From Asticcacaulis biprosthecium C19 (lineage in GTDB: Bacteria; Pseudomonadota; Alphaproteobacteria; Caulobacterales; Caulobacteraceae), in the NCBI RefSeq assembly GCF_000204015.1, contig NZ_GL883076.1:62001-126000 (forward strand): a stretch of 64,000 nucleotides of DNA, written 5' to 3'. How positions within the stretch are numbered: position 1 is the first letter of the stretch; every line of letters begins with the position of its first letter. Below the pieces are notes generated by a model. It had not been told where the DNA came from and searched no databases. It was given only the letters and a program-made list of their open reading frames with translations. The translations under genes were made by a program, and so were the position numbers. This document shows positions 1-64,000 of this stretch, one piece after another.

Positions 1-49
1 TGTTACATATCCTAGGATAAAACGTCCTTTTATGCCAGCTTATGTAACA
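1..49. promoter_or_regulatory. Inverted-repeat operator of the AbiE operon
   Basis: A perfect 9-bp inverted repeat, TGTTACATA (1-9) and TATGTAACA (41-49), flanks an AT-rich 31-bp spacer directly before the AbiEi start codon. The last base of the right arm is the first base of the ATG. AbiEi proteins of known systems bind inverted repeats over their own promoter, so this is the likely autoregulatory site. The site lies at the window edge, so further upstream elements cannot be seen. Confidence 0.6.
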
Positions 50-672
50 TGATATCCGCAACCGACAGCACTCAACACGACCGACTTCGAAGCGCACTGG
101 ATAGCCAACCCATTATGCGTGCTTTCGAACTGCGCCATCTCGGCATCGACGCTACGACCATCTCCAGGGCGGTGGAGCGTGGTGATCTTGTGCGTGTCGC
201 CCGCGGTCTTTATCAAAAAAGCGATGGCCAAGTCGACGGCGAACAGGCCCTGGCCGAAGCATCACGGCTTGTTCCCAAGGGCGTCATCGCCATGCTGTCT
301 GCGCTCGCCTATCATGGCGTCACGGATCAGATGCCGCGCAAGGTCTGGCTGGCGATCGGTTCGAAAGACTGGGCGCCGAAGGTCAGCTATCCTCCCGTCC
401 ACTTCGTCCGGCTGGGCGCCAATTATCTTAACCAGGGCATCGAGCACCACATGATTTCCGGGGTCAGCGTTCCCATCTACGGGGTCGCCAAAACCCTCGC
501 GGACATTTTCAGGCATCCCAAGCTGATCGACCGATCCATGGCCATCGACAGCCTGCGCCAAACCCTGACCAACCGAAAGGCTACAGCCGCACAGATCGCT
601 GAAGCGGCCAAATCAGGCCGGGTCTGGAAAACCGTACAGCCCTACCTGGAGGCGATGACCTCCAATGGCTAA
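49..672 (+). CDS. abiEi: AbiEi-family antitoxin / autorepressor of a type IV toxin-antitoxin system
   Basis: The 207-aa protein has the AbiEi layout. An N-terminal winged-helix segment (about residues 20-55: ELRHLGIDATTISRAVERGD, then a VARGLYQ strand) is typical of the antitoxin's DNA-binding domain, and a C-terminal half carries the VAKTLADIFRHPKLID segment usual in the family. Known members repress their own operon and counteract the AbiEii nucleotidyltransferase without binding it. The next gene starts 8 bases before this one ends, so the two are translationally coupled. The ATG at 49 has no clear Shine-Dalgarno sequence and touches the operator repeat. An internal start near residue 23 would remove part of the winged helix and is less likely. 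Confidence 0.85.
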   Translation: MISATDSTQHDRLRSALDSQPIMRAFELRHLGIDATTISRAVERGDLVRVARGLYQKSDGQVDGEQALAEASRLVPKGVIAMLSALAYHGVTDQMPRKVWLAIGSKDWAPKVSYPPVHFVRLGANYLNQGIEHHMISGVSVPIYGVAKTLADIFRHPKLIDRSMAIDSLRQTLTNRKATAAQIAEAAKSGRVWKTVQPYLEAMTSNG

Positions 673-1531
673 AGCCGTAACCAATATGCCGGCCTCGATC
701 CGGGAAAAGCTGCTCAATCTGGCAAGAGCGGAAAACCAGGTCTTCGACGTTATCCTAGTGCGCTACGGCCTGGAACGTTTCCTGAGCCGGCTTGCCCAGT
801 CCGAACACCGCGACAGCTACGTCCTGAAAGGCGGAATGCTGGTGACGGCATGGATCGACGACGGCAACCGGGTTACGCGCGACGCAGACTTTCTTGGCTT
901 CGGCGACGCCGAGGAACACGACCTCCTTGAACGTTTCAAGACCATCATGTCCATGGAGGATAACGATGGATTGCGGTTCGATACAGATGCGCTGCGCGCG
1001 ACAGCCATCCGGGAACAGGGCGAATATGGCGGCGTGCGGCTGACAACCACAGCCTATCTTGGCAATACGCGCATCCCCATAACGCTCGACATTGGCTTCG
1101 GTGACGCCCTCGCCGATCCGACGCAATTTATCGATTATCCGACCCTCTTAGGGTCGGCACCCCCTCGCGTTCGCGCCTATCCGCCTGCCACAGTTGTCGC
1201 CGAGAAGTTCCAGGCCATGGTGTCGCTTGGCGTCGTCAACACCCGCATGAAAGACTACTATGACCTTTGGACAATTCCGAAGGTCATGCCGATCGCGGCC
1301 GATGATCTGGATGCGGCTATTCAGGCAACCTTTAATCGACGCCAGACCGACATACCCACGACCCGTCCACCTGGGCTGTCCGAGGAATTCTATAACGATG
1401 CCGGCAAGCAACGTCAGTGGGCAGCCTATGCGCGGTCCATCAATCTCGACGACATCGCGCTTGGCGAAGTGATTTCAGCTATCTGGGATTATATCGGACC
1501 GTCGTGCGAACGTCTGTCACACCCCATCTAG
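665..1531 (+). CDS. abiEii: AbiEii-family nucleotidyltransferase toxin
   Basis: The 288-aa protein carries the DUF1814/AbiEii nucleotidyltransferase signature: KGGMLV near residue 55, then TRDADF with the metal-binding pair D73/D75. A later EKFQAMV segment and RMKDYYDL match the conserved motifs of the family. Characterised AbiEii/MenA-type toxins transfer nucleotides to essential RNAs such as tRNA, and stop growth or abort phage infection. It overlaps the antitoxin gene by 8 nt, the usual bicistronic order. On a plasmid it probably serves stable maintenance and possibly phage defence. The actual substrate cannot be read from sequence. Confidence 0.87.
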   Translation: MAKAVTNMPASIREKLLNLARAENQVFDVILVRYGLERFLSRLAQSEHRDSYVLKGGMLVTAWIDDGNRVTRDADFLGFGDAEEHDLLERFKTIMSMEDNDGLRFDTDALRATAIREQGEYGGVRLTTTAYLGNTRIPITLDIGFGDALADPTQFIDYPTLLGSAPPRVRAYPPATVVAEKFQAMVSLGVVNTRMKDYYDLWTIPKVMPIAADDLDAAIQATFNRRQTDIPTTRPPGLSEEFYNDAGKQRQWAAYARSINLDDIALGEVISAIWDYIGPSCERLSHPI

Positions 1532-1648
1532 CTCCGTTCAGCCTTTCGACGTCGCTCATTCGATATCTATCAGGTCAATAGCCATGCTACGTTATTAGAA
1601 TGCATAAACCTCGCTTTATATGACTTAATCGTGTATTTAAGCACTATT

Positions 1649-2032
1649 ATGAAAAAGGCGAACCTTCCCTCCATCCGGGCACAAAACGAAATCAAGAAAC
1701 TGGGCGCTGACATTGCCATTGCCCGCAAACGCCGCAACATGACCCAGTCTCGGCTCGCCGAAGGCGCCGGCCTCAATGTTTCCACGGTCCGAAGGGTCGA
1801 AGCTGGTGACCCTGGCATCTCGCTGGGAGTGCTGGCAATGGTGCTACTCGTGCTCGGAGAACTTGGTCGAATCGGCAACCTCATCGACACGGCAAAAGAT
1901 GACGTCGGATTGGCTCTCGCCAACCAGACACTGCCCCAACGGGTCCGTATAAAGGGCAAGAAAGCCGCAATGCCGTCGACTCTGGCCGACCCTTCGAATC
2001 GGCCGGGTAATGAAAATGGAGTGGCTTTCTGA
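1649..2032 (+). CDS. XRE/HipB-like helix-turn-helix regulator
   Basis: The 127-aa protein has an XRE helix-turn-helix: KLGADIAIARKRRNMTQSRL, AEGAGLNVSTVRRVEAGDPG, then a LGVLAMVLLVLGELGRIGNL segment, followed by a DDVGLAL...LPQRVR tail. This tail is typical of HipB-like antitoxins encoded next to a HipA kinase. The ATG at 1649 is chosen; a GTG at 1631 would add six residues and neither has a clear ribosome-binding site. The gene's TGA overlaps an ATG at 2032, as in hipBA operons, but the downstream frame does not look like an intact HipA. It may be an orphan antitoxin or autoregulator. Confidence 0.75.
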   Translation: MKKANLPSIRAQNEIKKLGADIAIARKRRNMTQSRLAEGAGLNVSTVRRVEAGDPGISLGVLAMVLLVLGELGRIGNLIDTAKDDVGLALANQTLPQRVRIKGKKAAMPSTLADPSNRPGNENGVAF

Positions 2033-2412
2033 TGGGCCAGAACCGTCGCCGTTCTCGGGGGATCACACACCAGAAAGATGCTGGTGAAATTGAAAACGGC
2101 AAAGATCCGAAGACCTCTGCCGTTTGGAATTTTGACTATCCGATCCCTAGTCCAGTAGATTTCTCCGCTTATCGGACGACCCTACCAGGTGCTCGCTCGG
2201 ACCTACACAGCTTGCGCCGTGCCTTATGTTTTATGACCGCGAGGCGTAAGCACGGTCAAGGACACCAAAGATACCGCATCGACCTGCGAGAGACAACCTC
2301 AGGACCGCGTCCGGTCAGTCGATCGCCGCGAAAATCATCCTTGAGTCCTCGTGCTCGGCCGCGAAATCCCGCAGGCGATGATAATGTTCGGCCAGTTGAT
2401 CGGCGCCTCTGA
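2032..2412 (+). CDS. Doubtful short reading frame downstream of the HipB-like gene
   Basis: The 126-codon frame starts in a TGATG overlap with the HipB-like gene, which favours translation. The product is very basic and Arg/Ser/Pro-rich towards its end, and its last third overlaps ardB on the other strand. A short segment (AVWNFDYPIPSPVDF) is faintly reminiscent of the start of some HipA proteins, but no kinase motif follows. It may be a remnant of a hipA gene cut off by the ardB segment, or not coding at all. Confidence 0.22.
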   Translation: MGQNRRRSRGITHQKDAGEIENGKDPKTSAVWNFDYPIPSPVDFSAYRTTLPGARSDLHSLRRALCFMTARRKHGQGHQRYRIDLRETTSGPRPVSRSPRKSSLSPRARPRNPAGDDNVRPVDRRL

Positions 2413-2743
2413 AAGCCATCGACATATGGGACAGGGCGAAGAGGGTGGCTATAATGCCGGCGGCATCGTTCGACATCTCGCCTTCGAAGCCGTTCCCGTC
2501 CCACACCAGCTTCATCCGTGCAGGTCCGTCCGGGGCCATGTAAAGCACGCCATCATCGGTTTCAAAGAACTGCCAGAAGCCGCCATTATAGTCGGAACAG
2601 AGCTGTTCCATGAAGGTGTAGACGGAATTCTCGCCGATAATCATCAGCGACGTCCCGAAGAGCTTGAGAAGAAATTCCATCCGCCGGGCTTCTGGGATGG
2701 GGGTCAATGTCGCATTGGGCGAGGTCTGGCTGTTCGGGGTCAT
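2315..2743 (-). CDS. ardB: ArdB/KlcA-family anti-restriction protein
   Basis: The 142-aa protein matches the ArdB/KlcA family along its length: RRMEFLLKLFGTSLM, then ENSVYTFMEQLCSDYNGGFW, then a GVLYMAPDG strand and a C-terminal helix ending FAAEHEDSRMI. ArdB proteins protect incoming plasmid DNA from type I restriction by an indirect mechanism rather than as DNA mimics. The start at 2743 has GGAG about 8 nt upstream; the frame stays open further up, but that part is unlike the family. It is the last leftward gene of the backbone block and carries the G-tract leader motif. Confidence 0.85.
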   Translation of the reverse strand: MTPNSQTSPNATLTPIPEARRMEFLLKLFGTSLMIIGENSVYTFMEQLCSDYNGGFWQFFETDDGVLYMAPDGPARMKLVWDGNGFEGEMSNDAAGIIATLFALSHMSMAFRGADQLAEHYHRLRDFAAEHEDSRMIFAAID

Positions 2744-2772
2744 GGCAGGGCTCCATTTGAAGGTTTGAGACA

Positions 2773-2798
2773 CCTTCCCCCTCCCTGCCCATTTCTTT
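2773..2798 (-). promoter_or_regulatory. G-tract leader motif before ardB
   Basis: On the minus strand an A-rich stretch (AAAGAAAT) is followed by G runs (GGGCAGGGAGGGGG), ending 30 nt before the ardB start. It is one of seven similar elements in the 2.7-16 kb block; see findings. Confidence 0.5.
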
Positions 2799-2914
2799 AA
2801 ATCGCCGGCACCACCCAGCGGAGCACCTCGCCCGCCGCGCAATGACCCGGACACGCTCCCTCGCGGCACAAACACCTTGCAGGAGCACCACAGTATCAAA
2901 ATGTAAGAGGAATA

Positions 2915-2945
2915 ATGGTCACCCTTGGGGGGCAAGGGTGACCAT
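2915..2945. repeat. Perfect 13-bp inverted repeat with GGGGG loop
   Basis: ATGGTCACCCTTG (2915-2927) and CAAGGGTGACCAT (2933-2945) are exact reverse complements around five Gs. No T-tract follows on either strand, so it is not a classic terminator. It lies about 170 bp upstream of ardB and could be a protein-binding site or a strong RNA hairpin. Confidence 0.8.
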
Positions 2946-3354
2946 CTGAACTCTGCCGGTTTCGGGGGGGTGAATCCGGGGAGAACCAAACGCTAGCTCA
3001 CCTTCGTGGCTACATCAAAGCCATATGCCGTCAATTCGGTCACAATACCGTTAGAAGACATGGGTTTTGGGGAGGAACACCTCACTGTCCCTCCCCTCAC
3101 CGAACACTTGCGCATACCCGGAGAAGAGCGGCCCGTGTCAAGTTCTTGCCTCAGAAGCCAGATGAGCCTGATTTTCGGAATATGTCACGTCCTCGCCGTC
3201 AGGACCGCGTTAGGGATCGAGCCCGAAGGGTGGAGACCCGACCTTCCGGGGCTCCATCGCAGACGACGAGCCCGGCGGCCGACGCAGTCGGACGCAACGC
3301 CCACCCTGCCTTCGCCAGGTTGGAAACCGGCTTTCGGTATGATATAAATTCCAA

Positions 3355-3603
3355 ATGGCAGACACCAACAACACCTTTGATATTGAGACCGGCACCACGC
3401 TCAATCAACTGATCAAGCGGCTTGGCGGTTTGCATGAATGTCAAAGACTGGGCTTCGTGTTCGAAGACGAAAAGGGCGTTATGTCTCCTTCAGCGGCCGG
3501 CTTTGCCTATCTGATGTTCGTCGTCGCCCGTGACATTACCGATCCCGCCGAAGCGTTCGCTGCGGGATACCAAGCCGCCCTCGATGAAATGAACCCCCTC
3601 TAA
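3355..3603 (+). CDS. Small hypothetical protein
   Basis: The 82-aa product is well balanced in composition (TFDIETGTTLNQLIKRLGGL at the start, then a YLMFVVARDITDPAEAFAAG helix) and is followed by a bidirectional terminator. No family is recognised. It is a soluble, acidic, mostly helical protein and the only rightward gene in this block. The ribosome-binding site is weak. Its function is unknown. Confidence 0.5.
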   Translation: MADTNNTFDIETGTTLNQLIKRLGGLHECQRLGFVFEDEKGVMSPSAAGFAYLMFVVARDITDPAEAFAAGYQAALDEMNPL

Positions 3604-3632
3604 GAGGCGTCTGCCCGCAACATCTGCAGAAA

Positions 3633-3662
3633 ATTGGCTCCCGAGGTTTCCCGAGAGCCAAT
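3633..3662. terminator. Bidirectional terminator between convergent genes
   Basis: ATTGGCTC (3633-3640) pairs with GAGCCAAT (3655-3662) between the stop codons of the converging genes ending at 3603 and 3685. The A/T flanks suit termination in both directions. Confidence 0.6.
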
Positions 3663-3684
3663 ACCTAAATAGGGCAGAGCAGGT

Positions 3685-4443
3685 TTACGCTAACGCCTGC
3701 CTCTCCTTCGCCAGCCGGATCGCCAGAACCGCCGCCTTGTATTCGGCAAATCCCCTCTCGTCGGCCAGGTCAGAGACCTCAGCCACCTGTGTGCAAGCTG
3801 CGCGAATATCCGCCGCCGTCACCTCGTCGACCGCGACACCAAGCTCCGGATCGGTTTCAATTATGCCCGGCAACTGACACCGCACAGCGTCCTCGGATAA
3901 CCGAAGCAACGAATGAACGGCGAAGGTCGCGAACACTTCCCCCGGCTGTGCATCGTCCTCCGTCCGGAAATCGTTGAGGATATCGTCCGTGCTTTTAAAG
4001 CGAACCTCGCCGGCGGTAATCGCCATGGCCGCGCCGCCGAACCCATCCCGCCGCATCTTCGTGCAGGTATAGGAGGTCACAACCTCGATACGGTTCAGAA
4101 CCGGCGACCGCTTGACGATGTCCTGCAGCACGAACTCATAGGACTTCATACTTAGATCGAGCTGAACCTCGTCGCCGTCGGCAAGCCCCTGCCATTCGTC
4201 CAGCTTCACCGCTACCAGATCCAGCGCTAAACTTCCAATGCCCTGGCTGGCCGAAAAAGCTGCCCGCAACTCACCCAGAGGCATTTCCAAGGTGTCGTTG
4301 GGCGAACCGCATGACGAAAGGAAGACGGTCTCACCTTCGTCGTCTTCATCGAAAATTCGTGCCAGCAGGTAACGCTCCAACGGCGTCATATCCGCCTTCG
4401 GAATTGAGGTTTGGACGACGGTGGGCGAGGCATAGTCTGTCAT
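3685..4443 (-). CDS. Conserved plasmid hypothetical protein
   Basis: The 252-aa soluble acidic protein begins MTDYASPTVVQTSIPKADMT. The start at 4443 is preceded by AGGAGA at good spacing; the open frame upstream is the Arg-rich read-through of the leader. The N-terminal part has a TPLERYLLARIFDEDDEG segment. The rest is rich in charged helices, ending in an AEYKAAVLAIRLAKERQ helix. No catalytic motif is seen. It belongs to the leftward backbone block with its own G-tract leader, which suggests a role in plasmid establishment rather than metabolism. The function is unknown. Confidence 0.7.
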   Translation of the reverse strand: MTDYASPTVVQTSIPKADMTPLERYLLARIFDEDDEGETVFLSSCGSPNDTLEMPLGELRAAFSASQGIGSLALDLVAVKLDEWQGLADGDEVQLDLSMKSYEFVLQDIVKRSPVLNRIEVVTSYTCTKMRRDGFGGAAMAITAGEVRFKSTDDILNDFRTEDDAQPGEVFATFAVHSLLRLSEDAVRCQLPGIIETDPELGVAVDEVTAADIRAACTQVAEVSDLADERGFAEYKAAVLAIRLAKERQALA

Positions 4444-4470
4444 GGGCTTTCTCCTGAAGCGAAATCTACG

Positions 4471-4497
4471 CCCTCCACTCCCTGCCCTTTTCCTTTC
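4471..4497 (-). promoter_or_regulatory. G-tract leader motif before the 252-aa hypothetical
   Basis: The minus strand reads GAAAGGAAAAGGGCAGGGAG, then TGGAGGG, 28 nt before the start at 4443. It overlaps the 3' end of the nuclease gene. It is one of the seven related leader elements. Confidence 0.5.
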
Positions 4498-5347
4498 AAT
4501 CGACCGGCCGCAGTCCCGCACAATCCGGATAGGTCGTGCAACCGAAGAACCGCTCGCCTTGATGGCCACCCTGTTTCGCAATCCTCAATGTCATCGGCGA
4601 TGCGCAGAGGGGACATTCCACCCCTTCCCCAACCCGGGCCGGCAGTCGATCGAGTGTCAGATTGCCACCAGGCAACGCATCGCGCCCCTGTTTCAGCAGG
4701 TCCCGAAGCCTCTGACCGTTGTAAAGCCAGATGCTCTTGTCCTCGGCAAAGTCGCCGGCCGCCTTGGTGAACACGCCCGACGTTACGACATAGGCGCCTA
4801 CGGCACCCTCGGCGTGCATCACACCGTACAGCGCCCGCACGGTCTCGACGTCGACGGCCTTGGCGCGCCAATGCTTGGCCTGGACGAGGAACTTCTGCTC
4901 GCCGCGGTGCAGGACCACGTCTATTCCGCCGTCGGCTCCTTCTGGCGTCAACTGGGCGTCGAAGCCATGCTTGGTGAAGGCGTGAGCGACGATTCGCTCG
5001 AAGTCGGCCCAAGATATTGACGCCAGGACCTCGCTCGACCCCGCCACATCGGCCAGCTTACGGACCCGTCGTTTCTCGAACCGGCGAACCAGCCATAACA
5101 GCCCGGACATGCCGAGTACGAAAGGGATCAGGTATTGAAACACGAGCGCCAGAGCCCGCAAAACAGTGGCGGTTGCCGCGTCCGCAGCCGCCGTTTCCGC
5201 CGACCCCGCCCCCACGGCCACCGTCTTCATGGCGAAGTAATGCAGGACAAGATAGGCGATGATGCCAACCGGCAGAGTGATAAAGGGTGGAACGACGCTA
5301 AGCGCGCGCACCCAATCCGCGAGATCGGGCGATTTACGTCTGGCCAT
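4496..5347 (-). CDS. Membrane-anchored Mrr-like restriction endonuclease with topoisomerase-type zinc finger
   Basis: The 283-aa protein has two N-terminal membrane helices (about residues 17-40 and 61-88) and then a basic linker. An Mrr_cat nuclease domain follows (about 108-225), with the PD-(D/E)xK-type residues D143 in GADGGIDVVL and Q156-A-K158 in FLVQAKHW. A C-terminal C4 zinc finger (C245, C248, C270, C276) resembles those of topoisomerase I. Mrr_cat proteins cleave DNA, often modified DNA. Anchoring at the membrane would place the activity where DNA enters or leaves the cell. It lies among anti-restriction genes. Activity and target are inferred. Confidence 0.8.
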   Translation of the reverse strand: MARRKSPDLADWVRALSVVPPFITLPVGIIAYLVLHYFAMKTVAVGAGSAETAAADAATATVLRALALVFQYLIPFVLGMSGLLWLVRRFEKRRVRKLADVAGSSEVLASISWADFERIVAHAFTKHGFDAQLTPEGADGGIDVVLHRGEQKFLVQAKHWRAKAVDVETVRALYGVMHAEGAVGAYVVTSGVFTKAAGDFAEDKSIWLYNGQRLRDLLKQGRDALPGGNLTLDRLPARVGEGVECPLCASPMTLRIAKQGGHQGERFFGCTTYPDCAGLRPVD

Positions 5348-5438
5348 TTGAATACCTGTGAGAGAAGGTCGATGTGGCGAAGGTGAGAGACTCCGCCAGA
5401 CGACAAACTAGCCACGCATCAGAAATTGTGAAGCGATA

Positions 5439-5735
5439 TCATGCGCTTGGCAGCCGGATTTTCAATTCGCCGCCGGCGCCGAACATCGAGCGATGCGATT
5501 TGAGGCGGGACTGCTGGCTGACCAGGGACAAAATGGCGACGCCAGTGCTAATCGCAGGCTGGGGTGCAAATTCCGGGGTCACCTCGATATGCCGGCCCGT
5601 CGATGTCCACGCCGTCCATTTCAAACCGTAGGACGTCATCCGCCGATATCGTTTGTAAACCGTGCCGTCCTCCCGGACCGCATGTTCGATTTCGACGTTC
5701 GTGCCGCCTTTGTAGAGTGCGATTGCCTTGGCCAT
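5439..5735 (-). CDS. Small hypothetical protein
   Basis: The 98-aa product begins MAKAIALYKGGTNVEIEHAV and contains YKRYRRMTSYGLKWTAW, a basic, beta-rich composition. No family is recognised. It is supported as real by its position between a strong terminator (5803-5828) and its own G-tract leader, and by sensible composition over its full length. It may be a nucleic-acid-binding accessory protein, but this is only a guess. Confidence 0.5.
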   Translation of the reverse strand: MAKAIALYKGGTNVEIEHAVREDGTVYKRYRRMTSYGLKWTAWTSTGRHIEVTPEFAPQPAISTGVAILSLVSQQSRLKSHRSMFGAGGELKIRLPSA

Positions 5736-5767
5736 TTCCGATCTCCGATGAAACTCATCGACCGGCG

Positions 5768-5789
5768 CCCTCCCCCTTCCTTTTCCCCA
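5768..5789 (-). promoter_or_regulatory. G-tract leader motif before the 98-aa gene
   Basis: The minus strand reads ATGGGGAAAAGGAAGGGGGA then GGG, 33 nt before the start at 5735 and just after the terminator of the upstream gene. The position after a terminator suggests that each gene in the block has its own transcript. Confidence 0.5.
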
Positions 5790-5802
5790 TTGCGCGATGC
5801 AA

Positions 5803-5828
5803 AAAATACCCCAGGCCGAAACCTGGGG
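5803..5828 (-). terminator. Rho-independent terminator after the DUF2493 gene
   Basis: On the minus strand the hairpin CCCCAGG-TTTCGG-CCTGGGG is followed by TATTTTTT. It starts about 10 nt beyond the stop codon of the gene ending at 5838. Confidence 0.85.
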
Positions 5829-5837
5829 CTGACGCTG

Positions 5838-6761
5838 CTATTTCTTCGGCGTGACCTGCATGGTGCGGATGCCTTTTTCGCGGGCCTTTTGACCGATATT
5901 GGCGGCAGGCCCAAACGGGCGGTGCTCTTCCTCGGTGACAGGCTCCAGCGTACATTCCAGGGTCAGCACCAGGACCGGATCAAGTAACAACAGATCGTCA
6001 TTGGCCTTGAAGGGCGCTGCGGCTTTGAATTTGTCGAAATTGGCCTTGGACAGGATGGTCTTGATCTTCTTGTCACGCGCCCATTTGAGGGCCAGTTGTT
6101 CGGCGCCGAGATTGCCGGTTGTCGCCAGTTGCATGTTCGGGAATTGGGATAGCGCCCAGTTCAAGGCGTCATAGATGCGATTGGCGTCATTCACGCGGTT
6201 GGCTTTCGGTGCACCGCGGAATACGACGACCTCGGTGCCAGGATCGGCCAAGCCTTGTTCACGTCGATCCTTCGCGCGCAGGGCTTCCTTCACTTCGATC
6301 TGAGCATAGGTCGTCGCGTGATTTTTCGCCGAACCGCGCCACGGGGTCCAGACTTCACCCGTTTGGGCGGTATAGTTTTCATTGGCGGCGTCGCGCATGA
6401 CCTCCATGATCATCACTGCGGCCTCGCCTCGGTTGAAGCTGCGCGTGGCGTCCTGAAGTTCGACATCCTTGATCTCGCTGCCATCGAAGTCGCGGATCAG
6501 CCGGCGCATGTCATCGTGAGAGCGATCCGCTTCGCGCTGGATCCGCAGGATGGCGCTGTGCAAGCCACCGATAAGACCTTCCATGATGATCGGCAGATGG
6601 TCTTCCAGGGCGGTGTTCAGAAAGACGTCGAGGACTTCATTGGTAACGGTCAGGCCGAGGTGTTCGATTTCAGCCTGGGCGGGATAGGGCATTTCGTGAG
6701 AGGCAAGCGTGCAGGCGGCGTCATAGCGGGAAAGGCCGAAGGAAGGAGAGGATATGTTCAT
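5838..6761 (-). CDS. DUF2493 (SLOG/YspA-like) domain protein
   Basis: The 307-aa protein has a long helical N-terminal half and a C-terminal DUF2493 domain (from about residue 175). That domain shows the VVVFRGAPKANRVNDANRIY start, the DALNWALSQFPNMQLATTGN segment and GAEQLALKWARDKKI. DUF2493 is a Rossmann-like SLOG domain thought to bind nucleotides or nucleotide-derived ligands, and it is frequent on alphaproteobacterial plasmids. Here it follows the structured element 6847-6908 and ends in a strong terminator. Its biochemical role is not known. Confidence 0.8.
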   Translation of the reverse strand: MNISSPSFGLSRYDAACTLASHEMPYPAQAEIEHLGLTVTNEVLDVFLNTALEDHLPIIMEGLIGGLHSAILRIQREADRSHDDMRRLIRDFDGSEIKDVELQDATRSFNRGEAAVMIMEVMRDAANENYTAQTGEVWTPWRGSAKNHATTYAQIEVKEALRAKDRREQGLADPGTEVVVFRGAPKANRVNDANRIYDALNWALSQFPNMQLATTGNLGAEQLALKWARDKKIKTILSKANFDKFKAAAPFKANDDLLLLDPVLVLTLECTLEPVTEEEHRPFGPAANIGQKAREKGIRTMQVTPKK

Positions 6762-6846
6762 GGCGTGTGACTTTCGAAGGTGTAAGAGAACCGATTTCTC
6801 GGAGAGGCCGCCGTTGGCCTTGCCTCTGCACCACGACCGCCACGGA

Positions 6847-6908
6847 CCGATTTTCGGGCAATGGGCGCGCTTGCGCGCTCGTCTCGACCCTTGCCCGCAA
6901 AAAATCGG
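6847..6908. repeat. Nested inverted repeat, candidate single-strand promoter or structured RNA
   Basis: CCGATTTTCGGGCAA (6847-6861) pairs with TTGCCCG...AAAATCGG (6891-6908), a 15-bp stem with a 3-nt bulge. The loop holds a second hairpin, GCGCGC-TT-GCGCGC (6865-6878). It lies 86-147 bp upstream of the DUF2493 start. In F-like plasmids such folded elements act as promoters on the incoming single strand; that role here is inference. Confidence 0.55.
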
Positions 6909-7395
6909 CGCTGTGGCAGTGGTTGCAGGATAAAAGGCGAGACCAACGGCTTTTCACCGGGCTCTTTTCGTTTCGTCACGCTTCCGATCGTCACCCGCCG
7001 AAACCGAACCGCCTCGGCCATTCCCGCTGTGACGGAAGCCGGTTCCTTACAAAAATCCCGCGCCGGCCGGCCGCTTCACCTGGTCGTTCGTTCAATGAAG
7101 GCACGCCGAAACAACACGCCCGCCGTCAAGCAGTCATCAAAGGACTGACCGGAGGAATACTGGTATCCTGCCAACCAGCTGAAGGGGCTGTCGAACACAT
7201 GCAGCCACCCGCCACGACACCGGCAATGGTCATCGTCGGCCCTACGCCACCGCCAAACCGAAGCCTGCCACGGTCTTGACTTGGACGGGACCCGCCCATA
7301 AGTCATCTTCGCCGTCTGAGGTGTGAGAGCCCGCGGCGGCGGTTAATGGAAAAGATCCCGCGAGGTTCTTCTCCGTCGTTTTTGGCCAAAGAGCG

Positions 7396-7421
7396 AAAGG
7401 GCGGCGTCAAGCCGCCCTTTT
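7396..7421. terminator. Hairpin terminator downstream of the ArdC-like gene
   Basis: AAAGGGCGGC (7396-7405) and GCCGCCCTTT (7411-7420) form a perfect 10-bp stem with loop GTCAA. It lies about 80 nt after the stop of the leftward gene ending at 7502. T residues follow the stem on the plus strand, and the stem itself ends in TTT on the minus strand. Confidence 0.6.
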
Positions 7422-7501
7422 ACCAAAGGTCTTCCGCCAAGGTGCAGGCGCAGGCTTCAGCACGCAGCCAGCTCGTCACAAGGACCTGGCACCCCAAGAC
7501 A

Positions 7502-8404
7502 TCACCCCGCGAGGGGCAACGTCGACAAATCTTCCAAGCTTTGGCCGCCGTGGCGGTATTTGAGGATCATGTCACATGCTAATTGCGCCTTTCCAGCCGC
7601 CTTCAGCAGTTCGTTCGGTCGATCCTTCAAAAGCTCTGCCCAATAGCCGAGATATGCAATGTGGTCCTGGAAGACCGACTGTGATGGATTTATACCGAGG
7701 TGAAGCGATGTCAGATGCGACGTCAACTCGGCCACCAGCTCTTCCCGGGCGTAGTCCTCCCGGCCTTCATAGACGGCAAATCGGTCCAGGCGGCTCTTCG
7801 CGCCAGTGGCATGGCCAAACTCATGAAGGAGCGTCGTGACGTAGTATTCGTCATTGGCAAAAGCCTCCCGCGGCGGCATCCGGATGATATCTTCCGCCAC
7901 GACGTAGCAGGCCATATTGCCTCCATGCGTGACCGGCACCGGGAAATTCGCCATGATGCCGGCGATGTCCTGCGCCAGCGGCTCCATAGCGTCGGTCGGC
8001 GCAGTCGATGGCTTGAAGAGCTCTGGCAAACCATCGATCTGGTCAGCGTTGAAAACACTATAGGTCTTGAGAAAGCGCAGGACGCGATCATCACCTTTGT
8101 CTTCCGCCTCGCCCTCGATAGTCCGGGTCTTGTAGAGGATGGCAGGGGACGCTTTTTCGCCCTTGCGCACGTTGCCGCCCAGGTCCTTGGCCTGATTGAA
8201 TGTCAGCCAATAGGCACTGCCAAAACCGCGCGTCGCCTGCAGCATCGACAACAGGATGGCGTTCATCCCGCTGAAGGCCTCGCCGGTGGAGCGCAGCGGA
8301 AACCCCGGCCGGGCACCGTTGGCCCAAGGCTGCCGCCAGGGTGCGACGCCCTTGTCCAGTTCGATGATGATCGTGTCGATGATGGCGTCGAGTGCGGTAT
8401 TCAT
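7502..8404 (-). CDS. ardC: ArdC-like anti-restriction protein (ssDNA-binding domain plus zincin metallopeptidase domain)
   Basis: The 300-aa protein has the N-terminal ArcN/ssDNA-binding domain of ArdC (residues 1-125: APWRQPW, RGFGSAYWLTFNQAKDLGG, VRKGEKASPAILYKT). A zincin-like metallopeptidase domain follows, with HEFGH at 194-198 and the downstream acidic EELVAE segment (221-226). ArdC of plasmid RSA/R388 binds single-stranded DNA and aids conjugation into restricting recipients. The zinc ligands are complete, so a protease role is possible. The gene is preceded by a G-tract leader and follows the giant helicase gene in the same direction. Confidence 0.88.
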   Translation of the reverse strand: MNTALDAIIDTIIIELDKGVAPWRQPWANGARPGFPLRSTGEAFSGMNAILLSMLQATRGFGSAYWLTFNQAKDLGGNVRKGEKASPAILYKTRTIEGEAEDKGDDRVLRFLKTYSVFNADQIDGLPELFKPSTAPTDAMEPLAQDIAGIMANFPVPVTHGGNMACYVVAEDIIRMPPREAFANDEYYVTTLLHEFGHATGAKSRLDRFAVYEGREDYAREELVAELTSHLTSLHLGINPSQSVFQDHIAYLGYWAELLKDRPNELLKAAGKAQLACDMILKYRHGGQSLEDLSTLPLAG

Positions 8405-8448
8405 TGGAAATCTCCTGCTTTCACCCGATCATTCGGGCTCGCAGGAGA

Positions 8449-8471
8449 CCTCCCTTCCCTCTTCTTTCGCC
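8449..8471 (-). promoter_or_regulatory. G-tract leader motif before ardC
   Basis: The minus strand reads GGCGAAAGAAGAGGGAAGGG then AGG, 45 nt before the ardC start. The A-rich half is nearly identical to the copies at 12779-12807 and 14976-15009. Confidence 0.55.
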
Positions 8472-8487
8472 GTACCCAACCGCCCGA

Positions 8488-11400
8488 TCAGGCGTTGAGC
8501 ACCAAGTCCTGCGCTGGATAGGACTTCAGCACGGCCCCCATCACGGACATGTCGCCGACGGGCAGGAAAACCCGGGCGGTGTAATTGATAATCTCAACGA
8601 AGCAGCCGAGGTCACGCAAACGCCTGTACTCGTTCGTATTGCCGAAGACCTCCAAACGGTGCCTGTCCATGACCTTCGAGCGCTTGAGATTGAGGTTGCC
8701 TGCCAGCTTGACGGTGCCGACATTGCGCATCACCAGATCGTGGGCGCCCAAGGGACTGGCGATTTCGCGCTTGGCGTCCGATACCCCCAGCACGTCGAGC
8801 AGTTTCAGGGCTTCCGCTTCCGACATGGTCCGGCCGAGCCAGCGCTTGCCGTCCGGCGCCCGCAAACGCTTCACATAGCAGGACTTCGACGGCAGGTTTT
8901 TCCAGATCGGCAGCAAGAGACCGGTGACGAGATTGAGTTGAGTATGAACGAACGGATCGAGCCCGTCGATTTCTGCCTGCCAAAGGCTGCGCCAGTTCGC
9001 TTCTTCGATGGGTTCCCAGTTGCTTTCAGCGAACAGATCGTCGCGCACCAGGTCCTGCTTTGTCGGCCGATGTAACCGGATCGCCGGGATCAGGCCATCG
9101 TCGTCGTCGGTCGTGGTGACACCGTTTTCCAGCAGGGCGACGCGCTTCGATTTCGGATTGTAGACGAAGTCATATTTGCTACGGGGCCAGTTCTCGAACA
9201 TCCACTGAAGATCATCGAGCCTCGTCATCTTCCGCTGTTCCTTGACGTTGAACTTCAACAGCCTGGTCTCGGCGCCCGTCGGATCGGTGCGGATCACTTG
9301 GTCACTAACGAGATCGACCTGGTGCGGCACAAGGTCTTCAACGCCCTTATCGAGCGCGCCGGCAGCTTCCGCACGCTCCAAGATCGCCTTCAAACGACCT
9401 TCGAACTCGTCGAATACAGCGTCCTGGTCGGAAATACGCAGCGCCAGAAGCCGGTTCAGGAAGGTATGCAAGGGCGGCAAATCCTCGCTCGATAGCAGGC
9501 ACCCGCTGTCGCCGCGAAGTTTCAGCGCCGTTTTACGCTCGAAGTCGCTGATGCCCATGCTCGGGATCTTGTCCTGGTACATGGCCTGATAAAAGGCCAA
9601 CAGGGCGCGGCGTGCATAATCGTTTTCCAGGTTGTCCTCCGGCCGGAACAATCCGCTGCCGGCGCCGCGGCGCTCCCCGGTACTCAACGCCCCAAGACTG
9701 TGGAGGCGTCTGGCGATTGTCGAGAGAAACCGCTTCTCGCCCTTGATATTGGTTGTCACAGGCCGGAAGCAGGGCGCACAGACTTGATTGGAGCGATGCG
9801 TTCGCCCGATGCCCTGGATCGCCGTGTCAGCGCGCCAGCCGGATTCGACGAGGTAGTGGCGGCGGGGCTTCTGGTTGGCGCAGGCGCGGTCAGCATGATA
9901 GCTCCGCCCGGTCCCGCCCGCCTGGCTGAACACGAGAATGTCTTTGCGGCCGCCCATAAAGTCGTCGGTTTCGGATTTGGCGGCGCTGGCGGAGCGTTTA
10001 TCCAGAACGAACTTGTCGTCCTTCAGGATCACACGGCGGCCGCGGCCGGTGATTTCAGCTATGCGCTCGGGCCCGAAATGGTGGATCAGACCGTCAAGAA
10101 CACCCGGCACACCAGGTAGGGTTGCCAGATTGAGGATCAGCTCGTCACGCAGGGCGAGCGCCTCCTGGCTATGAACGGCATTGCCTTCGCTATCCGTCAT
10201 CGGCACGAGCTTGATATTGCCGTTATCGTCTTCGGTCTCAACGAAACAGGTCGTCGGGAACGAGTGCTGCAAATACTCGGTGACGGTATCACGCGGCGTC
10301 AGGTCGATATGCAGGTCGTTGTACTCCGCTGGAGACACGGCTTCCAGCCGACGTTCCATGACCGCCTGGTTCGTCGACACCAGTTGAACCACGCAGGCCA
10401 AACCTGCCTCGACGTCTCCCTCGATAGCTCGGATCAACGTCGGGGTCTTGAATCCACAAAGAAGCGCGTTGAAAAACCGTTGACTGGTACTGGCAAAGGC
10501 CGATTTGGCGGCGCCCTTGGCCTGACCCGATGCGGTCTTGCCCTCCCCGTCGACTACGCCGATGGCCTCCAGAGCCTTGTCGAGATTGGCATGGATGATT
10601 TCGAAGGCCTCGGCCCAGGCGTCCCAGATTTCGATATTGGCCGGCGTCAGCTCGTGCAGCAACGGATCGATCGTCAAACCGTCGAAGCTGAGCATCCGGG
10701 CGACATAGAGCCCTTGCGCCTTCAATTCGCGCGCAATCAGTTCCATGACCGCAACGCCGCCATCGTCCGCCGCTTTCAGAAATTCCTCCCGGGTCAGGAA
10801 CGGGGCCTCGGTCGATCCCCACAGTCCGAGACGGCTGGCATAGGCCAGGTTTTCCGGGGTAGTGGCGCCGGTTGCCGACACGTACATGATCCGGGCATTC
10901 GGCAACCGGTATTGCAGCATCAACCCGGCCAGGCCTTGCTGCGACGGCTTCTTGGCGCCGCGATTGCCTTTGCCGCCGGCAGCGTTCGCCATTTCGTGGG
11001 CTTCGTCGAAGACAATAGCGCCGTCAAAATCGGCCCCCAACCAATCGACGATCTGGTCGAGACGGGATTTCTTTTCCTGACGAGCGGCCACCCGCAAAGT
11101 GGCGTAGGTGCTGAACAGGATGCCCTTGTCCATACGGATCGGCTGCCCAAGCTTGTAGGCGCTCTGGCAAACGAGATCGTTGGCCGCGCCGCCGATGGCC
11201 GACCAGTCTCGTCGCGCGTCTTCCAGCAGCTCGTCGTTCTTGGAAATCCAGACGGCCTTTGGGCGTCCGTTTGCTACATTGTCGGCGATCACCGCGGATA
11301 TCTGGCGCCCCTTGCCGACACCCGTACCGTCACCGAGAAAGAAACCCTTGCGAAGCTGAAAGCCGCCCTCGTGGGTCTCGGGCACCGCTGTGTAACTGGT

Positions 11401-12735
11401 CTTTTGCTCATTCAGCGCCCAAAAGCCTGGCAGAATTTCAGAATGGGCCTGGCCGGCATAGACGACGGTTTCCATCTGGGCGTCAGACAGTCCACCCGCC
11501 AGCACCATAGGGGGCAGTTTCGGCTGGTATGTTGGCCGCGGCACGGCGACAGAACCCATGGCGGAGGATTCAACAAGTGAAGACGGATGGGCGAACGAGG
11601 GTGCAAGCTGCATCCGCGAGACGCGATAGGCGCTGAACAGGCCGACATCGTCACCGATCCCAGCCCAATCGATTGTCGTATAGGTCGCCAGGGCGGTCGT
11701 TTGGAGGAAGCATAGTCGGGTCGAGACGGTTGGTCGTGCTCCTGCGTTACCCGAAAAAGCCGCCACAGAGCCCGCAGGGCGGAAAATCCGTGCCTTGGCT
11801 GTCAAGCGAGCGGGAACGGCCGAAATTGCCTCCAGCGCCTGTGCCAGGCTCTCGGCGGCCATTGTCGAAGCGTTACCTTCCGTTGGCGCGACGCGATCGA
11901 AGACAAAAAGGCCGGTTTCGACCCCTGTGCCATGTTTACCGAAGGCATTTTCCGGCAGGATTATTGTGGCGCGAATAGCAAACAGGCGTGACAGGCGCCC
12001 CAACGCCGGCGACTCGAAGAAGGAAGCTGGCACGATTGCCGAGACGCGTCCTCCATCGGCTACACATTTTCCGGCGCTGAGCAGATGCGCCTCGATGTCG
12101 GTGAAGGGAGGGTTCATGACGACAGCGTCGAACTGACCTGCGGTTTGGACCCGATCGTGCAGCGTCTTCCCGTCAAAACGGCTGCGGTCGCAAGCTGCAA
12201 ATGCTGCGTCCAGAAGTTCCGCACGGGTCGCAGCGATTTCATTCAGGTGCAGCCTGGCGCCGCACACCTCCGCCATCACGGCCAGCATCCCGGTGCCGGC
12301 GGACGGTTCAAGGACAAAATCCCCAGGTCTGATCTGTGCCGCCAGGATCGCCAGGGCCGCAAGTTCGAGCGGTGTGGAGAATTGGTCAAGCATGACCTGC
12401 TCCTCGGACCGACGCGAATGGGTCAGGCCAAGGACGGAGATTTTCGCCAGCGCCTCAACCACGTCCAGAGGCGCATCTTCGATCCGCGACACCTGGCACG
12501 CGACCTTGCGAACCTGCAGAACCTGCGCGACTTCGATGGCCTCATAGGCGTCTTTCCAGTTCCACACACCTTCGGTGTCGGTGCCCATGAAGGAAAAACT
12601 CATGGCATCACGTACTGTGCCGCGATCGAGCGCCTTGCCGCGCATCAGGCTGGGTTGCAGTGCTCGCGCCGCGCCCAACAGGGCCGCCGATTTGCTGAGG
12701 GTGGTTGCGCCGAAAAGGGAAAGGGACTTGTTCAT
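8488..12735 (-). CDS. Strawberry-notch-family helicase fused to an N-terminal DNA methyltransferase
   Basis: The 1415-aa protein begins with a SAM-dependent methyltransferase domain: a VLEPSAGTGMLAVMAE SAM loop near residue 140 and NPPF near 207. The SBNO (strawberry notch) helicase region follows: Walker A-like GDGTGVGKGRQISAV near 468, DEAH box (FDEAHEM) near 576, and a C-terminal helicase part with QGIGRTHRSNQ. Such giant proteins are typical of conjugative plasmids and ICEs of proteobacteria. They are proposed to modify or protect transferred DNA and to remodel protein-DNA complexes. A G-tract leader precedes it, and it is the largest gene of the backbone. Its exact role is unproven. Confidence 0.88.
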   Translation of the reverse strand: MNKSLSLFGATTLSKSAALLGAARALQPSLMRGKALDRGTVRDAMSFSFMGTDTEGVWNWKDAYEAIEVAQVLQVRKVACQVSRIEDAPLDVVEALAKISVLGLTHSRRSEEQVMLDQFSTPLELAALAILAAQIRPGDFVLEPSAGTGMLAVMAEVCGARLHLNEIAATRAELLDAAFAACDRSRFDGKTLHDRVQTAGQFDAVVMNPPFTDIEAHLLSAGKCVADGGRVSAIVPASFFESPALGRLSRLFAIRATIILPENAFGKHGTGVETGLFVFDRVAPTEGNASTMAAESLAQALEAISAVPARLTAKARIFRPAGSVAAFSGNAGARPTVSTRLCFLQTTALATYTTIDWAGIGDDVGLFSAYRVSRMQLAPSFAHPSSLVESSAMGSVAVPRPTYQPKLPPMVLAGGLSDAQMETVVYAGQAHSEILPGFWALNEQKTSYTAVPETHEGGFQLRKGFFLGDGTGVGKGRQISAVIADNVANGRPKAVWISKNDELLEDARRDWSAIGGAANDLVCQSAYKLGQPIRMDKGILFSTYATLRVAARQEKKSRLDQIVDWLGADFDGAIVFDEAHEMANAAGGKGNRGAKKPSQQGLAGLMLQYRLPNARIMYVSATGATTPENLAYASRLGLWGSTEAPFLTREEFLKAADDGGVAVMELIARELKAQGLYVARMLSFDGLTIDPLLHELTPANIEIWDAWAEAFEIIHANLDKALEAIGVVDGEGKTASGQAKGAAKSAFASTSQRFFNALLCGFKTPTLIRAIEGDVEAGLACVVQLVSTNQAVMERRLEAVSPAEYNDLHIDLTPRDTVTEYLQHSFPTTCFVETEDDNGNIKLVPMTDSEGNAVHSQEALALRDELILNLATLPGVPGVLDGLIHHFGPERIAEITGRGRRVILKDDKFVLDKRSASAAKSETDDFMGGRKDILVFSQAGGTGRSYHADRACANQKPRRHYLVESGWRADTAIQGIGRTHRSNQVCAPCFRPVTTNIKGEKRFLSTIARRLHSLGALSTGERRGAGSGLFRPEDNLENDYARRALLAFYQAMYQDKIPSMGISDFERKTALKLRGDSGCLLSSEDLPPLHTFLNRLLALRISDQDAVFDEFEGRLKAILERAEAAGALDKGVEDLVPHQVDLVSDQVIRTDPTGAETRLLKFNVKEQRKMTRLDDLQWMFENWPRSKYDFVYNPKSKRVALLENGVTTTDDDDGLIPAIRLHRPTKQDLVRDDLFAESNWEPIEEANWRSLWQAEIDGLDPFVHTQLNLVTGLLLPIWKNLPSKSCYVKRLRAPDGKRWLGRTMSEAEALKLLDVLGVSDAKREIASPLGAHDLVMRNVGTVKLAGNLNLKRSKVMDRHRLEVFGNTNEYRRLRDLGCFVEIINYTARVFLPVGDMSVMGAVLKSYPAQDLVLNA

Positions 12736-12778
12736 GGCTGACTCCGTCTGGTCTTGGGCTTTGCCCGGTTGAGATCAG

Positions 12779-12807
12779 CCTTCCCCTCCCTCCCCTCTTC
12801 TTTCGCC
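12779..12807 (-). promoter_or_regulatory. G-tract leader motif before the helicase/methyltransferase gene
   Basis: The minus strand reads GGCGAAAGAAGAGGGGAGGG then AGGGGAAGG, 44 nt before the start at 12735 and just after a terminator hairpin. It has three adjacent G runs. Confidence 0.55.
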
Positions 12808-12832
12808 AACCAGGCCATTCGAACGCCGGCAT

Positions 12833-12863
12833 GAAAATGGCCCCCGCCAGAACAGCGAGGGCC
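12833..12863 (-). terminator. Terminator after the ParB-domain gene
   Basis: On the minus strand GGCCCTCGC and GCGGGGGCC form a stem with one mismatch and a 7-nt loop, followed by ATTTTC. It lies 15 nt beyond the stop codon at 12878. Confidence 0.6.
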
Positions 12864-12877
12864 GGATAGTTCAGGGC

Positions 12878-14929
12878 CTATGCTGCCTCTGACAGTTGTT
12901 CATCGCCTCCAGTCACAGCGTCATTTGGGACAGGCTCCTCTTCGGGTTCCAATTCCTCGTCGCCTTCCAACTCAACGTTTCCTGCGCCCGCGGCATCGTC
13001 CGAATCCGCGTCCGCCGCATCATCTTCCGCCTCCAGTTCCGCGTTGTTGTCGAAGCTGAGCGCCGCAGGCACCCATTGATGGGCAACCCCCTGCTCCGCG
13101 ATATAGCTGGCCAGCGCACCCTTTTTCATCGTCCCCAGGGTGTCGCCCTCACAGCCCATACGGTCGGCAAAGCCGAGCAACTGCTTCTTCGAGCACTTTG
13201 CGTAGAAATCAGCGCTCGGGAACCAGTGGGTCCGGATGTCGTGGTCGATCTCCTCGGCGACCTCCTGCATCAGCGCCCGTGCCTTCTTCCGGATCATATT
13301 GGTCGCGTCCTCCGTGATCCACAGACTCGCCGCGGTCGTGAGCGCGAGAAGCTCCTGAATTTGCCCAAATGCCAGGCTGGAAACCCACGCGTAGGGCCGC
13401 AGTCCCGTCTCGGCATAGGCATCCTTGAATTCCAGCAAGCGCTGAACCAGGCCCTGGTCCAGACCTTCTACTGCGCCGTAATTGGCAGCCTGGATATTGC
13501 GCGTGTAGCTGACCTTCAGGGCCCGGTCGTCGATGTAGCTACCCTGCTGCGAGAGAACCACCTGTTCGAACATGCTGCAGACCTGCAGTTTGAGCGCCGC
13601 TGAGAACGAGCCGGCCAAGGAACACTGTAAACCGCGCACGGCCATCTCAGTTGCCAGGCGGTGAAAGGCATTGCTCTCGCCGTCGGTATCGATCAGGATT
13701 TTTCGTTCCGGAACGGTATCAAAGACACGCGGCTCTGCCTTTGCAGTGGCATCAAGCGCTGCACGTTTGGACTCCTCCCAGGCGCTGATGTCGTCGACGT
13801 AGGTGTGAAACTTGAATTCCAGCAGGGTTCTGTCGCCGGGGACGATGAGGACGGCCCGGACCGGCATCGGGGCCAGACGAGCAACTTCCTGGTCGAACAG
13901 GGCCTTGCAGAACGGCGCCAGTCCGGTGATCTCAAACACGCCATCTTCCGGCACCGGCGGCAAAGCTTCGCGGACCGTGGCCAATTTGGCCTGGGCCTCG
14001 GCAAGAGCCTCCCGTTCCTCCTTGCTTCGGCTGTACCGATAGCCAGGGTCGCCGAATTCTTCGGGAAGTTCCGCGTCGCAGTCGGGATTGATCAAGGTCG
14101 TTATACCCAATCCCTCGAACAGGTCCCGCAACGGTTGGAGCTTTTCGGCCCATAGCGAAGCGGCAATGGGCATGTCCAGGCACATGTCGGGCAACTCGTT
14201 CAGGAGGTCGGTTGAAACCTTTCCGCCGGCTTCAACGTAGGCGCCTAAGCCTACGATCTTCATCATCGACGAGGCGGCCGACAAACCTTCCTGATCAAGG
14301 TAGTCACGGACTTGGCCGACGCTCAGGTGTCCATACTGCCGGCCCTTGCTGATCACCGCTCCCTGCTCAGCCAGCGTTGGAATGCGCGCGATCATTTTGA
14401 GAGTGTTGAAGTCGATGAACTTGGTCTTGAATGCCGTGATGGCGTCGAGGTGGACGCGCGAGACGACCTGAAACTTCTTCACTTCGGCCAGGTCCATGCA
14501 TAATCCTCGCGCGATCTTGTCGGCCGAGAATTTCTTTTCAGCCATGGCGCGGATGGCCAGGATCTTGTCGGCGGGACCGACCGGCAGACGGGCGCCGTTG
14601 GCGGTCACAAGAGCGGCGGCGATAGCTTCCTGGGTTTCGCAAAGCTCGGTCGTGATTTCGAGATCATTGGTAATCAGGCCCTGTTCCAGGAGCATTCGGA
14701 AGCCCAACAAGCGACGACGACCGTCCAGCGCCATGTAGGGTTTTTCCTTTTTGCCGCCTTTACGGACCAGGAGCGGAAGCAATTGGCCGGCGGCATCGGG
14801 AGCCAGACTCTGAGCGAGGTCGGGGATCAATTCGTCGGCCGGCTCCAGAAATCGTGGGTTTTCCGGCGCGATGTCGAGATCCTTCAAGGCGACGACGACG
14901 CGGGACAGCTGGGATGCTTGCGGGTTCAT
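12878..14929 (-). CDS. Large ParB/Spo0J N-terminal-domain plasmid protein
   Basis: The 683-aa protein starts with a ParB-like CTPase/nuclease fold: ENPRFLE near residue 19, LLPLLVRKGGKKEKPYMALD, then GRRRLLGFRMLLEQG. A helix-turn-helix region (DKIARGLCMDLAEVKKFQVV, about 150) follows, then a long C-terminal part unlike chromosomal ParB. The tail (about 620-683) is strongly acidic, with E/D runs. Plasmids of this type carry such a protein besides the true ParAB locus. Proposed roles are nucleoid-like DNA binding or protecting entering DNA. It is a separate transcription unit with its own leader and terminator. Confidence 0.8.
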   Translation of the reverse strand: MNPQASQLSRVVVALKDLDIAPENPRFLEPADELIPDLAQSLAPDAAGQLLPLLVRKGGKKEKPYMALDGRRRLLGFRMLLEQGLITNDLEITTELCETQEAIAAALVTANGARLPVGPADKILAIRAMAEKKFSADKIARGLCMDLAEVKKFQVVSRVHLDAITAFKTKFIDFNTLKMIARIPTLAEQGAVISKGRQYGHLSVGQVRDYLDQEGLSAASSMMKIVGLGAYVEAGGKVSTDLLNELPDMCLDMPIAASLWAEKLQPLRDLFEGLGITTLINPDCDAELPEEFGDPGYRYSRSKEEREALAEAQAKLATVREALPPVPEDGVFEITGLAPFCKALFDQEVARLAPMPVRAVLIVPGDRTLLEFKFHTYVDDISAWEESKRAALDATAKAEPRVFDTVPERKILIDTDGESNAFHRLATEMAVRGLQCSLAGSFSAALKLQVCSMFEQVVLSQQGSYIDDRALKVSYTRNIQAANYGAVEGLDQGLVQRLLEFKDAYAETGLRPYAWVSSLAFGQIQELLALTTAASLWITEDATNMIRKKARALMQEVAEEIDHDIRTHWFPSADFYAKCSKKQLLGFADRMGCEGDTLGTMKKGALASYIAEQGVAHQWVPAALSFDNNAELEAEDDAADADSDDAAGAGNVELEGDEELEPEEEPVPNDAVTGGDEQLSEAA

Positions 14930-14962
14930 TGGTAGTCTCCATCAACTGGGTGAGGCCTATCC

Positions 14963-15901
14963 TCAGCGACCAGTCACCCTCCCCCTTCCCTCCCCCTCTT
15001 CTTTTGCCCGCCGGCCCATGACCTGTGCCATTTGGTTGAAGTCGCGAAACCGTTCTGGCGGCAAATGCACCGTCGCCATTAAGCCAAGTGAAACAAGGAT
15101 TTCGCGCAGGGCTACGGCTGCCCACTCACCTTCCACGCCTCGGTCAGCCGCAATAAGGATTGAGCGCACACAGGCCGGAGGCCGGAAGGCACGCAGGTTA
15201 CGAATGCCAAGAAGCGCATGGGCGGGAAGGCCAAAATAATCCGAGGCGGACAGCGCCGTCATGACGCCTTCCGCCACAAGCATTTCATAGGCTGGGTCAT
15301 CAAGCTGGACAAGGCTTCCTGGCGGAACAACGCCGACGGTTTTGCGCGAGAGCTTCAGCTTGGCATCGCGGTCGCCGGTTGGATCGAGGTAGGTAAGCTC
15401 GACCGCCGTCGTTTGACCTTGTGGTGTTACGATCCGGCTCATAAGTGCTGGCCGGGTGAACCGGCTGTTGCGCTGATAGGCAGCCACGCGACACGCCGGA
15501 TTATGCAGAACACTCTTTATCCTGACCAGGTCGCGCGCAATCGCTCGGTATTCGTGGAGATACCTGGCACTTAAGGTCTCAGGCAACGGGACGCCGGCGC
15601 TCCAAAGATCTTCGGCGACGCCTCGTTTTTGTCCGTCCGACGGGCACGAAGGCTGCAGTATCGATGGTCCTCTCGCACCGGGGTAGCCTGCCCTGTCGAT
15701 AAGGCCCCTCTTCCTTAGATCATCCAGGATTTCAAAGGCCGTAGCGCCGCCGAAGCTGAAAGCAACAACGCGGCCTGTGCGACCTATGACCAATGAAGCG
15801 GACCGATCAGCCCGGCTATGGCCAGGCGCCGGGATAGAGGCCCTCAGACCGCCATTGTAAAGCTCGCCGCCTGTCGCACGGACGATTTGAACCAGGGACA
15901 T
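14963..15901 (-). CDS. Toprim-domain (primase-like, DUF7146-type) plasmid protein
   Basis: The 312-aa protein has the Toprim layout in its C-terminal half: LVAEGVMTALSAS (the Glu motif, near 210) and ILIAADRGVEGEWAAVALRE (the D-x-D region, near 250). The second acidic residue of D-x-D is replaced (DRG). The N-terminal part has PAPGHSRADRSASL, a segment shared by plasmid primase-like proteins. These are thought to be primase relatives used in plasmid replication or in completing the transferred strand. It is followed at 34 nt by the ParB-domain gene, whose leader motif overlaps its 3' end. Confidence 0.75.
   Translation of the reverse strand: MSLVQIVRATGGELYNGGLRASIPAPGHSRADRSASLVIGRTGRVVAFSFGGATAFEILDDLRKRGLIDRAGYPGARGPSILQPSCPSDGQKRGVAEDLWSAGVPLPETLSARYLHEYRAIARDLVRIKSVLHNPACRVAAYQRNSRFTRPALMSRIVTPQGQTTAVELTYLDPTGDRDAKLKLSRKTVGVVPPGSLVQLDDPAYEMLVAEGVMTALSASDYFGLPAHALLGIRNLRAFRPPACVRSILIAADRGVEGEWAAVALREILVSLGLMATVHLPPERFRDFNQMAQVMGRRAKEEGEGRGRVTGR
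14976..15009 (-). promoter_or_regulatory. G-tract leader motif before the ParB-domain gene
   Basis: The minus strand reads GGGCAAAAGAAGAGGGGGAG then GGAAGGGGGAGGGT, 47 nt before the start at 14929. The four G runs (5, 3, 5 and 3 Gs) with 1-2 nt loops fit the standard G-quadruplex pattern. It overlaps the 3' end of the Toprim gene, so it constrains that protein's C-terminus. Confidence 0.55.
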
Positions 15902-15930
15902 GTAACCTCCTACGCAAAATCTGCGCGGAA

Positions 15931-15956
15931 GCCTCGCCCTCGCCCCTTCTCCAACC
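15931..15956 (-). promoter_or_regulatory. G-tract leader motif (divergent copy) before the Toprim gene
   Basis: The minus strand reads GGTTGGAGAAGGGGCGAGGG then CGAGGC, 30 nt before the start at 15901. It is the weakest of the seven copies. Confidence 0.35.
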
Positions 15957-15985
15957 TGCCGTTTCGATGGATTGGAAAAGAGCTA

Positions 15986-16327
15986 TCAGCTGGTTTTTTC
16001 GTAATGGTCGAGCAGGAACTCGATAATCTGGCCGTATTTCCAGGTCGTGTACTGGTCCCTCACGGCCAAGGCCTTGAAGCGTTCTGCGACATCCGAACGG
16101 ATGTGCATGTTTACTTGCTGGTATTTGGGTTGGATGGGCTCCCTTGAGGGAAACACCGTTGCAGGCGGTGGCGCCTTCTTTTCAGGCTTCTTGGCAAGCG
16201 CAGCGGTCTTGATGGTTTCCGGTGGCGCGCCTGGATCGGGGGAACGGGGCGCCTTTGGCTTGAAGGAATCGAGGCCCAGGTCATCAATGTCGAGCGTCTT
16301 TAGCGTGGCGGTCGATGAATTGGTCAT
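15986..16327 (-). CDS. parB: Small ParB-type partition (ribbon-helix-helix-like) protein
   Basis: The 113-aa protein overlaps the parA stop codon by one ATGA junction. It has a Pro/Ala/Lys-rich N-terminal half and a compact C-terminal segment (about 70-111: YQQVNMHIRSDVAERFKALA, then YGQIIEFLLDHYEK) that reads as a ribbon-helix-helix: strand, helix, helix. Small RHH proteins of this kind (ParG- or omega-like) partner Walker ParAs, bind the centromere and repress the operon. The probable binding site is the CAATATTG array upstream of parA. The family assignment rests on context and predicted fold. Confidence 0.65.
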   Translation of the reverse strand: MTNSSTATLKTLDIDDLGLDSFKPKAPRSPDPGAPPETIKTAALAKKPEKKAPPPATVFPSREPIQPKYQQVNMHIRSDVAERFKALAVRDQYTTWKYGQIIEFLLDHYEKTS

Positions 16328-17001
16328 GCTGCGGCTTCCCGTTCGGATTCACGAATTTTTGCGATGAGTTCTGCCCCGAATTCAGCGATGTTCTCGTAGG
16401 CTTTTTCAAGATTGTTCGACGTTTTGCCGAGATCGTAGATCGTGCCCCCGCGGAGGAATATCTGGGAATACGCGTCCCGGTCATAGATTTCGGTATTGAA
16501 GGTCGGGATCGGGCTCTCTTTGAACTGTTGAACGATGATCTTCGAGGCCCGCGATTTCACATACTTGGTCATGGTGAAGAGCAGCGCAAACGGGATTTCA
16601 CGGCGCATCATCTTGAAGTCGAGCTTCATATTCTTGATGACTTGAACAGCCGCCTCTGCATCCTGCTGCTGTTCCTTGCAAGGGATCACGATGAAGTCGC
16701 TGGCGGAGATAGCGTAACCCATTGTCTTTGAGGACGTCCCTTCGAGATCCACAATGACGAAGGCATCCTTGGCAGCCGCCTTCTCAATGAGTTCGAGGAT
16801 GTTCTCTTCGGTGACACCGCCGGCGACGCTGAGACGTTCCGGCACAGCACCCGGCTTTTGGGCCCAGCTTGAAATCGGACGCCGCGGATCGGCATCAATG
16901 ATCGTCACACCGGTTTTTTGAGCCAGAAAACAACCAAGAAGCAGCGCTGTCGTGGTCTTGCCAGACCCACCCTTGGAATTGGCAAATGTAATCACTGGCA
17001 T
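16324..17001 (-). CDS. parA: ParA-family partition ATPase
   Basis: The 225-aa protein has the deviant Walker A KGGSGKTT (residues 10-17) with the signature lysine, a VTIIDADPRRPISSW switch region and IVDLEG as Walker B. At this size it is a type Ib (ParF-like) ATPase without an N-terminal DNA-binding domain. That fits a small RHH partner encoded immediately downstream. It drives segregation of plasmid copies along the nucleoid. The gene lies 276 bp after repA in the same direction, with the presumed centromere between them. Confidence 0.9.
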   Translation of the reverse strand: MPVITFANSKGGSGKTTTALLLGCFLAQKTGVTIIDADPRRPISSWAQKPGAVPERLSVAGGVTEENILELIEKAAAKDAFVIVDLEGTSSKTMGYAISASDFIVIPCKEQQQDAEAAVQVIKNMKLDFKMMRREIPFALLFTMTKYVKSRASKIIVQQFKESPIPTFNTEIYDRDAYSQIFLRGGTIYDLGKTSNNLEKAYENIAEFGAELIAKIRESEREAAA

Positions 17002-17040
17002 GGGGCGTCCTCATCAAACCGCTTGAGCTACCCTATCGGG

Positions 17041-17183
17041 CAATATCGTAGGGTCCGATATCGCCCAATATTGGTTAATATTGCGTTACTCAATAGGCCT
17101 CGATAGCGAACAATATTGCGCACTATCGCGTCAAGCCGTGCGATACAATTCAATATTGCCCGCTATTGGGCCGCGCAATATTG
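17041..17183. repeat. CAATATTG palindrome array, probable centromere/operator (parS)
   Basis: The 8-bp palindrome CAATATTG occurs four times (17066, 17111, 17151, 17176). Near-matches CAATATCG (17041) and TAATATTG (17077), and several CTATCG/CTATTG half-forms, lie between them. The array sits 40-180 bp upstream of parA in an AT-rich patch. Small RHH partition proteins bind such short iterated sites both as centromere and as operator. Confidence 0.65.
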
Positions 17184-17277
17184 AAGGGCACCCTAGACGC
17201 CCGTGCAGAACCCTAGGGTTTGATAGGGTGCAGTACTTATCTACGCCGCTATTGCACTGGCAAGGGGAGGGGAGGCG

Positions 17278-18405
17278 CTATCGCTTGCTCAATGGCGCCC
17301 GCTCATGTCGCTTCTTACAAAAAGCCAAAAACGCAGCGTTCGGGCTTTTGAGTTCGGGGCTACCGCTATCGCGCCACCAGCTTACCCACTCATGGAATAG
17401 GCCCTGCACGTCATAACCTGGTGCGGCCTTACGAGCCTTCGCAAAGCAATCGGCATCAATCTTCGGTTCTCCCGTCGACGCGCCTGCTGCCGCAATTGCT
17501 TTGTTCTTAAATTTCGCCGAGCGTCGGTTTGTGAAGACGACATTCTCGTCCTGGATGTCGATGGCATAGTCAGGAAAATGGTGGTGCTCTTCGTCCTGCT
17601 TGACGATGGTTTTCACCAGCCGACGGAATTCCCGCGACGTCGAGGTCGATCCGCATTTCTTTTGAAGGATTTCAAAAGAAATAGCCCAACTCGGTTGCTG
17701 CCCGCAATGCTTTCGTGCCAGTTCGTACATCCTGCGCTCAAGCGGCTTCCGGAGCCGGAAATAGTCCCGGTGCAGCGTGAGGACTTCCTTGGCCTGAATG
17801 GCGTTGAATACCCAGTCGGCCAGTTTGATTTCCACCTCCTGCATTCGTCCGTCTCGCGTAGCCCGGACTATCTTCGACCCTTCAATCAAACCGAAGTTCT
17901 CAAAAACCTCCTGCCCACCCGTCGCGACGTTGGTGCTGATGCGGGTACCGGCCAATCGCTCCAGCGCCGATTTTAACCCCTCGTAGGCTTCGCCATTTGT
18001 CATTCGATTAGTCGCAACGAGAAAGTCCCAGGCCTTCATGCGCACGGTCTGGGCAACAGGCCGCCCCTGGTTTAACGCGGCGATCGTCTGGCTGATACAA
18101 TAGATCAAAATATCCCGATCGTGGACGGTCGCCATGCCGCGCACAGATGGCGCGACTTCAACGAAGACATTACCGTGCTGGTATTTCCTGATGTTGAGGT
18201 CAGGCTTGGTCGAAAGGGAAAAAATAGGGTGCTCCATCGAGGCCATATCCGCCTTGGGAACAGCGTCCAGGATATCGCAGACGAACAAATCGCTCTCATG
18301 CCGTGTCGGGAGGAGGGGAGAGCGGCTATGATCTCCGCGATCGGTATCTTCAGTGTCTGATTCGATCAGGTCCAACTGAGGCTGTGCAGGTTTTTCTTTC
18401 GCCAT
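17278..18405 (-). CDS. repA: Plasmid replication initiator protein RepA
   Basis: The 375-aa protein matches the RepA/RPA replication initiators of alphaproteobacterial plasmids: HESDLFVCDILDAVPKADMA, then MEHPIFSLSTKPD, YQHGNVFVEVAPSVRGMATV, HDRDILIYCISQTIAALNQG, and the winged-helix part RDYFRLRKPLERRMYELARK. It would bind the iterons upstream and open the origin with DnaA. The ATG at 18405 is preferred over a TTG at 18435. The start codon lies inside an iteron-like sequence (minus strand TGTGTGTGAAATG), so Rep bound there would block its own expression. Confidence 0.9.
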   Translation of the reverse strand: MAKEKPAQPQLDLIESDTEDTDRGDHSRSPLLPTRHESDLFVCDILDAVPKADMASMEHPIFSLSTKPDLNIRKYQHGNVFVEVAPSVRGMATVHDRDILIYCISQTIAALNQGRPVAQTVRMKAWDFLVATNRMTNGEAYEGLKSALERLAGTRISTNVATGGQEVFENFGLIEGSKIVRATRDGRMQEVEIKLADWVFNAIQAKEVLTLHRDYFRLRKPLERRMYELARKHCGQQPSWAISFEILQKKCGSTSTSREFRRLVKTIVKQDEEHHHFPDYAIDIQDENVVFTNRRSAKFKNKAIAAAGASTGEPKIDADCFAKARKAAPGYDVQGLFHEWVSWWRDSGSPELKSPNAAFLAFCKKRHERAPLSKR

Positions 18406-18784
18406 TTCACACACACCCGCCTGAGCAGTCGCCAAGGATTCGACATTTTACACACGCACAGCACTTCGACATTTCACACACACTTTCCAGGCCGTTCGAC
18501 ATTTCACACACACCCTCCCTACACTTCGCTCGAAACCTGCCTGCTCATGACGCCTGTTTTCGACATTTCACCCACACAACAGGCGAAGTATCGACAGTTC
18601 ACACACGTCCGAGACTCGAAGCATCGACATTTCAAACACAGAGTCAAGGCACTTCGACAGTTCACACACGCAACAAACCAATCGGCACGTCAGGGAAGGC
18701 CAAAAATCATAGAAAATTGCTTTCGATAGTTCACCCACGCAGGTTCGACATATCACCCACATTTCTTCGACAGATCACACACAA
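18402..18784. repeat. Iteron array of the replication origin
   Basis: At least ten copies of a 17-19 bp repeat with consensus TTCGACATTTCACACACA start at 18439, 18465, 18495, 18559, 18590, 18623, 18653, 18722, 18744 and 18766, plus a partial copy at 18402-18416 covering the repA start. All have the same orientation. Spacings are mostly 22-33 bp, with two gaps of 64 and 69 bp that fit missing copies. These are Rep-binding iterons, not a CRISPR, because the repeats are short and variable. Confidence 0.9.
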
Positions 18785-18827
18785 ACCCCTTCAAAAACCC
18801 TGTATCGATTCAATAAGTTCCCAACAC

Positions 18828-18885
18828 TTATCCACCGCGTAACACATACATAACACTTATATTAACACTACCGCCCTGTGGATAA
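18828..18885. other. oriV: DnaA boxes flanking an AT-rich segment (origin core)
   Basis: TTATCCACC (18828-18836, plus strand) and a perfect DnaA box TTATCCACA on the minus strand (18877-18885) bracket the AT-rich run 18840-18870, next to the iterons. This is the expected melting region of an iteron-controlled origin. Confidence 0.8.
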
Positions 18886-19069
18886 CTCTTTGGAAAACCC
18901 CGTCTGAGACACCGCAAACATCGTAGTAAGGGGCATTCGAAAAAGAAACCAAACGGAACAAAACCTCCTTCGGGTCCAGCCAAAACGGCTGCAAACCCAA
19001 AAATTTGAGGGCCGCAAACAACCGATTCGCGAATCGCTGCCACCCAAGGTGCATTCGGAATAGGAAGCA
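18886..19069. other. Non-coding spacer beyond the origin
   Basis: No gene or clear signal was recognised between the origin core and the end of the lytic transglycosylase gene. Confidence 0.4.
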
Positions 19070-19915
19070 TCACAACCGCCCCAATCCGGCCAATCTGAGC
19101 CGGTCAAAGACCTCACCCACAGTTCTAGGTCGGCCACCAGACGTGAAAAATATCCGGCCATTCGAGGCCGCCGCGTCCGGAACCAACAAAGATGCCGGCA
19201 GGTAAGGCCTCAATGCGTAGCCTTCCAGAAACCGCAACCCGGCATCTTGCCCAAAGAAATGGAGCATATACAACTCGCTAGCGCTAGGGCGCCGCCCAAA
19301 TTCCGAGGAAAGCACCCGATAGTTTTTAAGCGAAAAAGCCGCCGCAACCTTGGTGCTCAAAGATGCATCCGAACGAAGTGCCAGCAAACGAGCCCGCTCT
19401 CCTCGCGTCGAAGTTTCACACACACCTCGCCTGTTTCGCCAGATCGCCTCTGCGCCGCTAACTCCAAGCGCAGGACCGAATTCCTTCAGGCTACAGAGCC
19501 AGGTATTTTCAGTGAACTGGAACAAGCCAAACGCCGTAGACGTTTGAGCCCCAGCAAAGGGATCAAAGTTGCTTTCCCTCTGGGCCAAGCGAACAAGATA
19601 ACGAGGGTCCATGCCGGCCTCGAAGCCCTCTCGGGCAACCAATGCGACCAATCCCCCAGGCGATCGCAAATTTTTCTCCGCTGTGAAACCGCGCACTGAG
19701 CGCTGCCTGGACAACGTCTCCAAACCGGCCCTGCCCAAGGCGATCCGTACATCCGGGTCATAGGACAACTCATCGAGCAAATCCGGAAAATACCCAGCAT
19801 GAAAGACCTCTGGATCGCGAAGACGAGCTGAACTTGCCGTTGAAGCAAGGCTCGTCACGGAAGTCGTGGCCGTCAGGAGTGCAACAGCAAAGATAGAAAG
19901 CGACCTGCCGAACAT
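19070..19915 (-). CDS. Lytic transglycosylase (SLT family) for conjugation
   Basis: The 281-aa protein has a signal peptide (hydrophobic stretch about residues 7-25, Ala/Ser-rich cleavage region). An SLT domain follows, with the catalytic glutamate in LAQRESNFDPFA (about residue 112) and AFGLFQFTENTWL after it. Such enzymes cut peptidoglycan locally so that the transfer apparatus can cross the wall. The start overlaps the stop of the upstream 140-aa gene (TGATG), and the pair is divergent from the tra operon. The C-terminal half carries YMLHFFGQDAGLRFLE, common in plasmid-borne members. An iteron-like sequence lies within the gene at 19408-19426. Confidence 0.87.
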   Translation of the reverse strand: MFGRSLSIFAVALLTATTSVTSLASTASSARLRDPEVFHAGYFPDLLDELSYDPDVRIALGRAGLETLSRQRSVRGFTAEKNLRSPGGLVALVAREGFEAGMDPRYLVRLAQRESNFDPFAGAQTSTAFGLFQFTENTWLCSLKEFGPALGVSGAEAIWRNRRGVCETSTRGERARLLALRSDASLSTKVAAAFSLKNYRVLSSEFGRRPSASELYMLHFFGQDAGLRFLEGYALRPYLPASLLVPDAAASNGRIFFTSGGRPRTVGEVFDRLRLAGLGRL

Positions 19916-20337
19916 CACACTGCTCGCTTTGTAGGGGAGGGGAATCGCCCTTCGTCGTTCGCCGATGCGACCTTGGCCTCATCTCCAAGGACTATGCGAC
20001 TGACCTTCTCGATGAATTCCCGATAGCTATTGCTTGTTTCGGCGGCTTCGTAGAGCTGCCAAGGCTTTACGCCGAGTTCGAGCATGATGTTGTGAAACAG
20101 CTCAATCTTCGTCGGGCCGCTGACGAGCCTGTAGTTCTCATCCAGGACCGGTGTAATATAAATCTTCAACGTATCCTTATTTATACCTAAATCACGAATT
20201 AAATTTTTTCTCACAAATGCACGTCCGGTGCGTTTTTGTTTCAATAGCATGAATGCATACTGTAACGCCTCGGCAACCCGAGCCGTAATAATATCGGCCG
20301 TATACAGGGCCTCAGGAACGTTCCAAAGATCCACCAT
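19915..20337 (-). CDS. Hypothetical protein co-expressed with the lytic transglycosylase
   Basis: The 140-aa soluble, helical protein is divergent from traA and translationally coupled to the transglycosylase gene. It reads MVDLWNVPEALYTADIITAR, then AFMLLKQKRTGRAFVRKNLI, with TLKIYITPVLDENYRLVSGP in the middle. No family is recognised. Codon composition is less GC-rich in its central part than in the neighbours. Its place at the start of the transfer region suggests a regulator or an accessory of pilus expression or of the oriT complex; this is inference from position only. Confidence 0.6.
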   Translation of the reverse strand: MVDLWNVPEALYTADIITARVAEALQYAFMLLKQKRTGRAFVRKNLIRDLGINKDTLKIYITPVLDENYRLVSGPTKIELFHNIMLELGVKPWQLYEAAETSNSYREFIEKVSRIVLGDEAKVASANDEGRFPSPTKRAV

Positions 20338-20914
20338 CTCATCCCCCCCTTGCCGGACGCTCGTTTAATTCGGCAAAGCCAGGCGAACCTTCACGCACTC
20401 AACTTCGCACAAAAACACATGAAACAAATTGAAAATGTTACGATAATTCGCTGTTGAGGCGAAACCGTCACATGACGCTACTGAGAAGTTGGCCCGCATA
20501 AATCAAAAAAACTCTCAGCGCAACCTGTCGTTTTAGCGGGTAGCATTTTTTTGTTTGGGTTGCGATTGGGCTACGCTGTTGACGTAAAGGAAACAACGCC
20601 TTCACAAGCATCGCTATCAAAAAACAGTCACAGAGCTAAGTATTTGCGAGCCACCGTTCGACGAATCATACATTGAACCGCGCTTAGGCCAATACGGTAT
20701 CGGGCAGGTTTTTTCCGTCGCGAAGCCGGTTTTTCCCGGCCTGATCCCGATAAACCTGAGCTTGTGTCGGCAAAAACCTGCCATGGGCGGAAATCCCCGG
20801 ACAAGGACCAATTTTTTCCGGAATCTACTGTTTTGACAGATAGTTAGGAAAATGTGAATCGTCCGCCGTACCTCGCGGGTACGTCGTAATCTGGTCTCAA
20901 AGGGGCTCTCACAT
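20338..20914. other. 577-bp AT-richer divergent control region, candidate oriT and tra promoter
   Basis: There is no gene here. It contains a small repeat TTCGC-N7-GCGAA (20447-20463), a second CGCTGTTGA sequence near 20574, and a perfect 11-bp inverted repeat GGCAGGTTTTT (20703-20713) / AAAAACCTGCC (20772-20782) with a small GCCGG...CCGGC hairpin inside it. It must hold the promoters for the two divergent transcripts and is the most origin-of-transfer-like stretch of the window. Confidence 0.45.
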
Positions 20915-21259
20915 ATGAAAAAGCTTGTCGCGCAGGCGTCCGATCTGCGGAACCACCTCGTCAACAATACGAACATCGTCGAGGACGCCATTGTCCTTGG
21001 TGCACTGGTCGCCGGTGTCGCCCTGTTCGGCAGCGCAATCGCCGGAACTGACACCACCTTCGCCGCCGCGACGACCACGATCACCAACTGGTCCACCGGT
21101 TCGCTCGGCAAGCTCGCGGCTGTCGCCGGAATCGGTTCGGCCCTGGTCGGCCTGGTCATGAAGTTTGACTGGCGCCTGATTGCCGGCGCCGCCGGCATCG
21201 GTCTCACGGCCGCTACGGGCCCGGGTATCGTCTCCGCCCTGGCAACGGCGACCTTCTAG
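20915..21259 (+). CDS. traA: Conjugative pilin TraA
   Basis: The 114-aa prepilin has a long leader (about 43 residues) with a hydrophobic part VLGALVAGVALFGSAIA and a plausible LepB cleavage before GTDTTF. That gives a mature pilin of about 71 residues with two hydrophobic helices separated by a short basic loop (MKFDWR). This matches F pilin in organisation (51-aa leader, 70-aa mature). It is the first gene of the tra operon, 118 bp before traL, with a stable hairpin in that gap. Confidence 0.85.
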   Translation: MKKLVAQASDLRNHLVNNTNIVEDAIVLGALVAGVALFGSAIAGTDTTFAAATTTITNWSTGSLGKLAAVAGIGSALVGLVMKFDWRLIAGAAGIGLTAATGPGIVSALATATF

Positions 21260-21329
21260 GCGGGGCAGGGGAGGCGTCGTCCTTCCCCTTTTCACACACA
21301 CCCGGCCTTGCCGGAACGAGCGAAACTAA

Positions 21330-21357
21330 CTGGCGCAGTACGGGAATGCTGCGCCAG
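21330..21357 (+). other. Hairpin between traA and traL
   Basis: CTGGCGCAG (21330-21338) and CTGCGCCAG (21349-21357) form a perfect 9-bp stem with a 10-nt loop. No T-run follows, so it is more likely an mRNA-stabilising or partial-termination element that favours pilin over downstream products. Confidence 0.5.
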
Positions 21358-21377
21358 CCCAATGAAGTCTGGTCCAA

Positions 21378-21659
21378 ATGAATACCCGTATCCCCCAACA
21401 TCTCGACGAACCTGAGCGCTATTTCATTTTCACACCGGACGAACTGGTCGTGGTCGTGGCGCCGCTGGTCGTGCTGACCATTGTGAGCAATTTCCTCGTG
21501 GGCCTAATCGTTGCGGCGATCGGCTTTTGGCTGCTTCGCCGGCTCAAAAAGGGAGGCAACCTCAACCGGCTGCTCTGGGCGGCGTACTGGCTTCTGCCAT
21601 CGAGCACGTTCGGCCTCAAGAAGACGCCGGCGTCCCATGAACGCCTGTTGGTCGGTTAG
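21378..21659 (+). CDS. traL: F-type conjugation protein TraL
   Basis: The 93-aa inner-membrane protein shows the TraL pattern: MNTRIPQHLDEPERYFIFTP, then two membrane helices (about 22-58), then WLLPSSTFGLKKTPASHERL. The RIPxxLDxPxR start and the LLPS ending are family hallmarks. It is part of the pilus assembly machinery and lies 3 nt before traE. Confidence 0.88.
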   Translation: MNTRIPQHLDEPERYFIFTPDELVVVVAPLVVLTIVSNFLVGLIVAAIGFWLLRRLKKGGNLNRLLWAAYWLLPSSTFGLKKTPASHERLLVG

Positions 21660-21662
21660 GTC

Positions 21663-22262
21663 ATGGACTTTCAGAAAACCCAAAAGGAGCGGCAACTCTT
21701 CGCGCAGCGGTCGGTTGTGCTCGGCGGACTGCTGGCATTGAGCCTGACGTCGACTGCTGTGCTGTCGCTTTGCCTGATGAACAGCAGCCGGATCATTCTC
21801 GTCCCGACCCTGCCGGCCGACGCAAGCCTGGACGCCAACGGTCATGTCGATGCGGAATATCTCGAAGACATGTCGCGTGACGTCGCCTGGCTCTTCCTCA
21901 ACAAAACACCGGAAACCTCGCGGTATTTCGAGCGCAAGGCCCAAAGGATCATGGACCCGACGAGCTTCGAGGGCGTGAAGGTCGCGCTGGAGAAGGAGAG
22001 CGCCAGGGCCGAGGCTACCCACACCTCCCAGGCCTTCTTCCCGGACGATTTCTTCGAAGACCCTTCGAACCTGTATTCGGAGGTGAGGGGGCGGCTGGTG
22101 ATCATGCAGGGGACGCAGGTGATCGACGACCAACCGAAGATCTACGCCCTCCACTGGAGCAAGACCGGCACCCTGGTCCGACTCCTGTCGATCGCCGAAA
22201 TCGATCCAAAAGACGCCAAAGGCGAAAAGGTCAAACCTATACAAACGTCGGAGGGCATGTGA
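21663..22262 (+). CDS. traE: F-type conjugation protein TraE
   Basis: The 199-aa protein has an N-terminal membrane anchor (about 17-38) and a periplasmic VirB8-like domain, as usual for TraE. The segment LEDMSRDVAWLFLNKTPETS and the ending HWSKTGTLVRLLSIAEIDP support the assignment. It belongs to the inner-membrane assembly platform. Its stop overlaps the traK start. Confidence 0.85.
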   Translation: MDFQKTQKERQLFAQRSVVLGGLLALSLTSTAVLSLCLMNSSRIILVPTLPADASLDANGHVDAEYLEDMSRDVAWLFLNKTPETSRYFERKAQRIMDPTSFEGVKVALEKESARAEATHTSQAFFPDDFFEDPSNLYSEVRGRLVIMQGTQVIDDQPKIYALHWSKTGTLVRLLSIAEIDPKDAKGEKVKPIQTSEGM

Positions 22263-22978
22263 TGACAGCCAAACTCCTATTCGCTGCACCGGTCTTCGGC
22301 GTGGCCTGTTTCGCTTCCCTGGCCTGCGCAGAGGTGATTTCAGTCAAGGACGGGAGGGTCTCCGTCGATGTCTCGGCCATGCAGATGTCGCGGCTGCTTG
22401 TCCAGGGCGAGAAGATCACGGCTGTCCGTAGTCTCGACGACCCGTCCGGGCCCCAGCTGCTCGTGCAAAACGATCCCGCCACCGGCGACGTATTTGTTGG
22501 TTTCGACGGTGATACGGCCGGCCGAACCTTCAGCCTGTTCGTCACCACGGACCAGGGCGAAACGGTCCAGGTCCTGCTGCACCCAGGTGACGGAGCGGCC
22601 AGGACCATCGAACTCGTGCCGGAAATAAAGGCGACAGCTCAGACGGGTGCGGCCTCGCTGAAAGTCAACGGCTATGCTGAGACCGTCACGGCCTTCATGA
22701 AACTGATGTTCAATAGCCAGGTTACTGACGGCGTGACTTACACACCTGTCGACGACGAGGGCGAGACGACCGCGCACCTCAAAATCCGGACCGTTGGCTA
22801 CTACCGCGCTGCCGGCATCCGCGGCATCGTCCTCTACGTCACCAATCGCGATACGGTTCCCCAAGACCTGAAGGCCGAGCAGTTCCTCGTCAAACATGTG
22901 ATTGCCGCCGGTGTGAGCCACGAGATGCTCAAACCGGGCGACAGTGCGCGGGTCTACATCGCGGAGGAGGCCCAGTGA
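22262..22978 (+). CDS. traK: F-type outer-membrane core protein TraK (secretin-like)
   Basis: The 238-aa protein has a signal peptide (LLFAAPVFGVACFASLACA, cleaved before EVISVKDG) and a beta-rich TraK domain ending in KHVIAAGVSHEMLKPGDSAR. TraK is the VirB9 counterpart and joins TraV and TraB in the envelope-spanning core. The ATG at 22262 overlaps the traE stop (TGATG); a GTG one codon earlier is possible. Confidence 0.85.
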   Translation: MTAKLLFAAPVFGVACFASLACAEVISVKDGRVSVDVSAMQMSRLLVQGEKITAVRSLDDPSGPQLLVQNDPATGDVFVGFDGDTAGRTFSLFVTTDQGETVQVLLHPGDGAARTIELVPEIKATAQTGAASLKVNGYAETVTAFMKLMFNSQVTDGVTYTPVDDEGETTAHLKIRTVGYYRAAGIRGIVLYVTNRDTVPQDLKAEQFLVKHVIAAGVSHEMLKPGDSARVYIAEEAQ

Positions 22979-24303
22979 GTATTCCCGACCCGATCCCCGA
23001 GTCCGTCGATGACATCGGCAATCCGAACGTCCAGGCCCGTCGAGGGCAAAACCTTCGCTGGCTTCTGATCGTCGGCGCGGCGGCTGTCCTCGGCGCTCTG
23101 GTCTTCTACATGATGAATTTCAAGAAGCCGGCGGGCGCAGCCGCCGTGCAGCAAAAGGCGCTCGAACAAAGGAGCCTGGCCACGGCCAACGTTGCAGCAC
23201 CGGCCGCAATCAGTCCTGAGGCGGAGAATACGAAGCTGCGCGGCCAGATGGCCGACCTGCAACAGCAACTGCAAACGACTATGGATCAGAACGCCCAACT
23301 TACCAGCCAGAACCAGATGCTCGGACAGCCGGGAGTGGTGCTCAACGATCCCCCTGTCCAAACCTATGTACCCAGAACACGCCAGGGCGCAGCCTACAAC
23401 CAGACGGGCTCGCAACCCCCGGCGCCAGGTGACGCTGCCTCTATTCCCCCCGCTCAGAGTGCAGCGTCACCGCTTTTCGCTGCCACGGCCACGGCAGGGG
23501 AGGGGGCTGGCGCGCCCAAACGGTCTATCCGGCTCCTCACGGTCGGAAATAGCCTTGAAGCGGCCCCAGCGGCTTCAACGGCGGCCGCAGGCACAGCTGG
23601 AGACGGTGCAGGCACGGACAAGGTGAGTATCTACGATAGTTCCCAGTATGTCGCGCCGAATTCCTACGTCTTGGCCAAGGTTCTCGTCGGCGTCGATATG
23701 CAGACCGGCATTGCGTCGACAGCCGATCCCAAGCCGGTTCTATTCCGGATCGAGGGCAGCGCCATTGGCGTGGGCGCCGACGGCAAATACCAGTCAAGCA
23801 ACCTGAACGGCTGCCTGGTGAATGGCGCAGCGTTCGCGGAGCTGTCGAGCGAGAAGGTCTATATCAAGCTGCAGAAGATCACCTGTGCGGTCGACGGAAA
23901 CCATACCCTCGTCTCGAAGGTCGACGGCTACGTCACCTATATGGGCAAGTCCGGGGTCCGCGGGCGCGTTGTCTCGCGGGAAGGCAACTTTGCCGGCAAG
24001 GCGATGGTCGCCGGGACGCTCCAGGGCCTGGGTCAGGCCATGAGCACAAATGTCCAGCGCAGCCAGACCGCCATCACCACGACGGGGACGGGCGGAAGTC
24101 TCGCCACGGTACCGCTTTCGTCCTCCCAGATAGCGCAGGACGCATTGGGCACAGGCGTTGGCAATGCCTCCTCGATGCTCGCCGACTACTACATCAAACG
24201 CGCGGAACAGTATCAACCCGTCATCGAAATGCCGACCGGCATGGATGTCGAGTTGGTCTTCCTCGACGGCTTTCGCTTTACGAATAAAGGCAGCACGAAA
24301 TGA
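22975..24303 (+). CDS. traB: F-type core complex protein TraB (VirB10-like)
   Basis: The 442-aa protein has one N-terminal membrane helix (about 23-42), a coiled-coil segment (about 75-105: LRGQMADLQQQLQTTMDQNA) and a long Ala/Pro-rich linker. The conserved C-terminal beta-barrel region follows (YVLAKVLVGVDMQTG, LNGCLVNGAAFAELSSEKVY, VSREGNFAGKAMVAGTLQGL). It spans the envelope as the VirB10 counterpart. The start is GTG, overlapping the traK stop. Confidence 0.9.
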   Translation: MSIPDPIPESVDDIGNPNVQARRGQNLRWLLIVGAAAVLGALVFYMMNFKKPAGAAAVQQKALEQRSLATANVAAPAAISPEAENTKLRGQMADLQQQLQTTMDQNAQLTSQNQMLGQPGVVLNDPPVQTYVPRTRQGAAYNQTGSQPPAPGDAASIPPAQSAASPLFAATATAGEGAGAPKRSIRLLTVGNSLEAAPAASTAAAGTAGDGAGTDKVSIYDSSQYVAPNSYVLAKVLVGVDMQTGIASTADPKPVLFRIEGSAIGVGADGKYQSSNLNGCLVNGAAFAELSSEKVYIKLQKITCAVDGNHTLVSKVDGYVTYMGKSGVRGRVVSREGNFAGKAMVAGTLQGLGQAMSTNVQRSQTAITTTGTGGSLATVPLSSSQIAQDALGTGVGNASSMLADYYIKRAEQYQPVIEMPTGMDVELVFLDGFRFTNKGSTK

Positions 24304-25133
24304 TCCCCGCCTGGACCAAAACGAACCTGAACCGGGAAACCGTGGGTGTCATCGGCCTCTTCGGCGTCGCCGCGATCGCAGTCGTCGTCGCCGGCGTCAT
24401 TTTCCTGCCGCAGAACGCCACGAGCCTCAAAACCAGGATACAGGCTGATTTCCCCAACACCCGGATCACGTCGATCAACTGCGACACCGCCGTCGACGGG
24501 CTCTGCGAGGTGACCGCCGGGAAGAATCTGTTCTATGCCACGCGGGACGGACGTTACATCGTCGTCGGGTCCCTGATCGACTTGCAAAAAAAGCTCGACC
24601 TGACCGACGAACGGCTGAAACAGCTGGCCGCGCTGGACCTCGCCACGGACAAGGTGACCTCGGCACCGGCCAAGGGCACAGCGCCACAAGTTCCTGCCCT
24701 GGCCAAGCTTGACGTCGACCTGCCGCTCGCCAACGCCGTCATCCATAATCCCGGCGCACCCATCAAGATCAAGGTCTTCTCCGACTTCAGTTGCGGCTAC
24801 TGCCGCATGCTGTTCGCCGAACTGTCAACGACCAAGGGCATTGAGGTGACCGAGTATCCGATCGCCATTCTGGGTGAGGAGAGCGCCACGAAGGCCCGGA
24901 TCGTGTTGTGCGCCAAGGACCGGCCCGCGGCCTCCATCAAAGCTTACACCTCCGGCAAGATAGAAACCGGATCGGACTGCGCAGCCGCAGCCGCGGCCGT
25001 CGAGGCCAATACGCGCTTTGCGCAGGCGCATGGCGTTTCCGGCACGCCCACCATCATCCGTGCCGATGGAACCGTCAACCAGGGTTACCTCGCCCTGGAC
25101 GCCCTGAAGGCCTTCGGGGAAGCCAAATCATGA
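24300..25133 (+). CDS. DsbC/DsbG-like periplasmic disulfide isomerase of the tra operon
   Basis: The 277-aa protein has an N-terminal hydrophobic signal/anchor (about 17-36), a DsbC N-terminal dimerisation-type segment and a thioredoxin-fold domain with active site CGYC (in FSDFSCGYCRMLF, about residue 165). A cis-proline loop (SGTPTIIR) lies near the end. It would form or correct disulfides in Cys-rich transfer proteins such as TraN and TraU. Tra operons of alphaproteobacteria often carry such a gene between traB and traV. The start overlaps the traB stop (ATGA). Confidence 0.87.
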   Translation: MIPAWTKTNLNRETVGVIGLFGVAAIAVVVAGVIFLPQNATSLKTRIQADFPNTRITSINCDTAVDGLCEVTAGKNLFYATRDGRYIVVGSLIDLQKKLDLTDERLKQLAALDLATDKVTSAPAKGTAPQVPALAKLDVDLPLANAVIHNPGAPIKIKVFSDFSCGYCRMLFAELSTTKGIEVTEYPIAILGEESATKARIVLCAKDRPAASIKAYTSGKIETGSDCAAAAAAVEANTRFAQAHGVSGTPTIIRADGTVNQGYLALDALKAFGEAKS

Positions 25134-25576
25134 CCAAGGTCTTTGCCATATTCATTCTGCAGCTTGTCCTTACGGCCTGTGCGAGCAAAAGTACCACGAC
25201 CCAAAGCTGGTCGTGCCGAGCGGTTGGGAATCAAACCTGCGCCTCGATCCATGAGATCGACAACAGGTCGGCCGGCCAGGACAAGCAAGTGCCTCGAACC
25301 GCCATTTTTGGGGCCCGGCTCGCCAATTGGTGGGATGCACCTGCTCCGACGTCGGTCACGCGGGAAGACGCGCCCCGCCGCGAATACGACCAGACGATGC
25401 GGATCCTCCTCGCGCCTTACGTGGACGCGCAGGGCGACTATCACGACCGAGCCGAGGTTTATGCGGTGATGCGCAAGGCCCAATGGTGGATCGCACCGCC
25501 GGTGCCCGTCACGGCTTCTCCGGAGCCAGGTGCGAGCTTGCCGCCGCCGGCGTCCCCTACGCCTGAGAAGGAATAG
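25130..25576 (+). CDS. traV: Conjugative lipoprotein TraV
   Basis: The 148-aa protein has a lipoprotein signal with lipobox LTAC (about residues 14-17). A short Cys-containing segment follows (WSCRAVGNQTCASI), then a linker and a C-terminal region RILLAPYVDAQGDYHDRAEV conserved in TraV. TraV anchors the outer-membrane core in the outer membrane (VirB7 counterpart). It overlaps the upstream gene by 4 nt; longer upstream frames are read-through. Confidence 0.8.
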   Translation: MTKVFAIFILQLVLTACASKSTTTQSWSCRAVGNQTCASIHEIDNRSAGQDKQVPRTAIFGARLANWWDAPAPTSVTREDAPRREYDQTMRILLAPYVDAQGDYHDRAEVYAVMRKAQWWIAPPVPVTASPEPGASLPPPASPTPEKE

Positions 25577-25583
25577 GTCGGCC

Positions 25584-28334
25584 ATGCGGGGATTGGATTT
25601 CAACGGCATGATGGCTGGCATTCGTGCCAGGGCGCACAGGCTGGCGCGCGGTATCTTCTGGGATGATCTGCCGGAGCCAATGTCCGCGCTTGACCGCGAC
25701 GTACCGCCGTCTCTCGCGGCCAAGCTGCCCTATCTGTCCTGGGACAGCGTCCACCAGTTGTACCAGCAAGACGATACCGCCGGCCTGATCCTCGAAGTCA
25801 CGCCGCTTGGCGATCTGACCGAGGCGAAGCACGACATCATTGCGCAGATTTTCAACGATAGCCTGCCGGAAGGTATCCACGTCCAGATCATCAACTGGTC
25901 CTCGCCCAAGGTCGGGTGGATACTGGATCGCTGGGCGAAGGCGCGTTCGGCCGGCGGCGGCGTGTTCGTAGAACTGGCGCACCATCGCCGGCAGCACCTG
26001 AAGTCGGGCGTGTGGTCGTCGATGTCGCGCAGCGCGCCGATGTTCGTCCGCGACTACCGCATCTACTTGGCCTTCGAACTCAAGGGAAGTGCCGCCGGCG
26101 ACGCGGGCAAGGCGCTCCACGATCTGCATCAGACCATAGACGGCACCTTCAAATCCCTCGGGGGATCGGTGACCGTGGTCCGGCCCACCGAATTACTCAG
26201 TTTCTTGCGTGCCGTCCTCAATCCGACCAGCGGCCTGGGATTGGAGACGCCGCCCTACGACCCCGAAATGACGATCCGTGAGCAGGCGGTGGCGCGCGAC
26301 ACGACACTTACGCATTACCGGGAACGTCTTACGACTTCGGCCTGGTTCGCGGGTGACGCCTTCGGAAAGACAGGTCCTGTAACCGATGAGGCCACAACTG
26401 AGCGGTTCGAAATCCGCACCTTCTCGGCGGAAAGATACCCAGAAATCTGCCACCAGGGTGTGGTGGGATCGCTGATCGGCGATTTCTTCAATGCACAACT
26501 CCAACCGATGGGTTCCAACCTGACGGTCCTGTATTTTTCTCCCTGGACCTACGACAAGACCAAGTCCCACACCGAGTTGAAGGCAATGCGCGCCAGCCAG
26601 CAGGCGGCCGGACCCACGGGCAAGTTCTTTCCGAACGTAGCGCTGGCGGCTGCCGATTGGGACCATGCCAATGTCGAAGTCTCAAAGGGCGCGAAGCTTT
26701 GTGAAATGTCGCTGTACGTCGCCTCCATAACGCCATTGGGCGAAGGCGAGAAGGCCGAACGCTATCTGAAATCCATCTGGGCGAATGCCGGTTTTGGCCT
26801 CAGTCGGAACGACGTGCTGCATTTGCAGACGCTTCTGGCGTGCCTTCCTCTGACGATGGGGCAGGGGCTCTGCGATGACTTCCGCAGCCTCCAGCGACTG
26901 AAACTTATGCCGACCAGCTGCATGGCGCTCCTGGCGCCGCTGCAGGGCGAGACGACAGGCTGCGACGTTCCGCACATGCTGCTCCTGGGCCGCAAGGGGC
27001 AGCCCTTCTTCTGGAGCCCATTCGCCAACGAAGCGGAAGGCTCGGGCGGCGGCAACCACAATGTCTCGGTCATTGGCAGTTCCGGCTCCGGCAAATCGGT
27101 TTTCATGCAGGACATGGCGGGCGGCCTGCGCGGCGCTGGCGCCCACGTCATGGTGCTCGACGACGGGCGGTCGTTTGAGAACACCTGCCGCATCCAACAG
27201 GGCCAGTTCATCGAGTTCACCCTGAATTCCGGGCTCTGCCTCAATCCGTTCTCGATGTTCGATCATGCACTGGCCGAGGCCGACGAGGAATACAAGGACG
27301 AGTGCCGTGAGGCCATCCGGGCGCTGGTCCTGCAAATGGCGCGCGGCAGCGGAGATACGTCGAAAGAGGAAATCGGCGCCATCGCACAGTCGGTCAACGC
27401 CGTCTGGGAAGAGCGCGGCGCCGACGGCGACATCGACGGCGTCGCAAATCACCTTGAGCGGACGCAAGGCGAGATGGGCCGCAACATGAAGCTTTCGATG
27501 TCGGAATACATCCAGGGTGGTTCCTATTACGCGCTTTACAACGGCCAATGCTCCTTGAGCATTACCAACCCTTTCACCGTCTTCGAGCTGTCGCCGATCG
27601 AGAGCAAGAAGGAGCTCAGGGCCTCGGTCATCCTTGGCCTGCTCATGCTGATCCGCCAACGCATGAAGCACGGCGGCCGGTCGCTGAAAAAGGCGCTGTT
27701 CATCGACGAAGCCTGGCAATTGCTCGGCGATGGCGCCGCAGGGCCCTACATCGAAGGCTTCGCGCGCCGGTGCCGGAAAGAGGGCGGGGCGCTGATCACG
27801 GGCACGCAGTCCCTCGCTGACTATCAGCAGACGGCTGGCGGCCGCGCCTGCATCAACAACAGCGACTGGAATGTCATTCTGCGCCTGAAGGAAGAGGCCA
27901 TCGCCGCCTTCGAGAAGGAAGGCATACTGCAGGCGTCGGCCGGCGACCTGACGGTCATGCGATCCTTGCGCACCTCGCAAGGCGAGTTTTCGGAAGCCTT
28001 CATTCGCGGCCCTGCCTTCAAGGCTCTGGGTCGGCTGGTGCTCGATCGCTTCTCGCTGACGCTTTATTCGACAAAGCCGGACACTCTATTCGCGGTGCAG
28101 AACCTTATCAAGCAGGGGTTGGATGTCGCTGAGGCCGTTCGCCGGGTCGCGTTCGAAGAGGATACAAAGAGCCGCTTCACCGACAAGGACATCGAATACG
28201 CGAGGATGCTGCTGGGTTTTGAGCCGATCAAGAAGCTCGTCGACGACTATCTGGCCATGTCGGAGCGAGACCGGCGCGCCTTCATACGCAAACAGTATAA
28301 TGCCATGGGGTTGATCGATGCCGACGCAGCCTAA
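25584..28334 (+). CDS. traC: T4SS ATPase TraC (VirB4 family)
   Basis: The 916-aa ATPase has the TraC N-terminal domain, Walker A GSSGSGKSV at about residues 498-506 and Walker B KKALFIDEAWQLL near 705, followed by the GTQSLADY segment typical of VirB4-like ATPases. It powers pilus assembly and substrate transfer at the inner membrane. The ATG at 25584 was chosen because it opens the conserved region just after traV; an upstream frame overlaps traV. It is full length for the family. Confidence 0.92.
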   Translation: MRGLDFNGMMAGIRARAHRLARGIFWDDLPEPMSALDRDVPPSLAAKLPYLSWDSVHQLYQQDDTAGLILEVTPLGDLTEAKHDIIAQIFNDSLPEGIHVQIINWSSPKVGWILDRWAKARSAGGGVFVELAHHRRQHLKSGVWSSMSRSAPMFVRDYRIYLAFELKGSAAGDAGKALHDLHQTIDGTFKSLGGSVTVVRPTELLSFLRAVLNPTSGLGLETPPYDPEMTIREQAVARDTTLTHYRERLTTSAWFAGDAFGKTGPVTDEATTERFEIRTFSAERYPEICHQGVVGSLIGDFFNAQLQPMGSNLTVLYFSPWTYDKTKSHTELKAMRASQQAAGPTGKFFPNVALAAADWDHANVEVSKGAKLCEMSLYVASITPLGEGEKAERYLKSIWANAGFGLSRNDVLHLQTLLACLPLTMGQGLCDDFRSLQRLKLMPTSCMALLAPLQGETTGCDVPHMLLLGRKGQPFFWSPFANEAEGSGGGNHNVSVIGSSGSGKSVFMQDMAGGLRGAGAHVMVLDDGRSFENTCRIQQGQFIEFTLNSGLCLNPFSMFDHALAEADEEYKDECREAIRALVLQMARGSGDTSKEEIGAIAQSVNAVWEERGADGDIDGVANHLERTQGEMGRNMKLSMSEYIQGGSYYALYNGQCSLSITNPFTVFELSPIESKKELRASVILGLLMLIRQRMKHGGRSLKKALFIDEAWQLLGDGAAGPYIEGFARRCRKEGGALITGTQSLADYQQTAGGRACINNSDWNVILRLKEEAIAAFEKEGILQASAGDLTVMRSLRTSQGEFSEAFIRGPAFKALGRLVLDRFSLTLYSTKPDTLFAVQNLIKQGLDVAEAVRRVAFEEDTKSRFTDKDIEYARMLLGFEPIKKLVDDYLAMSERDRRAFIRKQYNAMGLIDADAA

Positions 28335-28620
28335 ATCCTTGCCTGCCGTTCTGATCGGTGTCCTGCGTGACGTCGACTTCGGGCATCATCTGGAAAGCCT
28401 GGCCATCACATTCACGGTCAGCGTCGTCCAAACCCTGCTGGTATTCGGACTGCGGGTCGACTCCTGGATGCACGAGACGGCCAATTTTCTGCGCCATTAC
28501 GAGAGTGCCTCGGACGTTGCGCGCATTCCCATCAACCTGGTTCTGGCCATAGGCTTCGCCCTCAATCTGCTTATCGTCGTCATCGCGCGCCGTCCCAAAC
28601 AGGTGCTCATCAATGGCTGA
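28318..28620 (+). CDS. Small membrane protein between traC and trbI
   Basis: The 100-aa protein overlaps the traC end by 17 nt and the trbI start by 8 nt. Two hydrophobic segments (about 28-45 and 72-90: INLVLAIGFALNLLIVVIAR) suggest two membrane helices with a periplasmic loop. No family is recognised, though small membrane genes often occupy this place in alphaproteobacterial tra operons. It is probably an accessory of the inner-membrane complex. Confidence 0.65.
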   Translation: MPTQPKSLPAVLIGVLRDVDFGHHLESLAITFTVSVVQTLLVFGLRVDSWMHETANFLRHYESASDVARIPINLVLAIGFALNLLIVVIARRPKQVLING

Positions 28621-29083
28621 TTTTCATGACTCACCCGTCGTGCCGCCGAGGCTTGCAGATCGGGCCAAGGCAAGGTTCCGCCTGAAGGTTTCGCTTGGCG
28701 AGGCCGGCGTCTGCCTCCTTGTCGTAAACCTGTTCGTCATGGCGGGGCTTTTCTGGAAGATCGAGGTGAACAAGCCTCCAGTCATCGCGACTGTCTCCGT
28801 CACGCAGTTGAGCCGGATATACGGTCAGCAATTCGCGGCCGATCCTTCCAATACGCCGGAAATGATCCAGCTGAAGACTCGCATCTTCCTGGCGACGACC
28901 GAGAAGTTGCTTGCCCAATCGGCAAAGCAAAAGGGCATGGTTGTCTTCGCGCGCGAGTGCGTTCTGACCGGAGACAGCCTGGATCTGACGCCGCAGGTCT
29001 CGGGCGCCGTCGACCAGGCACTTAAGTCGGGCGCTCTGTCCATGGGAGGGACCGGCAATGCCGCACTCAACCTGGCCCAGTAG
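28613..29083 (+). CDS. trbI: F-type conjugation protein TrbI
   Basis: The 156-aa protein has an N-terminal cytoplasmic stretch, one membrane helix (about 30-52: AGVCLLVVNLFVMAGLFW) and a periplasmic TrbI domain with VVFARECVLTGDSLDLTPQV near the end. In F, TrbI influences pilus retraction and length. Gene order (traC-trbI-signal peptidase-traW) agrees. Confidence 0.82.
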   Translation: MADFHDSPVVPPRLADRAKARFRLKVSLGEAGVCLLVVNLFVMAGLFWKIEVNKPPVIATVSVTQLSRIYGQQFAADPSNTPEMIQLKTRIFLATTEKLLAQSAKQKGMVVFARECVLTGDSLDLTPQVSGAVDQALKSGALSMGGTGNAALNLAQ

Positions 29084-29582
29084 TCTTAAGCCCAAGCTCA
29101 CGAAGCGGAAGGCGGGTATGATCTTGTGGGCGATCGTTGCAACCGCGGTCTTGTCCAATCTGGGCGTGGCTATCGGCAACCGATATCAGCTTGCTTTGAA
29201 CGAGACGGACAGTCTGCCTAACTGGGCTTTCTTCATCGACAAGAGCAACAAGACACCCGTTCGCGACCAGTTTTTCGAGTTTGTGGCGCCGCCGAATCCC
29301 TATTACCCCGACGGCTTTCGCTTCACCAAGCATGTGGTGGGCGTCCCGGGCGATGTCGTGACCGTCAAGGGCCGGGAATTCTTCATCAATGGCCGGTCGA
29401 TTGGCATGGCAAAGCCCGCCGACAAGGCCGGACATCCCGCTGCGATGTCTCAGCCGGGCACCATCCCGCCCGGCCACTATTTCATGGTCACGCCCAGCAC
29501 GGATTCGCTCGATTCCCGTTATGCCATGATCGGCCTCATCAACACCTCGCGCCTGGTCGGCCGCGCCTATCCGGTGATGTGA
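29058..29582 (+). CDS. Conjugative transfer signal peptidase (S26 family, TraF/RP4-like)
   Basis: The 174-aa protein has an N-terminal membrane helix (about 22-40) and the S26 catalytic pattern: serine in NETDSLPNWAFF (about residue 52), lysine in FRFTKHVVGVPGD (about 92), and the ending DSLDSRYAMIGLI. It probably matures pilin or other exported transfer proteins. It starts 26 nt before trbI ends. This is the peptidase often called TraF in RP4; it is distinct from the thioredoxin-fold TraF encoded further downstream. Confidence 0.87.
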   Translation: MPHSTWPSSLKPKLTKRKAGMILWAIVATAVLSNLGVAIGNRYQLALNETDSLPNWAFFIDKSNKTPVRDQFFEFVAPPNPYYPDGFRFTKHVVGVPGDVVTVKGREFFINGRSIGMAKPADKAGHPAAMSQPGTIPPGHYFMVTPSTDSLDSRYAMIGLINTSRLVGRAYPVM

Positions 29583-30223
29583 TGCGGATCATCGGTCGTT
29601 TCATCACCGTTGCCGTTGTTGTCCTGGCGCTGGCTGGACAGGGCCTCGTGCATGGCAATGACCTTGGCACCTACGGTGAGACTTTCGACATCGCCGAGGT
29701 CGATTTGCTGAAGATGCTGGGCGCGAAGCTGAAAAAGGCTGAACAATCGGGACAGATCGACCAATTGAACCAACAATTCGCCGCGACGGCGCGGCGGCAT
29801 ATCGAAGAGCCCCCAGCGGTCCAGGGCGTGGTGCACACAACCACGCCAAAATCCTGGCTGTTCGATCCATCGATCGTCGTGCCGCGGGATTTCGCCGATC
29901 AGAACGGACGTGTTTTCGCCCACGCCGGCGAGCGGATCAATCCCCTGGAGCGACTGCCGACCTACGACAAAACCCTTGTCTTCATTGATGGCAGCGACCC
30001 GGCCGAGGTTAAGTTCGCTCTCAGTATCCGCAAAAAGCTCGGCGCCGAGCGCACGCTTATCATCCTCACTGGCGGCGCGCCGATGACGTTGATGCGGGCC
30101 AACAAGGTACCAGTCTATTTCGACCAGCAAGGTATCCTCGTCCAGAAATTCGGCATTACCCAGGTGCCGGCGACGGTCGAGCGTCAGGGTAACCTCCTGA
30201 AAATCAGCGAGGTGCGGCCATGA
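29582..30223 (+). CDS. traW: F-type pilus assembly protein TraW
   Basis: The 213-aa protein has a signal peptide (about 1-24) and the TraW domain. Supporting segments are YGETFDIAEVDLLKMLGAKL near the start, SWLFDPSIVVPRDFADQNGR in the middle and IDGSDPAEVKFALSIRKKLG later, with a C-terminal thioredoxin-like end (VPVYFDQQGILVQKFGI). TraW works with TrbC and TraU in the periplasm. The ATG at 29582 overlaps the preceding stop; a GTG one codon earlier exists. Confidence 0.88.
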   Translation: MRIIGRFITVAVVVLALAGQGLVHGNDLGTYGETFDIAEVDLLKMLGAKLKKAEQSGQIDQLNQQFAATARRHIEEPPAVQGVVHTTTPKSWLFDPSIVVPRDFADQNGRVFAHAGERINPLERLPTYDKTLVFIDGSDPAEVKFALSIRKKLGAERTLIILTGGAPMTLMRANKVPVYFDQQGILVQKFGITQVPATVERQGNLLKISEVRP

Positions 30224-31260
30224 TCTGGAGCCTCCCAAAGCTGTGTGTCCGGTCCATCGCCTTCGTCCTGGTGTTGCTGGGTATTGGTCTCGCCTCGGGC
30301 GCCGCCGTCGCGGCGTCTCCCGCCGACGCCACCCGGCACTGCGCCGGCCGTTTTGTAAATCCGATCACCGGTCCGTGCTGGGATTGCATGTTCCCTTTGT
30401 CGGTCGGTGGCATTCCTTTGTTCAAGGGGACGCGTCCGGATGCGCCTAACCCCAGTTCGCCGATATGTTTTTGCGGCACACCCGTCCCCCGCGTTGGTCT
30501 GGAGGTCGGTTACTGGGAGCCGCACCGGTTGATGGATGTGACGCAAAAGCCGTTCTGCTTCGTCAATCTCGGCGGGGTCTCGATCTCCCCGGGCATAGGC
30601 TACGGACAAAAGACCAGCGTCCAGAACAGCGACGGGCGAGGGGACCGCACCGCCTACCATGTCCACTACTATGTCTATCCGCTCCTGGCCTGGATGGAGA
30701 TCCTGACCGACTTCGTCTGCATGGAGCAGAGTAGCTTCGACGTCGCCTACATCACCGAGTTCGACCCGCTGTGGAACAGCGACGAACTGGCAGCTATCAT
30801 CAATCCGGAAGTCTTCCTGTTCTCCAACCCCATCGCTGTCATGGCCTGCGCGGCAGACTGCGTCGCGGCAACCGCCACCGGCCGGCCGATTCAGCAGATG
30901 TTCTGGTGCGCCGGCTGCCAGGGATCGCTCTATCCGATGACGGGACTGGTGACGGGGCAGTACGGCGCGCTTCCTGGTGCGCTCCAGGTAGCCGAACGCT
31001 TCACTGCGAAAATGCACCGGGAACTGTTGGCCTTGGGAACGCGCGGGTCGCTAAGCCTCTGCGCGCCCATCATTCAGCCGACCATGGACAAGCTTCAGTA
31101 CCGCTACCAGGAAATCTACCCGGTGGCGCACAAGGGCCGGCTCGCCTGCAATGCCATCGGCAAGAGCACGGTGCCCTACGAGGCTGGCAAGGTCTATCCG
31201 GTCAAGGGTGAAGACCTGGGGTTCCTCATCTGGCGGAAGAGGAATTGCTGTGCACTCTAA
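30220..31260 (+). CDS. traU: F-type transfer protein TraU
   Basis: The 346-aa secreted protein has a signal peptide (about 10-34) followed by the TraU signature CAGRFVNPITGPCWDCMFPL, then ICFCGTPVPRVGLEVGYWEP and many further cysteines. Disulfides are expected, fitting the DsbC-like gene in the operon. TraU is needed for efficient DNA transfer more than for pilus assembly. It overlaps traW (ATGA). Confidence 0.92.
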   Translation: MIWSLPKLCVRSIAFVLVLLGIGLASGAAVAASPADATRHCAGRFVNPITGPCWDCMFPLSVGGIPLFKGTRPDAPNPSSPICFCGTPVPRVGLEVGYWEPHRLMDVTQKPFCFVNLGGVSISPGIGYGQKTSVQNSDGRGDRTAYHVHYYVYPLLAWMEILTDFVCMEQSSFDVAYITEFDPLWNSDELAAIINPEVFLFSNPIAVMACAADCVAATATGRPIQQMFWCAGCQGSLYPMTGLVTGQYGALPGALQVAERFTAKMHRELLALGTRGSLSLCAPIIQPTMDKLQYRYQEIYPVAHKGRLACNAIGKSTVPYEAGKVYPVKGEDLGFLIWRKRNCCAL

Positions 31261-31966
31261 GCCAATTATCATCGCCGGCCTGGTTGCCGCTATTCTCGGT
31301 GAGTACGTCTTCGCTCAGGCTGTGACCGGTCCGACGGTCGAGGACCTGGTCAATCAGGCGCAAACGCGCGCCGATGTTCTGAAGGGCACGCTCACGGGCA
31401 TTGACCCGCGAGCGACTATGGACCGGGCACAGCAGTACACGCAGGACGCCCGGGCACTCAACGATGGCAATCGCGATCGCATCCGGCGAGGCGTAACCTT
31501 CCTTGCCAAAGAATATCAGGTCGATCCCTACCTCAATAGCGACGAGATTTCCGAAGGCGTCGTCTATATCGCGGTCAGCCTGTCGATGCCCAAGGCCTCG
31601 CTGCGCCAGTTGGCCCGCGATGCTGAAAAGGCGCAGGCGGTGCTCGTTATCCGCGGGTTGCTGGATGGCAGTTTCACCAAGACGCAGGCTGCCCTCAAGG
31701 GCGTCTTCGTCGAAGGTGAACCCGCCGGCCTGATCATCGATCCCCGAGTGTTCCAGCAATACCATGTCGAACGGGTGCCTTCATTCATCGCGGTGACCGA
31801 CGAGGTCCAGCCGTGCGAGGAGGGGATCGAATGCGATCGCCCGGACGTGCCGTTCGATGTCGTCCGGGGCAATGTCAGCCTTGGCCAGGCTCTTCGCCTG
31901 TTGGCCGATAAGGGGACGGCAGCGCCTGACGTGGCGGCCAAAGCACTTTCGAGGATGGGGGACTAG
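31250..31966 (+). CDS. trbC: F-type pilus assembly protein TrbC
   Basis: The 238-aa protein reads from a GTG at 31250 with AGAGGAAT just upstream, overlapping the traU end. It has a signal peptide (PIIIAGLVAAILGEYVFAQA) and a TrbC_Ftype domain: VYIAVSLSMPKASLRQLARD, then AVLVIRGLLDGSFTKTQAAL and a PSFIAV strand. TrbC is a periplasmic assembly protein often paired or fused with TraW. The longer frame upstream lies within traU and is not the start. Confidence 0.83.
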   Translation: MHSKPIIIAGLVAAILGEYVFAQAVTGPTVEDLVNQAQTRADVLKGTLTGIDPRATMDRAQQYTQDARALNDGNRDRIRRGVTFLAKEYQVDPYLNSDEISEGVVYIAVSLSMPKASLRQLARDAEKAQAVLVIRGLLDGSFTKTQAALKGVFVEGEPAGLIIDPRVFQQYHVERVPSFIAVTDEVQPCEEGIECDRPDVPFDVVRGNVSLGQALRLLADKGTAAPDVAAKALSRMGD

Positions 31967-33835
31967 ATGCGCTGTCTTGCCTCCACGGCCCTATTGTTGC
32001 TGGTATTTTTCTCTCAGGCGCTGGCCCAGACCTACCAGCCGCCGAACCTGGCCGAGTTTCGGACCGCGCTCGACCGCGCCAATAGTGCTGCGGTCAGCAA
32101 TGACATAGCTGCGAATATGCCGGGTTATCAAGGTGCGGCTAGTGACCTGCAGGCGAAATCGGGGGAGGAGGTCGCGACGCTGCAACGCGATGGCGCGGTC
32201 GCCTCGTCGACCAATGTCATGAAACCGGCCATTGTCCATAGCAACGCCTATGTCGCAGCAAATCCGGTCAGTGAAAACGCGGCATGGGTGAAAGGCGCGC
32301 TCGGCGTTGCCAATGACCCGACGCCATCGGCGGGTGGCGTGACCGGCACGACGTCGACGACCTGCCACGCCCAGCGCGGCGGAACGGACCAGGCAACGAT
32401 CTACACCTGCGAGTCCGGCAATAATGTCGTGACTACATCGCAGGCCTGCCAAACCTATCAAGACATTGCGCTCACGTCTGCGACCCGGACCTGCCAGACC
32501 GATAGCTATTACGAGGCACAGGCCAGCTATGCCAACATCGGCGACTTCACTGAGGCTCATCAGTGCGTGATTTTCGCGGGCCCAGGCGGTCTCAACACTG
32601 GCATCGGTTGCGGTGTCATGATCAGTCAGATCAACGGCGGCAACTGCGCGCCTCCGAAACAGATAGGCTCGACGTCCAACTATCTTCAATACTGCAAGAC
32701 TGCCTATACCGGAATTACCGGCATAACGTACCTTGGCCGCAAGGCCGATACCTGTTCGGCTCAGCGTGCGGATACCGGTTGTACCAACTCCTCGGAGATC
32801 TGCAGCGCCTGGATCGATCAGGCCTCGGGCACCTGCGGGGCCAAGACCGTCACCTATACCTGCGCCAATGCCGGCTACGTCGACAACGGCCTGAACGTGA
32901 CTGCATGTGCGGCATTTTCGGGTAATCCGGCCTGCACCCTTGGGACCTCGACCTGTACACAGCACGCCAGCGATGTACCGGACATCATGGCCGCCCTGGC
33001 CCTGCCGGCGGACTTCTGCCTGAAATCGACCCTCACCTATTCCTGCGATAGCGTTGCCAGCACCGGCAGCAACTGCGAGGTGCCTGGCGGATGCGTCCTG
33101 AAGGAGCAGAACTGTATCGATCCGAATTATGACGGGTCGTCGCCGTGCCAGACCTACGACCACGTCTATGCCTGCCAGGCCGCGGTCGTAACACCGCCTT
33201 CAGCGAACGGCGCGATCTGCGATTCCAGCTGGGTCAATGGCACGGCGATCATCGCGACGGCCGATGATCCCGACAACGACCTTCCCCAGGCGCTGAGCGC
33301 GATCAATGCGCTCAAGGAGGCATCGGGCAGCTACGGCTCCAGCGGCACCCTGACCATCTTCGGCGGCGACGGGCTTAAGTGCGGCAAATCGATCGGCGGG
33401 CTTTCCAACTGCTGCAAGGATTCCGGGCTCCTGCTCGACGCAAATCTTACCAGCTGCAACGCTGATGAGAAAAAATTGGCAGCTGAACAGAAGAAGAAGG
33501 CTTGCCACTACATCGGCACCTACTGCTCCAACAAAAGTCTGTTCGGCTGTCTGATGAAGAAGATGACCTACTGCTGCTACGGCTCGGTCCTGGGCCGGAT
33601 CGTCGAGGAGGCCGGTCACAGCCAGTTGGGCATATCGTGGGGCGACGCGAAGAATCCACAATGCGGCGGCTTCTCGGTTAGCCAGTTTCAGCAGATTGAT
33701 CTCTCGAACGTCGACTTCTCGGACTTCTACGACGACAAGCTGGCCCAGCTCGCCGACAACGACCCCAACTCGACCGTTGCTGCCATCACGGCGTCCATCA
33801 ATTCCATGAGCACGTCGAGGACTCCGCAGAAATGA
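31967..33835 (+). CDS. traN: Cysteine-rich mating-pair protein TraN
   Basis: The 622-aa outer-membrane or secreted protein has a signal peptide (about 1-20). A long region with dozens of cysteines follows, many in pairs or short repeats (CNPxxD-like motifs replaced by C-T-x-C and CxTYxDI types), ending with KKACHYIGTYCSNKSLFGCL and MKKMTYCCYG, typical of TraN. TraN stabilises mating pairs by contacting the recipient surface. The start directly follows the trbC stop. Confidence 0.88.
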   Translation: MRCLASTALLLLVFFSQALAQTYQPPNLAEFRTALDRANSAAVSNDIAANMPGYQGAASDLQAKSGEEVATLQRDGAVASSTNVMKPAIVHSNAYVAANPVSENAAWVKGALGVANDPTPSAGGVTGTTSTTCHAQRGGTDQATIYTCESGNNVVTTSQACQTYQDIALTSATRTCQTDSYYEAQASYANIGDFTEAHQCVIFAGPGGLNTGIGCGVMISQINGGNCAPPKQIGSTSNYLQYCKTAYTGITGITYLGRKADTCSAQRADTGCTNSSEICSAWIDQASGTCGAKTVTYTCANAGYVDNGLNVTACAAFSGNPACTLGTSTCTQHASDVPDIMAALALPADFCLKSTLTYSCDSVASTGSNCEVPGGCVLKEQNCIDPNYDGSSPCQTYDHVYACQAAVVTPPSANGAICDSSWVNGTAIIATADDPDNDLPQALSAINALKEASGSYGSSGTLTIFGGDGLKCGKSIGGLSNCCKDSGLLLDANLTSCNADEKKLAAEQKKKACHYIGTYCSNKSLFGCLMKKMTYCCYGSVLGRIVEEAGHSQLGISWGDAKNPQCGGFSVSQFQQIDLSNVDFSDFYDDKLAQLADNDPNSTVAAITASINSMSTSRTPQK

Positions 33836-34788
33836 CAGCCATTCGACATCAACTCCTCAGGCTGGCGGCATTGGGCTTGGCCTTGGGATTCACCGCCTTG
33901 CCGTTTGCGGTGCAGGCTCAAACCAACATATCCGTCCAAACATCGCCAGCGCCAGCCGGTCGAAAGGCCGAGGTTGGTCCCGACAGCGACTATTGCGCCC
34001 GTCAGCTCGGCACATGGTTCTATTGCGACACCGATCCGGATCCGGTGCGATCCCCGAACGCAAATCCAGGATCGCCGGAGCTGTCGAGTGACGAAGCGGA
34101 CATGGCGGCGGCGGAAAAGTTTAAGGCGGATATGGAGCATGCCCGCCTTGTCGCGGTGTGGAACCCGACCGAAGAGAACATCCGCCGATACTATGCTTTC
34201 CAGCAGGAGACGATGGACAAGTCCGGGCTGTTCGCCGACACGGTTCGCCGCCTGATCTGGTCCGATCCGAGCCTCGATTACACCCTGCAACGTCCGATCA
34301 GCACGGCCGCAAAGACCGAATGGGTCGATACGCGCAATACGGACCGCGACCTGTTCTTCCGCGGCGCCTATGACCAGATTGGGCTGTTTTACATTTATCG
34401 CGGCTCATGCGGGCCGTGCAGGGTAGCTTCGCCCATAGTGCGGGAGTTCGGCCAGAGGTTCGGCGTGGTCGTCAAGCCGATCTCGACCGACGGAGCGCCG
34501 AATCCGGAATTCCCTGATTTCGTGGCGGACCGGGGCCAGTTGAAGGCCTGGGGGATCACCGATCCGGTGACGCCGGCCTACCTGATCTACCAGAAACCAT
34601 CTCTGGACGCGCGCGGCAACACGAGGCCGCTATCTATCACCGTTACGGACGGCAAGCAGATCACATTGCGGCCATGCGCAAGCCCGAAGGGCTGCTTGAC
34701 CTATGTCGGCGCCGGTTTGCTTACGGTCGACGAACTGGCCGACCGCCTGTTCGTCACCCTCGCGACCCAACCAGGCAAGGATTTTTAA
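33832..34788 (+). CDS. traF: F-type pilus assembly protein TraF (thioredoxin-fold)
   Basis: The 318-aa protein has a signal peptide (about 8-27), a helical middle (EEENIRRYYAF-like: EENIRRYYAFQQETMD) and a C-terminal thioredoxin-like domain with CGPC (YRGSCGPCRVASPI, about residue 195). F TraF lacks the Cys pair; here it is present, so oxidoreductase activity is likely. It overlaps traN by 4 nt. Confidence 0.88.
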   Translation: MTAIRHQLLRLAALGLALGFTALPFAVQAQTNISVQTSPAPAGRKAEVGPDSDYCARQLGTWFYCDTDPDPVRSPNANPGSPELSSDEADMAAAEKFKADMEHARLVAVWNPTEENIRRYYAFQQETMDKSGLFADTVRRLIWSDPSLDYTLQRPISTAAKTEWVDTRNTDRDLFFRGAYDQIGLFYIYRGSCGPCRVASPIVREFGQRFGVVVKPISTDGAPNPEFPDFVADRGQLKAWGITDPVTPAYLIYQKPSLDARGNTRPLSITVTDGKQITLRPCASPKGCLTYVGAGLLTVDELADRLFVTLATQPGKDF

Positions 34789-34798
34789 GGGAATGACG

Positions 34799-36190
34799 AT
34801 GAAAAAACCGATGCTCTTCGTGACCCTCATTGCCTACCTGCTCCTGATTGTCACGCCGGCGTCCGCCAATGTCGACGGCTCGATGAATTCGTTCTGGAAC
34901 GACAGCCTCTCCAGCTCGAACGGCGCGGGACCCTCCGCCTACAAGGGCCAGGAGGCCGGATACTACACGCTCGGCAACTATTCCTATCGGTCGCCCCAGA
35001 CGACGACGCAGATTTCGGCCGTTTCCCTGCCATCGGTGAAGGCCGGCTGCGGTGGCATCGACGTCTATGGCGGTAGTTTCTCCTTCATCAACACCGATCA
35101 GATTATCGCCACCTTCAAAGCAGTGGCGCAGAACGCGGTCGGGCTTTTGTTTCAAATGGCCGTCAAGAGCCTGTCTGAATTGCTCGGCAACGAGATCGAG
35201 CAGATGTTCAACATCATCCAGAAGGCCAATCTCGGCGCCATCGGATCTTGCGAAGCGGCCCAGCAGCTCGTGAACGGCGCGGTCAACGCCTTGCCATCCG
35301 GCGCCCTGAAATCCTGCATGGAGATCGGGCTGGCCAACGGCAAATATGTCGACGAGGCGGCGGCGCGCGCCGCCTGTGGTTTCGGCGGGGAGGCGGAGTC
35401 GACCATCGGGTCGGCATCCGACGCCCAAAGGCAGCAGCAGGCCTATAACCGCAACGTCGCCTGGGAAGGGATCATGAAGCACCCGCTCCTGGGCGGGGAC
35501 AAGCAACTCGCAGAAACCTTGATGACGCTGACCGGCACAACCGTCATCCATATCGACGACGATGGTCAAACTCAGATGCAAACCTTCGCCGCCGATGCGG
35601 ACAGCGACGGAATGATCACGGCGCTTCTCGACGGCGGGACCATCAGGATCCATCACTGCGCCGACGATCCTTGCCTCAACATGGTCGCCTACGGCGATAC
35701 CGTCAATGTCACTGGCCTCAAGGCGAAGGTGACCACCATTATCAATTCGATCGTGACGAAGATCATCAACAAGCAGACGCTGAACACCCAGGAAATCGAC
35801 TTTCTCGGTTTGGCGACGATCCCGCTTTACAAGATCGCGAGCGTACAGGTGGCGGCGAACAAGGAACTCGCCGCCGCCGAGATGGAAAAATACGCCGATG
35901 CCATCGCAACTGACGTTCTGATCGGGTGGATTCAGCGAAACCTGCATGAGGTCACGGTGGCATCCAGCAATGTCCTCGGTACGGACGCGGAATCGACGTC
36001 GGCCTGGCGGGCGAGTTTGCGGGATATCGTCGGTCGTTTGGACCAGCGCCAGCAGCTGATCGAGAATCGGATCACAGCGGTCCAGCAACTTATCCAGCGC
36101 ACGCGCATGTTCGAGGAGGACATTGCGGCCGACACGACCTCGCGCCTCGCCCAGTCCATCATATACACCAGCACCAAGTCGGCAGGGTAG
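34799..36190 (+). CDS. traH: F-type pilus assembly protein TraH
   Basis: The 463-aa protein has a signal peptide (KKPMLFVTLIAYLLLIVTPA, cleaved near ASA-NVDG) and TraH features. These are SAVSLPSVKAGCGGIDVYGG and SFSFINTDQIIATFKAVAQN near residues 65-110, and a helical C-terminus. The ATG at 34799 has AAGGGA six bases upstream; an ATG two codons earlier is too close to it. TraH interacts with TraF, TraU and TrbI in pilus assembly. Confidence 0.9.
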   Translation: MKKPMLFVTLIAYLLLIVTPASANVDGSMNSFWNDSLSSSNGAGPSAYKGQEAGYYTLGNYSYRSPQTTTQISAVSLPSVKAGCGGIDVYGGSFSFINTDQIIATFKAVAQNAVGLLFQMAVKSLSELLGNEIEQMFNIIQKANLGAIGSCEAAQQLVNGAVNALPSGALKSCMEIGLANGKYVDEAAARAACGFGGEAESTIGSASDAQRQQQAYNRNVAWEGIMKHPLLGGDKQLAETLMTLTGTTVIHIDDDGQTQMQTFAADADSDGMITALLDGGTIRIHHCADDPCLNMVAYGDTVNVTGLKAKVTTIINSIVTKIINKQTLNTQEIDFLGLATIPLYKIASVQVAANKELAAAEMEKYADAIATDVLIGWIQRNLHEVTVASSNVLGTDAESTSAWRASLRDIVGRLDQRQQLIENRITAVQQLIQRTRMFEEDIAADTTSRLAQSIIYTSTKSAG

Positions 36191-36197
36191 GTCTTAT

Positions 36198-39107
36198 ATG
36201 TGGGAGTTCCGATCTTACGGTTCCGGCGGCCTTTACCACGACATCTTCAACGCGGTCGCGTTGATGTCGGGCGCCAATGCCATGGATTCGTTGATCCGGC
36301 TGGCCCTGGTGCTTGGCGTGGCCATGGGCATCGTCAAGGCAGTGACCGACTTCAATGTCGGCACGATCCTGAGATGGTATATCTTCGCGGTCGTCATCTA
36401 CGGCGTGCTGTGGGTGCCCAAGGTCAGCATCCAGGTCGAGGACCGTCTGAACCCGGGTGTCGTCCATCCGATCGTCGCCAATGTTCCCTTGGGTGTGGGT
36501 GCCTCATCAGCTTTGATCAGCCAGATTGGCGACCGGATCATCAAGTTGACCGAGACGGCCTTTGCCGATCCGGTCGACGGTGAATTCTCCAAACATGGCA
36601 TGATCTTCGGCGCGAAAATGTTCGCCAAGATCAATACGCTACGACCCAGCGATCAGCGCACGGCGCTCAATCTGCGTGGTTATATGCAGGACTGCGCGTT
36701 TTACGACGTAGCGGACAACACCGTTCAGATCGATGCCTTGAGCAAATCGGCCGACATGTGGCAGACCCTGACTGCGACGCCAAACCCGGCCAGGATGGGA
36801 CCCTACACAAATGCTGATGGTTCGACCACGCTTAAGAACTGCGCGGACTACGCCACCCAGGTCGGCGTAGATCTCGGCACAGATTTGCCCAACATCCAGA
36901 AATATCTGGTGGCGTCTGTCGATCCGGACGTCGCTGAGGCCAACATGAACGCCGAACAGGCGAACGTCTCAAATGTCGTCACGACAGCCATCGGTTCAAG
37001 CCAGAGTGCGACGACGATCATCAAACAGGCCGTCGTGCGCAACATGTTAAACGACAGCCTCAAAGGCTACATGGGGAGTTCAAGCGGTGTGCTCGGGGCG
37101 ACGATGGCCGAGCTTCAAACACAGAACACCCAAAAGCTCCTCGGGGTCATCGGCGAAAAGGCGGTCGTCAACCTGAAGATCGTCATTGAGCTGTTGTTTA
37201 TCGGAATCTTCCCGGTCATTTTTCCGCTGTTCCTGCTGCCCAAGCTGGGGCCGGCCATGGCCAAGGGCTATCTCGCCGGCTTCTTCTACCTCCAGCTTTG
37301 GGGACCGATGTATGTCATCCTGCACAAGGTGATGATGGCCAACGCGTTCGCGCACACGGCAGCCGCGACCTTCGGCGCCGGCGACACGCACGTCTTCAAT
37401 GCCTTGACACTCGATGCCTCCGCCCAGGCCAACCAGGACGTCTGTACGCTCGCAGGCTCGATGATGCTGATGATCCCGGTCCTTGCCGGCCTCCTGACCA
37501 AGGGGGCCATGGCCGTCGGCGCCCAGGGCGAAGCCCTGTTGGGCAATTTCCGCTCCGGCGCTGAAAGCGCCTCGTCCTCGCTGACGTCGGGCAACTGGTC
37601 GCTGGGCAATGCGGCCGTTGGCAATCATAGCTGGGACAACGAGAACGCCAATCAGCATGTAACCAGCCGGTACGAGGACCGATCCCGTTCGACCGTCGTT
37701 GGCGCTGATGGCGTCACGATGACGCGCTACGGCAACGGCCTGAATATCGCAAATGCGGCACTCAGCAGTGGCGCCGTCGATCTGGCCCGTCAGAGGGGCT
37801 ACAGCGAATCCCTGGCCAAATCCTCACAGAGCTATCTGGATCAAAGCCAGGCACTGACGGATTCTGTCAGCGTCGGCAAGACGCGGTCCAAAGCCGTTAC
37901 GGACGAGGTTTTCCGTGGCTGGAGCAACAACACGGTCAACATGTCGGGCATGTCGAGCGAGGAGCAGGCATCGTCAGGCCGCCTCATCAGCGACCTTCAG
38001 CAACTGTCGCAGTATTACCAGACCAGCCACCATATGAGCAAAGGGGAGGCCGATGCTGAAGCGACGAGAGCGGCCGCCACCGTCTATTCGAGTCTCGAAG
38101 CTTCCGCTGGGGTAAAGGGTGACATCGGCGTCGCCGAGGTACGCGCGGATGCCAAGGCCGGGGTGAGGGGGGAGGCGTCCAAGGAAGCCAGCACGACCGC
38201 GACGCAGTCCAAGTCGAACGATCGCGGCTATTCGCTGATGAGTACGCTTTCGACCGACATTACCGATACGCACAACCGTGTCAGCACCGATGCGGCACGG
38301 TCGGCTTTCGACAGATCACACACAACAGATAACGGTGCCCGGCACGTCGACTCCAGCACTTTCAGCTCGCTTCAGTCGATCACAGACACAGCGACCAAGC
38401 TCCAAGCGACCGGGACGCGTCTTTCGGAGGACGCGACGAATGTCCGGAATGGCTCCGAGACGGTCACTGGCAATCAAGGCACTGCCTTCTTTAACTGGAT
38501 GCTTCAGGACAAGGGCATGACAGTGTCCGATGCTCGGTCATTGTGGGTCGGAGCGACACCGCAAGATCTTCAACGGGGCATGGCCCTGGCCGAAGAATTT
38601 AACGGCCTTCAGGCCGACAGCCTGGCAAAGACATACGAAAGCGCCGCCACGCCTGCCAACAACCACCTGGCGCAGGACCCGGTGTTAATCTCTGCGGCTG
38701 AGGCGACCCGGACAGTCGCAAACGACGCGGGCCTTCGTCCCGGGGCAGGCGACGCGGAAACCCCATCGAAAAAATCGCGCCCGAGTCGAAAGTCCGGCGG
38801 CGCGAGCGACAGCGACGCGCCCGATCAACCTCATGGATCGAATAGCGGTTGGAGTGCAGGCTCGGTTCCCTCGCTTGCGGAAAGTCCCCAGGCTGCGGCA
38901 TTCGCGGCCCGTGATGCAGATGCGCAGAAGACAGCAAAGCAGATCAACGCCGATGTTCAGCAAGGCCAACAAGATCTTGGCAGTCAGCAGGTCCGAGAAC
39001 ACATCGACATCACGAAGCAGACCGGCGACACGTTTGGAAAGGTAGGGAAGGCCGGTATGAAAGGATGGAATGCAGTCACTGGCGTCTTTGATAAAGGCGA
39101 ACAGTAG
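36198..39107 (+). CDS. traG: F-type mating-pair stabilisation protein TraG
   Basis: The 969-aa protein has an N-terminal membrane domain with several helices (about 25-80 and 330-450: KIVIELLFIGIFPVIFPLFL) as in TraG_N. A long periplasmic C-terminal part rich in Ser, Thr, Ala and Asn follows, with helical repeats. In F the N-terminus serves pilus assembly and the C-terminal part serves mating-pair stabilisation and entry exclusion. It closes the tra operon. A sequence identical over 19 bp to a replication iteron occurs in it at 38307-38325. Confidence 0.9.
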   Translation: MWEFRSYGSGGLYHDIFNAVALMSGANAMDSLIRLALVLGVAMGIVKAVTDFNVGTILRWYIFAVVIYGVLWVPKVSIQVEDRLNPGVVHPIVANVPLGVGASSALISQIGDRIIKLTETAFADPVDGEFSKHGMIFGAKMFAKINTLRPSDQRTALNLRGYMQDCAFYDVADNTVQIDALSKSADMWQTLTATPNPARMGPYTNADGSTTLKNCADYATQVGVDLGTDLPNIQKYLVASVDPDVAEANMNAEQANVSNVVTTAIGSSQSATTIIKQAVVRNMLNDSLKGYMGSSSGVLGATMAELQTQNTQKLLGVIGEKAVVNLKIVIELLFIGIFPVIFPLFLLPKLGPAMAKGYLAGFFYLQLWGPMYVILHKVMMANAFAHTAAATFGAGDTHVFNALTLDASAQANQDVCTLAGSMMLMIPVLAGLLTKGAMAVGAQGEALLGNFRSGAESASSSLTSGNWSLGNAAVGNHSWDNENANQHVTSRYEDRSRSTVVGADGVTMTRYGNGLNIANAALSSGAVDLARQRGYSESLAKSSQSYLDQSQALTDSVSVGKTRSKAVTDEVFRGWSNNTVNMSGMSSEEQASSGRLISDLQQLSQYYQTSHHMSKGEADAEATRAAATVYSSLEASAGVKGDIGVAEVRADAKAGVRGEASKEASTTATQSKSNDRGYSLMSTLSTDITDTHNRVSTDAARSAFDRSHTTDNGARHVDSSTFSSLQSITDTATKLQATGTRLSEDATNVRNGSETVTGNQGTAFFNWMLQDKGMTVSDARSLWVGATPQDLQRGMALAEEFNGLQADSLAKTYESAATPANNHLAQDPVLISAAEATRTVANDAGLRPGAGDAETPSKKSRPSRKSGGASDSDAPDQPHGSNSGWSAGSVPSLAESPQAAAFAARDADAQKTAKQINADVQQGQQDLGSQQVREHIDITKQTGDTFGKVGKAGMKGWNAVTGVFDKGEQ

Positions 39108-39117
39108 ATTCGCGACT

Positions 39118-39438
39118 TCAAAGCTTATTGGCAAGTCGAAGGAAAAACATCGAAAGGACGGCTGGGAGCGCAATGAACAAGAAGGCGGCAAAGACTGAGC
39201 CGATGGTTAGGCGACCAGCCGTAATCCCCACATACAAAAAGAACGCTGAAATGAGGAGCGGCGTACAAGCCAAGGCTTGGAAAACGGCTTTGGTCACTTT
39301 GTAACCCCAGACGATACGGCGATTGACCTGCTTGGTGAGGATCGCCCGTGCTTCAGGGGTTAATTCGATCGCGCCGGCCAGCAGGTGAGAGCTGGTTTTG
39401 GTGGAGTCAGCACTGGCATTTTCACGATTGTCGGTCAC
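39118..39438 (-). CDS. Hypothetical membrane protein
   Basis: The 106-aa protein has two clear membrane helices near the C-terminus (about 52-72 and 76-98: SVFAAFLFIALPAVLSMFFL) after a charged N-terminal part. It converges on traG with only 10 nt between the stop codons. Position beside traG would suit an entry-exclusion protein (TraS-like), but there is no sequence support for that; no family is recognised. Confidence 0.6.
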   Translation of the reverse strand: MTDNRENASADSTKTSSHLLAGAIELTPEARAILTKQVNRRIVWGYKVTKAVFQALACTPLLISAFFLYVGITAGRLTIGSVFAAFLFIALPAVLSMFFLRLANKL

Positions 39439-39589
39439 TGCTTCCCCCCTTCGAAGATCACGCTTTGTTCTTTAGCTGAGCTGCGAGCGACATTCAAGGC
39501 GAGATTTAGTAGTCACGAGAGAAACAAATTTAGAATCAGTGGCTTGCTTGAACGAGGGAGCCACAAGAAACAATTACCAAGGAGATTCA

Positions 39590-39979
39590 ATGTTTGATTT
39601 TGCCGATTTGGTACCAAACGAGGATTTGGACATGACGGTCAAGATTTTGGCGAAGCCATCCGGCCTGGCCATCCAAATCGAACCCAAGATTTTTGAGCGG
39701 TTGAAATGGAAAGACAAGCGGGTGAAGGTTCAAGTCAGCCTTGCGGCGGGCCAGAAACGCCTGCGTCTGGTAGCCGTTGGGTCATCGGGCTGGGAAGTCG
39801 TTGACAAGAAGTCCAAGGGTTTGGAGATTTCCGTCCGCCAACTCGCCGTCGACAAAAAGTGCATCCGGAAGTGCCCGGCATCGATAGAGAACGAGGCGCT
39901 TATCATCAAGCTTCCAAATGACTACGAACCCAAAAACGCGGCAATGATATTGGGCGTGCCGCAGCAAGGGTCTTCTTGA
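39590..39979 (+). CDS. Hypothetical protein with strong ribosome-binding site
   Basis: The 129-aa soluble basic protein begins MFDFADLVPNEDLDMTVKIL and is preceded by AAGGAG at 6-7 nt, which fixes the start. It contains KPSGLAIQIEPKIFERLKWK and a repeat of beta-type segments. No family is recognised. Base composition is lower in GC than the tra genes, suggesting separate acquisition. Confidence 0.6.
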   Translation: MFDFADLVPNEDLDMTVKILAKPSGLAIQIEPKIFERLKWKDKRVKVQVSLAAGQKRLRLVAVGSSGWEVVDKKSKGLEISVRQLAVDKKCIRKCPASIENEALIIKLPNDYEPKNAAMILGVPQQGSS

Positions 39980-40184
39980 GAAGGCGTATTGACCGAAAGG
40001 GTCGGCGGAGCCGATATAGACGCGATCGTTCTCCAAGGCCTTCCGGCCTTCGCCCGTGCCGCAGTCCAACTGCGACAGGAGACGGTACATATTTTGCAGG
40101 CCGAACCAAAACCGTTTGACCATGTGCCATGTTCCAGTGGCTACATGGAGAAAATATCTTATCCAGTAAAGAAGCGAGCATGTG

Positions 40185-40586
40185 ATGGCGTTTGATGACA
40201 AAGCCCCCAATCCAGTTGATCTTCATGTCGGCGGGCGTGTCAGAATGCGGCGGAAATTTCTCGGAATGAGCCAAGATGGCTTGGCGGAGCACCTTGATCT
40301 CACGTTCCAGCAGGTTCAAAAATATGAGCGTGGTTCGAACAGGATCAGCGCATCAAAGCTCTACGAAATAGCCAAAGCGTTGAAGGCGCCGGTACCGTAT
40401 TTCTACGAAGGATACGGGGAGGGCGAGCACCCGGACGGATTTACCGAGAGCGTGTCGGAGCATTCCGTCCATAGCTTCTTGATGACCACTGAAGGCATCG
40501 AATTGGCAGAAGCCTTTCCGCGAATAAGATCCGCAAAGCATCGACGCAAAATATTGGATTTGGTGCGCACGCTCGCCGACGACTAG
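40185..40586 (+). CDS. XRE-family transcriptional regulator
   Basis: The 133-aa protein has a standard XRE helix-turn-helix: GGRVRMRRKFLGMSQDGLAE, then HLDLTFQQVQKYERGSNRIS and ASKLYEIAKALKAPVPYFYE. A C-terminal helix ends in SAKHRRKILDLVRTLADD, a form very common in Rhizobiales and Caulobacterales. It probably represses its own gene or neighbours. The ATG at 40185 is preferred over a GTG at 40182. Confidence 0.85.
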   Translation: MAFDDKAPNPVDLHVGGRVRMRRKFLGMSQDGLAEHLDLTFQQVQKYERGSNRISASKLYEIAKALKAPVPYFYEGYGEGEHPDGFTESVSEHSVHSFLMTTEGIELAEAFPRIRSAKHRRKILDLVRTLADD

Positions 40587-40610
40587 TGGTCACGTTACGC
40601 GAGGCTGTAC

Positions 40611-40835
40611 TTACTGTTCAAATTCAACGCCGTAATCCGCATTTTGTTGCTCAAATCGGGATAACTCAGTCAGTTCGCGAATCGTATTGGTGCGGCGAGC
40701 CAGCGTGAATACGAAATCGATAGCCAAGGCATTCTCAACACCGCAGTCTATCTCAACTTCGTGGAAGAAAGCCGCATTTTGTATCTGAAGGCGCATGGCT
40801 TCAGCTCTTTCGGCCTGGTCCAGCAAGGCGTTCAC
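40611..40835 (-). CDS. Possible small hypothetical protein
   Basis: The 74-aa helical acidic product (MNALLDQAERAEAMRLQIQN start, GTG codon) converges on the XRE gene. No family is recognised and the ribosome-binding site is weak. Composition is plausible for a real protein, but the evidence is thin. Confidence 0.35.
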   Translation of the reverse strand: MNALLDQAERAEAMRLQIQNAAFFHEVEIDCGVENALAIDFVFTLARRTNTIRELTELSRFEQQNADYGVEFEQ

Positions 40836-41248
40836 TTGAGGTCTCTGACGTAGAGATTCGGTTCAAGCATTCCCTGAGGTCCGGCGACCAAGCCTTGATT
40901 CGCCTAAACGCAGGGCGCGCCAACGATAATCTGCGTCATCGATTGAGAAGTGAAGCGTGGCGAGCTCTTCAATGTGCTGCGTCATGAGGTCTGCCGAGGG
41001 CAAGCAGCCAGATAGAGCTTCTTAAAAGTGCAAAAACGGTTTCCGAGAATCTGCCTAGGGCCCAAATAATCGTCAGTTTCAGCTTTCCTTGAACCTGCTT
41101 AGTATCTAGCGAATGAAACAGGTGGAGGCGGATCGATTGCGACGAACGCCCGATTGATGACCGAGAACACCTTAGGAGTACAAGATATAGCGTTTCATAT
41201 TCGAGAAACACTTGTATGCTTTTATAGAAAATCCTAGTTAGTAGATTG
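40836..41248. other. Non-coding, AT-rich border between plasmid backbone and metal island
   Basis: No convincing gene or repeat was seen. Base composition drops towards 41.0-41.24 kb, where TA-rich sequence (for example TTGTATGCTTTTATAGAAAA near 41211) could hold the promoter of the czc operon. No integrase site or insertion sequence end was recognised. Confidence 0.4.
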
Positions 41249-41656
41249 ATGATCCGCTCATTGTCCACATCGCTGTCACGCCTCACGGGGCTAGGCGCCA
41301 TACTGTGTATGGTCGCCGTGCTTTTTTGTGGCTGGTCGTCGGTAGAGGCGGACACACTTGATCTCCGACATATGGCGGCGGGTGATCTTAAACTTGCGGA
41401 TGGCGGATGGGCGACCAACTGTAATGGCGAAACCGGTGTGTGCCAGGGGCATGTCACGCCAAGCGATAACCACGCCGACGGCATCGCTTTGAATCACCAC
41501 CATCATACGTCGTGCGAAAAGAGCTCGGGTCTCGCGCTCGATTCCGGCCGCTCTTCGCAGCCTCTTTTTGCTACGAAGATCGTGTTCGAAAATGGCGTCG
41601 AGCCTCAATTCATTTCGTTCGCCACACCGACACCCGATCAGCCTCCTCGAGCCTAA
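41249..41656 (+). CDS. Small secreted His-rich protein upstream of czcC (CzcI-like)
   Basis: The 135-aa protein has an N-terminal hydrophobic helix (about 14-34, AILCMVAVLFCGWSSVEA) as signal peptide. A periplasmic part follows with a metal-binding-looking HADGIALNHHHHTSCEK stretch and a Pro-Pro-Arg ending. Proteins of this type, loosely like CzcI, often precede czcCBA operons and may sense or buffer metal. The true start is ATG at 41249. The family link is tentative. Confidence 0.65.
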   Translation: MIRSLSTSLSRLTGLGAILCMVAVLFCGWSSVEADTLDLRHMAAGDLKLADGGWATNCNGETGVCQGHVTPSDNHADGIALNHHHHTSCEKSSGLALDSGRSSQPLFATKIVFENGVEPQFISFATPTPDQPPRA

Positions 41657-41716
41657 CGCCCTTTGATTTCGCGCGCCGGATAGAGGCGCTTCAAAGAACA
41701 TTAGCTCGAGGATTCA

Positions 41717-43009
41717 ATGATCTCCCTCAATTTGCGCGGTGATCGCGCTTTAAGATTCGCCGCGGCGAGTAGCGCGGTCGCGCACCTTTTCATAGGCGTT
41801 GGCACTAGTTTGCTCGCTCCTTCTCCCGCGCATGCCGATCCCGCACCTGCGTTCCAAGACTTACTTCGATCAGCCGAAGCGTCCCCCCGTTTGCGCGAAG
41901 CGCAAGCGACGGTCGGCCAAGCTGAGGGACTTGCGCGGCAGTCACGCGCATGGCTAAACCCAACTGTAAATGTCGAAGTCGAAAATTTCGGTGGCAAAGG
42001 GCCATACAGAGGCAATCAAAGTGCCGAAACAACGGCATCTGTTGAACAAACTATCGAGCTAGGTGGAAAGCGTCGGGCGCGCATCGCGGCGGCGGATGCC
42101 GGTGTCGAGGTCTCTCGTGCACGAGCAAATCAGGTCAAGGCAGATTTCGCATTTGACCTTGCCCAGGCCTACACCGATGCCGAAGTCGCCGATGTTCGGC
42201 TGCAACTCACACGTGACTCGTTGAGCTTGGCCGAAGATGATGCCCGCGTGGCCGATGCACTCGTCAAAGCGGGCAAGGAAGCGGATCTCAGGTCGGTACA
42301 AGCACGCTCTGTCGTCGAGGCTGCTCGTGCCGATGTCGACGAAGCACAAGCTGCTCGCACGGCCGCCTTCGCAAGATTGACTGGGCTTGTCGACTCCCCT
42401 GTGCCCTTTACCTCAATTTCGGTTAGCCTACTCGATCATGCTGATGTCGATGAGCCGATCCCATCCGCCGACCCATTGAACAGTCCCGGCTATCTCTTCG
42501 CTCAAGCCGAACGCGCAGAGATTGCCAGGCGGGTGCGTGTTGAGCAAACCCGGTCTTCCCCGGACGTGACGGTCTCAATGGGCGTCCGCCGACTAGCTGC
42601 CGATGACACCAATGCCTTCGTCGGGGGTGTCTCTGTGCCTTTTCCAGTCTTCGACCGAAATCGAGGCAATATTAGCGCCGCGCAATCCGAACTTGCGGCC
42701 GCAGACGAGCGCGTCAACATAGCACGGCTCGATGCGCAAGCAGATATCCAATCCGCGACCGGCCGGCTGCACGCTGCAGTAACCCGGGTAAAGTCAGCCC
42801 AGAACAGCGAGCGAACGGCACTGGAAGCCTACCGCCTTACGCGCGTCGGCTACGAGGCGGGTAAACTACCATTGAGCGAAGTTTTGAGCGCCCGCCGAAC
42901 GCTTACCGACGCAAGAAATCAATCCCTCAAGGCGAGGCAGGATCGTCTGAACGCCGAAGCCGAACTCGCGCGCCTGCGTGGCGTAGCCCCCTTTGGAGAC
43001 CAATCGTGA
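41717..43009 (+). CDS. czcC: Outer-membrane efflux protein of heavy-metal RND system (CzcC/TolC family)
   Basis: The 430-aa protein has a signal peptide (cleaved near HADPAPAF) and two TolC-like repeats of alternating coiled coils. SPRLREAQATVGQAEGLARQ lies in the first, then QTIELGGKRRARIAAADAGV, typical of CzcC; the second half contains VSVPFPVFDRNRGNISAAQS. It forms the outer-membrane channel for the CzcBA pump. The stop overlaps the czcB start (GTGAAATC junction). Confidence 0.87.
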   Translation: MISLNLRGDRALRFAAASSAVAHLFIGVGTSLLAPSPAHADPAPAFQDLLRSAEASPRLREAQATVGQAEGLARQSRAWLNPTVNVEVENFGGKGPYRGNQSAETTASVEQTIELGGKRRARIAAADAGVEVSRARANQVKADFAFDLAQAYTDAEVADVRLQLTRDSLSLAEDDARVADALVKAGKEADLRSVQARSVVEAARADVDEAQAARTAAFARLTGLVDSPVPFTSISVSLLDHADVDEPIPSADPLNSPGYLFAQAERAEIARRVRVEQTRSSPDVTVSMGVRRLAADDTNAFVGGVSVPFPVFDRNRGNISAAQSELAAADERVNIARLDAQADIQSATGRLHAAVTRVKSAQNSERTALEAYRLTRVGYEAGKLPLSEVLSARRTLTDARNQSLKARQDRLNAEAELARLRGVAPFGDQS

Positions 43010-44160
43010 AATCGAATAATCGATACCTTTACGGCGGAGCCCTCGCCGCCGTGCTTTTGGCCGGTTTGAGCGGCTTTGGCCTGGCGCGTTGCACAGCCGA
43101 TAAGAAGCCGGCAAGCAGTGCGATTGTAGCTGAAGAAGAAAAGCCTTCTGACGAACTCAAGCTGACCCAAGAGGCAATAAACACTGCCAAGATCGGCGTC
43201 GAAAGCGTTACTGCAGGCGGACTTTCCTCAGAAATCATCGCCCAGGCCCAGGTTGTCGCAACACCGAACGGGCAGGCATCTTTGACTGCGCGAGCGGCTG
43301 GTTCTGTCTCGCGTATTTATAAGCGATTGGGCGACCCAGTGAAAGCCGGCGAAGCCCTGGCTTTGATCGAAAGTCGGGATGCCGGTCAGATTGCTGCAGA
43401 TCGGACGACAGCGATCGCCCGGGCAAACGTCGCCCAGGCCAACCTCGCCCGTGAAAAATCCCTGCTCGATCAAGGTGTTTCGGCGCGGGTTGACTACGAG
43501 AGCGCTCAGGCCGAAGCGGCGGCCGCTCAAGCCGAAGTAAACCGCACCCAGTCCGCAGCTTCTGCTGCTCGCATTACCACAGACGGACATGGCGTTATCG
43601 TCGCAAGCCCGATCTCGGGGCGGGTGACGGCGAGCATGGCGAGTCTGGGTGCCTTCGTTCAGCCGGAGACGGAATTGTTTCGCGTGTCCGATCCCAATCT
43701 GGTGCAGGTCGAAGCCGCGATCAATTCATCGGATATGAAGAGGGTCGCTATTGGCGACCGGGCAGTGATCTCGTTGCCCGATGGACGAACCATGGAAGCT
43801 CGAGTAAGGTCCGTGACTCCCGCGCTAGATGCAGAGACGCGCGCTGCGACCGCCGTGTTGGACGTGGTTGGCGGCGAGCTGCAGCCGGGCCTTTCGGTTC
43901 GCGCGACGCTCTTCCCACAAGGAACTAGCGAATCTTCTGCCATCGTTGTTCCCGAGGAGGCCGTTCAATCGATAAACGGCCAAGATGTCGTCTTCGTACG
44001 TACGAAAGACGGATTCAAGGTCACACCCGTCACGATCGGTCAGCGCAGTGCCGGGCGTGCGGAAATCGTATCCGGGTTGATCCCAGGTCAGTCCATTGCC
44101 ACCAGTAAGGCTTTCTCGTTGAAGGCGGAGCTTGGCAAGGGCGCGGCTGAGGAGGAATAG
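43006..44160 (+). CDS. czcB: Periplasmic adaptor of heavy-metal RND system (CzcB family)
   Basis: The 384-aa membrane-fusion protein has an N-terminal signal/anchor (about 8-28). A lipoyl-like half follows (SLTARAAGSVSRIYKRLGDP), then a coiled-coil hairpin (about 125-185), the second lipoyl half (GVIVASPISGRVTASMASLG) and a beta-barrel with VPEEAVQSINGQDVVFVRTK. This order is that of CzcB. It couples the pump to the outer-membrane channel. The gene ends 2 nt before czcA. Confidence 0.88.
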   Translation: MKSNNRYLYGGALAAVLLAGLSGFGLARCTADKKPASSAIVAEEEKPSDELKLTQEAINTAKIGVESVTAGGLSSEIIAQAQVVATPNGQASLTARAAGSVSRIYKRLGDPVKAGEALALIESRDAGQIAADRTTAIARANVAQANLAREKSLLDQGVSARVDYESAQAEAAAAQAEVNRTQSAASAARITTDGHGVIVASPISGRVTASMASLGAFVQPETELFRVSDPNLVQVEAAINSSDMKRVAIGDRAVISLPDGRTMEARVRSVTPALDAETRAATAVLDVVGGELQPGLSVRATLFPQGTSESSAIVVPEEAVQSINGQDVVFVRTKDGFKVTPVTIGQRSAGRAEIVSGLIPGQSIATSKAFSLKAELGKGAAEEE

Positions 44161-44162
44161 CC

Positions 44163-47100
44163 ATGATAGGAAACCTAATGGCGCTCAGTGTGCGTGCACG
44201 GTGGGCCGTCCTTCTAATCATCCTGATGATTGGCGCCTTCGGCGCGTGGCAATTGACCAAATTGCCGATCGACGCCGTGCCGGACATCACTAACAACCAG
44301 GTTCAAATCAACACAGTGGACCCCGGCTTGTCTCCGATAGAAATCGAAAAACGGGTGACTTTCCCCATTGAGACAGCCCTATCCGGAATCCCCGGCCTGG
44401 AGACCACCCGGTCGCTGTCGCGCAATGGTTTTTCGCAGGTCAGCGCGATTTTCTCCGAGAGTACCGACCTGTATTTCGCCCGCCAGCAAGTCAGCGAACG
44501 TATCACGCAGGCAAGAGATAGCCTGCCGGAAGGGACCCAGCCGCAGATCGGCCCGGTTACGACCGGCTTGGGCGAAGTCTATATGTATGCGATCGACTAC
44601 GCCAATCCGAATGGCAAGGGCGCCAAGGTCGCCGATGGTCAACCTGGCTGGCAGTCCGACGGAAGCTTTCTTACGCCAGAAGGCGACCGCCTGACCGATG
44701 AGGTATCCCGTGCCGCCTACCTTCGTACAGTGCAGACTTGGATCATTTCACCGCAACTTCGGACTGTAAAAGGGGTTGCAGGGGTTGATTCCATCGGCGG
44801 TTTTGAAAAGCAATATATCGTCGAGCCAGATCCAGTGAAACTGAGCGCCTACGGCGTGTCGTTCTCTGAACTAGCCGAAGCCCTCGAGGCTGCCAACATC
44901 TCCGTAGGCGCCAACTTCCTTAACCGGGGGGCGAAGCTTACCTAGTAAGGGCAGATGCGCGCATTCGGTCGCTCGATGAGATCAATCAAGCGGTTATCGC
45001 GACCCGTGGCGGTTTGCCGGTGGCAGTTAAAGACGTCGCAACTGTAAGGCTGGGCGGGGAACTGCGGACAGGGGCCGCCAGCATGAATGGCCACGAGGTC
45101 GTGATCGGCACCACCCTGATGCTCATCGGTGAAAATAGCCGGACAGTCGCCAAGGCGGTCGGCGACAAGCTTGAGGGCATCAAGAAGTCCTTGCCACCCG
45201 GTCTCAAGGTCACGACGACGCTCGACCGTTCAAAACTGGTCAATGCAACCGTCCATACCGTGCAGAAAAATCTGCTGGAAGGCGCCATTCTTGTGGCCGC
45301 AGCCCTGTTTTTACTGCTGGGCAATGTCCGTGCGGCGATCATCGCCGTACTGATTATCCCGTTCTCCTTCCTCATGATGGCCATCGGCATGAATGGTATG
45401 AAGGTGTCGGGCAACTTGATGAGCCTTGGTGCTCTCGACTTCGGCCTGATCGTCGACGGCGCGGTTATCATCATTGAAAACTGCTTGAGGCGGCTTGCGG
45501 AACGACAGCATCATGAAGGCCGCATCCTGAACCTCCGTGAACGGTTGGAAGAAACCACGCTCGCGACGCAAGAGATGATTAAGCCTACAGTTTATGGCCA
45601 AGCCATCATCTTTTTGGTCTTTGCTCCGTTGCTCACCTTCACAGGCGTCGAAGGCAAGACCTTCTCTCCCATGGCAATCACTCTAATTCTTGCCTTGGCC
45701 GCCGCATTCGTGCTCTCCATTACGTTTGTGCCTGCAATGGTCGCGCTGCTTATCCGAGGTAAGGTAACGGAAAAGGAAGTATGGATCATTCGTAAGATCA
45801 AGGCGGCCTATGAGCCCGTGCTTCATAGCGCCGTCGCCAGACCGTGGCCTTTCATCGCCGCAGGCATTGGTATCTTCGCAGTTTCCGGTTTTGTTTTCAC
45901 CCTTCTGGGGCAGGAGTTTATCCCGCAACTGGACGAAAAGAATATTGCGCTCGCCTCCTCACGGATTCCTTCAACTTCACTTGAGGAGTCGTTGAATATG
46001 CAGAAGGGGGTAGAAAGAGCCATCTCCAGTCTGCCTGAAGTCGAAATGATGTTCTCGAAGACCGGCACTGCCGAAGTTGCCACGGATCCAATGCCAGCTA
46101 ATATATCTGATGGTTTCGTCATCCTGAAAGATGAAAAGGATTGGCCGAAGGACGTCGAGACGAAAGCTGACATCGTCGAGCGTATCGAAAAGCGTTCGAG
46201 TGCTCTGGTTGGGCAGAACTACGAATTGAGCCAACCGATCCAGCTTCGCTTCAATGAGTTGATCGCCGGCGTGCGGGGCGATGTTGCCATCAAGATTTAT
46301 GGTGACGATTTGGACAAGATGAGTGCTTCGGCAGCAAAAATCGTCAGTGCACTGCAGTCTGTGCCAGGCGCCGAAGATGTCAAGGCAGAGCAAACTGCCG
46401 GCTCGCCCACACTCGACCTCCAGTTCGACCGCAGTGCTATCGCACGCTATGGCCTAACCGTGGAAGAGGTCGCGGATACCGTCGCGGCGGCGATGGGGGG
46501 GCGCGAAGCGGGGCTGGTCTTCGAGGGCGACCGACGTTTCGATGTCGTTGTTCGGGTGCCCCAAGTTACTCGAGACGATCTGGACGCATTCAAAGCGTTG
46601 CCGGTGATGCTTCCAGAAGAGGCAGGTCATACTCGCGGTTCTGTGCCTCTCAGTCAGGTGGCGCAATTTCGATTTACAGAAGGGTTGAATCAGATATCTC
46701 GTGAAAACGGCAAGCGCCGTATCGTCATCCAGACGAACGTGCGCGGACGGGATGTTGGCTCGTTCGTTACCGAGGCCCTGCCGAAAGTCGAAGCGGTGGC
46801 CTTGCCTTCCGGATCATTCCTCGAATGGGGTGGGCAGTTCCAGAACCTGAAGGCAGCGTCTGATCGTCTTGCGATCGTCGTGCCTATCTGCTTCCTGGCG
46901 ATCTTCGGGCTGCTGTACATGGCGCTCGGCGGTATCGGGCGGGCGTTTTCCGTCTTCACGGCTGTTCCACTGGCCTTAGCGGGCGGGGTCTTTACCCTGG
47001 CCATAACAGGTATCGCGTTTTCGGTCTCCGCAGCAGTCGGTTTCATATGCCTGTCCGGCGTCGCCGTCCTCAACGGTCTCGTCGTTATGAGCAGTATCCG

Positions 47101-47401
47101 CCAGCGTATCGAGGCGGGTATGGAGCTGAGCAAGGCGATCACCGAAGGCATGATCGAACGGGTACGTCCGGTCATCATGACGGGGCTCGTGCCCGCCATC
47201 GGGTTTATCCCGATGGCCATCGGTACAGGGACGGGAGCCGAGGTTCAAAAGCCTTTGGCCGTTGTTGTCATCGGAGGGTTGGTCACCGCGACCGCCCTGA
47301 CCCTTCTGGTTCTGCCCGCAATCACCCAGGTAGTTCTTGGCCTTGGGGAGCGGTTAAGTCGCAAGAAGGATCCGACTATCGTTCAAACACCCGCGGAGTA
47401 A
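44163..47401 (+). pseudogene. czcA: Heavy-metal RND pump CzcA, interrupted by a single-base frameshift
   Basis: Two frames (44163-44945 and onward to 47401) together give a complete HME-RND pump of about 1,080 residues. The first reads MIGNLMALSVRARWAVLLII to NFLNRG. The second continues with GGEAYLVRADARIRSLDEIN, then the family motif DFGLIVDGAVIIIEN (near residue 420) that carries metal-relay aspartates. The break is in the G run 44936-44941, which has six Gs where seven would restore the frame. All else is intact, so it is either a sequencing error, a recent mutation or a slippery site. Only a truncated 260-aa product would result without correction. It should export Cd, Zn and Co as a proton antiporter. 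Confidence 0.85.
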
Positions 47402-47408
47402 GTGCGAA

Positions 47409-47438
47409 GCGCATCCCGGCGCTGTCGCCGGGATGCGC
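47409..47438 (+). terminator. Perfect 13-bp hairpin between czcA and the DUF190 gene
   Basis: GCGCATCCCGGCG and CGCCGGGATGCGC pair around loop CTGT, followed by AACTCTCTTTTGG. It is a strong hairpin with a weak T-run, so partial termination or mRNA processing between the genes is likely. Confidence 0.65.
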
Positions 47439-47464
47439 AACTCTCTTTTGGAAGGAAGCACATT

Positions 47465-47788
47465 ATGAGCCAAACGATGAAGTTGCTCAGAATTTACACC
47501 AGTGAAAGCGCATATTTCGGCGACAGCAAGGTCTTCGCCGTGATTGCCACACGCGCTAGGGATGCCAAGCTTTCGGGCGCAACCGTCTTGCAGGCCCTGG
47601 TCGGGTTTGGCAAGTCGGCGCACTTGCGTAAGCGACATATACTCGAAGATGATCAGTCGCTGGTCATTGAAATCGTTGACGAGGACGAACGCCTGCGCGA
47701 ATTCGTTGCGTCAATTTCAGATGTCACCGGCATCGGCCTCGTAACAATGGAACCTGTCGAGGTGCTTGAATTCGGAGTTGGACGGTAA
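47465..47788 (+). CDS. DUF190 PII-like protein
   Basis: The 107-aa protein matches DUF190: MKLLRIYTSESAYFGDSKVF at the start, AKLSGATVLQALVGFGKSAH, then LVIEIVDEDERLREFVASIS. Its fold is that of PII/CutA-like signal proteins, which form trimers binding small ligands. DUF190 genes commonly neighbour ion transporters (CrcB, RND pumps), so it may tune metal efflux. GGAAGG precedes the ATG at good spacing. The link to CzcA function is inference. Confidence 0.85.
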   Translation: MSQTMKLLRIYTSESAYFGDSKVFAVIATRARDAKLSGATVLQALVGFGKSAHLRKRHILEDDQSLVIEIVDEDERLREFVASISDVTGIGLVTMEPVEVLEFGVGR

Positions 47789-48102
47789 TTTGGAGAACGA
47801 AAGCCACATCGAGAAAGGGCTTAGACGGTTAGACAGCAAACTGACCTGCTGCCGGAACGACCGCCCGTAGGCGATGGTAATACCGTGCCAGTGACCGGCA
47901 CATTTCTGCTTGCTCAAGCTTCGAGCGCATGAGCCGAACTACTCGATGAAATGATCACGGAGCGCGCTCTGACGTGTTTGCGTCCACTGCTGATAAGTGC
48001 CCTCCGGCAAGCGCGATCGCAAAGAGGCACGGTATTGCGCATCTTCCAGGTGCAGACAAAGCATCTTGGCAATAGAGACCCACAGTCATTTTGAGGTACA
48101 CC
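47789..48102. other. Non-coding spacer
   Basis: No gene, repeat or clear promoter was recognised over these 314 bases; frames present are antisense shadows. Confidence 0.4.
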
Positions 48103-48504
48103 ATGTTTTTGCGTGTGATCGTCCTTATCGTAAGCCTCAGCCTCAGCCTCAGCCTCAGCCTTGAGCAAAGCGCAGCCGGTGCCGAACCGGTCACAGCTAC
48201 GATCAATCAACAACAGAAGGCGTGTTTCAAAGAAGCGATGTGGCCGCTCGAAAACAAGTCTGGCTATAAAAACGGCAGCGTCAGGGTTCGCCAGCAGATG
48301 CGAAATTCACCGGGTCCCGAGATACGTGAAATGCGTCTTGTTTGCTTCGCGCTCAGCAAAAAAGAGGCCGCAGATCGGGCGAAAGCGGCTGAAAGGTGCC
48401 AGCGTCTGGTCAATGAAAAGCGTCGACGTAACACGACAGCGGCCAGACTCCACGCGGAGCGCGCCTGGCACTACTGCGAAACTTTGCAGCAGCCTTACAG
48501 ATGA
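48103..48504 (+). CDS. Small secreted basic protein with a hexanucleotide-repeat signal peptide
   Basis: The 133-aa protein has a signal peptide whose hydrophobic core is a (Ser-Leu)5 run (residues 11-20) encoded by four AGCCTC units plus AGCCTT (48133-48162). The mature part (from about residue 26) is basic and helical with three or four cysteines (KACFKEAMWP, LVCFALSKKE, ERCQRLV, HYCETL). No family is recognised. It lies between the czc and cadA modules, so an envelope metal-stress role is possible. Confidence 0.55.
   Translation: MFLRVIVLIVSLSLSLSLSLEQSAAGAEPVTATINQQQKACFKEAMWPLENKSGYKNGSVRVRQQMRNSPGPEIREMRLVCFALSKKEAADRAKAAERCQRLVNEKRRRNTTAARLHAERAWHYCETLQQPYR
48133..48162 (+). repeat. 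Hexanucleotide tandem repeat (AGCCTC)4 AGCCTT
   Basis: Five 6-bp units encode the Ser-Leu core of the signal peptide. Changes in unit number stay in frame and would lengthen or shorten the hydrophobic core. Confidence 0.9.
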
Positions 48505-48569
48505 CTACAGAATCACTACGCCGAGTAAACCACTGTAATTTTTTGCCCCGATGAATAAGGATGAAGATC

Positions 48570-48785
48570 ATGCAAAAGAATTTGGCGCCCGCTATTCTTT
48601 TAGGCCTCGGATTCATGTTGGCGAGCTGCGAGACGACGGCCGGCAAGGATTATACCGTCCGTACCGAGAAGTGGTCCCATGCGCCGCGTGAAAAGTTCTA
48701 TCGCATCGTCAAAGTGCCCAAGACACCGGCGAAGACGGAATGCGAACGCGCCAAAGATACCGATATGGCGTGCCCCGCAGAATAG
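48570..48785 (+). CDS. Small lipoprotein
   Basis: The 71-aa protein has a lipoprotein signal with lipobox LASC (about residues 17-20), then a short polar mature part (CETTAGKDYTVRTEKWSHAP) with two more cysteines. The ATG at 48570 has AAGG at about 9 nt; an ATG at 48561 is too close to it. Function unknown; its place before the P-type ATPase suggests co-expression in the metal island. Confidence 0.6.
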   Translation: MQKNLAPAILLGLGFMLASCETTAGKDYTVRTEKWSHAPREKFYRIVKVPKTPAKTECERAKDTDMACPAE

Positions 48786-48847
48786 GCTGTAACCACCAGG
48801 GCAGGGGTGAAAAACAGGGGCATGGAATAATCAGGAAAGGACATCTC

Positions 48848-50842
48848 ATGGCGCACGAAACAGGACGCGGAGCCGGAAACGATAAAAATGGCGCGGCTAA
48901 CCGAACGTCCAAAAAGCACGATGATGAGTTGGAAGGATTGCATGGTGATGACCACGGTGACGAAAATGGTCCCTGGTGGAATTCCGGCAAGGCCAAGCTG
49001 ACTGTCGCTTGTGGTGCAGCGCTTGGGCTGGCGTTTCTGCTGTCCAAGCTTATGCCTCAGACAGAGCCCTGGGGCTTCATCGTCGCCATGCTGGTCGGAC
49101 TGATCCCGATCGCGCGCCGCGCCTTGATTGGTCTTGGCAAGAGCAATCCCTTCTCGATCGAAATGCTGATGACCATTGCGGCCGTCGGCGCCATATTCAT
49201 CGACGCGGCGGAGGAAGCGGCGGTCGTTGTCGTTCTCTTTTTAGTCGGCGAGCTACTTGAAGGCATTGCCGCGGGACGCGCTCGCGCATCCATCCGCGCG
49301 CTGGCAACCCTTGTCCCAAAGGAAGCCATCCGAGAAGTTGACGGCGGCACCGAGACAATCGCCGCTGAAAAGCTGGCGATAGGCGACATAGTCGTCGTCA
49401 GACCAGGCGATCGGATACCGGCGGACGGCGTAATCATCGACGGTGAAAGCGCTATCGACGAAGCTCCGGTCACAGGCGAGTCCGTTCCCAAGCGCAAGGG
49501 CGTCGATGATCAGGTCTTTGCCGGCACAATCAATTCGGACGCTGTTCTGAAGGTCCGGGTGACAGCCACGGCTCAGGACAACACAATCTCGCGCGTCATT
49601 GCATTGGTCGAGGAAGCGCAGGAAGCCAAGGCGCCGACCGAACGTTTCATGGACCGCTTTTCCAGATATTACACGCCGGCCGTCCTGGCTGCCGGTGCAC
49701 TGGTTGCCGTGGTTCCGCCGCTTGTCATGGGCGGGACGTGGAATGAGTGGTTGTACAAGGGGCTTGCCGTTCTCCTCATCGGTTGCCCATGCGCCCTGGT
49801 GATATCGACACCGGCAGCTATTGCGGCAGCCTTGTCGGCAGGGGCGCGACGCGGCCTGTTGATGAAGGGCGGAGCCGTTCTGGAAACCTTCCGGAAAGTG
49901 ACGTTTGTCGCCATGGACAAGACCGGGACACTGACCGAGGGCAAACCCAAGGTAACCGACATCATCGCCGGCATCAAAGACGAAACCGAACTCCTGAGGC
50001 TGGCCGCAGGACTCGAAACAGGCTCAAGCCACCCTTTGGCGCTGGCGATCCTGAATGAAGCCAAGGCCCGTAACATCAAACCCGCCTCGGCTGAGAATGC
50101 CAAGGCTATCGGCGGCAAGGGCGTTGTCGGGAAGATCGACGGCGTAGAAGCCGGCCTTTATTCTCCCCGCGCTGCCGCTGACATCACTGCCCTGAGCGAG
50201 GATGTGCAGCGGCGGATTACAGCCTTTAACGATGAAGGCAAGACGGTGTCGGTTTTGATGGTCGGCGAGGACTTAGCCGGCTTCCTCGCCCTGCGCGACG
50301 AACCGCGTGTAGACGCCAAGGCGGGCGTGTCGGCTCTTAAAGAAATGGGTATCGGCGTATTGATGCTCACGGGCGACAACAAGCGAACCGCCACCGCTAT
50401 CGCTCAGCAACTGGGCATCGAAGCCCGAGCGGAATTGATGCCGGAAGACAAGCAGGCCATCGTCGAAGACCTTAAAAAGCAGGGCAAGGTCGTGGCCAAG
50501 GTCGGCGACGGCATTAATGACGCGCCTGCACTGGCTGCCGCCGACATCGGAATCGCCATGGGCGGTGGCACAGACGTGGCACTCGAAACGGCCGACGCTG
50601 CCGTCCTCCATGGTCGCGTCACTGACATCGCCAGCATGATTCAGCTGTCTAAGCTCACCATGACCAACATCACTCAGAACATTACCATTTCGCTCGGCCT
50701 GAAAGGTGTGTTTCTGGTCACAACGCTCATGGGCATAACTGGCCTGTGGCCGGCGATACTGGCCGATACAGGCGCCACCGTCCTGGTGACCCTGAATGCG
50801 ATGCGGCTGCTGGGCTGGAGAGGCGAGGCGGGAAAGACATGA
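48848..50842 (+). CDS. cadA: P1B-type zinc/cadmium-exporting ATPase with His/Asp-rich N-terminus
   Basis: The 664-aa ATPase has the P1B features: membrane CPC motif (LIGCPCALVISTP, about residue 313), phosphorylation site DKTGT (about 356), GDGINDAPAL (about 550) and eight expected membrane helices. The usual HMA domain is missing; instead residues 15-41 are rich in His, Asp and Glu (HDDELEGLHGDDHGDENG), a likely soft metal-binding tail. The CPCAL-ST pattern fits Zn/Cd/Pb pumps (group P1B-2). AAAGGA precedes the ATG at 48848; earlier in-frame starts lie in the lipoprotein gene. Confidence 0.9.
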   Translation: MAHETGRGAGNDKNGAANRTSKKHDDELEGLHGDDHGDENGPWWNSGKAKLTVACGAALGLAFLLSKLMPQTEPWGFIVAMLVGLIPIARRALIGLGKSNPFSIEMLMTIAAVGAIFIDAAEEAAVVVVLFLVGELLEGIAAGRARASIRALATLVPKEAIREVDGGTETIAAEKLAIGDIVVVRPGDRIPADGVIIDGESAIDEAPVTGESVPKRKGVDDQVFAGTINSDAVLKVRVTATAQDNTISRVIALVEEAQEAKAPTERFMDRFSRYYTPAVLAAGALVAVVPPLVMGGTWNEWLYKGLAVLLIGCPCALVISTPAAIAAALSAGARRGLLMKGGAVLETFRKVTFVAMDKTGTLTEGKPKVTDIIAGIKDETELLRLAAGLETGSSHPLALAILNEAKARNIKPASAENAKAIGGKGVVGKIDGVEAGLYSPRAAADITALSEDVQRRITAFNDEGKTVSVLMVGEDLAGFLALRDEPRVDAKAGVSALKEMGIGVLMLTGDNKRTATAIAQQLGIEARAELMPEDKQAIVEDLKKQGKVVAKVGDGINDAPALAAADIGIAMGGGTDVALETADAAVLHGRVTDIASMIQLSKLTMTNITQNITISLGLKGVFLVTTLMGITGLWPAILADTGATVLVTLNAMRLLGWRGEAGKT

Positions 50843-50889
50843 CAAGACGCCACATTGCCGTAAAGCCGGCACAGGTATAGGGTCACGAT

Positions 50890-51204
50890 ATGCGACACCT
50901 GCTCAGCATGTTCGGGATATTGTTTGGCGTGGTAGCCCTGTTGCTGTGCGTGAATGTTCCCGCGCAGGCGCGACCCGCGATTGCCACCGGGCATTCGGTT
51001 CATGGCGTTATGCCTGAGGACATGCCCTGCTGCCCAGATGCACCATCGACACCGATGAAGGCGTGCGCGCAACACTGTCCGTTAGTGGTTGCACCTGGCT
51101 TCGCGTTTCATCACATTACAGCCGAAAAATCGGTCGAGTTCCATATGACGTCTGCCACTGGGCTTGGCGTGACCTATGCCCCCTTGGCGCCACCGCCACG
51201 CTGA
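50890..51204 (+). CDS. Small secreted Cys/His-containing protein
   Basis: The 104-aa protein has a signal peptide (about 5-26, ILFGVVALLLCVNVPAQA) and a mature part with Cys and His clusters (HSVHGVMPEDMPCCPDAP, then KACAQHC) and a Pro-Pro-Pro-Arg ending. It resembles small periplasmic proteins near metal-efflux operons. A metal-binding role is inferred from composition only. Confidence 0.6.
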   Translation: MRHLLSMFGILFGVVALLLCVNVPAQARPAIATGHSVHGVMPEDMPCCPDAPSTPMKACAQHCPLVVAPGFAFHHITAEKSVEFHMTSATGLGVTYAPLAPPPR

Positions 51205-51250
51205 CTCCGAAGATCGAAACCTGAAACTTTCAATCTTACGGAGTTAAATC

Positions 51251-51427
51251 ATGAAAGCGTTTATCGTCGGGTCGGCCTTTGCCGTCCTGCTGGCAGCCGG
51301 CGCAGCCGTTGCCGCACCTGAGGCCGTCAAGGAAGCCGCCAAGGCTTGCTGCGAAGCCATGGAAAAGTGTTGCTGCTGTGACAAGGCGGACAAGTCCGCC
51401 GGTCATGAAGAGCATAAGGCGCACTAA
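51251..51427 (+). CDS. 58-aa secreted Cys/His-rich metal-binding candidate
   Basis: The short frame encodes a signal peptide (MKAFIVGSAFAVLLAAGAAV, cleavage near AVAA-PEA) and a mature peptide of about 36 residues. The mature part has six cysteines (ACCEAMEKCCCCDKADK) and three histidines in its tail (HEEHKAH). Such composition suggests a periplasmic metallothionein-like binder of soft metals. TACGGAG precedes the ATG at about 10 nt and a terminator follows at 51449. It is shorter than usual gene-calling limits and easily missed. Confidence 0.7.
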   Translation: MKAFIVGSAFAVLLAAGAAVAAPEAVKEAAKACCEAMEKCCCCDKADKSAGHEEHKAH

Positions 51428-51448
51428 GCGCTACGGCTTTTGACATAG

Positions 51449-51480
51449 TGCCCGCATCGATTCTCCGGTGCGGGCATTTC
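51449..51480 (+). terminator. Terminator after the 58-aa gene
   Basis: TGCCCGCA (51449-51456) pairs with TGCGGGCA (51469-51476), followed by TTTCTGTTT. It lies between the convergent ends of the cadA-side genes and the MAPEG gene. Confidence 0.7.
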
Positions 51481-51558
51481 TGTTTGGGTGCATGCCAATG
51501 GTCGCTTTGGTCAGGCTGCCGTACGCCTCCACCGGGCAGCCTGCTTCCGCCTGTGAGG

Positions 51559-52119
51559 TCAGGAAATTGCCTCGAGCGTCACCGCCGTTAACGTCCACAC
51601 GAAGAATAACAGGCTCGGCAAAACCGTAAGGACCATTCCAAAGGCGCGGCCGCCAGCCCCTTTGCCATATCCAAGAATGAATGTAATTCGGCCAATCGAG
51701 AAAAGGGCCACTGCACAAAGCACAAATGGAACCGCGACGTCCCGCACGGTCAACAACAATGCCAAATTGACGAAAACAGCGACCATCGCCTGTTCCAGTG
51801 TATTCTGCAGGAACGCGACGGCGATGGCAATCTTAGGACTTGGCGGCGCGAAAGCCGCGCCGTTGATGTCCGCGGGTGAATGTCGCCGGCCGTGTGCGAC
51901 CATCCCGACACCGGCCATCACCCAAAAAACGATAAATAAACTGCTGACAGCCCAGAGCTGCAGTAGTCCTTCGAAGTCAGATGGCAACTGCTTCATGACT
52001 CGCGGCACCCCAAAATAGAATGCGACATATAGCGTCGCAGACACGACAAACGCTGCCACCGCGCTTCTTCGGATACGTTTTTGTTCAAGGCGCAGATCGC
52101 GTTCATTTGGAATTTGCAT
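51559..52119 (-). CDS. MAPEG-family membrane protein
   Basis: The 186-aa protein has four membrane helices and the MAPEG pattern LFSIGRITFILGYGKGAGGR followed by AFGMVLTVLPSLLFF. MAPEG proteins include glutathione-dependent membrane enzymes; bacterial members are mostly uncharacterised. It is the last gene of the leftward lead/cadmium operon, 32 nt after the CDF gene. A role in handling metal or oxidative membrane stress is inferred from context. Confidence 0.82.
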   Translation of the reverse strand: MQIPNERDLRLEQKRIRRSAVAAFVVSATLYVAFYFGVPRVMKQLPSDFEGLLQLWAVSSLFIVFWVMAGVGMVAHGRRHSPADINGAAFAPPSPKIAIAVAFLQNTLEQAMVAVFVNLALLLTVRDVAVPFVLCAVALFSIGRITFILGYGKGAGGRAFGMVLTVLPSLLFFVWTLTAVTLEAIS

Positions 52120-52151
52120 GGAAGTCCCTCCGAAAACGTTTCAACGCTGAA

Positions 52152-52775
52152 TCATTTATTCGATGCCGGTTTGTGCAGTTCCAGCCATGCGTCTGAAATG
52201 ATTTCACGCGAAGAATAAAGGAAAAGACCTGCGATTATTCCGGCGACGATCAGATCGGGCCACGCAGAGCGCGTTACGCCCACCAGGACTGCGGCTGCAA
52301 TTACCCCGACATTTGCCAGGGCGTCATTTCTGCTGAAAAGCCAAACCGCTCTAGCTTGGGCATCACCTGCGCGGAAGCGGGACAATACATAGGCCGACAA
52401 GACATTTATCAGGAGGGCGATGATCCCGATCCCGCCCATTATGGCGGCTTCCGGGGGAACGGCCTCGATCGCTCGCCAAACCGCCATGGCAAAAACGTAT
52501 ATCGCCAGAAGGGCTAGAAATAGGCCTTGCGTCAATGCAATTTTAGACCTGGTTTTTGCCTGCCAGGTCAACGCGACAAGGCCGAGCAAAGTAATGCTTC
52601 CGTCGCCAAGAAAATCGAGAGCATCGGCTTTCAAGGCTTCACTGCCGGCCAGAAATCCGCCGGCCGTCTCCGACAGGCCGAACCCGAGGTTCAACAGGAC
52701 AACGATCCATAGTGCTCGTCGATATGCGGGATCGGTCCGTGCTCGCTTCGTGTCGCCTTCACAGTCGTCACTCAT
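52152..52775 (-). CDS. Cation diffusion facilitator (CDF) transporter
   Basis: The 207-aa membrane protein has the CDF transmembrane domain with KADALDFLGDGSITLLGLVA (the aspartate pair of the metal site) and six helices, but almost no cytoplasmic C-terminal domain, so it is a short CDF. It would export divalent cations (Zn, Cd, Co or similar) by proton antiport. It lies 10 nt after lspA in the operon. Confidence 0.85.
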   Translation of the reverse strand: MSDDCEGDTKRARTDPAYRRALWIVVLLNLGFGLSETAGGFLAGSEALKADALDFLGDGSITLLGLVALTWQAKTRSKIALTQGLFLALLAIYVFAMAVWRAIEAVPPEAAIMGGIGIIALLINVLSAYVLSRFRAGDAQARAVWLFSRNDALANVGVIAAAVLVGVTRSAWPDLIVAGIIAGLFLYSSREIISDAWLELHKPASNK

Positions 52776-52785
52776 GGCTCACCTC

Positions 52786-53262
52786 TTAACTGGCACGGGT
52801 CCTTTCGGGCCGGAACAGCAGTTCAAACATCAACAGCGCAAATCCGATCGAAATCCAGGTGTCGGCGAGATTGAATGCGGGAAAGTGTGCGCCCATCGCA
52901 TGGAAGTCGATCCAGTCCACAACAGCGCCTCGCCAAAGTCGATCACAGAGATTGCCGACGGCGCCGGCCAGAACGAAGCTATAAGACAGGCTTTGCAGGC
53001 GGCTCTTTGCTTTTTTGAGCAGGATCAGCAGCCCAATGGAAATGACGCTTGCCAGCAAAACAAAAAACCAGCGTTGCCACCCTTGCTGATCCGCCAAGAA
53101 GCTGAACGCTGCGCCGGGATTGAGAACGTGAACGATGTTGAGAAAAGGCGTTACTTCAAAAACATGATGGAGTGGCATCCGGGACGCTACCGCGGCCTTA
53201 CTTAGTTGGTCCGCGGCGATAAGCAGGATTGAAACCGCCAAATATATGCTGAGACGGACCAT
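52786..53262 (-). CDS. lspA: Lipoprotein signal peptidase LspA (PbrC-like)
   Basis: The 158-aa membrane protein has the catalytic aspartates of signal peptidase II in GNLCDRLWRGAVVDWIDFH (about residues 107-125) and the ADQLSKA start motif. Four membrane helices are present. A dedicated LspA is a known component of lead-resistance operons (pbrB/pbrC). It overlaps the FTR1 gene by one base and is probably the plasmid's extra copy, not the housekeeping gene. Confidence 0.92.
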   Translation of the reverse strand: MVRLSIYLAVSILLIAADQLSKAAVASRMPLHHVFEVTPFLNIVHVLNPGAAFSFLADQQGWQRWFFVLLASVISIGLLILLKKAKSRLQSLSYSFVLAGAVGNLCDRLWRGAVVDWIDFHAMGAHFPAFNLADTWISIGFALLMFELLFRPERTRAS

Positions 53263-55199
53263 CAGTTTTTCTCCGCCAAGGGTTTGGCCCGGAATGCAAA
53301 AAGCACGATCCCCAAGACAACAGCCTGGGCTGCGATGGATTCAATCGTAGGATAGATGCCAAACAGCTCGATTTTGGGTAGCGGGAGAGGGGTCAGAGGT
53401 AAGAGACCGGCCTCCTGTAGGGCGGCAACGCCTTTTCCTGCCAGGACGACCGCGAGCGCAGAAATCAGGATGGAACTGTAGGCGAAGAATTTGCCGATGG
53501 GTAGTCGCTGACTGTATCGCAGCATCACCCAACCAACGGCGAACAGGACACCCGCCGCAACGCCGGCGCCGGCAAACAGCGCCATGGCCGTTTCCGGATT
53601 CCAAAGGGCCGAGAAAAACAGGATTGTTTCGAAAACCTCGCGGTAAACGACAAGGAACGACAACCCGAACAGGAACCACAGTGATCCCTTCGACAGCGCC
53701 TTGCTCATGGTTTGATGGATGAACTTTTGCCACTCATCGGCCTGGGACTTTCCATGCAACCAGATGCCAACCCACAACAACACGACGGTTGCAAGGACGG
53801 CTCCAAACCCCTCTGTGAGTTCACGGCTAGCACCACTGACACTTATCAGGTAGGTCGCGGCGGCCCAGGTCGCCACGCCCGCGGCCAGCGCAGCGATCCA
53901 GCCGCCGTGGACCCACGGCAAGGCATCCGTCCGGTCGGCCTTGCGCAGGAACGCGATCATGGCCGCGACAATCAGCAGGGCCTCCAAGCCTTCTCTCAAG
54001 AGGATTGTGAAGGCGCCAACGAAGGTGGATGTCGCGGTGGATTGGTCATCGGAAAGCACCCGCTCGACCTCGTCCAACGAAGCGACGACGGTCGCAACCT
54101 TGGCACTTACGGATACGGCGGGCTCGCGAGCGGCAATAGCGCTTCGGACGGCGATCATTTCCTTTTCAACCCGGGTTAGCAGAGCGTTGTCACGAGCCGC
54201 TAGAAGCGGCTCCACCGTCTCGAATCCGTCAAGATACGCGGACAGGGCCAATTTCTCAGCATCCTGCTTCTTACCGATTCGGTAGGCTTCATCAGCTTCG
54301 CGAAGCCGCTTCCGAGAAATGGCGATCGGGCTGGCAGCGGAAAGCACGGCCGCCGGATTGGAGCGCAGATATGCCGTCACATTGAGGGCCTTCTCTTCAC
54401 CTATCCGTTTTGACAAAGCAGTCGGGGTAAGGCTGACCAAAGCAGCCAAGTCAGGTACGAGGGCTCTGACTTCGGGTTCACTTTTCCAGATCTTCTCGCC
54501 GGCCTTTATTCTGTCTTCGAACGCGAAACCGCCAACGTAGAAGGCCAGCGCCCATCTTTGCTGCTCGGGAAGATGGGCGAAACTCGGCATCGACGTGCCG
54601 TCGAGCCCTTGGCCGATCACCTGATAAAGGCCGAAAACGCTCCGTTCCCTGGCGCGTCCGAGGTCACGGAACGCGATTGGGGGAGGGTCAAGTCCGATGG
54701 CGGCGGAACCTTTGCCGTCGCCGGTAGAACCGTGACAGCTGGCGCAAGTCGCATCATAAATCCGCTGGGCCGACAACACATCGGGAACAGCCGTCGGCGC
54801 CAATTGGACGGGATAGGCTGACAGGAGGGCGCCAGCAAGAGCTTGGGCATCGCGAGCAATCCTCTCGGGTGTCGCCTTGTCGGCAATCGCCGCTTTAAGC
54901 GAAAGGGTTCCCGTAAGAAGTTGCGCTTTTTCCGGCCGGTCCTCGAGCGAGGTGATCTGTTTTTCGACCGTTGCAGCGAATTCGACCATCTCGGCATACT
55001 CAGCGTCGCTGACTACTTTGCCGTTCTGCACAGCGCCGGGGTAGTCGACCGCTACGTAATCGAGCAGGCGCCACGCTACCTGAACGGTTTTTGTGTCATC
55101 CGCAGATGTCGCAGGTGCCGCCCTGCTAAAAGAGGGTGACGTCAGGCCGGCAAGTGCCAGGACGGCGACGAAAAACAAATTACGAAACATGAGGCTCAT
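53262..55199 (-). CDS. pbrT: Cytochrome c-FTR1 fusion permease (PbrT-like)
   Basis: The 645-aa protein has a signal peptide (about 5-28), a helical periplasmic domain and a cytochrome c domain with CASCHG (about residue 152) and a Met ligand candidate in GTSMPSF. The FTR1 permease domain follows, with REGLEALLIVAA (about 400) and REVFETILFF (about 525), whose REGLE-type motifs bind metal. FTR1 proteins import oxidised iron; in pbr operons PbrT has this form and takes up lead to a safe route with the ATPase. It follows the ATPase gene by 18 nt. Confidence 0.87.
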   Translation of the reverse strand: MSLMFRNLFFVAVLALAGLTSPSFSRAAPATSADDTKTVQVAWRLLDYVAVDYPGAVQNGKVVSDAEYAEMVEFAATVEKQITSLEDRPEKAQLLTGTLSLKAAIADKATPERIARDAQALAGALLSAYPVQLAPTAVPDVLSAQRIYDATCASCHGSTGDGKGSAAIGLDPPPIAFRDLGRARERSVFGLYQVIGQGLDGTSMPSFAHLPEQQRWALAFYVGGFAFEDRIKAGEKIWKSEPEVRALVPDLAALVSLTPTALSKRIGEEKALNVTAYLRSNPAAVLSAASPIAISRKRLREADEAYRIGKKQDAEKLALSAYLDGFETVEPLLAARDNALLTRVEKEMIAVRSAIAAREPAVSVSAKVATVVASLDEVERVLSDDQSTATSTFVGAFTILLREGLEALLIVAAMIAFLRKADRTDALPWVHGGWIAALAAGVATWAAATYLISVSGASRELTEGFGAVLATVVLLWVGIWLHGKSQADEWQKFIHQTMSKALSKGSLWFLFGLSFLVVYREVFETILFFSALWNPETAMALFAGAGVAAGVLFAVGWVMLRYSQRLPIGKFFAYSSILISALAVVLAGKGVAALQEAGLLPLTPLPLPKIELFGIYPTIESIAAQAVVLGIVLFAFRAKPLAEKN

Positions 55200-55217
55200 T
55201 CATTCTAAGACACAGGA

Positions 55218-57365
55218 TCAGTGTTTGGACGATGTGGAAAAACTTAACAAGCGCAAGGCGTTCAAAGTCACCAAGACAGTGGCACCCGTGTCCGCAAGGA
55301 TAGCCATCCATAGGGACGTCGCACCGGTTAGCGTCGTCACCAGAAACACGGCCTTCAGGCCAAGCGCCAGGGCGATGTTCTGCCAAATGTTGCCGAGCGT
55401 AGCCTTGGATAGGCTGATCAACTGCGGTACCCCGGAAACCCGGTCCTTCAACAGCGCGGCGTCGGCTGTCTCAAGCGCCACATCGGTTCCGCCGCCCATC
55501 GCAATCCCCACCGACGCTGCGGCCAGGGCCGGTGCGTCGTTGATGCCATCACCCACCATGGCAATCGGCGCGGTCTTGCCGATCTCGGAAATGCGCGCAA
55601 GCTTGGCGTCGGGGAGCAACTCCGCTTCAGCCTCGACGCCAACCTGACGCGCGATGGCAGCGGCCGTGCGCCGGTTGTCGCCTGTCAACATCAAGGTCGT
55701 GATGCCGAGATCCTTGAGGGCCTGGACAGCTGCTTTCGCATCTTCCCGAAGTTCATCACGAATAGCGATCAAGCCCTCCGCCACCTTGTTGGCGATCACG
55801 ACGACCACGGTTTTGCCTTCCTGCTCGAGTGAGTTGATCCGAGCAGTCACTTCAAGCGACAGAACCGACTTTTCGGCAGCAAAAATCGGCGATCCGACCG
55901 ACACGAAGCCGGACTTCAGACGCGCGGTGACGGCCTTGCCCGGAACTGCATTTGCACCGCCAAAACTCACAGGAAGTTCGATCCCGCGACCCGTCGCTGC
56001 CTCGACAATCGCCTTGCCAAGCGGGTGACTGGTATTTGCTTCGACAGCCGCGGCTTTCGCCAGGACCGAATTCTCGTCGCCCAAAAGCGCAATCACGTCG
56101 GTCACCTGTGGTCGACCTCTTGTCAACGTCCCGGTCTTGTCGAACGCCACGGTTTTGATTTTTCCTAATGTCTCCAACGCTGCTCCACCCTTGATCAGAA
56201 GACCCTGGCGTGCGCCGGCCGCCAAACCCGAGGCAATCGCGGTCGGCGTAGAAATGACCAATGCGCAGGGGCAGGCGATCAGGAGGGTTGCAAGTCCTCT
56301 GTAGGCCCAAGTCATCCAGTCTCCGCCCATAATAAGAGGAGGAACAACGATGATCAGCCCCGCGACCAACATGGCCGCTGGCGTATACCAACGGCTGAAG
56401 CGGTCGATAAATCGGGCCGTCGGCGCCTTGCTCTCCTGGGCTTCCTCGACGAGGTGGATGATGCGCGCGATCGTATTGTCCGCAGCCTTATGGCTGATCC
56501 GGATACGCAATTCACCATTCGCATTGATGCTGCCCGCGAATACCTCCGAACCTTCCGACTTAAAGACGGGAATGGACTCCCCGGTAACGGGCGATTCGTC
56601 GACCTCGGAGGATCCCTCGACGACCTCACCGTCCGATGGCAAACGATCACCTGGCCTGACAATAGCGATATCGCCGACTTCCAGAATCTCCGCTTCCACC
56701 TCTATGATCTTGCCTTCCCGCTCTACACGCGCCGTGCGCGGAATGAGCTTGATCAAGGCTTCGATGCCCGCCCGTGCCCGTCCGGCAGCAACCGTCTCGA
56801 GGACCTCACCGACAGCAAAAAGGAAGACCACAACCAATGCTTCTTCAGCTTCGCCAATAACGACAGCCCCGATCGCAGCCACAGACATCAGGGTTTCGAT
56901 GCTGAAAGGCGATCCGGCTAGCGCACCTGAAAGAGCACGACGGCCAAAGGGTAGGACGCTGATCAATGCTGCGGCAGTTGCGATAATGACGCCGTATTTA
57001 GGAACCAGGTGCTCTAGGAGTAGACCAAGTGCCAACATCGCGGCCGTCAGGAGTACGAGCTTACCCTTTCCGGTCTGCCACCAATGTGGACCCGGCTTGA
57101 GCGTCGGCAAAGCGCGCGCTGCAGTTACGGGAACCGGCGAAGGCTCATAACCGAGGCTACGGATTTGCTCCTCCACCTTTCCCAGGGGAGTTTGCTCCTG
57201 ATCGAGAGCCAGGTTCAGTGTCTCGTTCTGGTAAGACACGGAAACCGCACTGACGCCGGGAAGCTTGTTCATGGCGGTTTCGATCTTGAGCGCGCAAGCG
57301 CCGCAGTCCATGCCTCCGACATGAATACGAATGGGGGAGGGAGTAGCCACTTGCGACCTCGACAT
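55218..57365 (-). CDS. pbrA: P1B-type lead/cadmium/zinc-exporting ATPase (PbrA/CadA)
   Basis: The 715-aa ATPase has an N-terminal HMA domain with GMDCGACALKIE (C21 and C24), the membrane CPC motif (IACPCALVISTPT, about 364), DKTGTL (about 408) and GDGINDAPALA (about 605). The pattern is P1B-2 (Pb, Cd, Zn). It is the first gene of a five-gene leftward operon (ATPase, FTR1, LspA, CDF, MAPEG), opposite the MerR-type regulator with a shared promoter. It exports metal from cytoplasm to periplasm. Confidence 0.92.
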   Translation of the reverse strand: MSRSQVATPSPIRIHVGGMDCGACALKIETAMNKLPGVSAVSVSYQNETLNLALDQEQTPLGKVEEQIRSLGYEPSPVPVTAARALPTLKPGPHWWQTGKGKLVLLTAAMLALGLLLEHLVPKYGVIIATAAALISVLPFGRRALSGALAGSPFSIETLMSVAAIGAVVIGEAEEALVVVFLFAVGEVLETVAAGRARAGIEALIKLIPRTARVEREGKIIEVEAEILEVGDIAIVRPGDRLPSDGEVVEGSSEVDESPVTGESIPVFKSEGSEVFAGSINANGELRIRISHKAADNTIARIIHLVEEAQESKAPTARFIDRFSRWYTPAAMLVAGLIIVVPPLIMGGDWMTWAYRGLATLLIACPCALVISTPTAIASGLAAGARQGLLIKGGAALETLGKIKTVAFDKTGTLTRGRPQVTDVIALLGDENSVLAKAAAVEANTSHPLGKAIVEAATGRGIELPVSFGGANAVPGKAVTARLKSGFVSVGSPIFAAEKSVLSLEVTARINSLEQEGKTVVVVIANKVAEGLIAIRDELREDAKAAVQALKDLGITTLMLTGDNRRTAAAIARQVGVEAEAELLPDAKLARISEIGKTAPIAMVGDGINDAPALAAASVGIAMGGGTDVALETADAALLKDRVSGVPQLISLSKATLGNIWQNIALALGLKAVFLVTTLTGATSLWMAILADTGATVLVTLNALRLLSFSTSSKH

Positions 57366-57379
57366 AGCTGAATGGCCGT

Positions 57380-57410
57380 CGTATACACCCTGTAGTAACT
57401 AGAGGGTCAA
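57380..57410 (-). promoter_or_regulatory. PbrR/CadR-type promoter and operator
   Basis: On the minus strand TTGACC (-35, 57405-57410) and TATACG (-10, 57380-57385) are separated by 19 bp. The imperfect palindrome ACCCTGTAGTAACTAGAGGGT (57387-57407) fills the spacer. The overlong spacer with a central palindrome is the hallmark of MerR-family activated promoters; the sequence resembles known PbrR and CadR operators. Confidence 0.88.
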
Positions 57411-57413
57411 GGC

Positions 57414-57851
57414 GTGGGCATTGAACAATTTTCGATCGGTCATTTAGCCCGGACAACAGGCACCAAGGTCGAGACAATCCGCTTTTATGAAAAGACGGGA
57501 TTGATACCGGAACCTGCGCGCACTACTGGCAACTTTCGGTCTTACGAAGCCCAACACCTCAACCGGCTAAGCTTTATAAGGCGGGCGCGCGACCTTGGCT
57601 TCTCTTTGGACGAGGTTCGCGCACTGCTTGCCTTATCAGATGAAAGAAACGGATCGTGCCAGGCGGTCGACGAGATTGCACGGAAACATCGTGACGAGGT
57701 CGAACGGAAGATTGCCGACCTTCAGGCTCTAAAAGTCGTCCTTGATAACGTCATTGAAGATTGCCATTGCCGCACCGTTGCAGAATGTTCGATTATAGAG
57801 GCACTTGCTCCGCGAAGACCCGTTCTGTCTGATAGTGCCGCAATTGCTTGA
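57414..57851 (+). CDS. pbrR: MerR-family lead/cadmium-responsive regulator (PbrR/CadR)
   Basis: The 145-aa regulator has the MerR helix-turn-helix (SIGHLARTTGTKVETIRFYE), the long dimerisation helix and metal-site cysteines: one in NGSCQAVDEI (about residue 80), then DCHCRTVAEC (about 116-125). This arrangement matches PbrR/CadR. It lies opposite the ATPase gene with its operator in the 48-bp gap. It would repress without metal and activate with Pb or Cd. The start codon is GTG, overlapping the transcript start region, so the mRNA is nearly leaderless. Confidence 0.9.
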   Translation: MGIEQFSIGHLARTTGTKVETIRFYEKTGLIPEPARTTGNFRSYEAQHLNRLSFIRRARDLGFSLDEVRALLALSDERNGSCQAVDEIARKHRDEVERKIADLQALKVVLDNVIEDCHCRTVAECSIIEALAPRRPVLSDSAAIA

Positions 57852-58109
57852 CCGCTAGATTTGAAGTCGTTTAACGCAAAATGCACGGTCCGGGCCATCC
57901 TAGCAATACGCTAACCGTCGTGCCTTCGGCTCTGTCCTGGGCCTTGCGAACATTACCAAATTTTGCGTGTTGGTTGCATCGGTCATTACAGCGGCGGCAG
58001 CAGTGGTCTTTGGCCGAGATATACGGCGTTAGCGTCTATCGGACTAATTTCAGGTCTTGAGATCAGGAGGGTTTGACCTCCTGGATACTATCCAGTCAAC
58101 ATGATGGCT

Positions 58110-58733
58110 TTAACGGAGTTGATCCTCGCCGATCGATCTTACAATTCCCGCCCGTTCGGCAACTCCATACAGAACGTAGCGCCGAAACGCAGCATCAACC
58201 TCCGCAGGATGCGTGCGCGCGCCGGTATCGAGCCATGAGGTGAGGACTGACATGAAAGCGCCGACGACAACCGCGATGAGGATTTGGCGGTCGGCGCCAT
58301 CCTCGATCTCCAACAGCGGGTCGCGCCTCACAATATCGCTGAGGATATCGCGGAGGGTCTGTAACGCGATGGCCCCGCCAGACGTACCCATAAGGGCCTT
58401 ATATAAGCCGGCATGATCCCGCGCGTGTTCGAACATGGCCAGGCTAAAAGCCAGCGGCGGTGCGCCGCCTTGCGCAGGCGAAGTGATTTGATGCGCAGTG
58501 AGGATATGTCGCAGACGTTCCAGGCCTGCGCGTTTCAGATCTTCTTTCGACGTGTAGTGAAGGTAAAAAGTCGAGCGTCCGACATTTGCAGCGTTGCAAA
58601 TGTCATGGATGCTGATCGCGTCATAACCCTTGGTGTTTATAAGATCCAAAAACGCGTGTTGCAAAGCCATGCGCGTCCTTTTGACCCGGCGGTCTATATG
58701 AAGGCCGGAAACAATTTCGGGACTATCTGGCAT
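58110..58733 (-). CDS. TetR/AcrR-family regulator
   Basis: The 207-aa protein has a TetR helix-turn-helix (VKRTRMALQHAFLDLINTKG, then AISIHDICNAANVGRSTFYL with HYTSKEDL) and an all-helical C-terminal ligand domain. It is divergent from the flavin oxidoreductase gene and probably controls it. Four TGTCC(A) sequences in the intergenic region (58737, 58791, 58810, 58825) could be operator parts. The ligand is unknown. Confidence 0.85.
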   Translation of the reverse strand: MPDSPEIVSGLHIDRRVKRTRMALQHAFLDLINTKGYDAISIHDICNAANVGRSTFYLHYTSKEDLKRAGLERLRHILTAHQITSPAQGGAPPLAFSLAMFEHARDHAGLYKALMGTSGGAIALQTLRDILSDIVRRDPLLEIEDGADRQILIAVVVGAFMSVLTSWLDTGARTHPAEVDAAFRRYVLYGVAERAGIVRSIGEDQLR

Positions 58734-58842
58734 TTCTGTCCATTTTCAGATGGCGTGAGGCGGGCGTCCAGCAAAAGATATTGAACAGGATGTCCAATGC
58801 CAGTCTACTTGTCCAGGAGCTTATTGTCCGCGGGTACTTCCA

Positions 58843-59853
58843 ATGGATCACGACTTCTTTCGCCATTTACACGGCAGCGATCAAAAGACTTGGCGCCGCG
58901 TCGCTTATCATCTGGTTTTGAAAGGAAAACGTGAGATTGCCGAGCGCACGTGGTTGTTCAGTTTTGCAAAACCAGATGGCTTTTCATACCAGGCAGGCCA
59001 GCATGTACGCATGACCCTTGAGAAGCTATCCTCGCGGGCTGCCGGAGGTAATGTGCGCTTTCTGTCATTCGCCAGTGCGCCCCTCGAGCAAGACTTGACC
59101 TTCGCCTTGCGTATGCGTCCAAGTGCATTCAAGCAAGAATTAGATCGCTTAATCCCAGGCGATCGCGTGATGGTCGAAATGCTGATCGACCCGCCTCAAG
59201 GCGCATTTTTTCTCGACACACAAGGTGTCAATGCGACCGTATTTATAGCGGGCGGAATTGGCATTGTACCGATATTTTCGATGATAAAATCAGCCCTCGA
59301 TTCCGGACAAGAGCGCGCGTTGATCTTGTTCTACTGCAACCGGCGACCGGAAGACGCTGCCTTTCTGAAAGATTTGCACGCTTTGGCGCAACAACATCCA
59401 TCATTCAAGTTCTTGCCCACAATGACGGCATCTCCCGCCTGGGGCGGTGCGACGGGGCGCATTACCAAGGCAATGATCTACGACCAAGTCCGCGACCCTA
59501 AGGCAGCACGATATTATATCGCAGGACTGGAAGGCATGGTAACGGACACGCAGTCCATGTTGCGGCGCGCCGGTGTTTCGAAGACAAGTATCATTTCGGA
59601 GGAATTCGGAGCTTTTGCGGCGGCTTCTCACGCGCGCAGGAAAAAACCGCAAGGCTATCTCTGGCTTTTGTTGCTGCTCGTGGTGCTCGGTGGCCTGCAC
59701 GTTGGCGGCGGCGCTTACCTGGCGGGCGTCATGCCTGATAACTGGCAATGGAACTGGACGCTGATAGTCGGCGTGACGTCCGCAATCATGTCTTTGATCG
59801 CCCTCAAACTATTCCTGCTTCGACACTTCTGGCGCGGCAGGCACCGTCATTAA
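58843..59853 (+). CDS. FAD/NAD(P)-dependent oxidoreductase with C-terminal membrane anchor
   Basis: The 336-aa protein has a ferredoxin-reductase FAD domain (GFSYQAGQHVRMTL; FLSFASAPLEQDLTFALRM, the RxxS-type flavin site being RFLSFAS). An NAD(P) domain follows (FIAGGIGIVPIFSMIKSAL; YYIAGLEGMV). There is no 2Fe-2S domain; instead two C-terminal membrane helices (about 270-292 and 305-325) end in a basic tail (RHFWRGRHRH). It may pass electrons to a membrane partner. It lies opposite a TetR gene, and its stop codon overlaps that of the broken cueR gene. Confidence 0.8.
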   Translation: MDHDFFRHLHGSDQKTWRRVAYHLVLKGKREIAERTWLFSFAKPDGFSYQAGQHVRMTLEKLSSRAAGGNVRFLSFASAPLEQDLTFALRMRPSAFKQELDRLIPGDRVMVEMLIDPPQGAFFLDTQGVNATVFIAGGIGIVPIFSMIKSALDSGQERALILFYCNRRPEDAAFLKDLHALAQQHPSFKFLPTMTASPAWGGATGRITKAMIYDQVRDPKAARYYIAGLEGMVTDTQSMLRRAGVSKTSIISEEFGAFAAASHARRKKPQGYLWLLLLLVVLGGLHVGGGAYLAGVMPDNWQWNWTLIVGVTSAIMSLIALKLFLLRHFWRGRHRH

Positions 59854-60295
59854 GAAGACGCGTCAGACAAACCACCAAAACGATGGGGCGCCTTCGCGGG
59901 GCCCTCGGCACCGTCTTCAAAGTCTTTTAAAATGGGGCAGTCGGGCCGATCGTCGCCGGCACAGCATTCCGCAAGGGCTTGAAGCGTTTGCGCCATAGCT
60001 TCCAACTCGCCGATCTTCTTACGTAGGGCCTTCACGTGCCCGAGCGCCTTTTCCTTCACATCTGAACTGTGTCGCGTACGGTCACGCCAAAGCGCCAGGA
60101 GCTCGGCAATGCCCTCGACCGTGAACCCAGATCGCGGGCGCGGCGGATGAAGCGCAATGTGTGCACGTCCTGGCCTGAATATACGCGGTAACCAGCCTCT
60201 GATCGTGTGGCCGGGGGAACCAGGCCCGTCTGCTCATAGTAACGGATTATCTTGGCCGATACGTGTGAAGCCTTGGCGGCCTGTCCGATGTTCAT
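59850..60295 (-). pseudogene. cueR: CueR-like MerR regulator broken by a one-base frameshift
   Basis: The N-terminal frame reads [20 protein letters not shown] to FIRRARDLG, clearly a CueR/HmrR-type copper regulator. It then runs out of frame; the rest (KEKALGHVKALRKKIGELEA to AECCAGDDRPDCPI, with the C-x7-C metal loop) lies in the frame ending at 59850. Restoring one T near 60126-60128 (TTC in place of TC after LG) rejoins both. Product would be about 149 aa. The first M lies at 60295 with AGGA upstream. Sequencing error and real inactivation are both possible. Confidence 0.85.
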
Positions 60296-60359
60296 AGGAA
60301 TCCTATTTTTTAAGGCGCATGATGCCGAGCCGCTGCCTGCCCATTCGTAATTGGGGAAG

Positions 60360-60376
60360 CTTCCCACCATGGGAAG
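60360..60376 (-). promoter_or_regulatory. CueR-type operator before cueR
   Basis: The perfect dyad CTTCCCA-CCA-TGGGAAG lies 65 bp upstream of cueR, preceded on the minus strand by TTGCCC (a -35-like hexamer). The sequence matches the usual CueR/HmrR operator form. Confidence 0.75.
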
Positions 60377-60407
60377 GGCAAGGGCAAATTTTTTCCGACA
60401 ATCGCTA

Positions 60408-60429
60408 TTGACCTTCCCATGATGGGAAG
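60408..60429 (+). promoter_or_regulatory. Orphan CueR-type promoter facing right
   Basis: TTGACC (60408-60413) overlaps the dyad CTTCCCA-TGA-TGGGAAG (60413-60429). The promoter points towards 60.45 kb, where no plus-strand gene remains; the genes there run leftward. It is probably the leftover of a lost copper gene once transcribed from here. Confidence 0.75.
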
Positions 60430-60471
60430 CCCCACCTTTCCCCTAGGCGAGACGGATTTAACCTGCACAAG

Positions 60472-60789
60472 CTATAAGGCGACAGCTACCGTCGCGAAAA
60501 CCGGGAAGGTCAGATAGGCAAACCACTACGCCGAGATCGACCAGGATAGGCGATTCCAGCCGCCGTGCGGCGCTATTCCCCAGGCCTGAATAAGTGGCAG
60601 CATTGCGGCGAATATCACGAGCTTGACCGCGAGCAGGACGCCGTAGGGCGACTGGAATATCTGCCCGACATGATCGAGACCGATGAGAAAGTAGCTGTTG
60701 ATTAGACCGGACACGACCAGCACGGGCGCGGCGATTGTCACGAAGACAAACACCAACATCGACCAAATACATGTCCAGCGCTTCAGCAT
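60472..60789 (-). pseudogene. copD: Truncated copper-resistance protein CopD remnant
   Basis: The frame from 60789 reads MLKRWTCIWSMLVFVFVTIA, then PVLVVSGLINSYFLIGLDHV and YGVLLAVKLVIFAAMLPLI, matching the C-terminal half of CopD (membrane protein for copper import, about 290 aa). The N-terminal half is absent. An in-frame TAG at 60526 cuts the frame, after which 17 more hydrophobic codons follow. It is a decayed gene in the disrupted copper module. Confidence 0.7.
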
Positions 60790-60850
60790 GAAAGTATAGG
60801 CCCGTTGCCTTCACTGAGAAGTGAACTTTGCCCGGCTCGTTGTCTCATGA

Positions 60851-61384
60851 TCAATCGGCGACCGGCTTCAACCGAGGCAGAAAGGCCCTTCTGGCATCCG
60901 AAGCCATTTGGCTAACGCACCAGCGCGCGTAAATCGAGGCAAAACACAGACTGAGAATGCCGCGGAAGAACGTAGTCAGGTGATTGTAGTCTATAAATAC
61001 CCGAAGATGGCTGCCGCCCTTGGCTGGCCTGATCTCGAATCCCATGCGATAGGCTCCGATGATCAGAATCTGTGTTTGGCCACACGTTTCCCAGACCTTG
61101 CGGCGAGGTGGGTCGTGTACGGTGATGACCTCTTCGACCGACAGCTTGACGCCCAGGAACCCGCCACCCATCTTGATGACCGATCCCACGGCCTGTCCCT
61201 TGGCTGCGTCGAACTCATAGGTCATCCGGCCGCCCATCATCATCATGGACGGCTTTTCCATATGACTTCCCAATTTTGATTGGTCGTCTATGTGCGCGAA
61301 AACGAGATCAGGCGTGGCCGCGACCTCAACGCTTGCTTCACAGCTGTGGCCGTAGCTCCCCTTCGTTGTCTCAACCCCGGTCAT
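60851..61384 (-). CDS. SRPBCC-family protein with Met-rich segment
   Basis: The 177-aa protein has the SRPBCC (START-like) fold pattern: SCEASVEVAATPDLVFAHID, then SHMEKPSMMMMGGRMTYEFD, IKMGGGFLGVKLSVEEVITV and a C-terminal helix. It is a hydrophobic ligand-binding fold. The ATG at 61384 has GGGAGG at 8 nt. It overlaps the ATC-hydrolase-like gene by 14 nt and is third in the copA operon. The methionines could touch copper, but that is a guess. Confidence 0.75.
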   Translation of the reverse strand: MTGVETTKGSYGHSCEASVEVAATPDLVFAHIDDQSKLGSHMEKPSMMMMGGRMTYEFDAAKGQAVGSVIKMGGGFLGVKLSVEEVITVHDPPRRKVWETCGQTQILIIGAYRMGFEIRPAKGGSHLRVFIDYNHLTTFFRGILSLCFASIYARWCVSQMASDARRAFLPRLKPVAD

Positions 61385-62048
61385 CTGCAACCTCCCAGAT
61401 GAAGTTGCACGCCGACCTTCCGTCGGCGATTCGGTGTCCCGGACCTCCGCGGTTAAAAGTAACCTGATCCGGCAGGTATGAATTGAACGCTGCGTTGTCG
61501 ATTTGGCATATGATCGGCGTCAATTCGGGAACGCCCATGGCGGTAAAAACCTCGTGGTACAAGCAGCGCGTAATCTTTATCTCGAAACGCTTGTCGGTCC
61601 GTTCAACCACGTTAAGTGTGTTCCAGCGCGTAAAGCCGGCCCTGTTGACCTGAATTTCGAGATCGCACAGATTGGCAAAGGTGCGTTCCACGCTCGTCGT
61701 TTGGTACTGGAAATTCCATTGCGCCAGGCCACCGGTGAGGATGGTGACGCGCATGATCTCGAAGGCTTTGTCCGGGCCGATGGCTGCCTTCAGATTGACG
61801 TAGACCCATAGTGGCAGGGCAACGATTTCCACGAACTCCGCCGGAAATCGGGGATCGATGCTCTTTTTGAAGCGGCCGACCGTCAACTTGCATCTGAGGA
61901 GGAAGATCAGCGGGAATCGCATCTCCGTGCGCAGCATATGCAGAAGGAGCGGCGTCGTGATCTTCTGCAGATCGATGGCGGTGGCAGGCAAGCCCTGACT
62001 CCGAGTCGGCAAGGTCACCGGAAGAGATACGGCGCCATTGTGGGTCAC
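61371..62048 (-). CDS. L-2-amino-thiazoline-4-carboxylate hydrolase-like protein
   Basis: The 225-aa protein shows the ATC_hydrolase family ending: [20 protein letters not shown], then [20 protein letters not shown] and [14 protein letters not shown], with conserved Cys and Asp that line the active site in the family. The founding enzyme hydrolyses L-ATC in cysteine synthesis; many members have unknown substrates. Here it overlaps copA (ATGA), so its product is likely tied to copper or thiol metabolism. That link is inference. Confidence 0.75.
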
Positions 62049-64000
62049 AACAGCTTTACCCCCCTGATCCGCGAGGCATTTGCGATCACCGAAACGGAGC
62101 TGAAGGCCATGGCGGCACTGGCGATGATCGGTGACAACAACAGACCGAAGAACGGATATAGGATGCCAGCGGCAACCGGCACGCCAAGAGCGTTATAGAA
62201 GAAAGCAAAGAATAGGTTCTGGCGGATATTGTTCATAACGGCATGGCTGAGGCGTCGAGCGCGGACAATGCCCAGCAGGTCGCCCTTGATGAGCGTGATG
62301 CCAGCGCTTTCCATGGCGATATCGGTGCCATTGCCCATGGCGATCCCGACGGTGGCCGAGGCGAGTGCGGGCGCGTCATTGACGCCGTCGCCGGCCATCG
62401 CCACCTTTGCGCCCATGGCGATCAGGTTCTGAACGACCTCGGCTTTACGCGCCGGCAGGACGTCGGCCTCGATATCGGTGATGCCGAGCTTGGCCGCGAT
62501 GGCCTTGGCTGTGACCAGGTTGTCGCCTGTCAGCATGACGACCTTGAGGCCTTCAGCTTTCAAGGCTTTGAGCGCTTCGACCGTGGTTGCCTTGATCGGA
62601 TCGGCAACGACGATAATGCCTGCGGGTTTGTCACCGATGGCGATATACATGACGCCCTGGCCTTCGTCGCGGAACGGACGGGCCAAAGCCTCAAGAACAC
62701 CGGAGGCAACGGAAGCCTCTTCCAAAAGGGCTGCATTACCCAAGATAACCGTTTGGCCGTCGACCAGGCCGGTCACCCCCTTACCGGTCACCGAGCGGAA
62801 TGACTGAGGGTCGAACAAGGTCAGGGCCTTAGCGGCGGCACCATCGACTATGGCCTGGGCGAGCGGGTGTTCGCTGGACCGTTCAAGCGAGGCCGCAAGC
62901 TGAAGCAACCGATCTGGAGAAAAACCATCCAGCGCTGAAACCTTGATCAGGCGTGGCTTGCCTTCGGTCAGGGTGCCGGTCTTGTCGATAACCAGGGTGT
63001 CAACCTTTTCAAAAGTCTCGAGCGCTGCGGCGTCCCGGATGAGGATGCCGGCCTTGGCGGCGCGGCCGGTGCCGGCCATGATCGACATGGGTGTGGCCAG
63101 ACCCAGCGCGCAGGGACAGGCGATGATGAGCACGGCGATGGCGTTTAGCAGTGCATAGGCCAGTTTGGGCTCAGGTCCCCAAACGCCCCACACAACCGCC
63201 GTGACGACAGCGATAGCGACGACGATCGGCACGAACCAGCCGGAAACGATATCCGCCATGCGCTGGATGGGCGCGCGTGAGCGTTGCGCTTTAGCGACCA
63301 TGGCCACGATCTGCGACAGCATGGTTTCGAGGCCTACGCGCTCGGCGCGGATGACCAGGGCGCCTATTCCGTTGAGGGTTGCGCCGGTAACCTTGTCGCC
63401 GGCATGCTTCTCAACCGGCAAAGACTCCCCGGTCAGCATCGATTGATCGACGGCGCTGGCACCTTCGACGACGACGCCATCGACGGGGACTTTCTCACCG
63501 GGGCGAACACGGAGCCGGTCCCCGACCTTGACATCGCTGACCGGAATGTCGTGTTCTGAGCCGTCTTCAGCGATCAGGCGGGCGGTCTTCGGCGCAAGGT
63601 CGAACAAGGCGCGCAGGGCGCTGTTGGTCTGGGATCTGGCCTTGAGTTCCAGGACCTGGCCGAGAAGAACCAGGGTCGTGATGATGCTTGCCGCTTCATA
63701 ATAGACTTCCGGCGGCATCGACTGGCGGGTGAAGGCCATGAAGGCCGCTGGGAACAGTGTGATGGCCAGGCTGTAGACGTAGGCGACGCCGACGCCGAGC
63801 GCGATCAGAGTGAACATGTTGAGCGAGCGGTTCTTCAGCGACTGCCAGCCGCGGACGAAGAAGGGCCAGCCGCAATAGATGACGACGGGCGTCGCCAGCG
63901 CGAGTTGGGCATAGCGCGCCAGGTCGTTGTTGAAGTTTTCGTGGATCCACGGAATGAAGTGTTCACCCATCACCTTGAGCAGCAAAGGGACCGACAAGGC
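62045..64000 (-). CDS. copA: Copper-exporting P1B ATPase CopA (5' part beyond the window)
   Basis: About 652 codons are visible and the frame is open to the window edge, so the N-terminus (with any HMA or Met/His-rich domain) is missing. Visible features are [14 protein letters not shown], membrane motif [12 protein letters not shown] (P1B-1, Cu+-type), [13 protein letters not shown] motif [10 protein letters not shown] and [11 protein letters not shown]. The membrane residues [10 protein letters not shown] and [14 protein letters not shown] near the C-terminus fit a Cu+ pump. It is the first visible gene of a leftward operon with the ATC-hydrolase-like and SRPBCC genes. Confidence 0.93.

Follow-up and report, generated by a model that had tools for sequence, protein, structure and literature searches.

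The window considered here, a stretch of 64,000 nucleotides, represents half of a 128-kb contig that encodes a MOBF relaxase. The seven start codons at 2743, 4443, 5735, 8404, 12735, 14929 and 15901 are all present, all on the minus strand, and belong to the following genes:

2315..2743, minus strand: ArdB-type antirestriction protein (PF03230)
3685..4443, minus strand: 252-aa protein, no Pfam family
5439..5735, minus strand: 98-aa protein, no Pfam family
7502..8404, minus strand: ArdC antirestriction protein (ArdcN and MPTase-PolyVal)
8488..12735, minus strand: Strawberry-notch-type (SNO) helicase, 1415 aa (AAA_34, Helicase_C_4)
12878..14929, minus strand: ParB-like protein, 683 aa (NCBIfam ParB/RepB matches are weak; relatives on plasmids carry a ParB annotation)
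14963..15901, minus strand: Toprim/DUF7146 protein

The 252-aa protein has relatives in 77 plasmid records, five of which cover at least 80% of its length, while a search of PLSDB for near-identical DNA with 15 kb of the window returned no match. Relaxase and coupling-protein genes were identified, and the leader genes of the window's contig are transcribed toward the TrwC/MobF relaxase side, as are those on pASTEX02, an orientation that would fit a leading region for which the T-strand serves as template.

Each gene is preceded by a leader (about 55-110 nt in the family as a whole) that carries a purine/G tract in its 5′ part, continues into a predicted stem-loop and ends at the start codon:

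2744..2799, minus strand: leader of the ArdB gene; tract 2773-2798, then hairpin, Shine-Dalgarno sequence (SD) and spacer
4444..4501, minus strand: leader of the 252-aa gene; tract 4471-4497
5736..5795, minus strand: leader of the 98-aa gene; tract 5765-5793, with a terminator-like hairpin (5829-5808) directly before
8405..8477, minus strand: leader of the ArdC gene; tract 8448-8473, then a 13-pair stem around a 6-pair hairpin (folding z -4.9)
12736..12811, minus strand: leader of the SNO-helicase gene; tract 12775-12808, with a terminator-like hairpin (12863-12839) before
14930..15013, minus strand: leader of the ParB-like gene; tract 14973-15012, fitting the G-quadruplex pattern; P1/P2 stem-loop by comparison
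15902..15960, minus strand: leader of the toprim gene; weak copy without the core word; hairpin z -2.3

A blind scan of the 64 kb on both strands, for 24-mers with at least 22 purines and at least 12 G, gave seven clusters, of which six are the copies before 2743, 4443, 5735, 8404, 12735 and 14929, each on the same strand as its gene and separated from the start codon by 28-44 nt; twenty Markov simulations gave 0-2 purine/G clusters each (mean 0.6). The original prediction of a shared tract before seven genes is thus borne out strongly for six, which also contain the core word RGGNAGGG. The 15901 copy lacks this word and fails the scan; the toprim gene of another plasmid (L123) has a good copy. 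Among the window copies, the 13-mer GGCGAAAGAAGAG is exact in only two and one base off in a third, and taken alone it shows no over-representation (18 matches when three mismatches are allowed versus 23.6 expected). The two copies said to follow a terminator, those of 5735 and 12735, do so, with the hairpins listed above; a further terminator-like hairpin (2946-2914) lies about 115 nt before the tract of the 2743 gene.

Across alphaproteobacterial loci, the tract (consensus RRGRRRRAGG[A/G]AGGG) was found within 110 nt upstream of 185 among 1365 called genes, which amounts to 156 distinct tracts, compared to 1 of 1341 random stretches inside genes in sense and 3 of 1341 in antisense orientation. 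Gene starts in this count come from a home-made caller, which misses the toprim gene of the window, and the loci were picked by their SNO gene, so that neighbouring leaders are not independent. The leader genes include those for SNO helicases, ParB-like, ArdC, SSB-like, RadC and GcrA proteins, among others. The tract precedes 64 of 81 SNO, 33 of 47 ParB-like and 13 of 20 ArdC genes, while Rep (0/8), ParA (0/7), toprim (0/55) and DUF2493 (1/51) genes are mostly devoid of it. All 185 tracts lie on the strand of the query gene, versus 0 of 407 on the other, in a count that left the strand labels of L003-L007 (the rest of the contig, free of leader genes) in their original orientation instead of aligning them with the SNO strand. 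The motif is also directional: AAGGAAGGG occurs in 19 of the 156 tracts and its reverse in one. In three further named plasmids with annotated starts, the tract was present before six of seven ParB-like, SNO and ArdC genes, one of two toprim genes and none of 43 other genes; 52 of the 55 annotated genes entered this test (left out were two that are cut at the ends and one with a short upstream region), and its L122 leaders are very similar to those of L027, which served as a training row in the Caulobacterales SNO alignment. The check set beforehand by the original prediction, a search for the motif in related plasmids, therefore revealed enrichment ahead of homologous genes, and the proposal of a common regulatory signal is supported on this ground.

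The distribution has limits. None of the 13 viral-contig relatives of SNO with a findable start (15 loci) has a tract, nor does any of the 15 genes checked on an Agrobacterium pAt plasmid with related genes. The exact word GAAAGAAGAGGGRAGGGA (at most one mismatch) was found in six of 299 genomes of the order, including the own genome, and its reversed control in five, from which it follows that the signal is a degenerate motif with structure rather than a fixed word. A search of 58 genomes of the class, among them the own genome, for a combined tract-plus-loop pattern gave no match.

The structure of the leaders was investigated on hand-drawn models and chosen alignments, whose rows were selected before counting: 33 of 50 Caulobacterales-type SNO leaders (near-duplicates and divergent copies, e.g., L021, L022, L023, L031 and L093, were dropped by eye), 16 of 26 Rhodobacterales-type SNO leaders (ten dropped, most for failing to align), 25 of 29 distinct ParB-like leaders and 12 of 14 SSB leaders. 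With shuffle controls that ignore relatedness, SNO leaders are 93.5% paired, with 35 double-change cells compared to 15.4 after shuffling, and ParB-like leaders show 45 compared to 16.2, with nine of 12 pairs double-changed; in both families none of 500 shuffles was as good, and slid controls were far lower. Relative to their own shuffles the leaders fold with a mean z of -1.40 (n = 155), control upstream regions with -0.38 (n = 200) and the leader complements with -0.92, the sense strand being lower in 107 of 155. In P1 and P2 of the SNO leaders 36 cells are G-U and 10 are A-C, which places the constraint on the sense strand; in Rhodobacterales leaders, P2 most often contains three G-U pairs in a row.

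Covariance models were run on chosen loci (43 for R1, the ParB model, and R2, plus 36 more for R2). The SNO-leader model gave 57 matches at E ≤ 1 in 1.04 Mb, of which 18 are SNO leaders with high scores, including 15 training rows. Among the remaining 39, where about one is expected by chance, 32 end at the start of an open reading frame (chance 0.19), and genes unrelated to SNO are among them; none of the 57 fell in 13 stretches of a 2.4-Mb contig. In the window this model finds only the ArdC leader (8407-8467, E 0.076), and R1 finds only the ParB-like leader, which is itself a training row. The predicted stem-loops of the window SNO, ArdB, 252-aa and 98-aa leaders come from single-sequence folding, and five of the seven window leaders have folding z values between -0.9 and +1.2. 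Unsupervised RNAalifold on a MAFFT alignment of the Caulobacterales SNO set recovered P2 only, and on MAFFT alignments of radC and ArdC leaders it gave no structure. An alternative Caulobacterales hairpin was rejected: it covaries, but three double-changed pairs are nothing unusual (170 of 500 shuffles), and G-U cells are about as frequent in it as A-C cells (14 and 13). The RNA structure offered as one option by the original prediction is supported by covariation and by a covariance model that reaches across genes.

A pairing of the tract with the spacer before the AUG (P0), possible in the window ArdB leader (GGCAGGG/CCCTGCC), shows double changes in three of seven pairs among 16 Rhodobacterales leaders, and tracts pair with their own spacers at -9.01 versus -8.35 for spacers permuted over all leaders. 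Within gene families, however, own spacers do no better than permuted ones (best for ArdC, with 5 of 50 permutations as good), and P0 was not retained. The SD is unpaired at 0.49 in leaders and 0.40 in controls, i.e., no more hidden than in controls, so that a simple SD lock is not supported.

The idea of an unusual promoter fares poorly. No sigma-70-like (-35/-10-like) site lies in duplex DNA within 100 nt upstream of any window leader, and a LexA-type box precedes 17 of 26 Rhodobacterales-type SNO genes (15 at -142/-141 and two at -167) compared to one of 50 others. This box stands upstream of the tract at a near-fixed distance, which suggests that the tract is transcribed. A related reading is a single-stranded promoter of the Frpo/ssi type, in which the leader folds in the transferred strand and RNA polymerase starts on single-stranded DNA. 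The antirestriction, SSB-like and RadC gene content and the transcription toward the TrwC/MobF side in the window's contig and pASTEX02 both fit this, as does the report that leading regions carry their anti-defence gene families on the T-strand (PMC11541004). We consider it improbable: no -35/-10-like site was found in duplex DNA in the 100 nt upstream of the window leaders, no oriT was located, and the stem-loop abuts the SD, so that transcription beginning within it would yield hardly any leader. The excess of G-U over A-C in the SNO stems, with its triple G-U run in Rhodobacterales P2, also speaks against a hairpin in the template strand, because there G-U would become A-C.

Among the closest known systems are Frpo/ssi and EGeRS1. 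Like the leaders, the Frpo/ssi elements mark anti-defence genes of leading regions and depend on folding, but they are DNA promoters with -35/-10 in the folded strand, whereas the leaders lack such elements in duplex DNA and have G-U-containing stems on the sense strand that abut the SD (PMC11541004). EGeRS1, in the pLS20 family of Bacillus conjugative plasmids, is a conserved foldable region before several establishment genes, including ardC; it sits directly upstream of the ribosome-binding site and is reported to have no constitutive promoter, with its mode (single-stranded DNA or RNA) left undecided (PMC8708921). It resembles the leaders in that one foldable region is repeated ahead of establishment genes such as ardC, next to the ribosome-binding site, but it spans 400-600 bp with many inverted repeats and belongs to Firmicutes, in contrast to the Alphaproteobacteria leaders of about 55-110 nt with a tract and one bipartite stem-loop.

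Rfam 15 at gathering score gave no match in the window or in L008-L011, L020, L036, L041, L075, L076 and L090, and scans below threshold (window 2300-16500; L030 and L009) placed no family on any leader. The radC RNA motif (RF01754) is a candidate structured element near radC-type genes. STAXI is another, near antirestriction-type genes (PMC2864571); such gene contexts resemble those of the leaders, but no Rfam match was obtained at the scanned leaders. Among the matches listed in the open-licence PMC literature, no paper deals with these leaders.

Several readings of the tract itself were weighed. A G-quadruplex in mRNA or DNA is very unlikely: the 14976-15009 copy does fit the pattern, but the other six window leaders do not, and among 156 cases four runs of at least three G with short loops occur nine times in the tract and 36 times in the leader as a whole, so that the predicted folding is no conserved feature. 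We give equally little credence to a polar DNA motif for a translocase (KOPS/SRS-like, GGGNAGGG). The tract core resembles KOPS, all leader genes lie on one strand and GGGNAGGG is polar on the window's contig, but RGGNAGGG outside leaders is not polar in SNO loci (305 plus versus 307 minus), GGGNAGGG occurs in 35 of 156 tracts and the reversed word in 27, and the position of the tract is tied to the start codons of particular genes. Less remote, though still doubtful, is a role as ribosome standby site or 5′ mRNA stabiliser (STAB-SD-like), in which the tract binds the 16S tail and either holds the 30S subunit close by or protects the 5′ end. Searches of the own assembly for the exact 3′ end of the 16S rRNA found nothing, and an assumed tail sequence was used; with it, tracts pair at about -13.5 kcal/mol, compared to -7.4 for the local SD and -11.9 for shuffled tracts. 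Reversed tracts, however, pair equally well (-13.8 versus -13.6), although the motif is directional. Polypurine and STAB-SD stabilisers have been described in Bacillus (PMC7509114).

A small RNA with a C-rich loop may instead target the leaders, encoded by the plasmid in Asticcacaulis and by the host (GsrN-like) elsewhere, a reading that we judge about as doubtful as the ribosomal one. The window contains one such element:

2914..2979, minus strand: two-hairpin C-loop RNA candidate (hairpin 1 2956-2979, hairpin 2 2914-2946)

Its hairpin 1 has a C7 loop closed by UUC/GAA, and hairpin 2 a C-rich loop and, here, a terminator-like form. Hairpin 1 (C7-C11 loop, UUC/GAA or UC/GA closing) followed by hairpin 2 occurs in the window, pASTEX02, L020, L021, L142, L145, L146 and L147. 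Hairpin 2 is 98.1% paired, with eight of 14 pairs double-changed (0/500 shuffles), and the RNA adjoins ArdB or 252-aa leader genes in the window, L151 and L152. For predicted loop pairing the window leaders rank 2, 5, 8, 11, 12 and 14 of 54 upstream regions (15901 unranked) and the L021 leaders 1 and 2 of 24. However, G content largely accounts for these ranks, the best-ranked region of the window does not belong to a leader, and on pASTEX02, where the RNA lies on the strand opposite the leaders, only three of five leaders are in the top 14 of 41. In the studied loci and 25 Asticcacaulis genomes the RNA was found only in Asticcacaulis; the eight pattern matches in the genus include two to something other than this hairpin and one to a lone hairpin on a 2.9-Mb contig, far from any tract, and L148 and L150 have no known leader-gene relative, save a weak ParB-like one in L148. 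In the same bacterial family, the six loop cytosines of Caulobacter GsrN are proposed to base-pair with G-rich targets, and this RNA activates katG through pairing with the katG leader (PMC5869019). GsrN and 6C-type RNAs thus share C-rich loops directed at G-rich mRNA sites, whereas the interaction here is a predicted one; the match of the window RNA to 6C is weak (E 3.7, 27.4 bits, under the gathering score of 47). The two-hairpin RNA stands as a candidate trans-acting partner of the leaders. Agrobacterium pAt1 has a ProQ/FinO gene upstream of ArdC, but its product was dropped as a candidate reader because that plasmid has no tracts before the 15 checked genes.

Taken together, the recurrence, position and strand of the tract, the covariation of stems in two gene families, which a third set supports, and the similarity of leaders across unrelated genes are demonstrated computationally, most clearly in Caulobacterales and Rhodobacterales. 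By its covarying stems the leader would qualify as a cis-regulatory structured RNA. We consider it likely that the tract forms the 5′ half of structured 5′-leader RNAs, a family that acts post-transcriptionally and marks the establishment and anti-defence genes which conjugative plasmids and plasmid-like elements carry in Alphaproteobacteria. In the proposed order, a directional purine tract is followed by a bipartite stem-loop (P1, internal loop, P2), the ribosome-binding site and the start codon, with a stem-loop sequence that varies between genes and an architecture that is kept. Such a leader would act as part of the mRNA, either on the initiation of translation or on the stability of the message: the stem-loop would hold the tract at a set place ahead of the ribosome-binding site and offer it to a shared trans-acting factor, be it an RNA-binding protein, a C-rich-loop small RNA or the 30S subunit. 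Scattered genes, some just behind a terminator, could thereby respond together, probably at plasmid entry or establishment; expression on entry into a recipient would fit the gene content and the layout beside the MOBF relaxase.

To our knowledge, the switching on of anti-restriction and similar genes after entry has been little studied in plasmids outside enterobacteria, and the shared leader points to a control switch of a kind so far undescribed in plasmid-like elements of Alphaproteobacteria. More tentatively, a dozen or so unrelated establishment and anti-defence genes might form a plasmid-wide post-transcriptional regulon, united by one leader family, read by a dedicated trans-acting RNA or protein (in Asticcacaulis, its own C-loop two-hairpin RNA) and switched together when the plasmid enters or settles. 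If true, this regulon would be the RNA-level counterpart of the single-stranded promoters of enterobacterial plasmids. The leader would provide a concrete layer of control that is not a promoter, and a portable signature for new establishment genes, of which the covariance model already flags unnamed ones. A further implication is that the establishment of incoming plasmids could be influenced by C-rich-loop small RNAs of plasmid or host origin.

The seven leftward genes with starts at 2743 to 15901 encode ArdB, a 252-aa and a 98-aa protein of unknown function, ArdC, a strawberry-notch-type (SNO) helicase, a 683-aa ParB-like protein and a toprim protein. All seven were originally described as sharing a purine/G tract; a strong copy precedes six of them (starts 2743, 4443, 5735, 8404, 12735 and 14929), while the copy before the toprim gene (15901) is weak. 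Besides these six copies, each 28-44 nt before the start codon, the minus strand of the window has no other strong purine/G cluster, and 20 simulated sequences gave 0-2 clusters each with both strands counted. Looser clusters occur in the rest of C1, the contig holding the window, none of them placed by eye like this before a start; under one rule there were 9 in window 2300-16500, 18 in all C1 and 36 in 400 kb from other contigs.

C1 (128,196 bp of a 5.4 Mb genome; the window covers positions 62001-126000) is probably a circular plasmid, since about 20 bases are repeated at its two ends. The SNO protein shares 98% identity with one from Asticcacaulis sp. AC460, and the following transfer genes were found:

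C1 51006-56978, minus strand: TrwC-type (MOBF) relaxase and TraD/TrwB-type coupling protein
Inside the window: TraC_F protein

The Asticcacaulis plasmid pASTEX02 has the same order of relaxase, coupling protein and leader genes, the latter transcribed towards the relaxase side. If oriT sits in the gap between the relaxase/coupling genes and the leader genes, a hypothetical place, the latter would form the leading region. An AbiEi/AbiEii toxin-antitoxin pair (49-1531, opposite strand) adjoins the ArdB end of the cluster, and AbiE-type genes also lie among the leader genes of locus L122. Read by eye, TGTGTGAAATGTCGAA-like units directly before the rep gene (18436-18800) are likely iterons and CAATATTG-like units before the ParA gene (17040-17260) a likely partition site. 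The word GGGNAGGG is polar along C1 (-58592 to 64944 in window-based coordinates), centred on the rep region: going rightwards from 17264 and round to -39116, it occurs 15 times on the plus and twice on the minus strand, and from -19556 to 14988 0 and 18 times, 8 of the 18 within leaders. This may be a gene strand effect or genuine replichore polarity; for the looser word RGGNAGGG the bias is smaller.

Recurrence was investigated in 80 loci retrieved from species genomes via the SNO family, the best 80 among the matches listed. An SNO start could be located in 76 of them, and inspection by eye shows the tract in nearly all of these, with a conserved stretch able to fold behind it. A numerical rule (a 20-mer, at most 110 nt before the start, that contains one GGG and no fewer than 18 purines, 9 G and 3 A) identified the tract at 64 of 81 SNO matches, fragments included, and at 185 of 1365 called genes, compared to 1/1341 (sense) and 3/1341 (antisense) random stretches inside genes, so that the predicted enrichment ahead of homologous genes in related plasmids was borne out. 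The other strand of upstream regions gave 31/1355, and the 110 nt after genes 103/1405, because the leader of the next gene often begins there. Families with the tract include SNO, ParB-like, ArdC, ArdB, the 252-aa and 98-aa proteins, an SSB-like protein, RadC, GcrA, DUF6878, DUF7007, a Mom-like protein, DUF5983 and DUF6927; under the same rule it is missing from Rep (0/8), ParA (0/7) and toprim (0/55) genes and present at 1/51 DUF2493 genes. In three more named plasmids with annotated starts, 7 of 52 genes carried it (SNO 2/2, ArdC 2/2, ParB-like 2/3, toprim 1/2) and 0 of the 43 remaining genes, RadC and SSB among these; the third ParB-like gene has a shorter tract by eye and a covariance model match exactly at its start (E 0.42). 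In Agrobacterium pAt1, relatives of leader genes lack the tract, and a ProQ/FinO-family gene lies shortly upstream of ArdC (L100, 34233-34691).

The RNA structure among the options first proposed is supported by covarying stems (P1 and P2). In 33 Caulobacterales SNO leaders, pairing reached 93.5% versus 86.9% in shuffled alignments, with 35 double-change cells versus 15.4 (0/500 shuffles), and fell to 41-59% when the partner was slid by 1-3 columns. Twenty-five ParB-like leaders, the window's included, had 85.1% of cells paired versus 72.2%, with double changes in 9/12 pairs and 45 cells versus 16.2 (0/500; slid 38-53%); for 16 Rhodobacterales SNO leaders the values were 83.7% and 80.6% (0/500; slid 26-57%). 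A second hairpin of the Caulobacterales SNO leaders (alignment columns 24-29 with 34-39) uses the 5′ arm of P1 as its own 3′ arm and also covaries (75.1% paired versus 64.2%; 27 cells versus 9.8, 0/500), with double changes in just 3 pairs (170/500 shuffles), so two mutually exclusive folds, as in a two-state switch, are possible. Sense-strand G-U cells outnumber A-C cells in P1/P2 (36 versus 10) but not in the second hairpin (14 versus 13). The post-tract part of 155 leaders has a mean folding z of -1.40, compared to -0.92 for the complement and -0.38 for 200 control upstream regions; taken singly, the window leaders give a less clear picture, with -4.9 for ArdC, -2.3 for toprim and values from -0.9 to +1.2 for the other five.

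A covariance model of SNO leaders (R2) was run on 43 sources selected from the loci (1.04 Mb), giving 57 matches at E<=1, of which 18 are high-scoring SNO leaders (15 of them training rows) and 0 fall in 13 stretches of the 2.4-Mb contig C2. The other 39 include two SNO leaders (L021, L022), and 32 end within -3 to +12 nt of the start of an ORF of at least 60 codons (chance 0.19), one of these on the other strand and another dependent on a GTG. Matched leaders comprise those of ParB-like, ArdC, SSB-like, RadC and DUF7007 genes and the window's ArdC copy. Conversely, the ParB-like model (R1) recovers two SNO leaders, from L021 and L022, at E about 1e-4. Because each model finds leaders of unrelated genes, the leaders look like a single RNA family distributed over non-homologous genes. 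Thirty-six further sources gave 10 R2 matches: SNO (L122, L008, L123), ArdC (L123, L008) and ParB-like (L123, L124) leaders, an L072 SNO leader match ending 18 nt before the start, and a pair of opposite-strand matches in L088 and L100 that may be chance.

The alternative of an unusual promoter found no support: within 100 nt upstream of any window leader there is no sigma-70-like site (region total 3 versus 3.1 expected). A LexA-type box lies upstream of 17/26 Rhodobacterales-type SNO genes (15 at -142 or -141, 2 at -167), mostly about 49 nt ahead of the tract, and of only 1/50 Caulobacterales-type ones, with 47 boxes in all SNO loci together. A regulated promoter at this box would put the tract inside the transcript, and SNO expression in Rhodobacterales-type elements may be SOS-linked. 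The loci with the box at a nearly fixed distance are L072, L075, L077, L078, L080-L083, L086-L089, L091 and L096-L099. Since terminator-like hairpins precede tracts (25/183 in the 90 nt before, versus 39/1160 at a comparable place in other genes), some leaders must have their own transcription start or depend on read-through.

As to how such an RNA would act, the motif has a direction (RRGRRRRAGG[A/G]AGGG in the best alignment of 166 leaders; AAGGAAGGG in 19/156 tracts, its reverse in 1), which favours a sequence-specific reader over plain purine content. Compared with other genes, the SD is not hidden to a greater extent, and the fold therefore seems to offer the tract rather than to lock the SD. 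The reader could be the 30S subunit, a protein that binds RNA, or a C-rich-loop small RNA; for the last of these one candidate was found:

Window 2914-2979, same strand as the leaders, between the 252-aa gene and the ArdB leader: potential RNA of two hairpins whose loops are C-rich

It recurs with altered yet paired stems in L020, L021, pASTEX02 (on the other strand), L142 and L145-L147; hairpin 2 is 98.1% paired with 8/14 pairs double-changed (0/500), and for hairpin 1 the comparison was by eye only. L151 and L152 carry the RNA directly upstream of the tract of the 252-aa gene, with ArdB adjoining, and in L148 and L150 it has no 252-aa/ArdB neighbours. For predicted pairing with the C-rich loop, window leaders rank 2, 5, 8, 11, 12 and 14 among 54 upstream regions, which is suggestive, though mostly a matter of G content. 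A lone C-loop hairpin of similar look occurs at L149 5408 (2.9-Mb contig of a sister genome), with no tract nearby. According to PMC5869019, the Caulobacter small RNA GsrN carries six cytosines in its loop and activates KatG by pairing with the katG leader.

Rfam gave no match at leaders in the scanned stretches. EGeRS1 of Bacillus pLS20 plasmids (PMC8708921) is the closest precedent in kind and Frpo, a promoter of leading regions in enterobacteria (PMC11541004), the closest by gene context. The leaders described here differ from both in size and architecture. In this reading they are shared structured leaders of establishment genes in the form of a compact RNA family, read by a putative factor.
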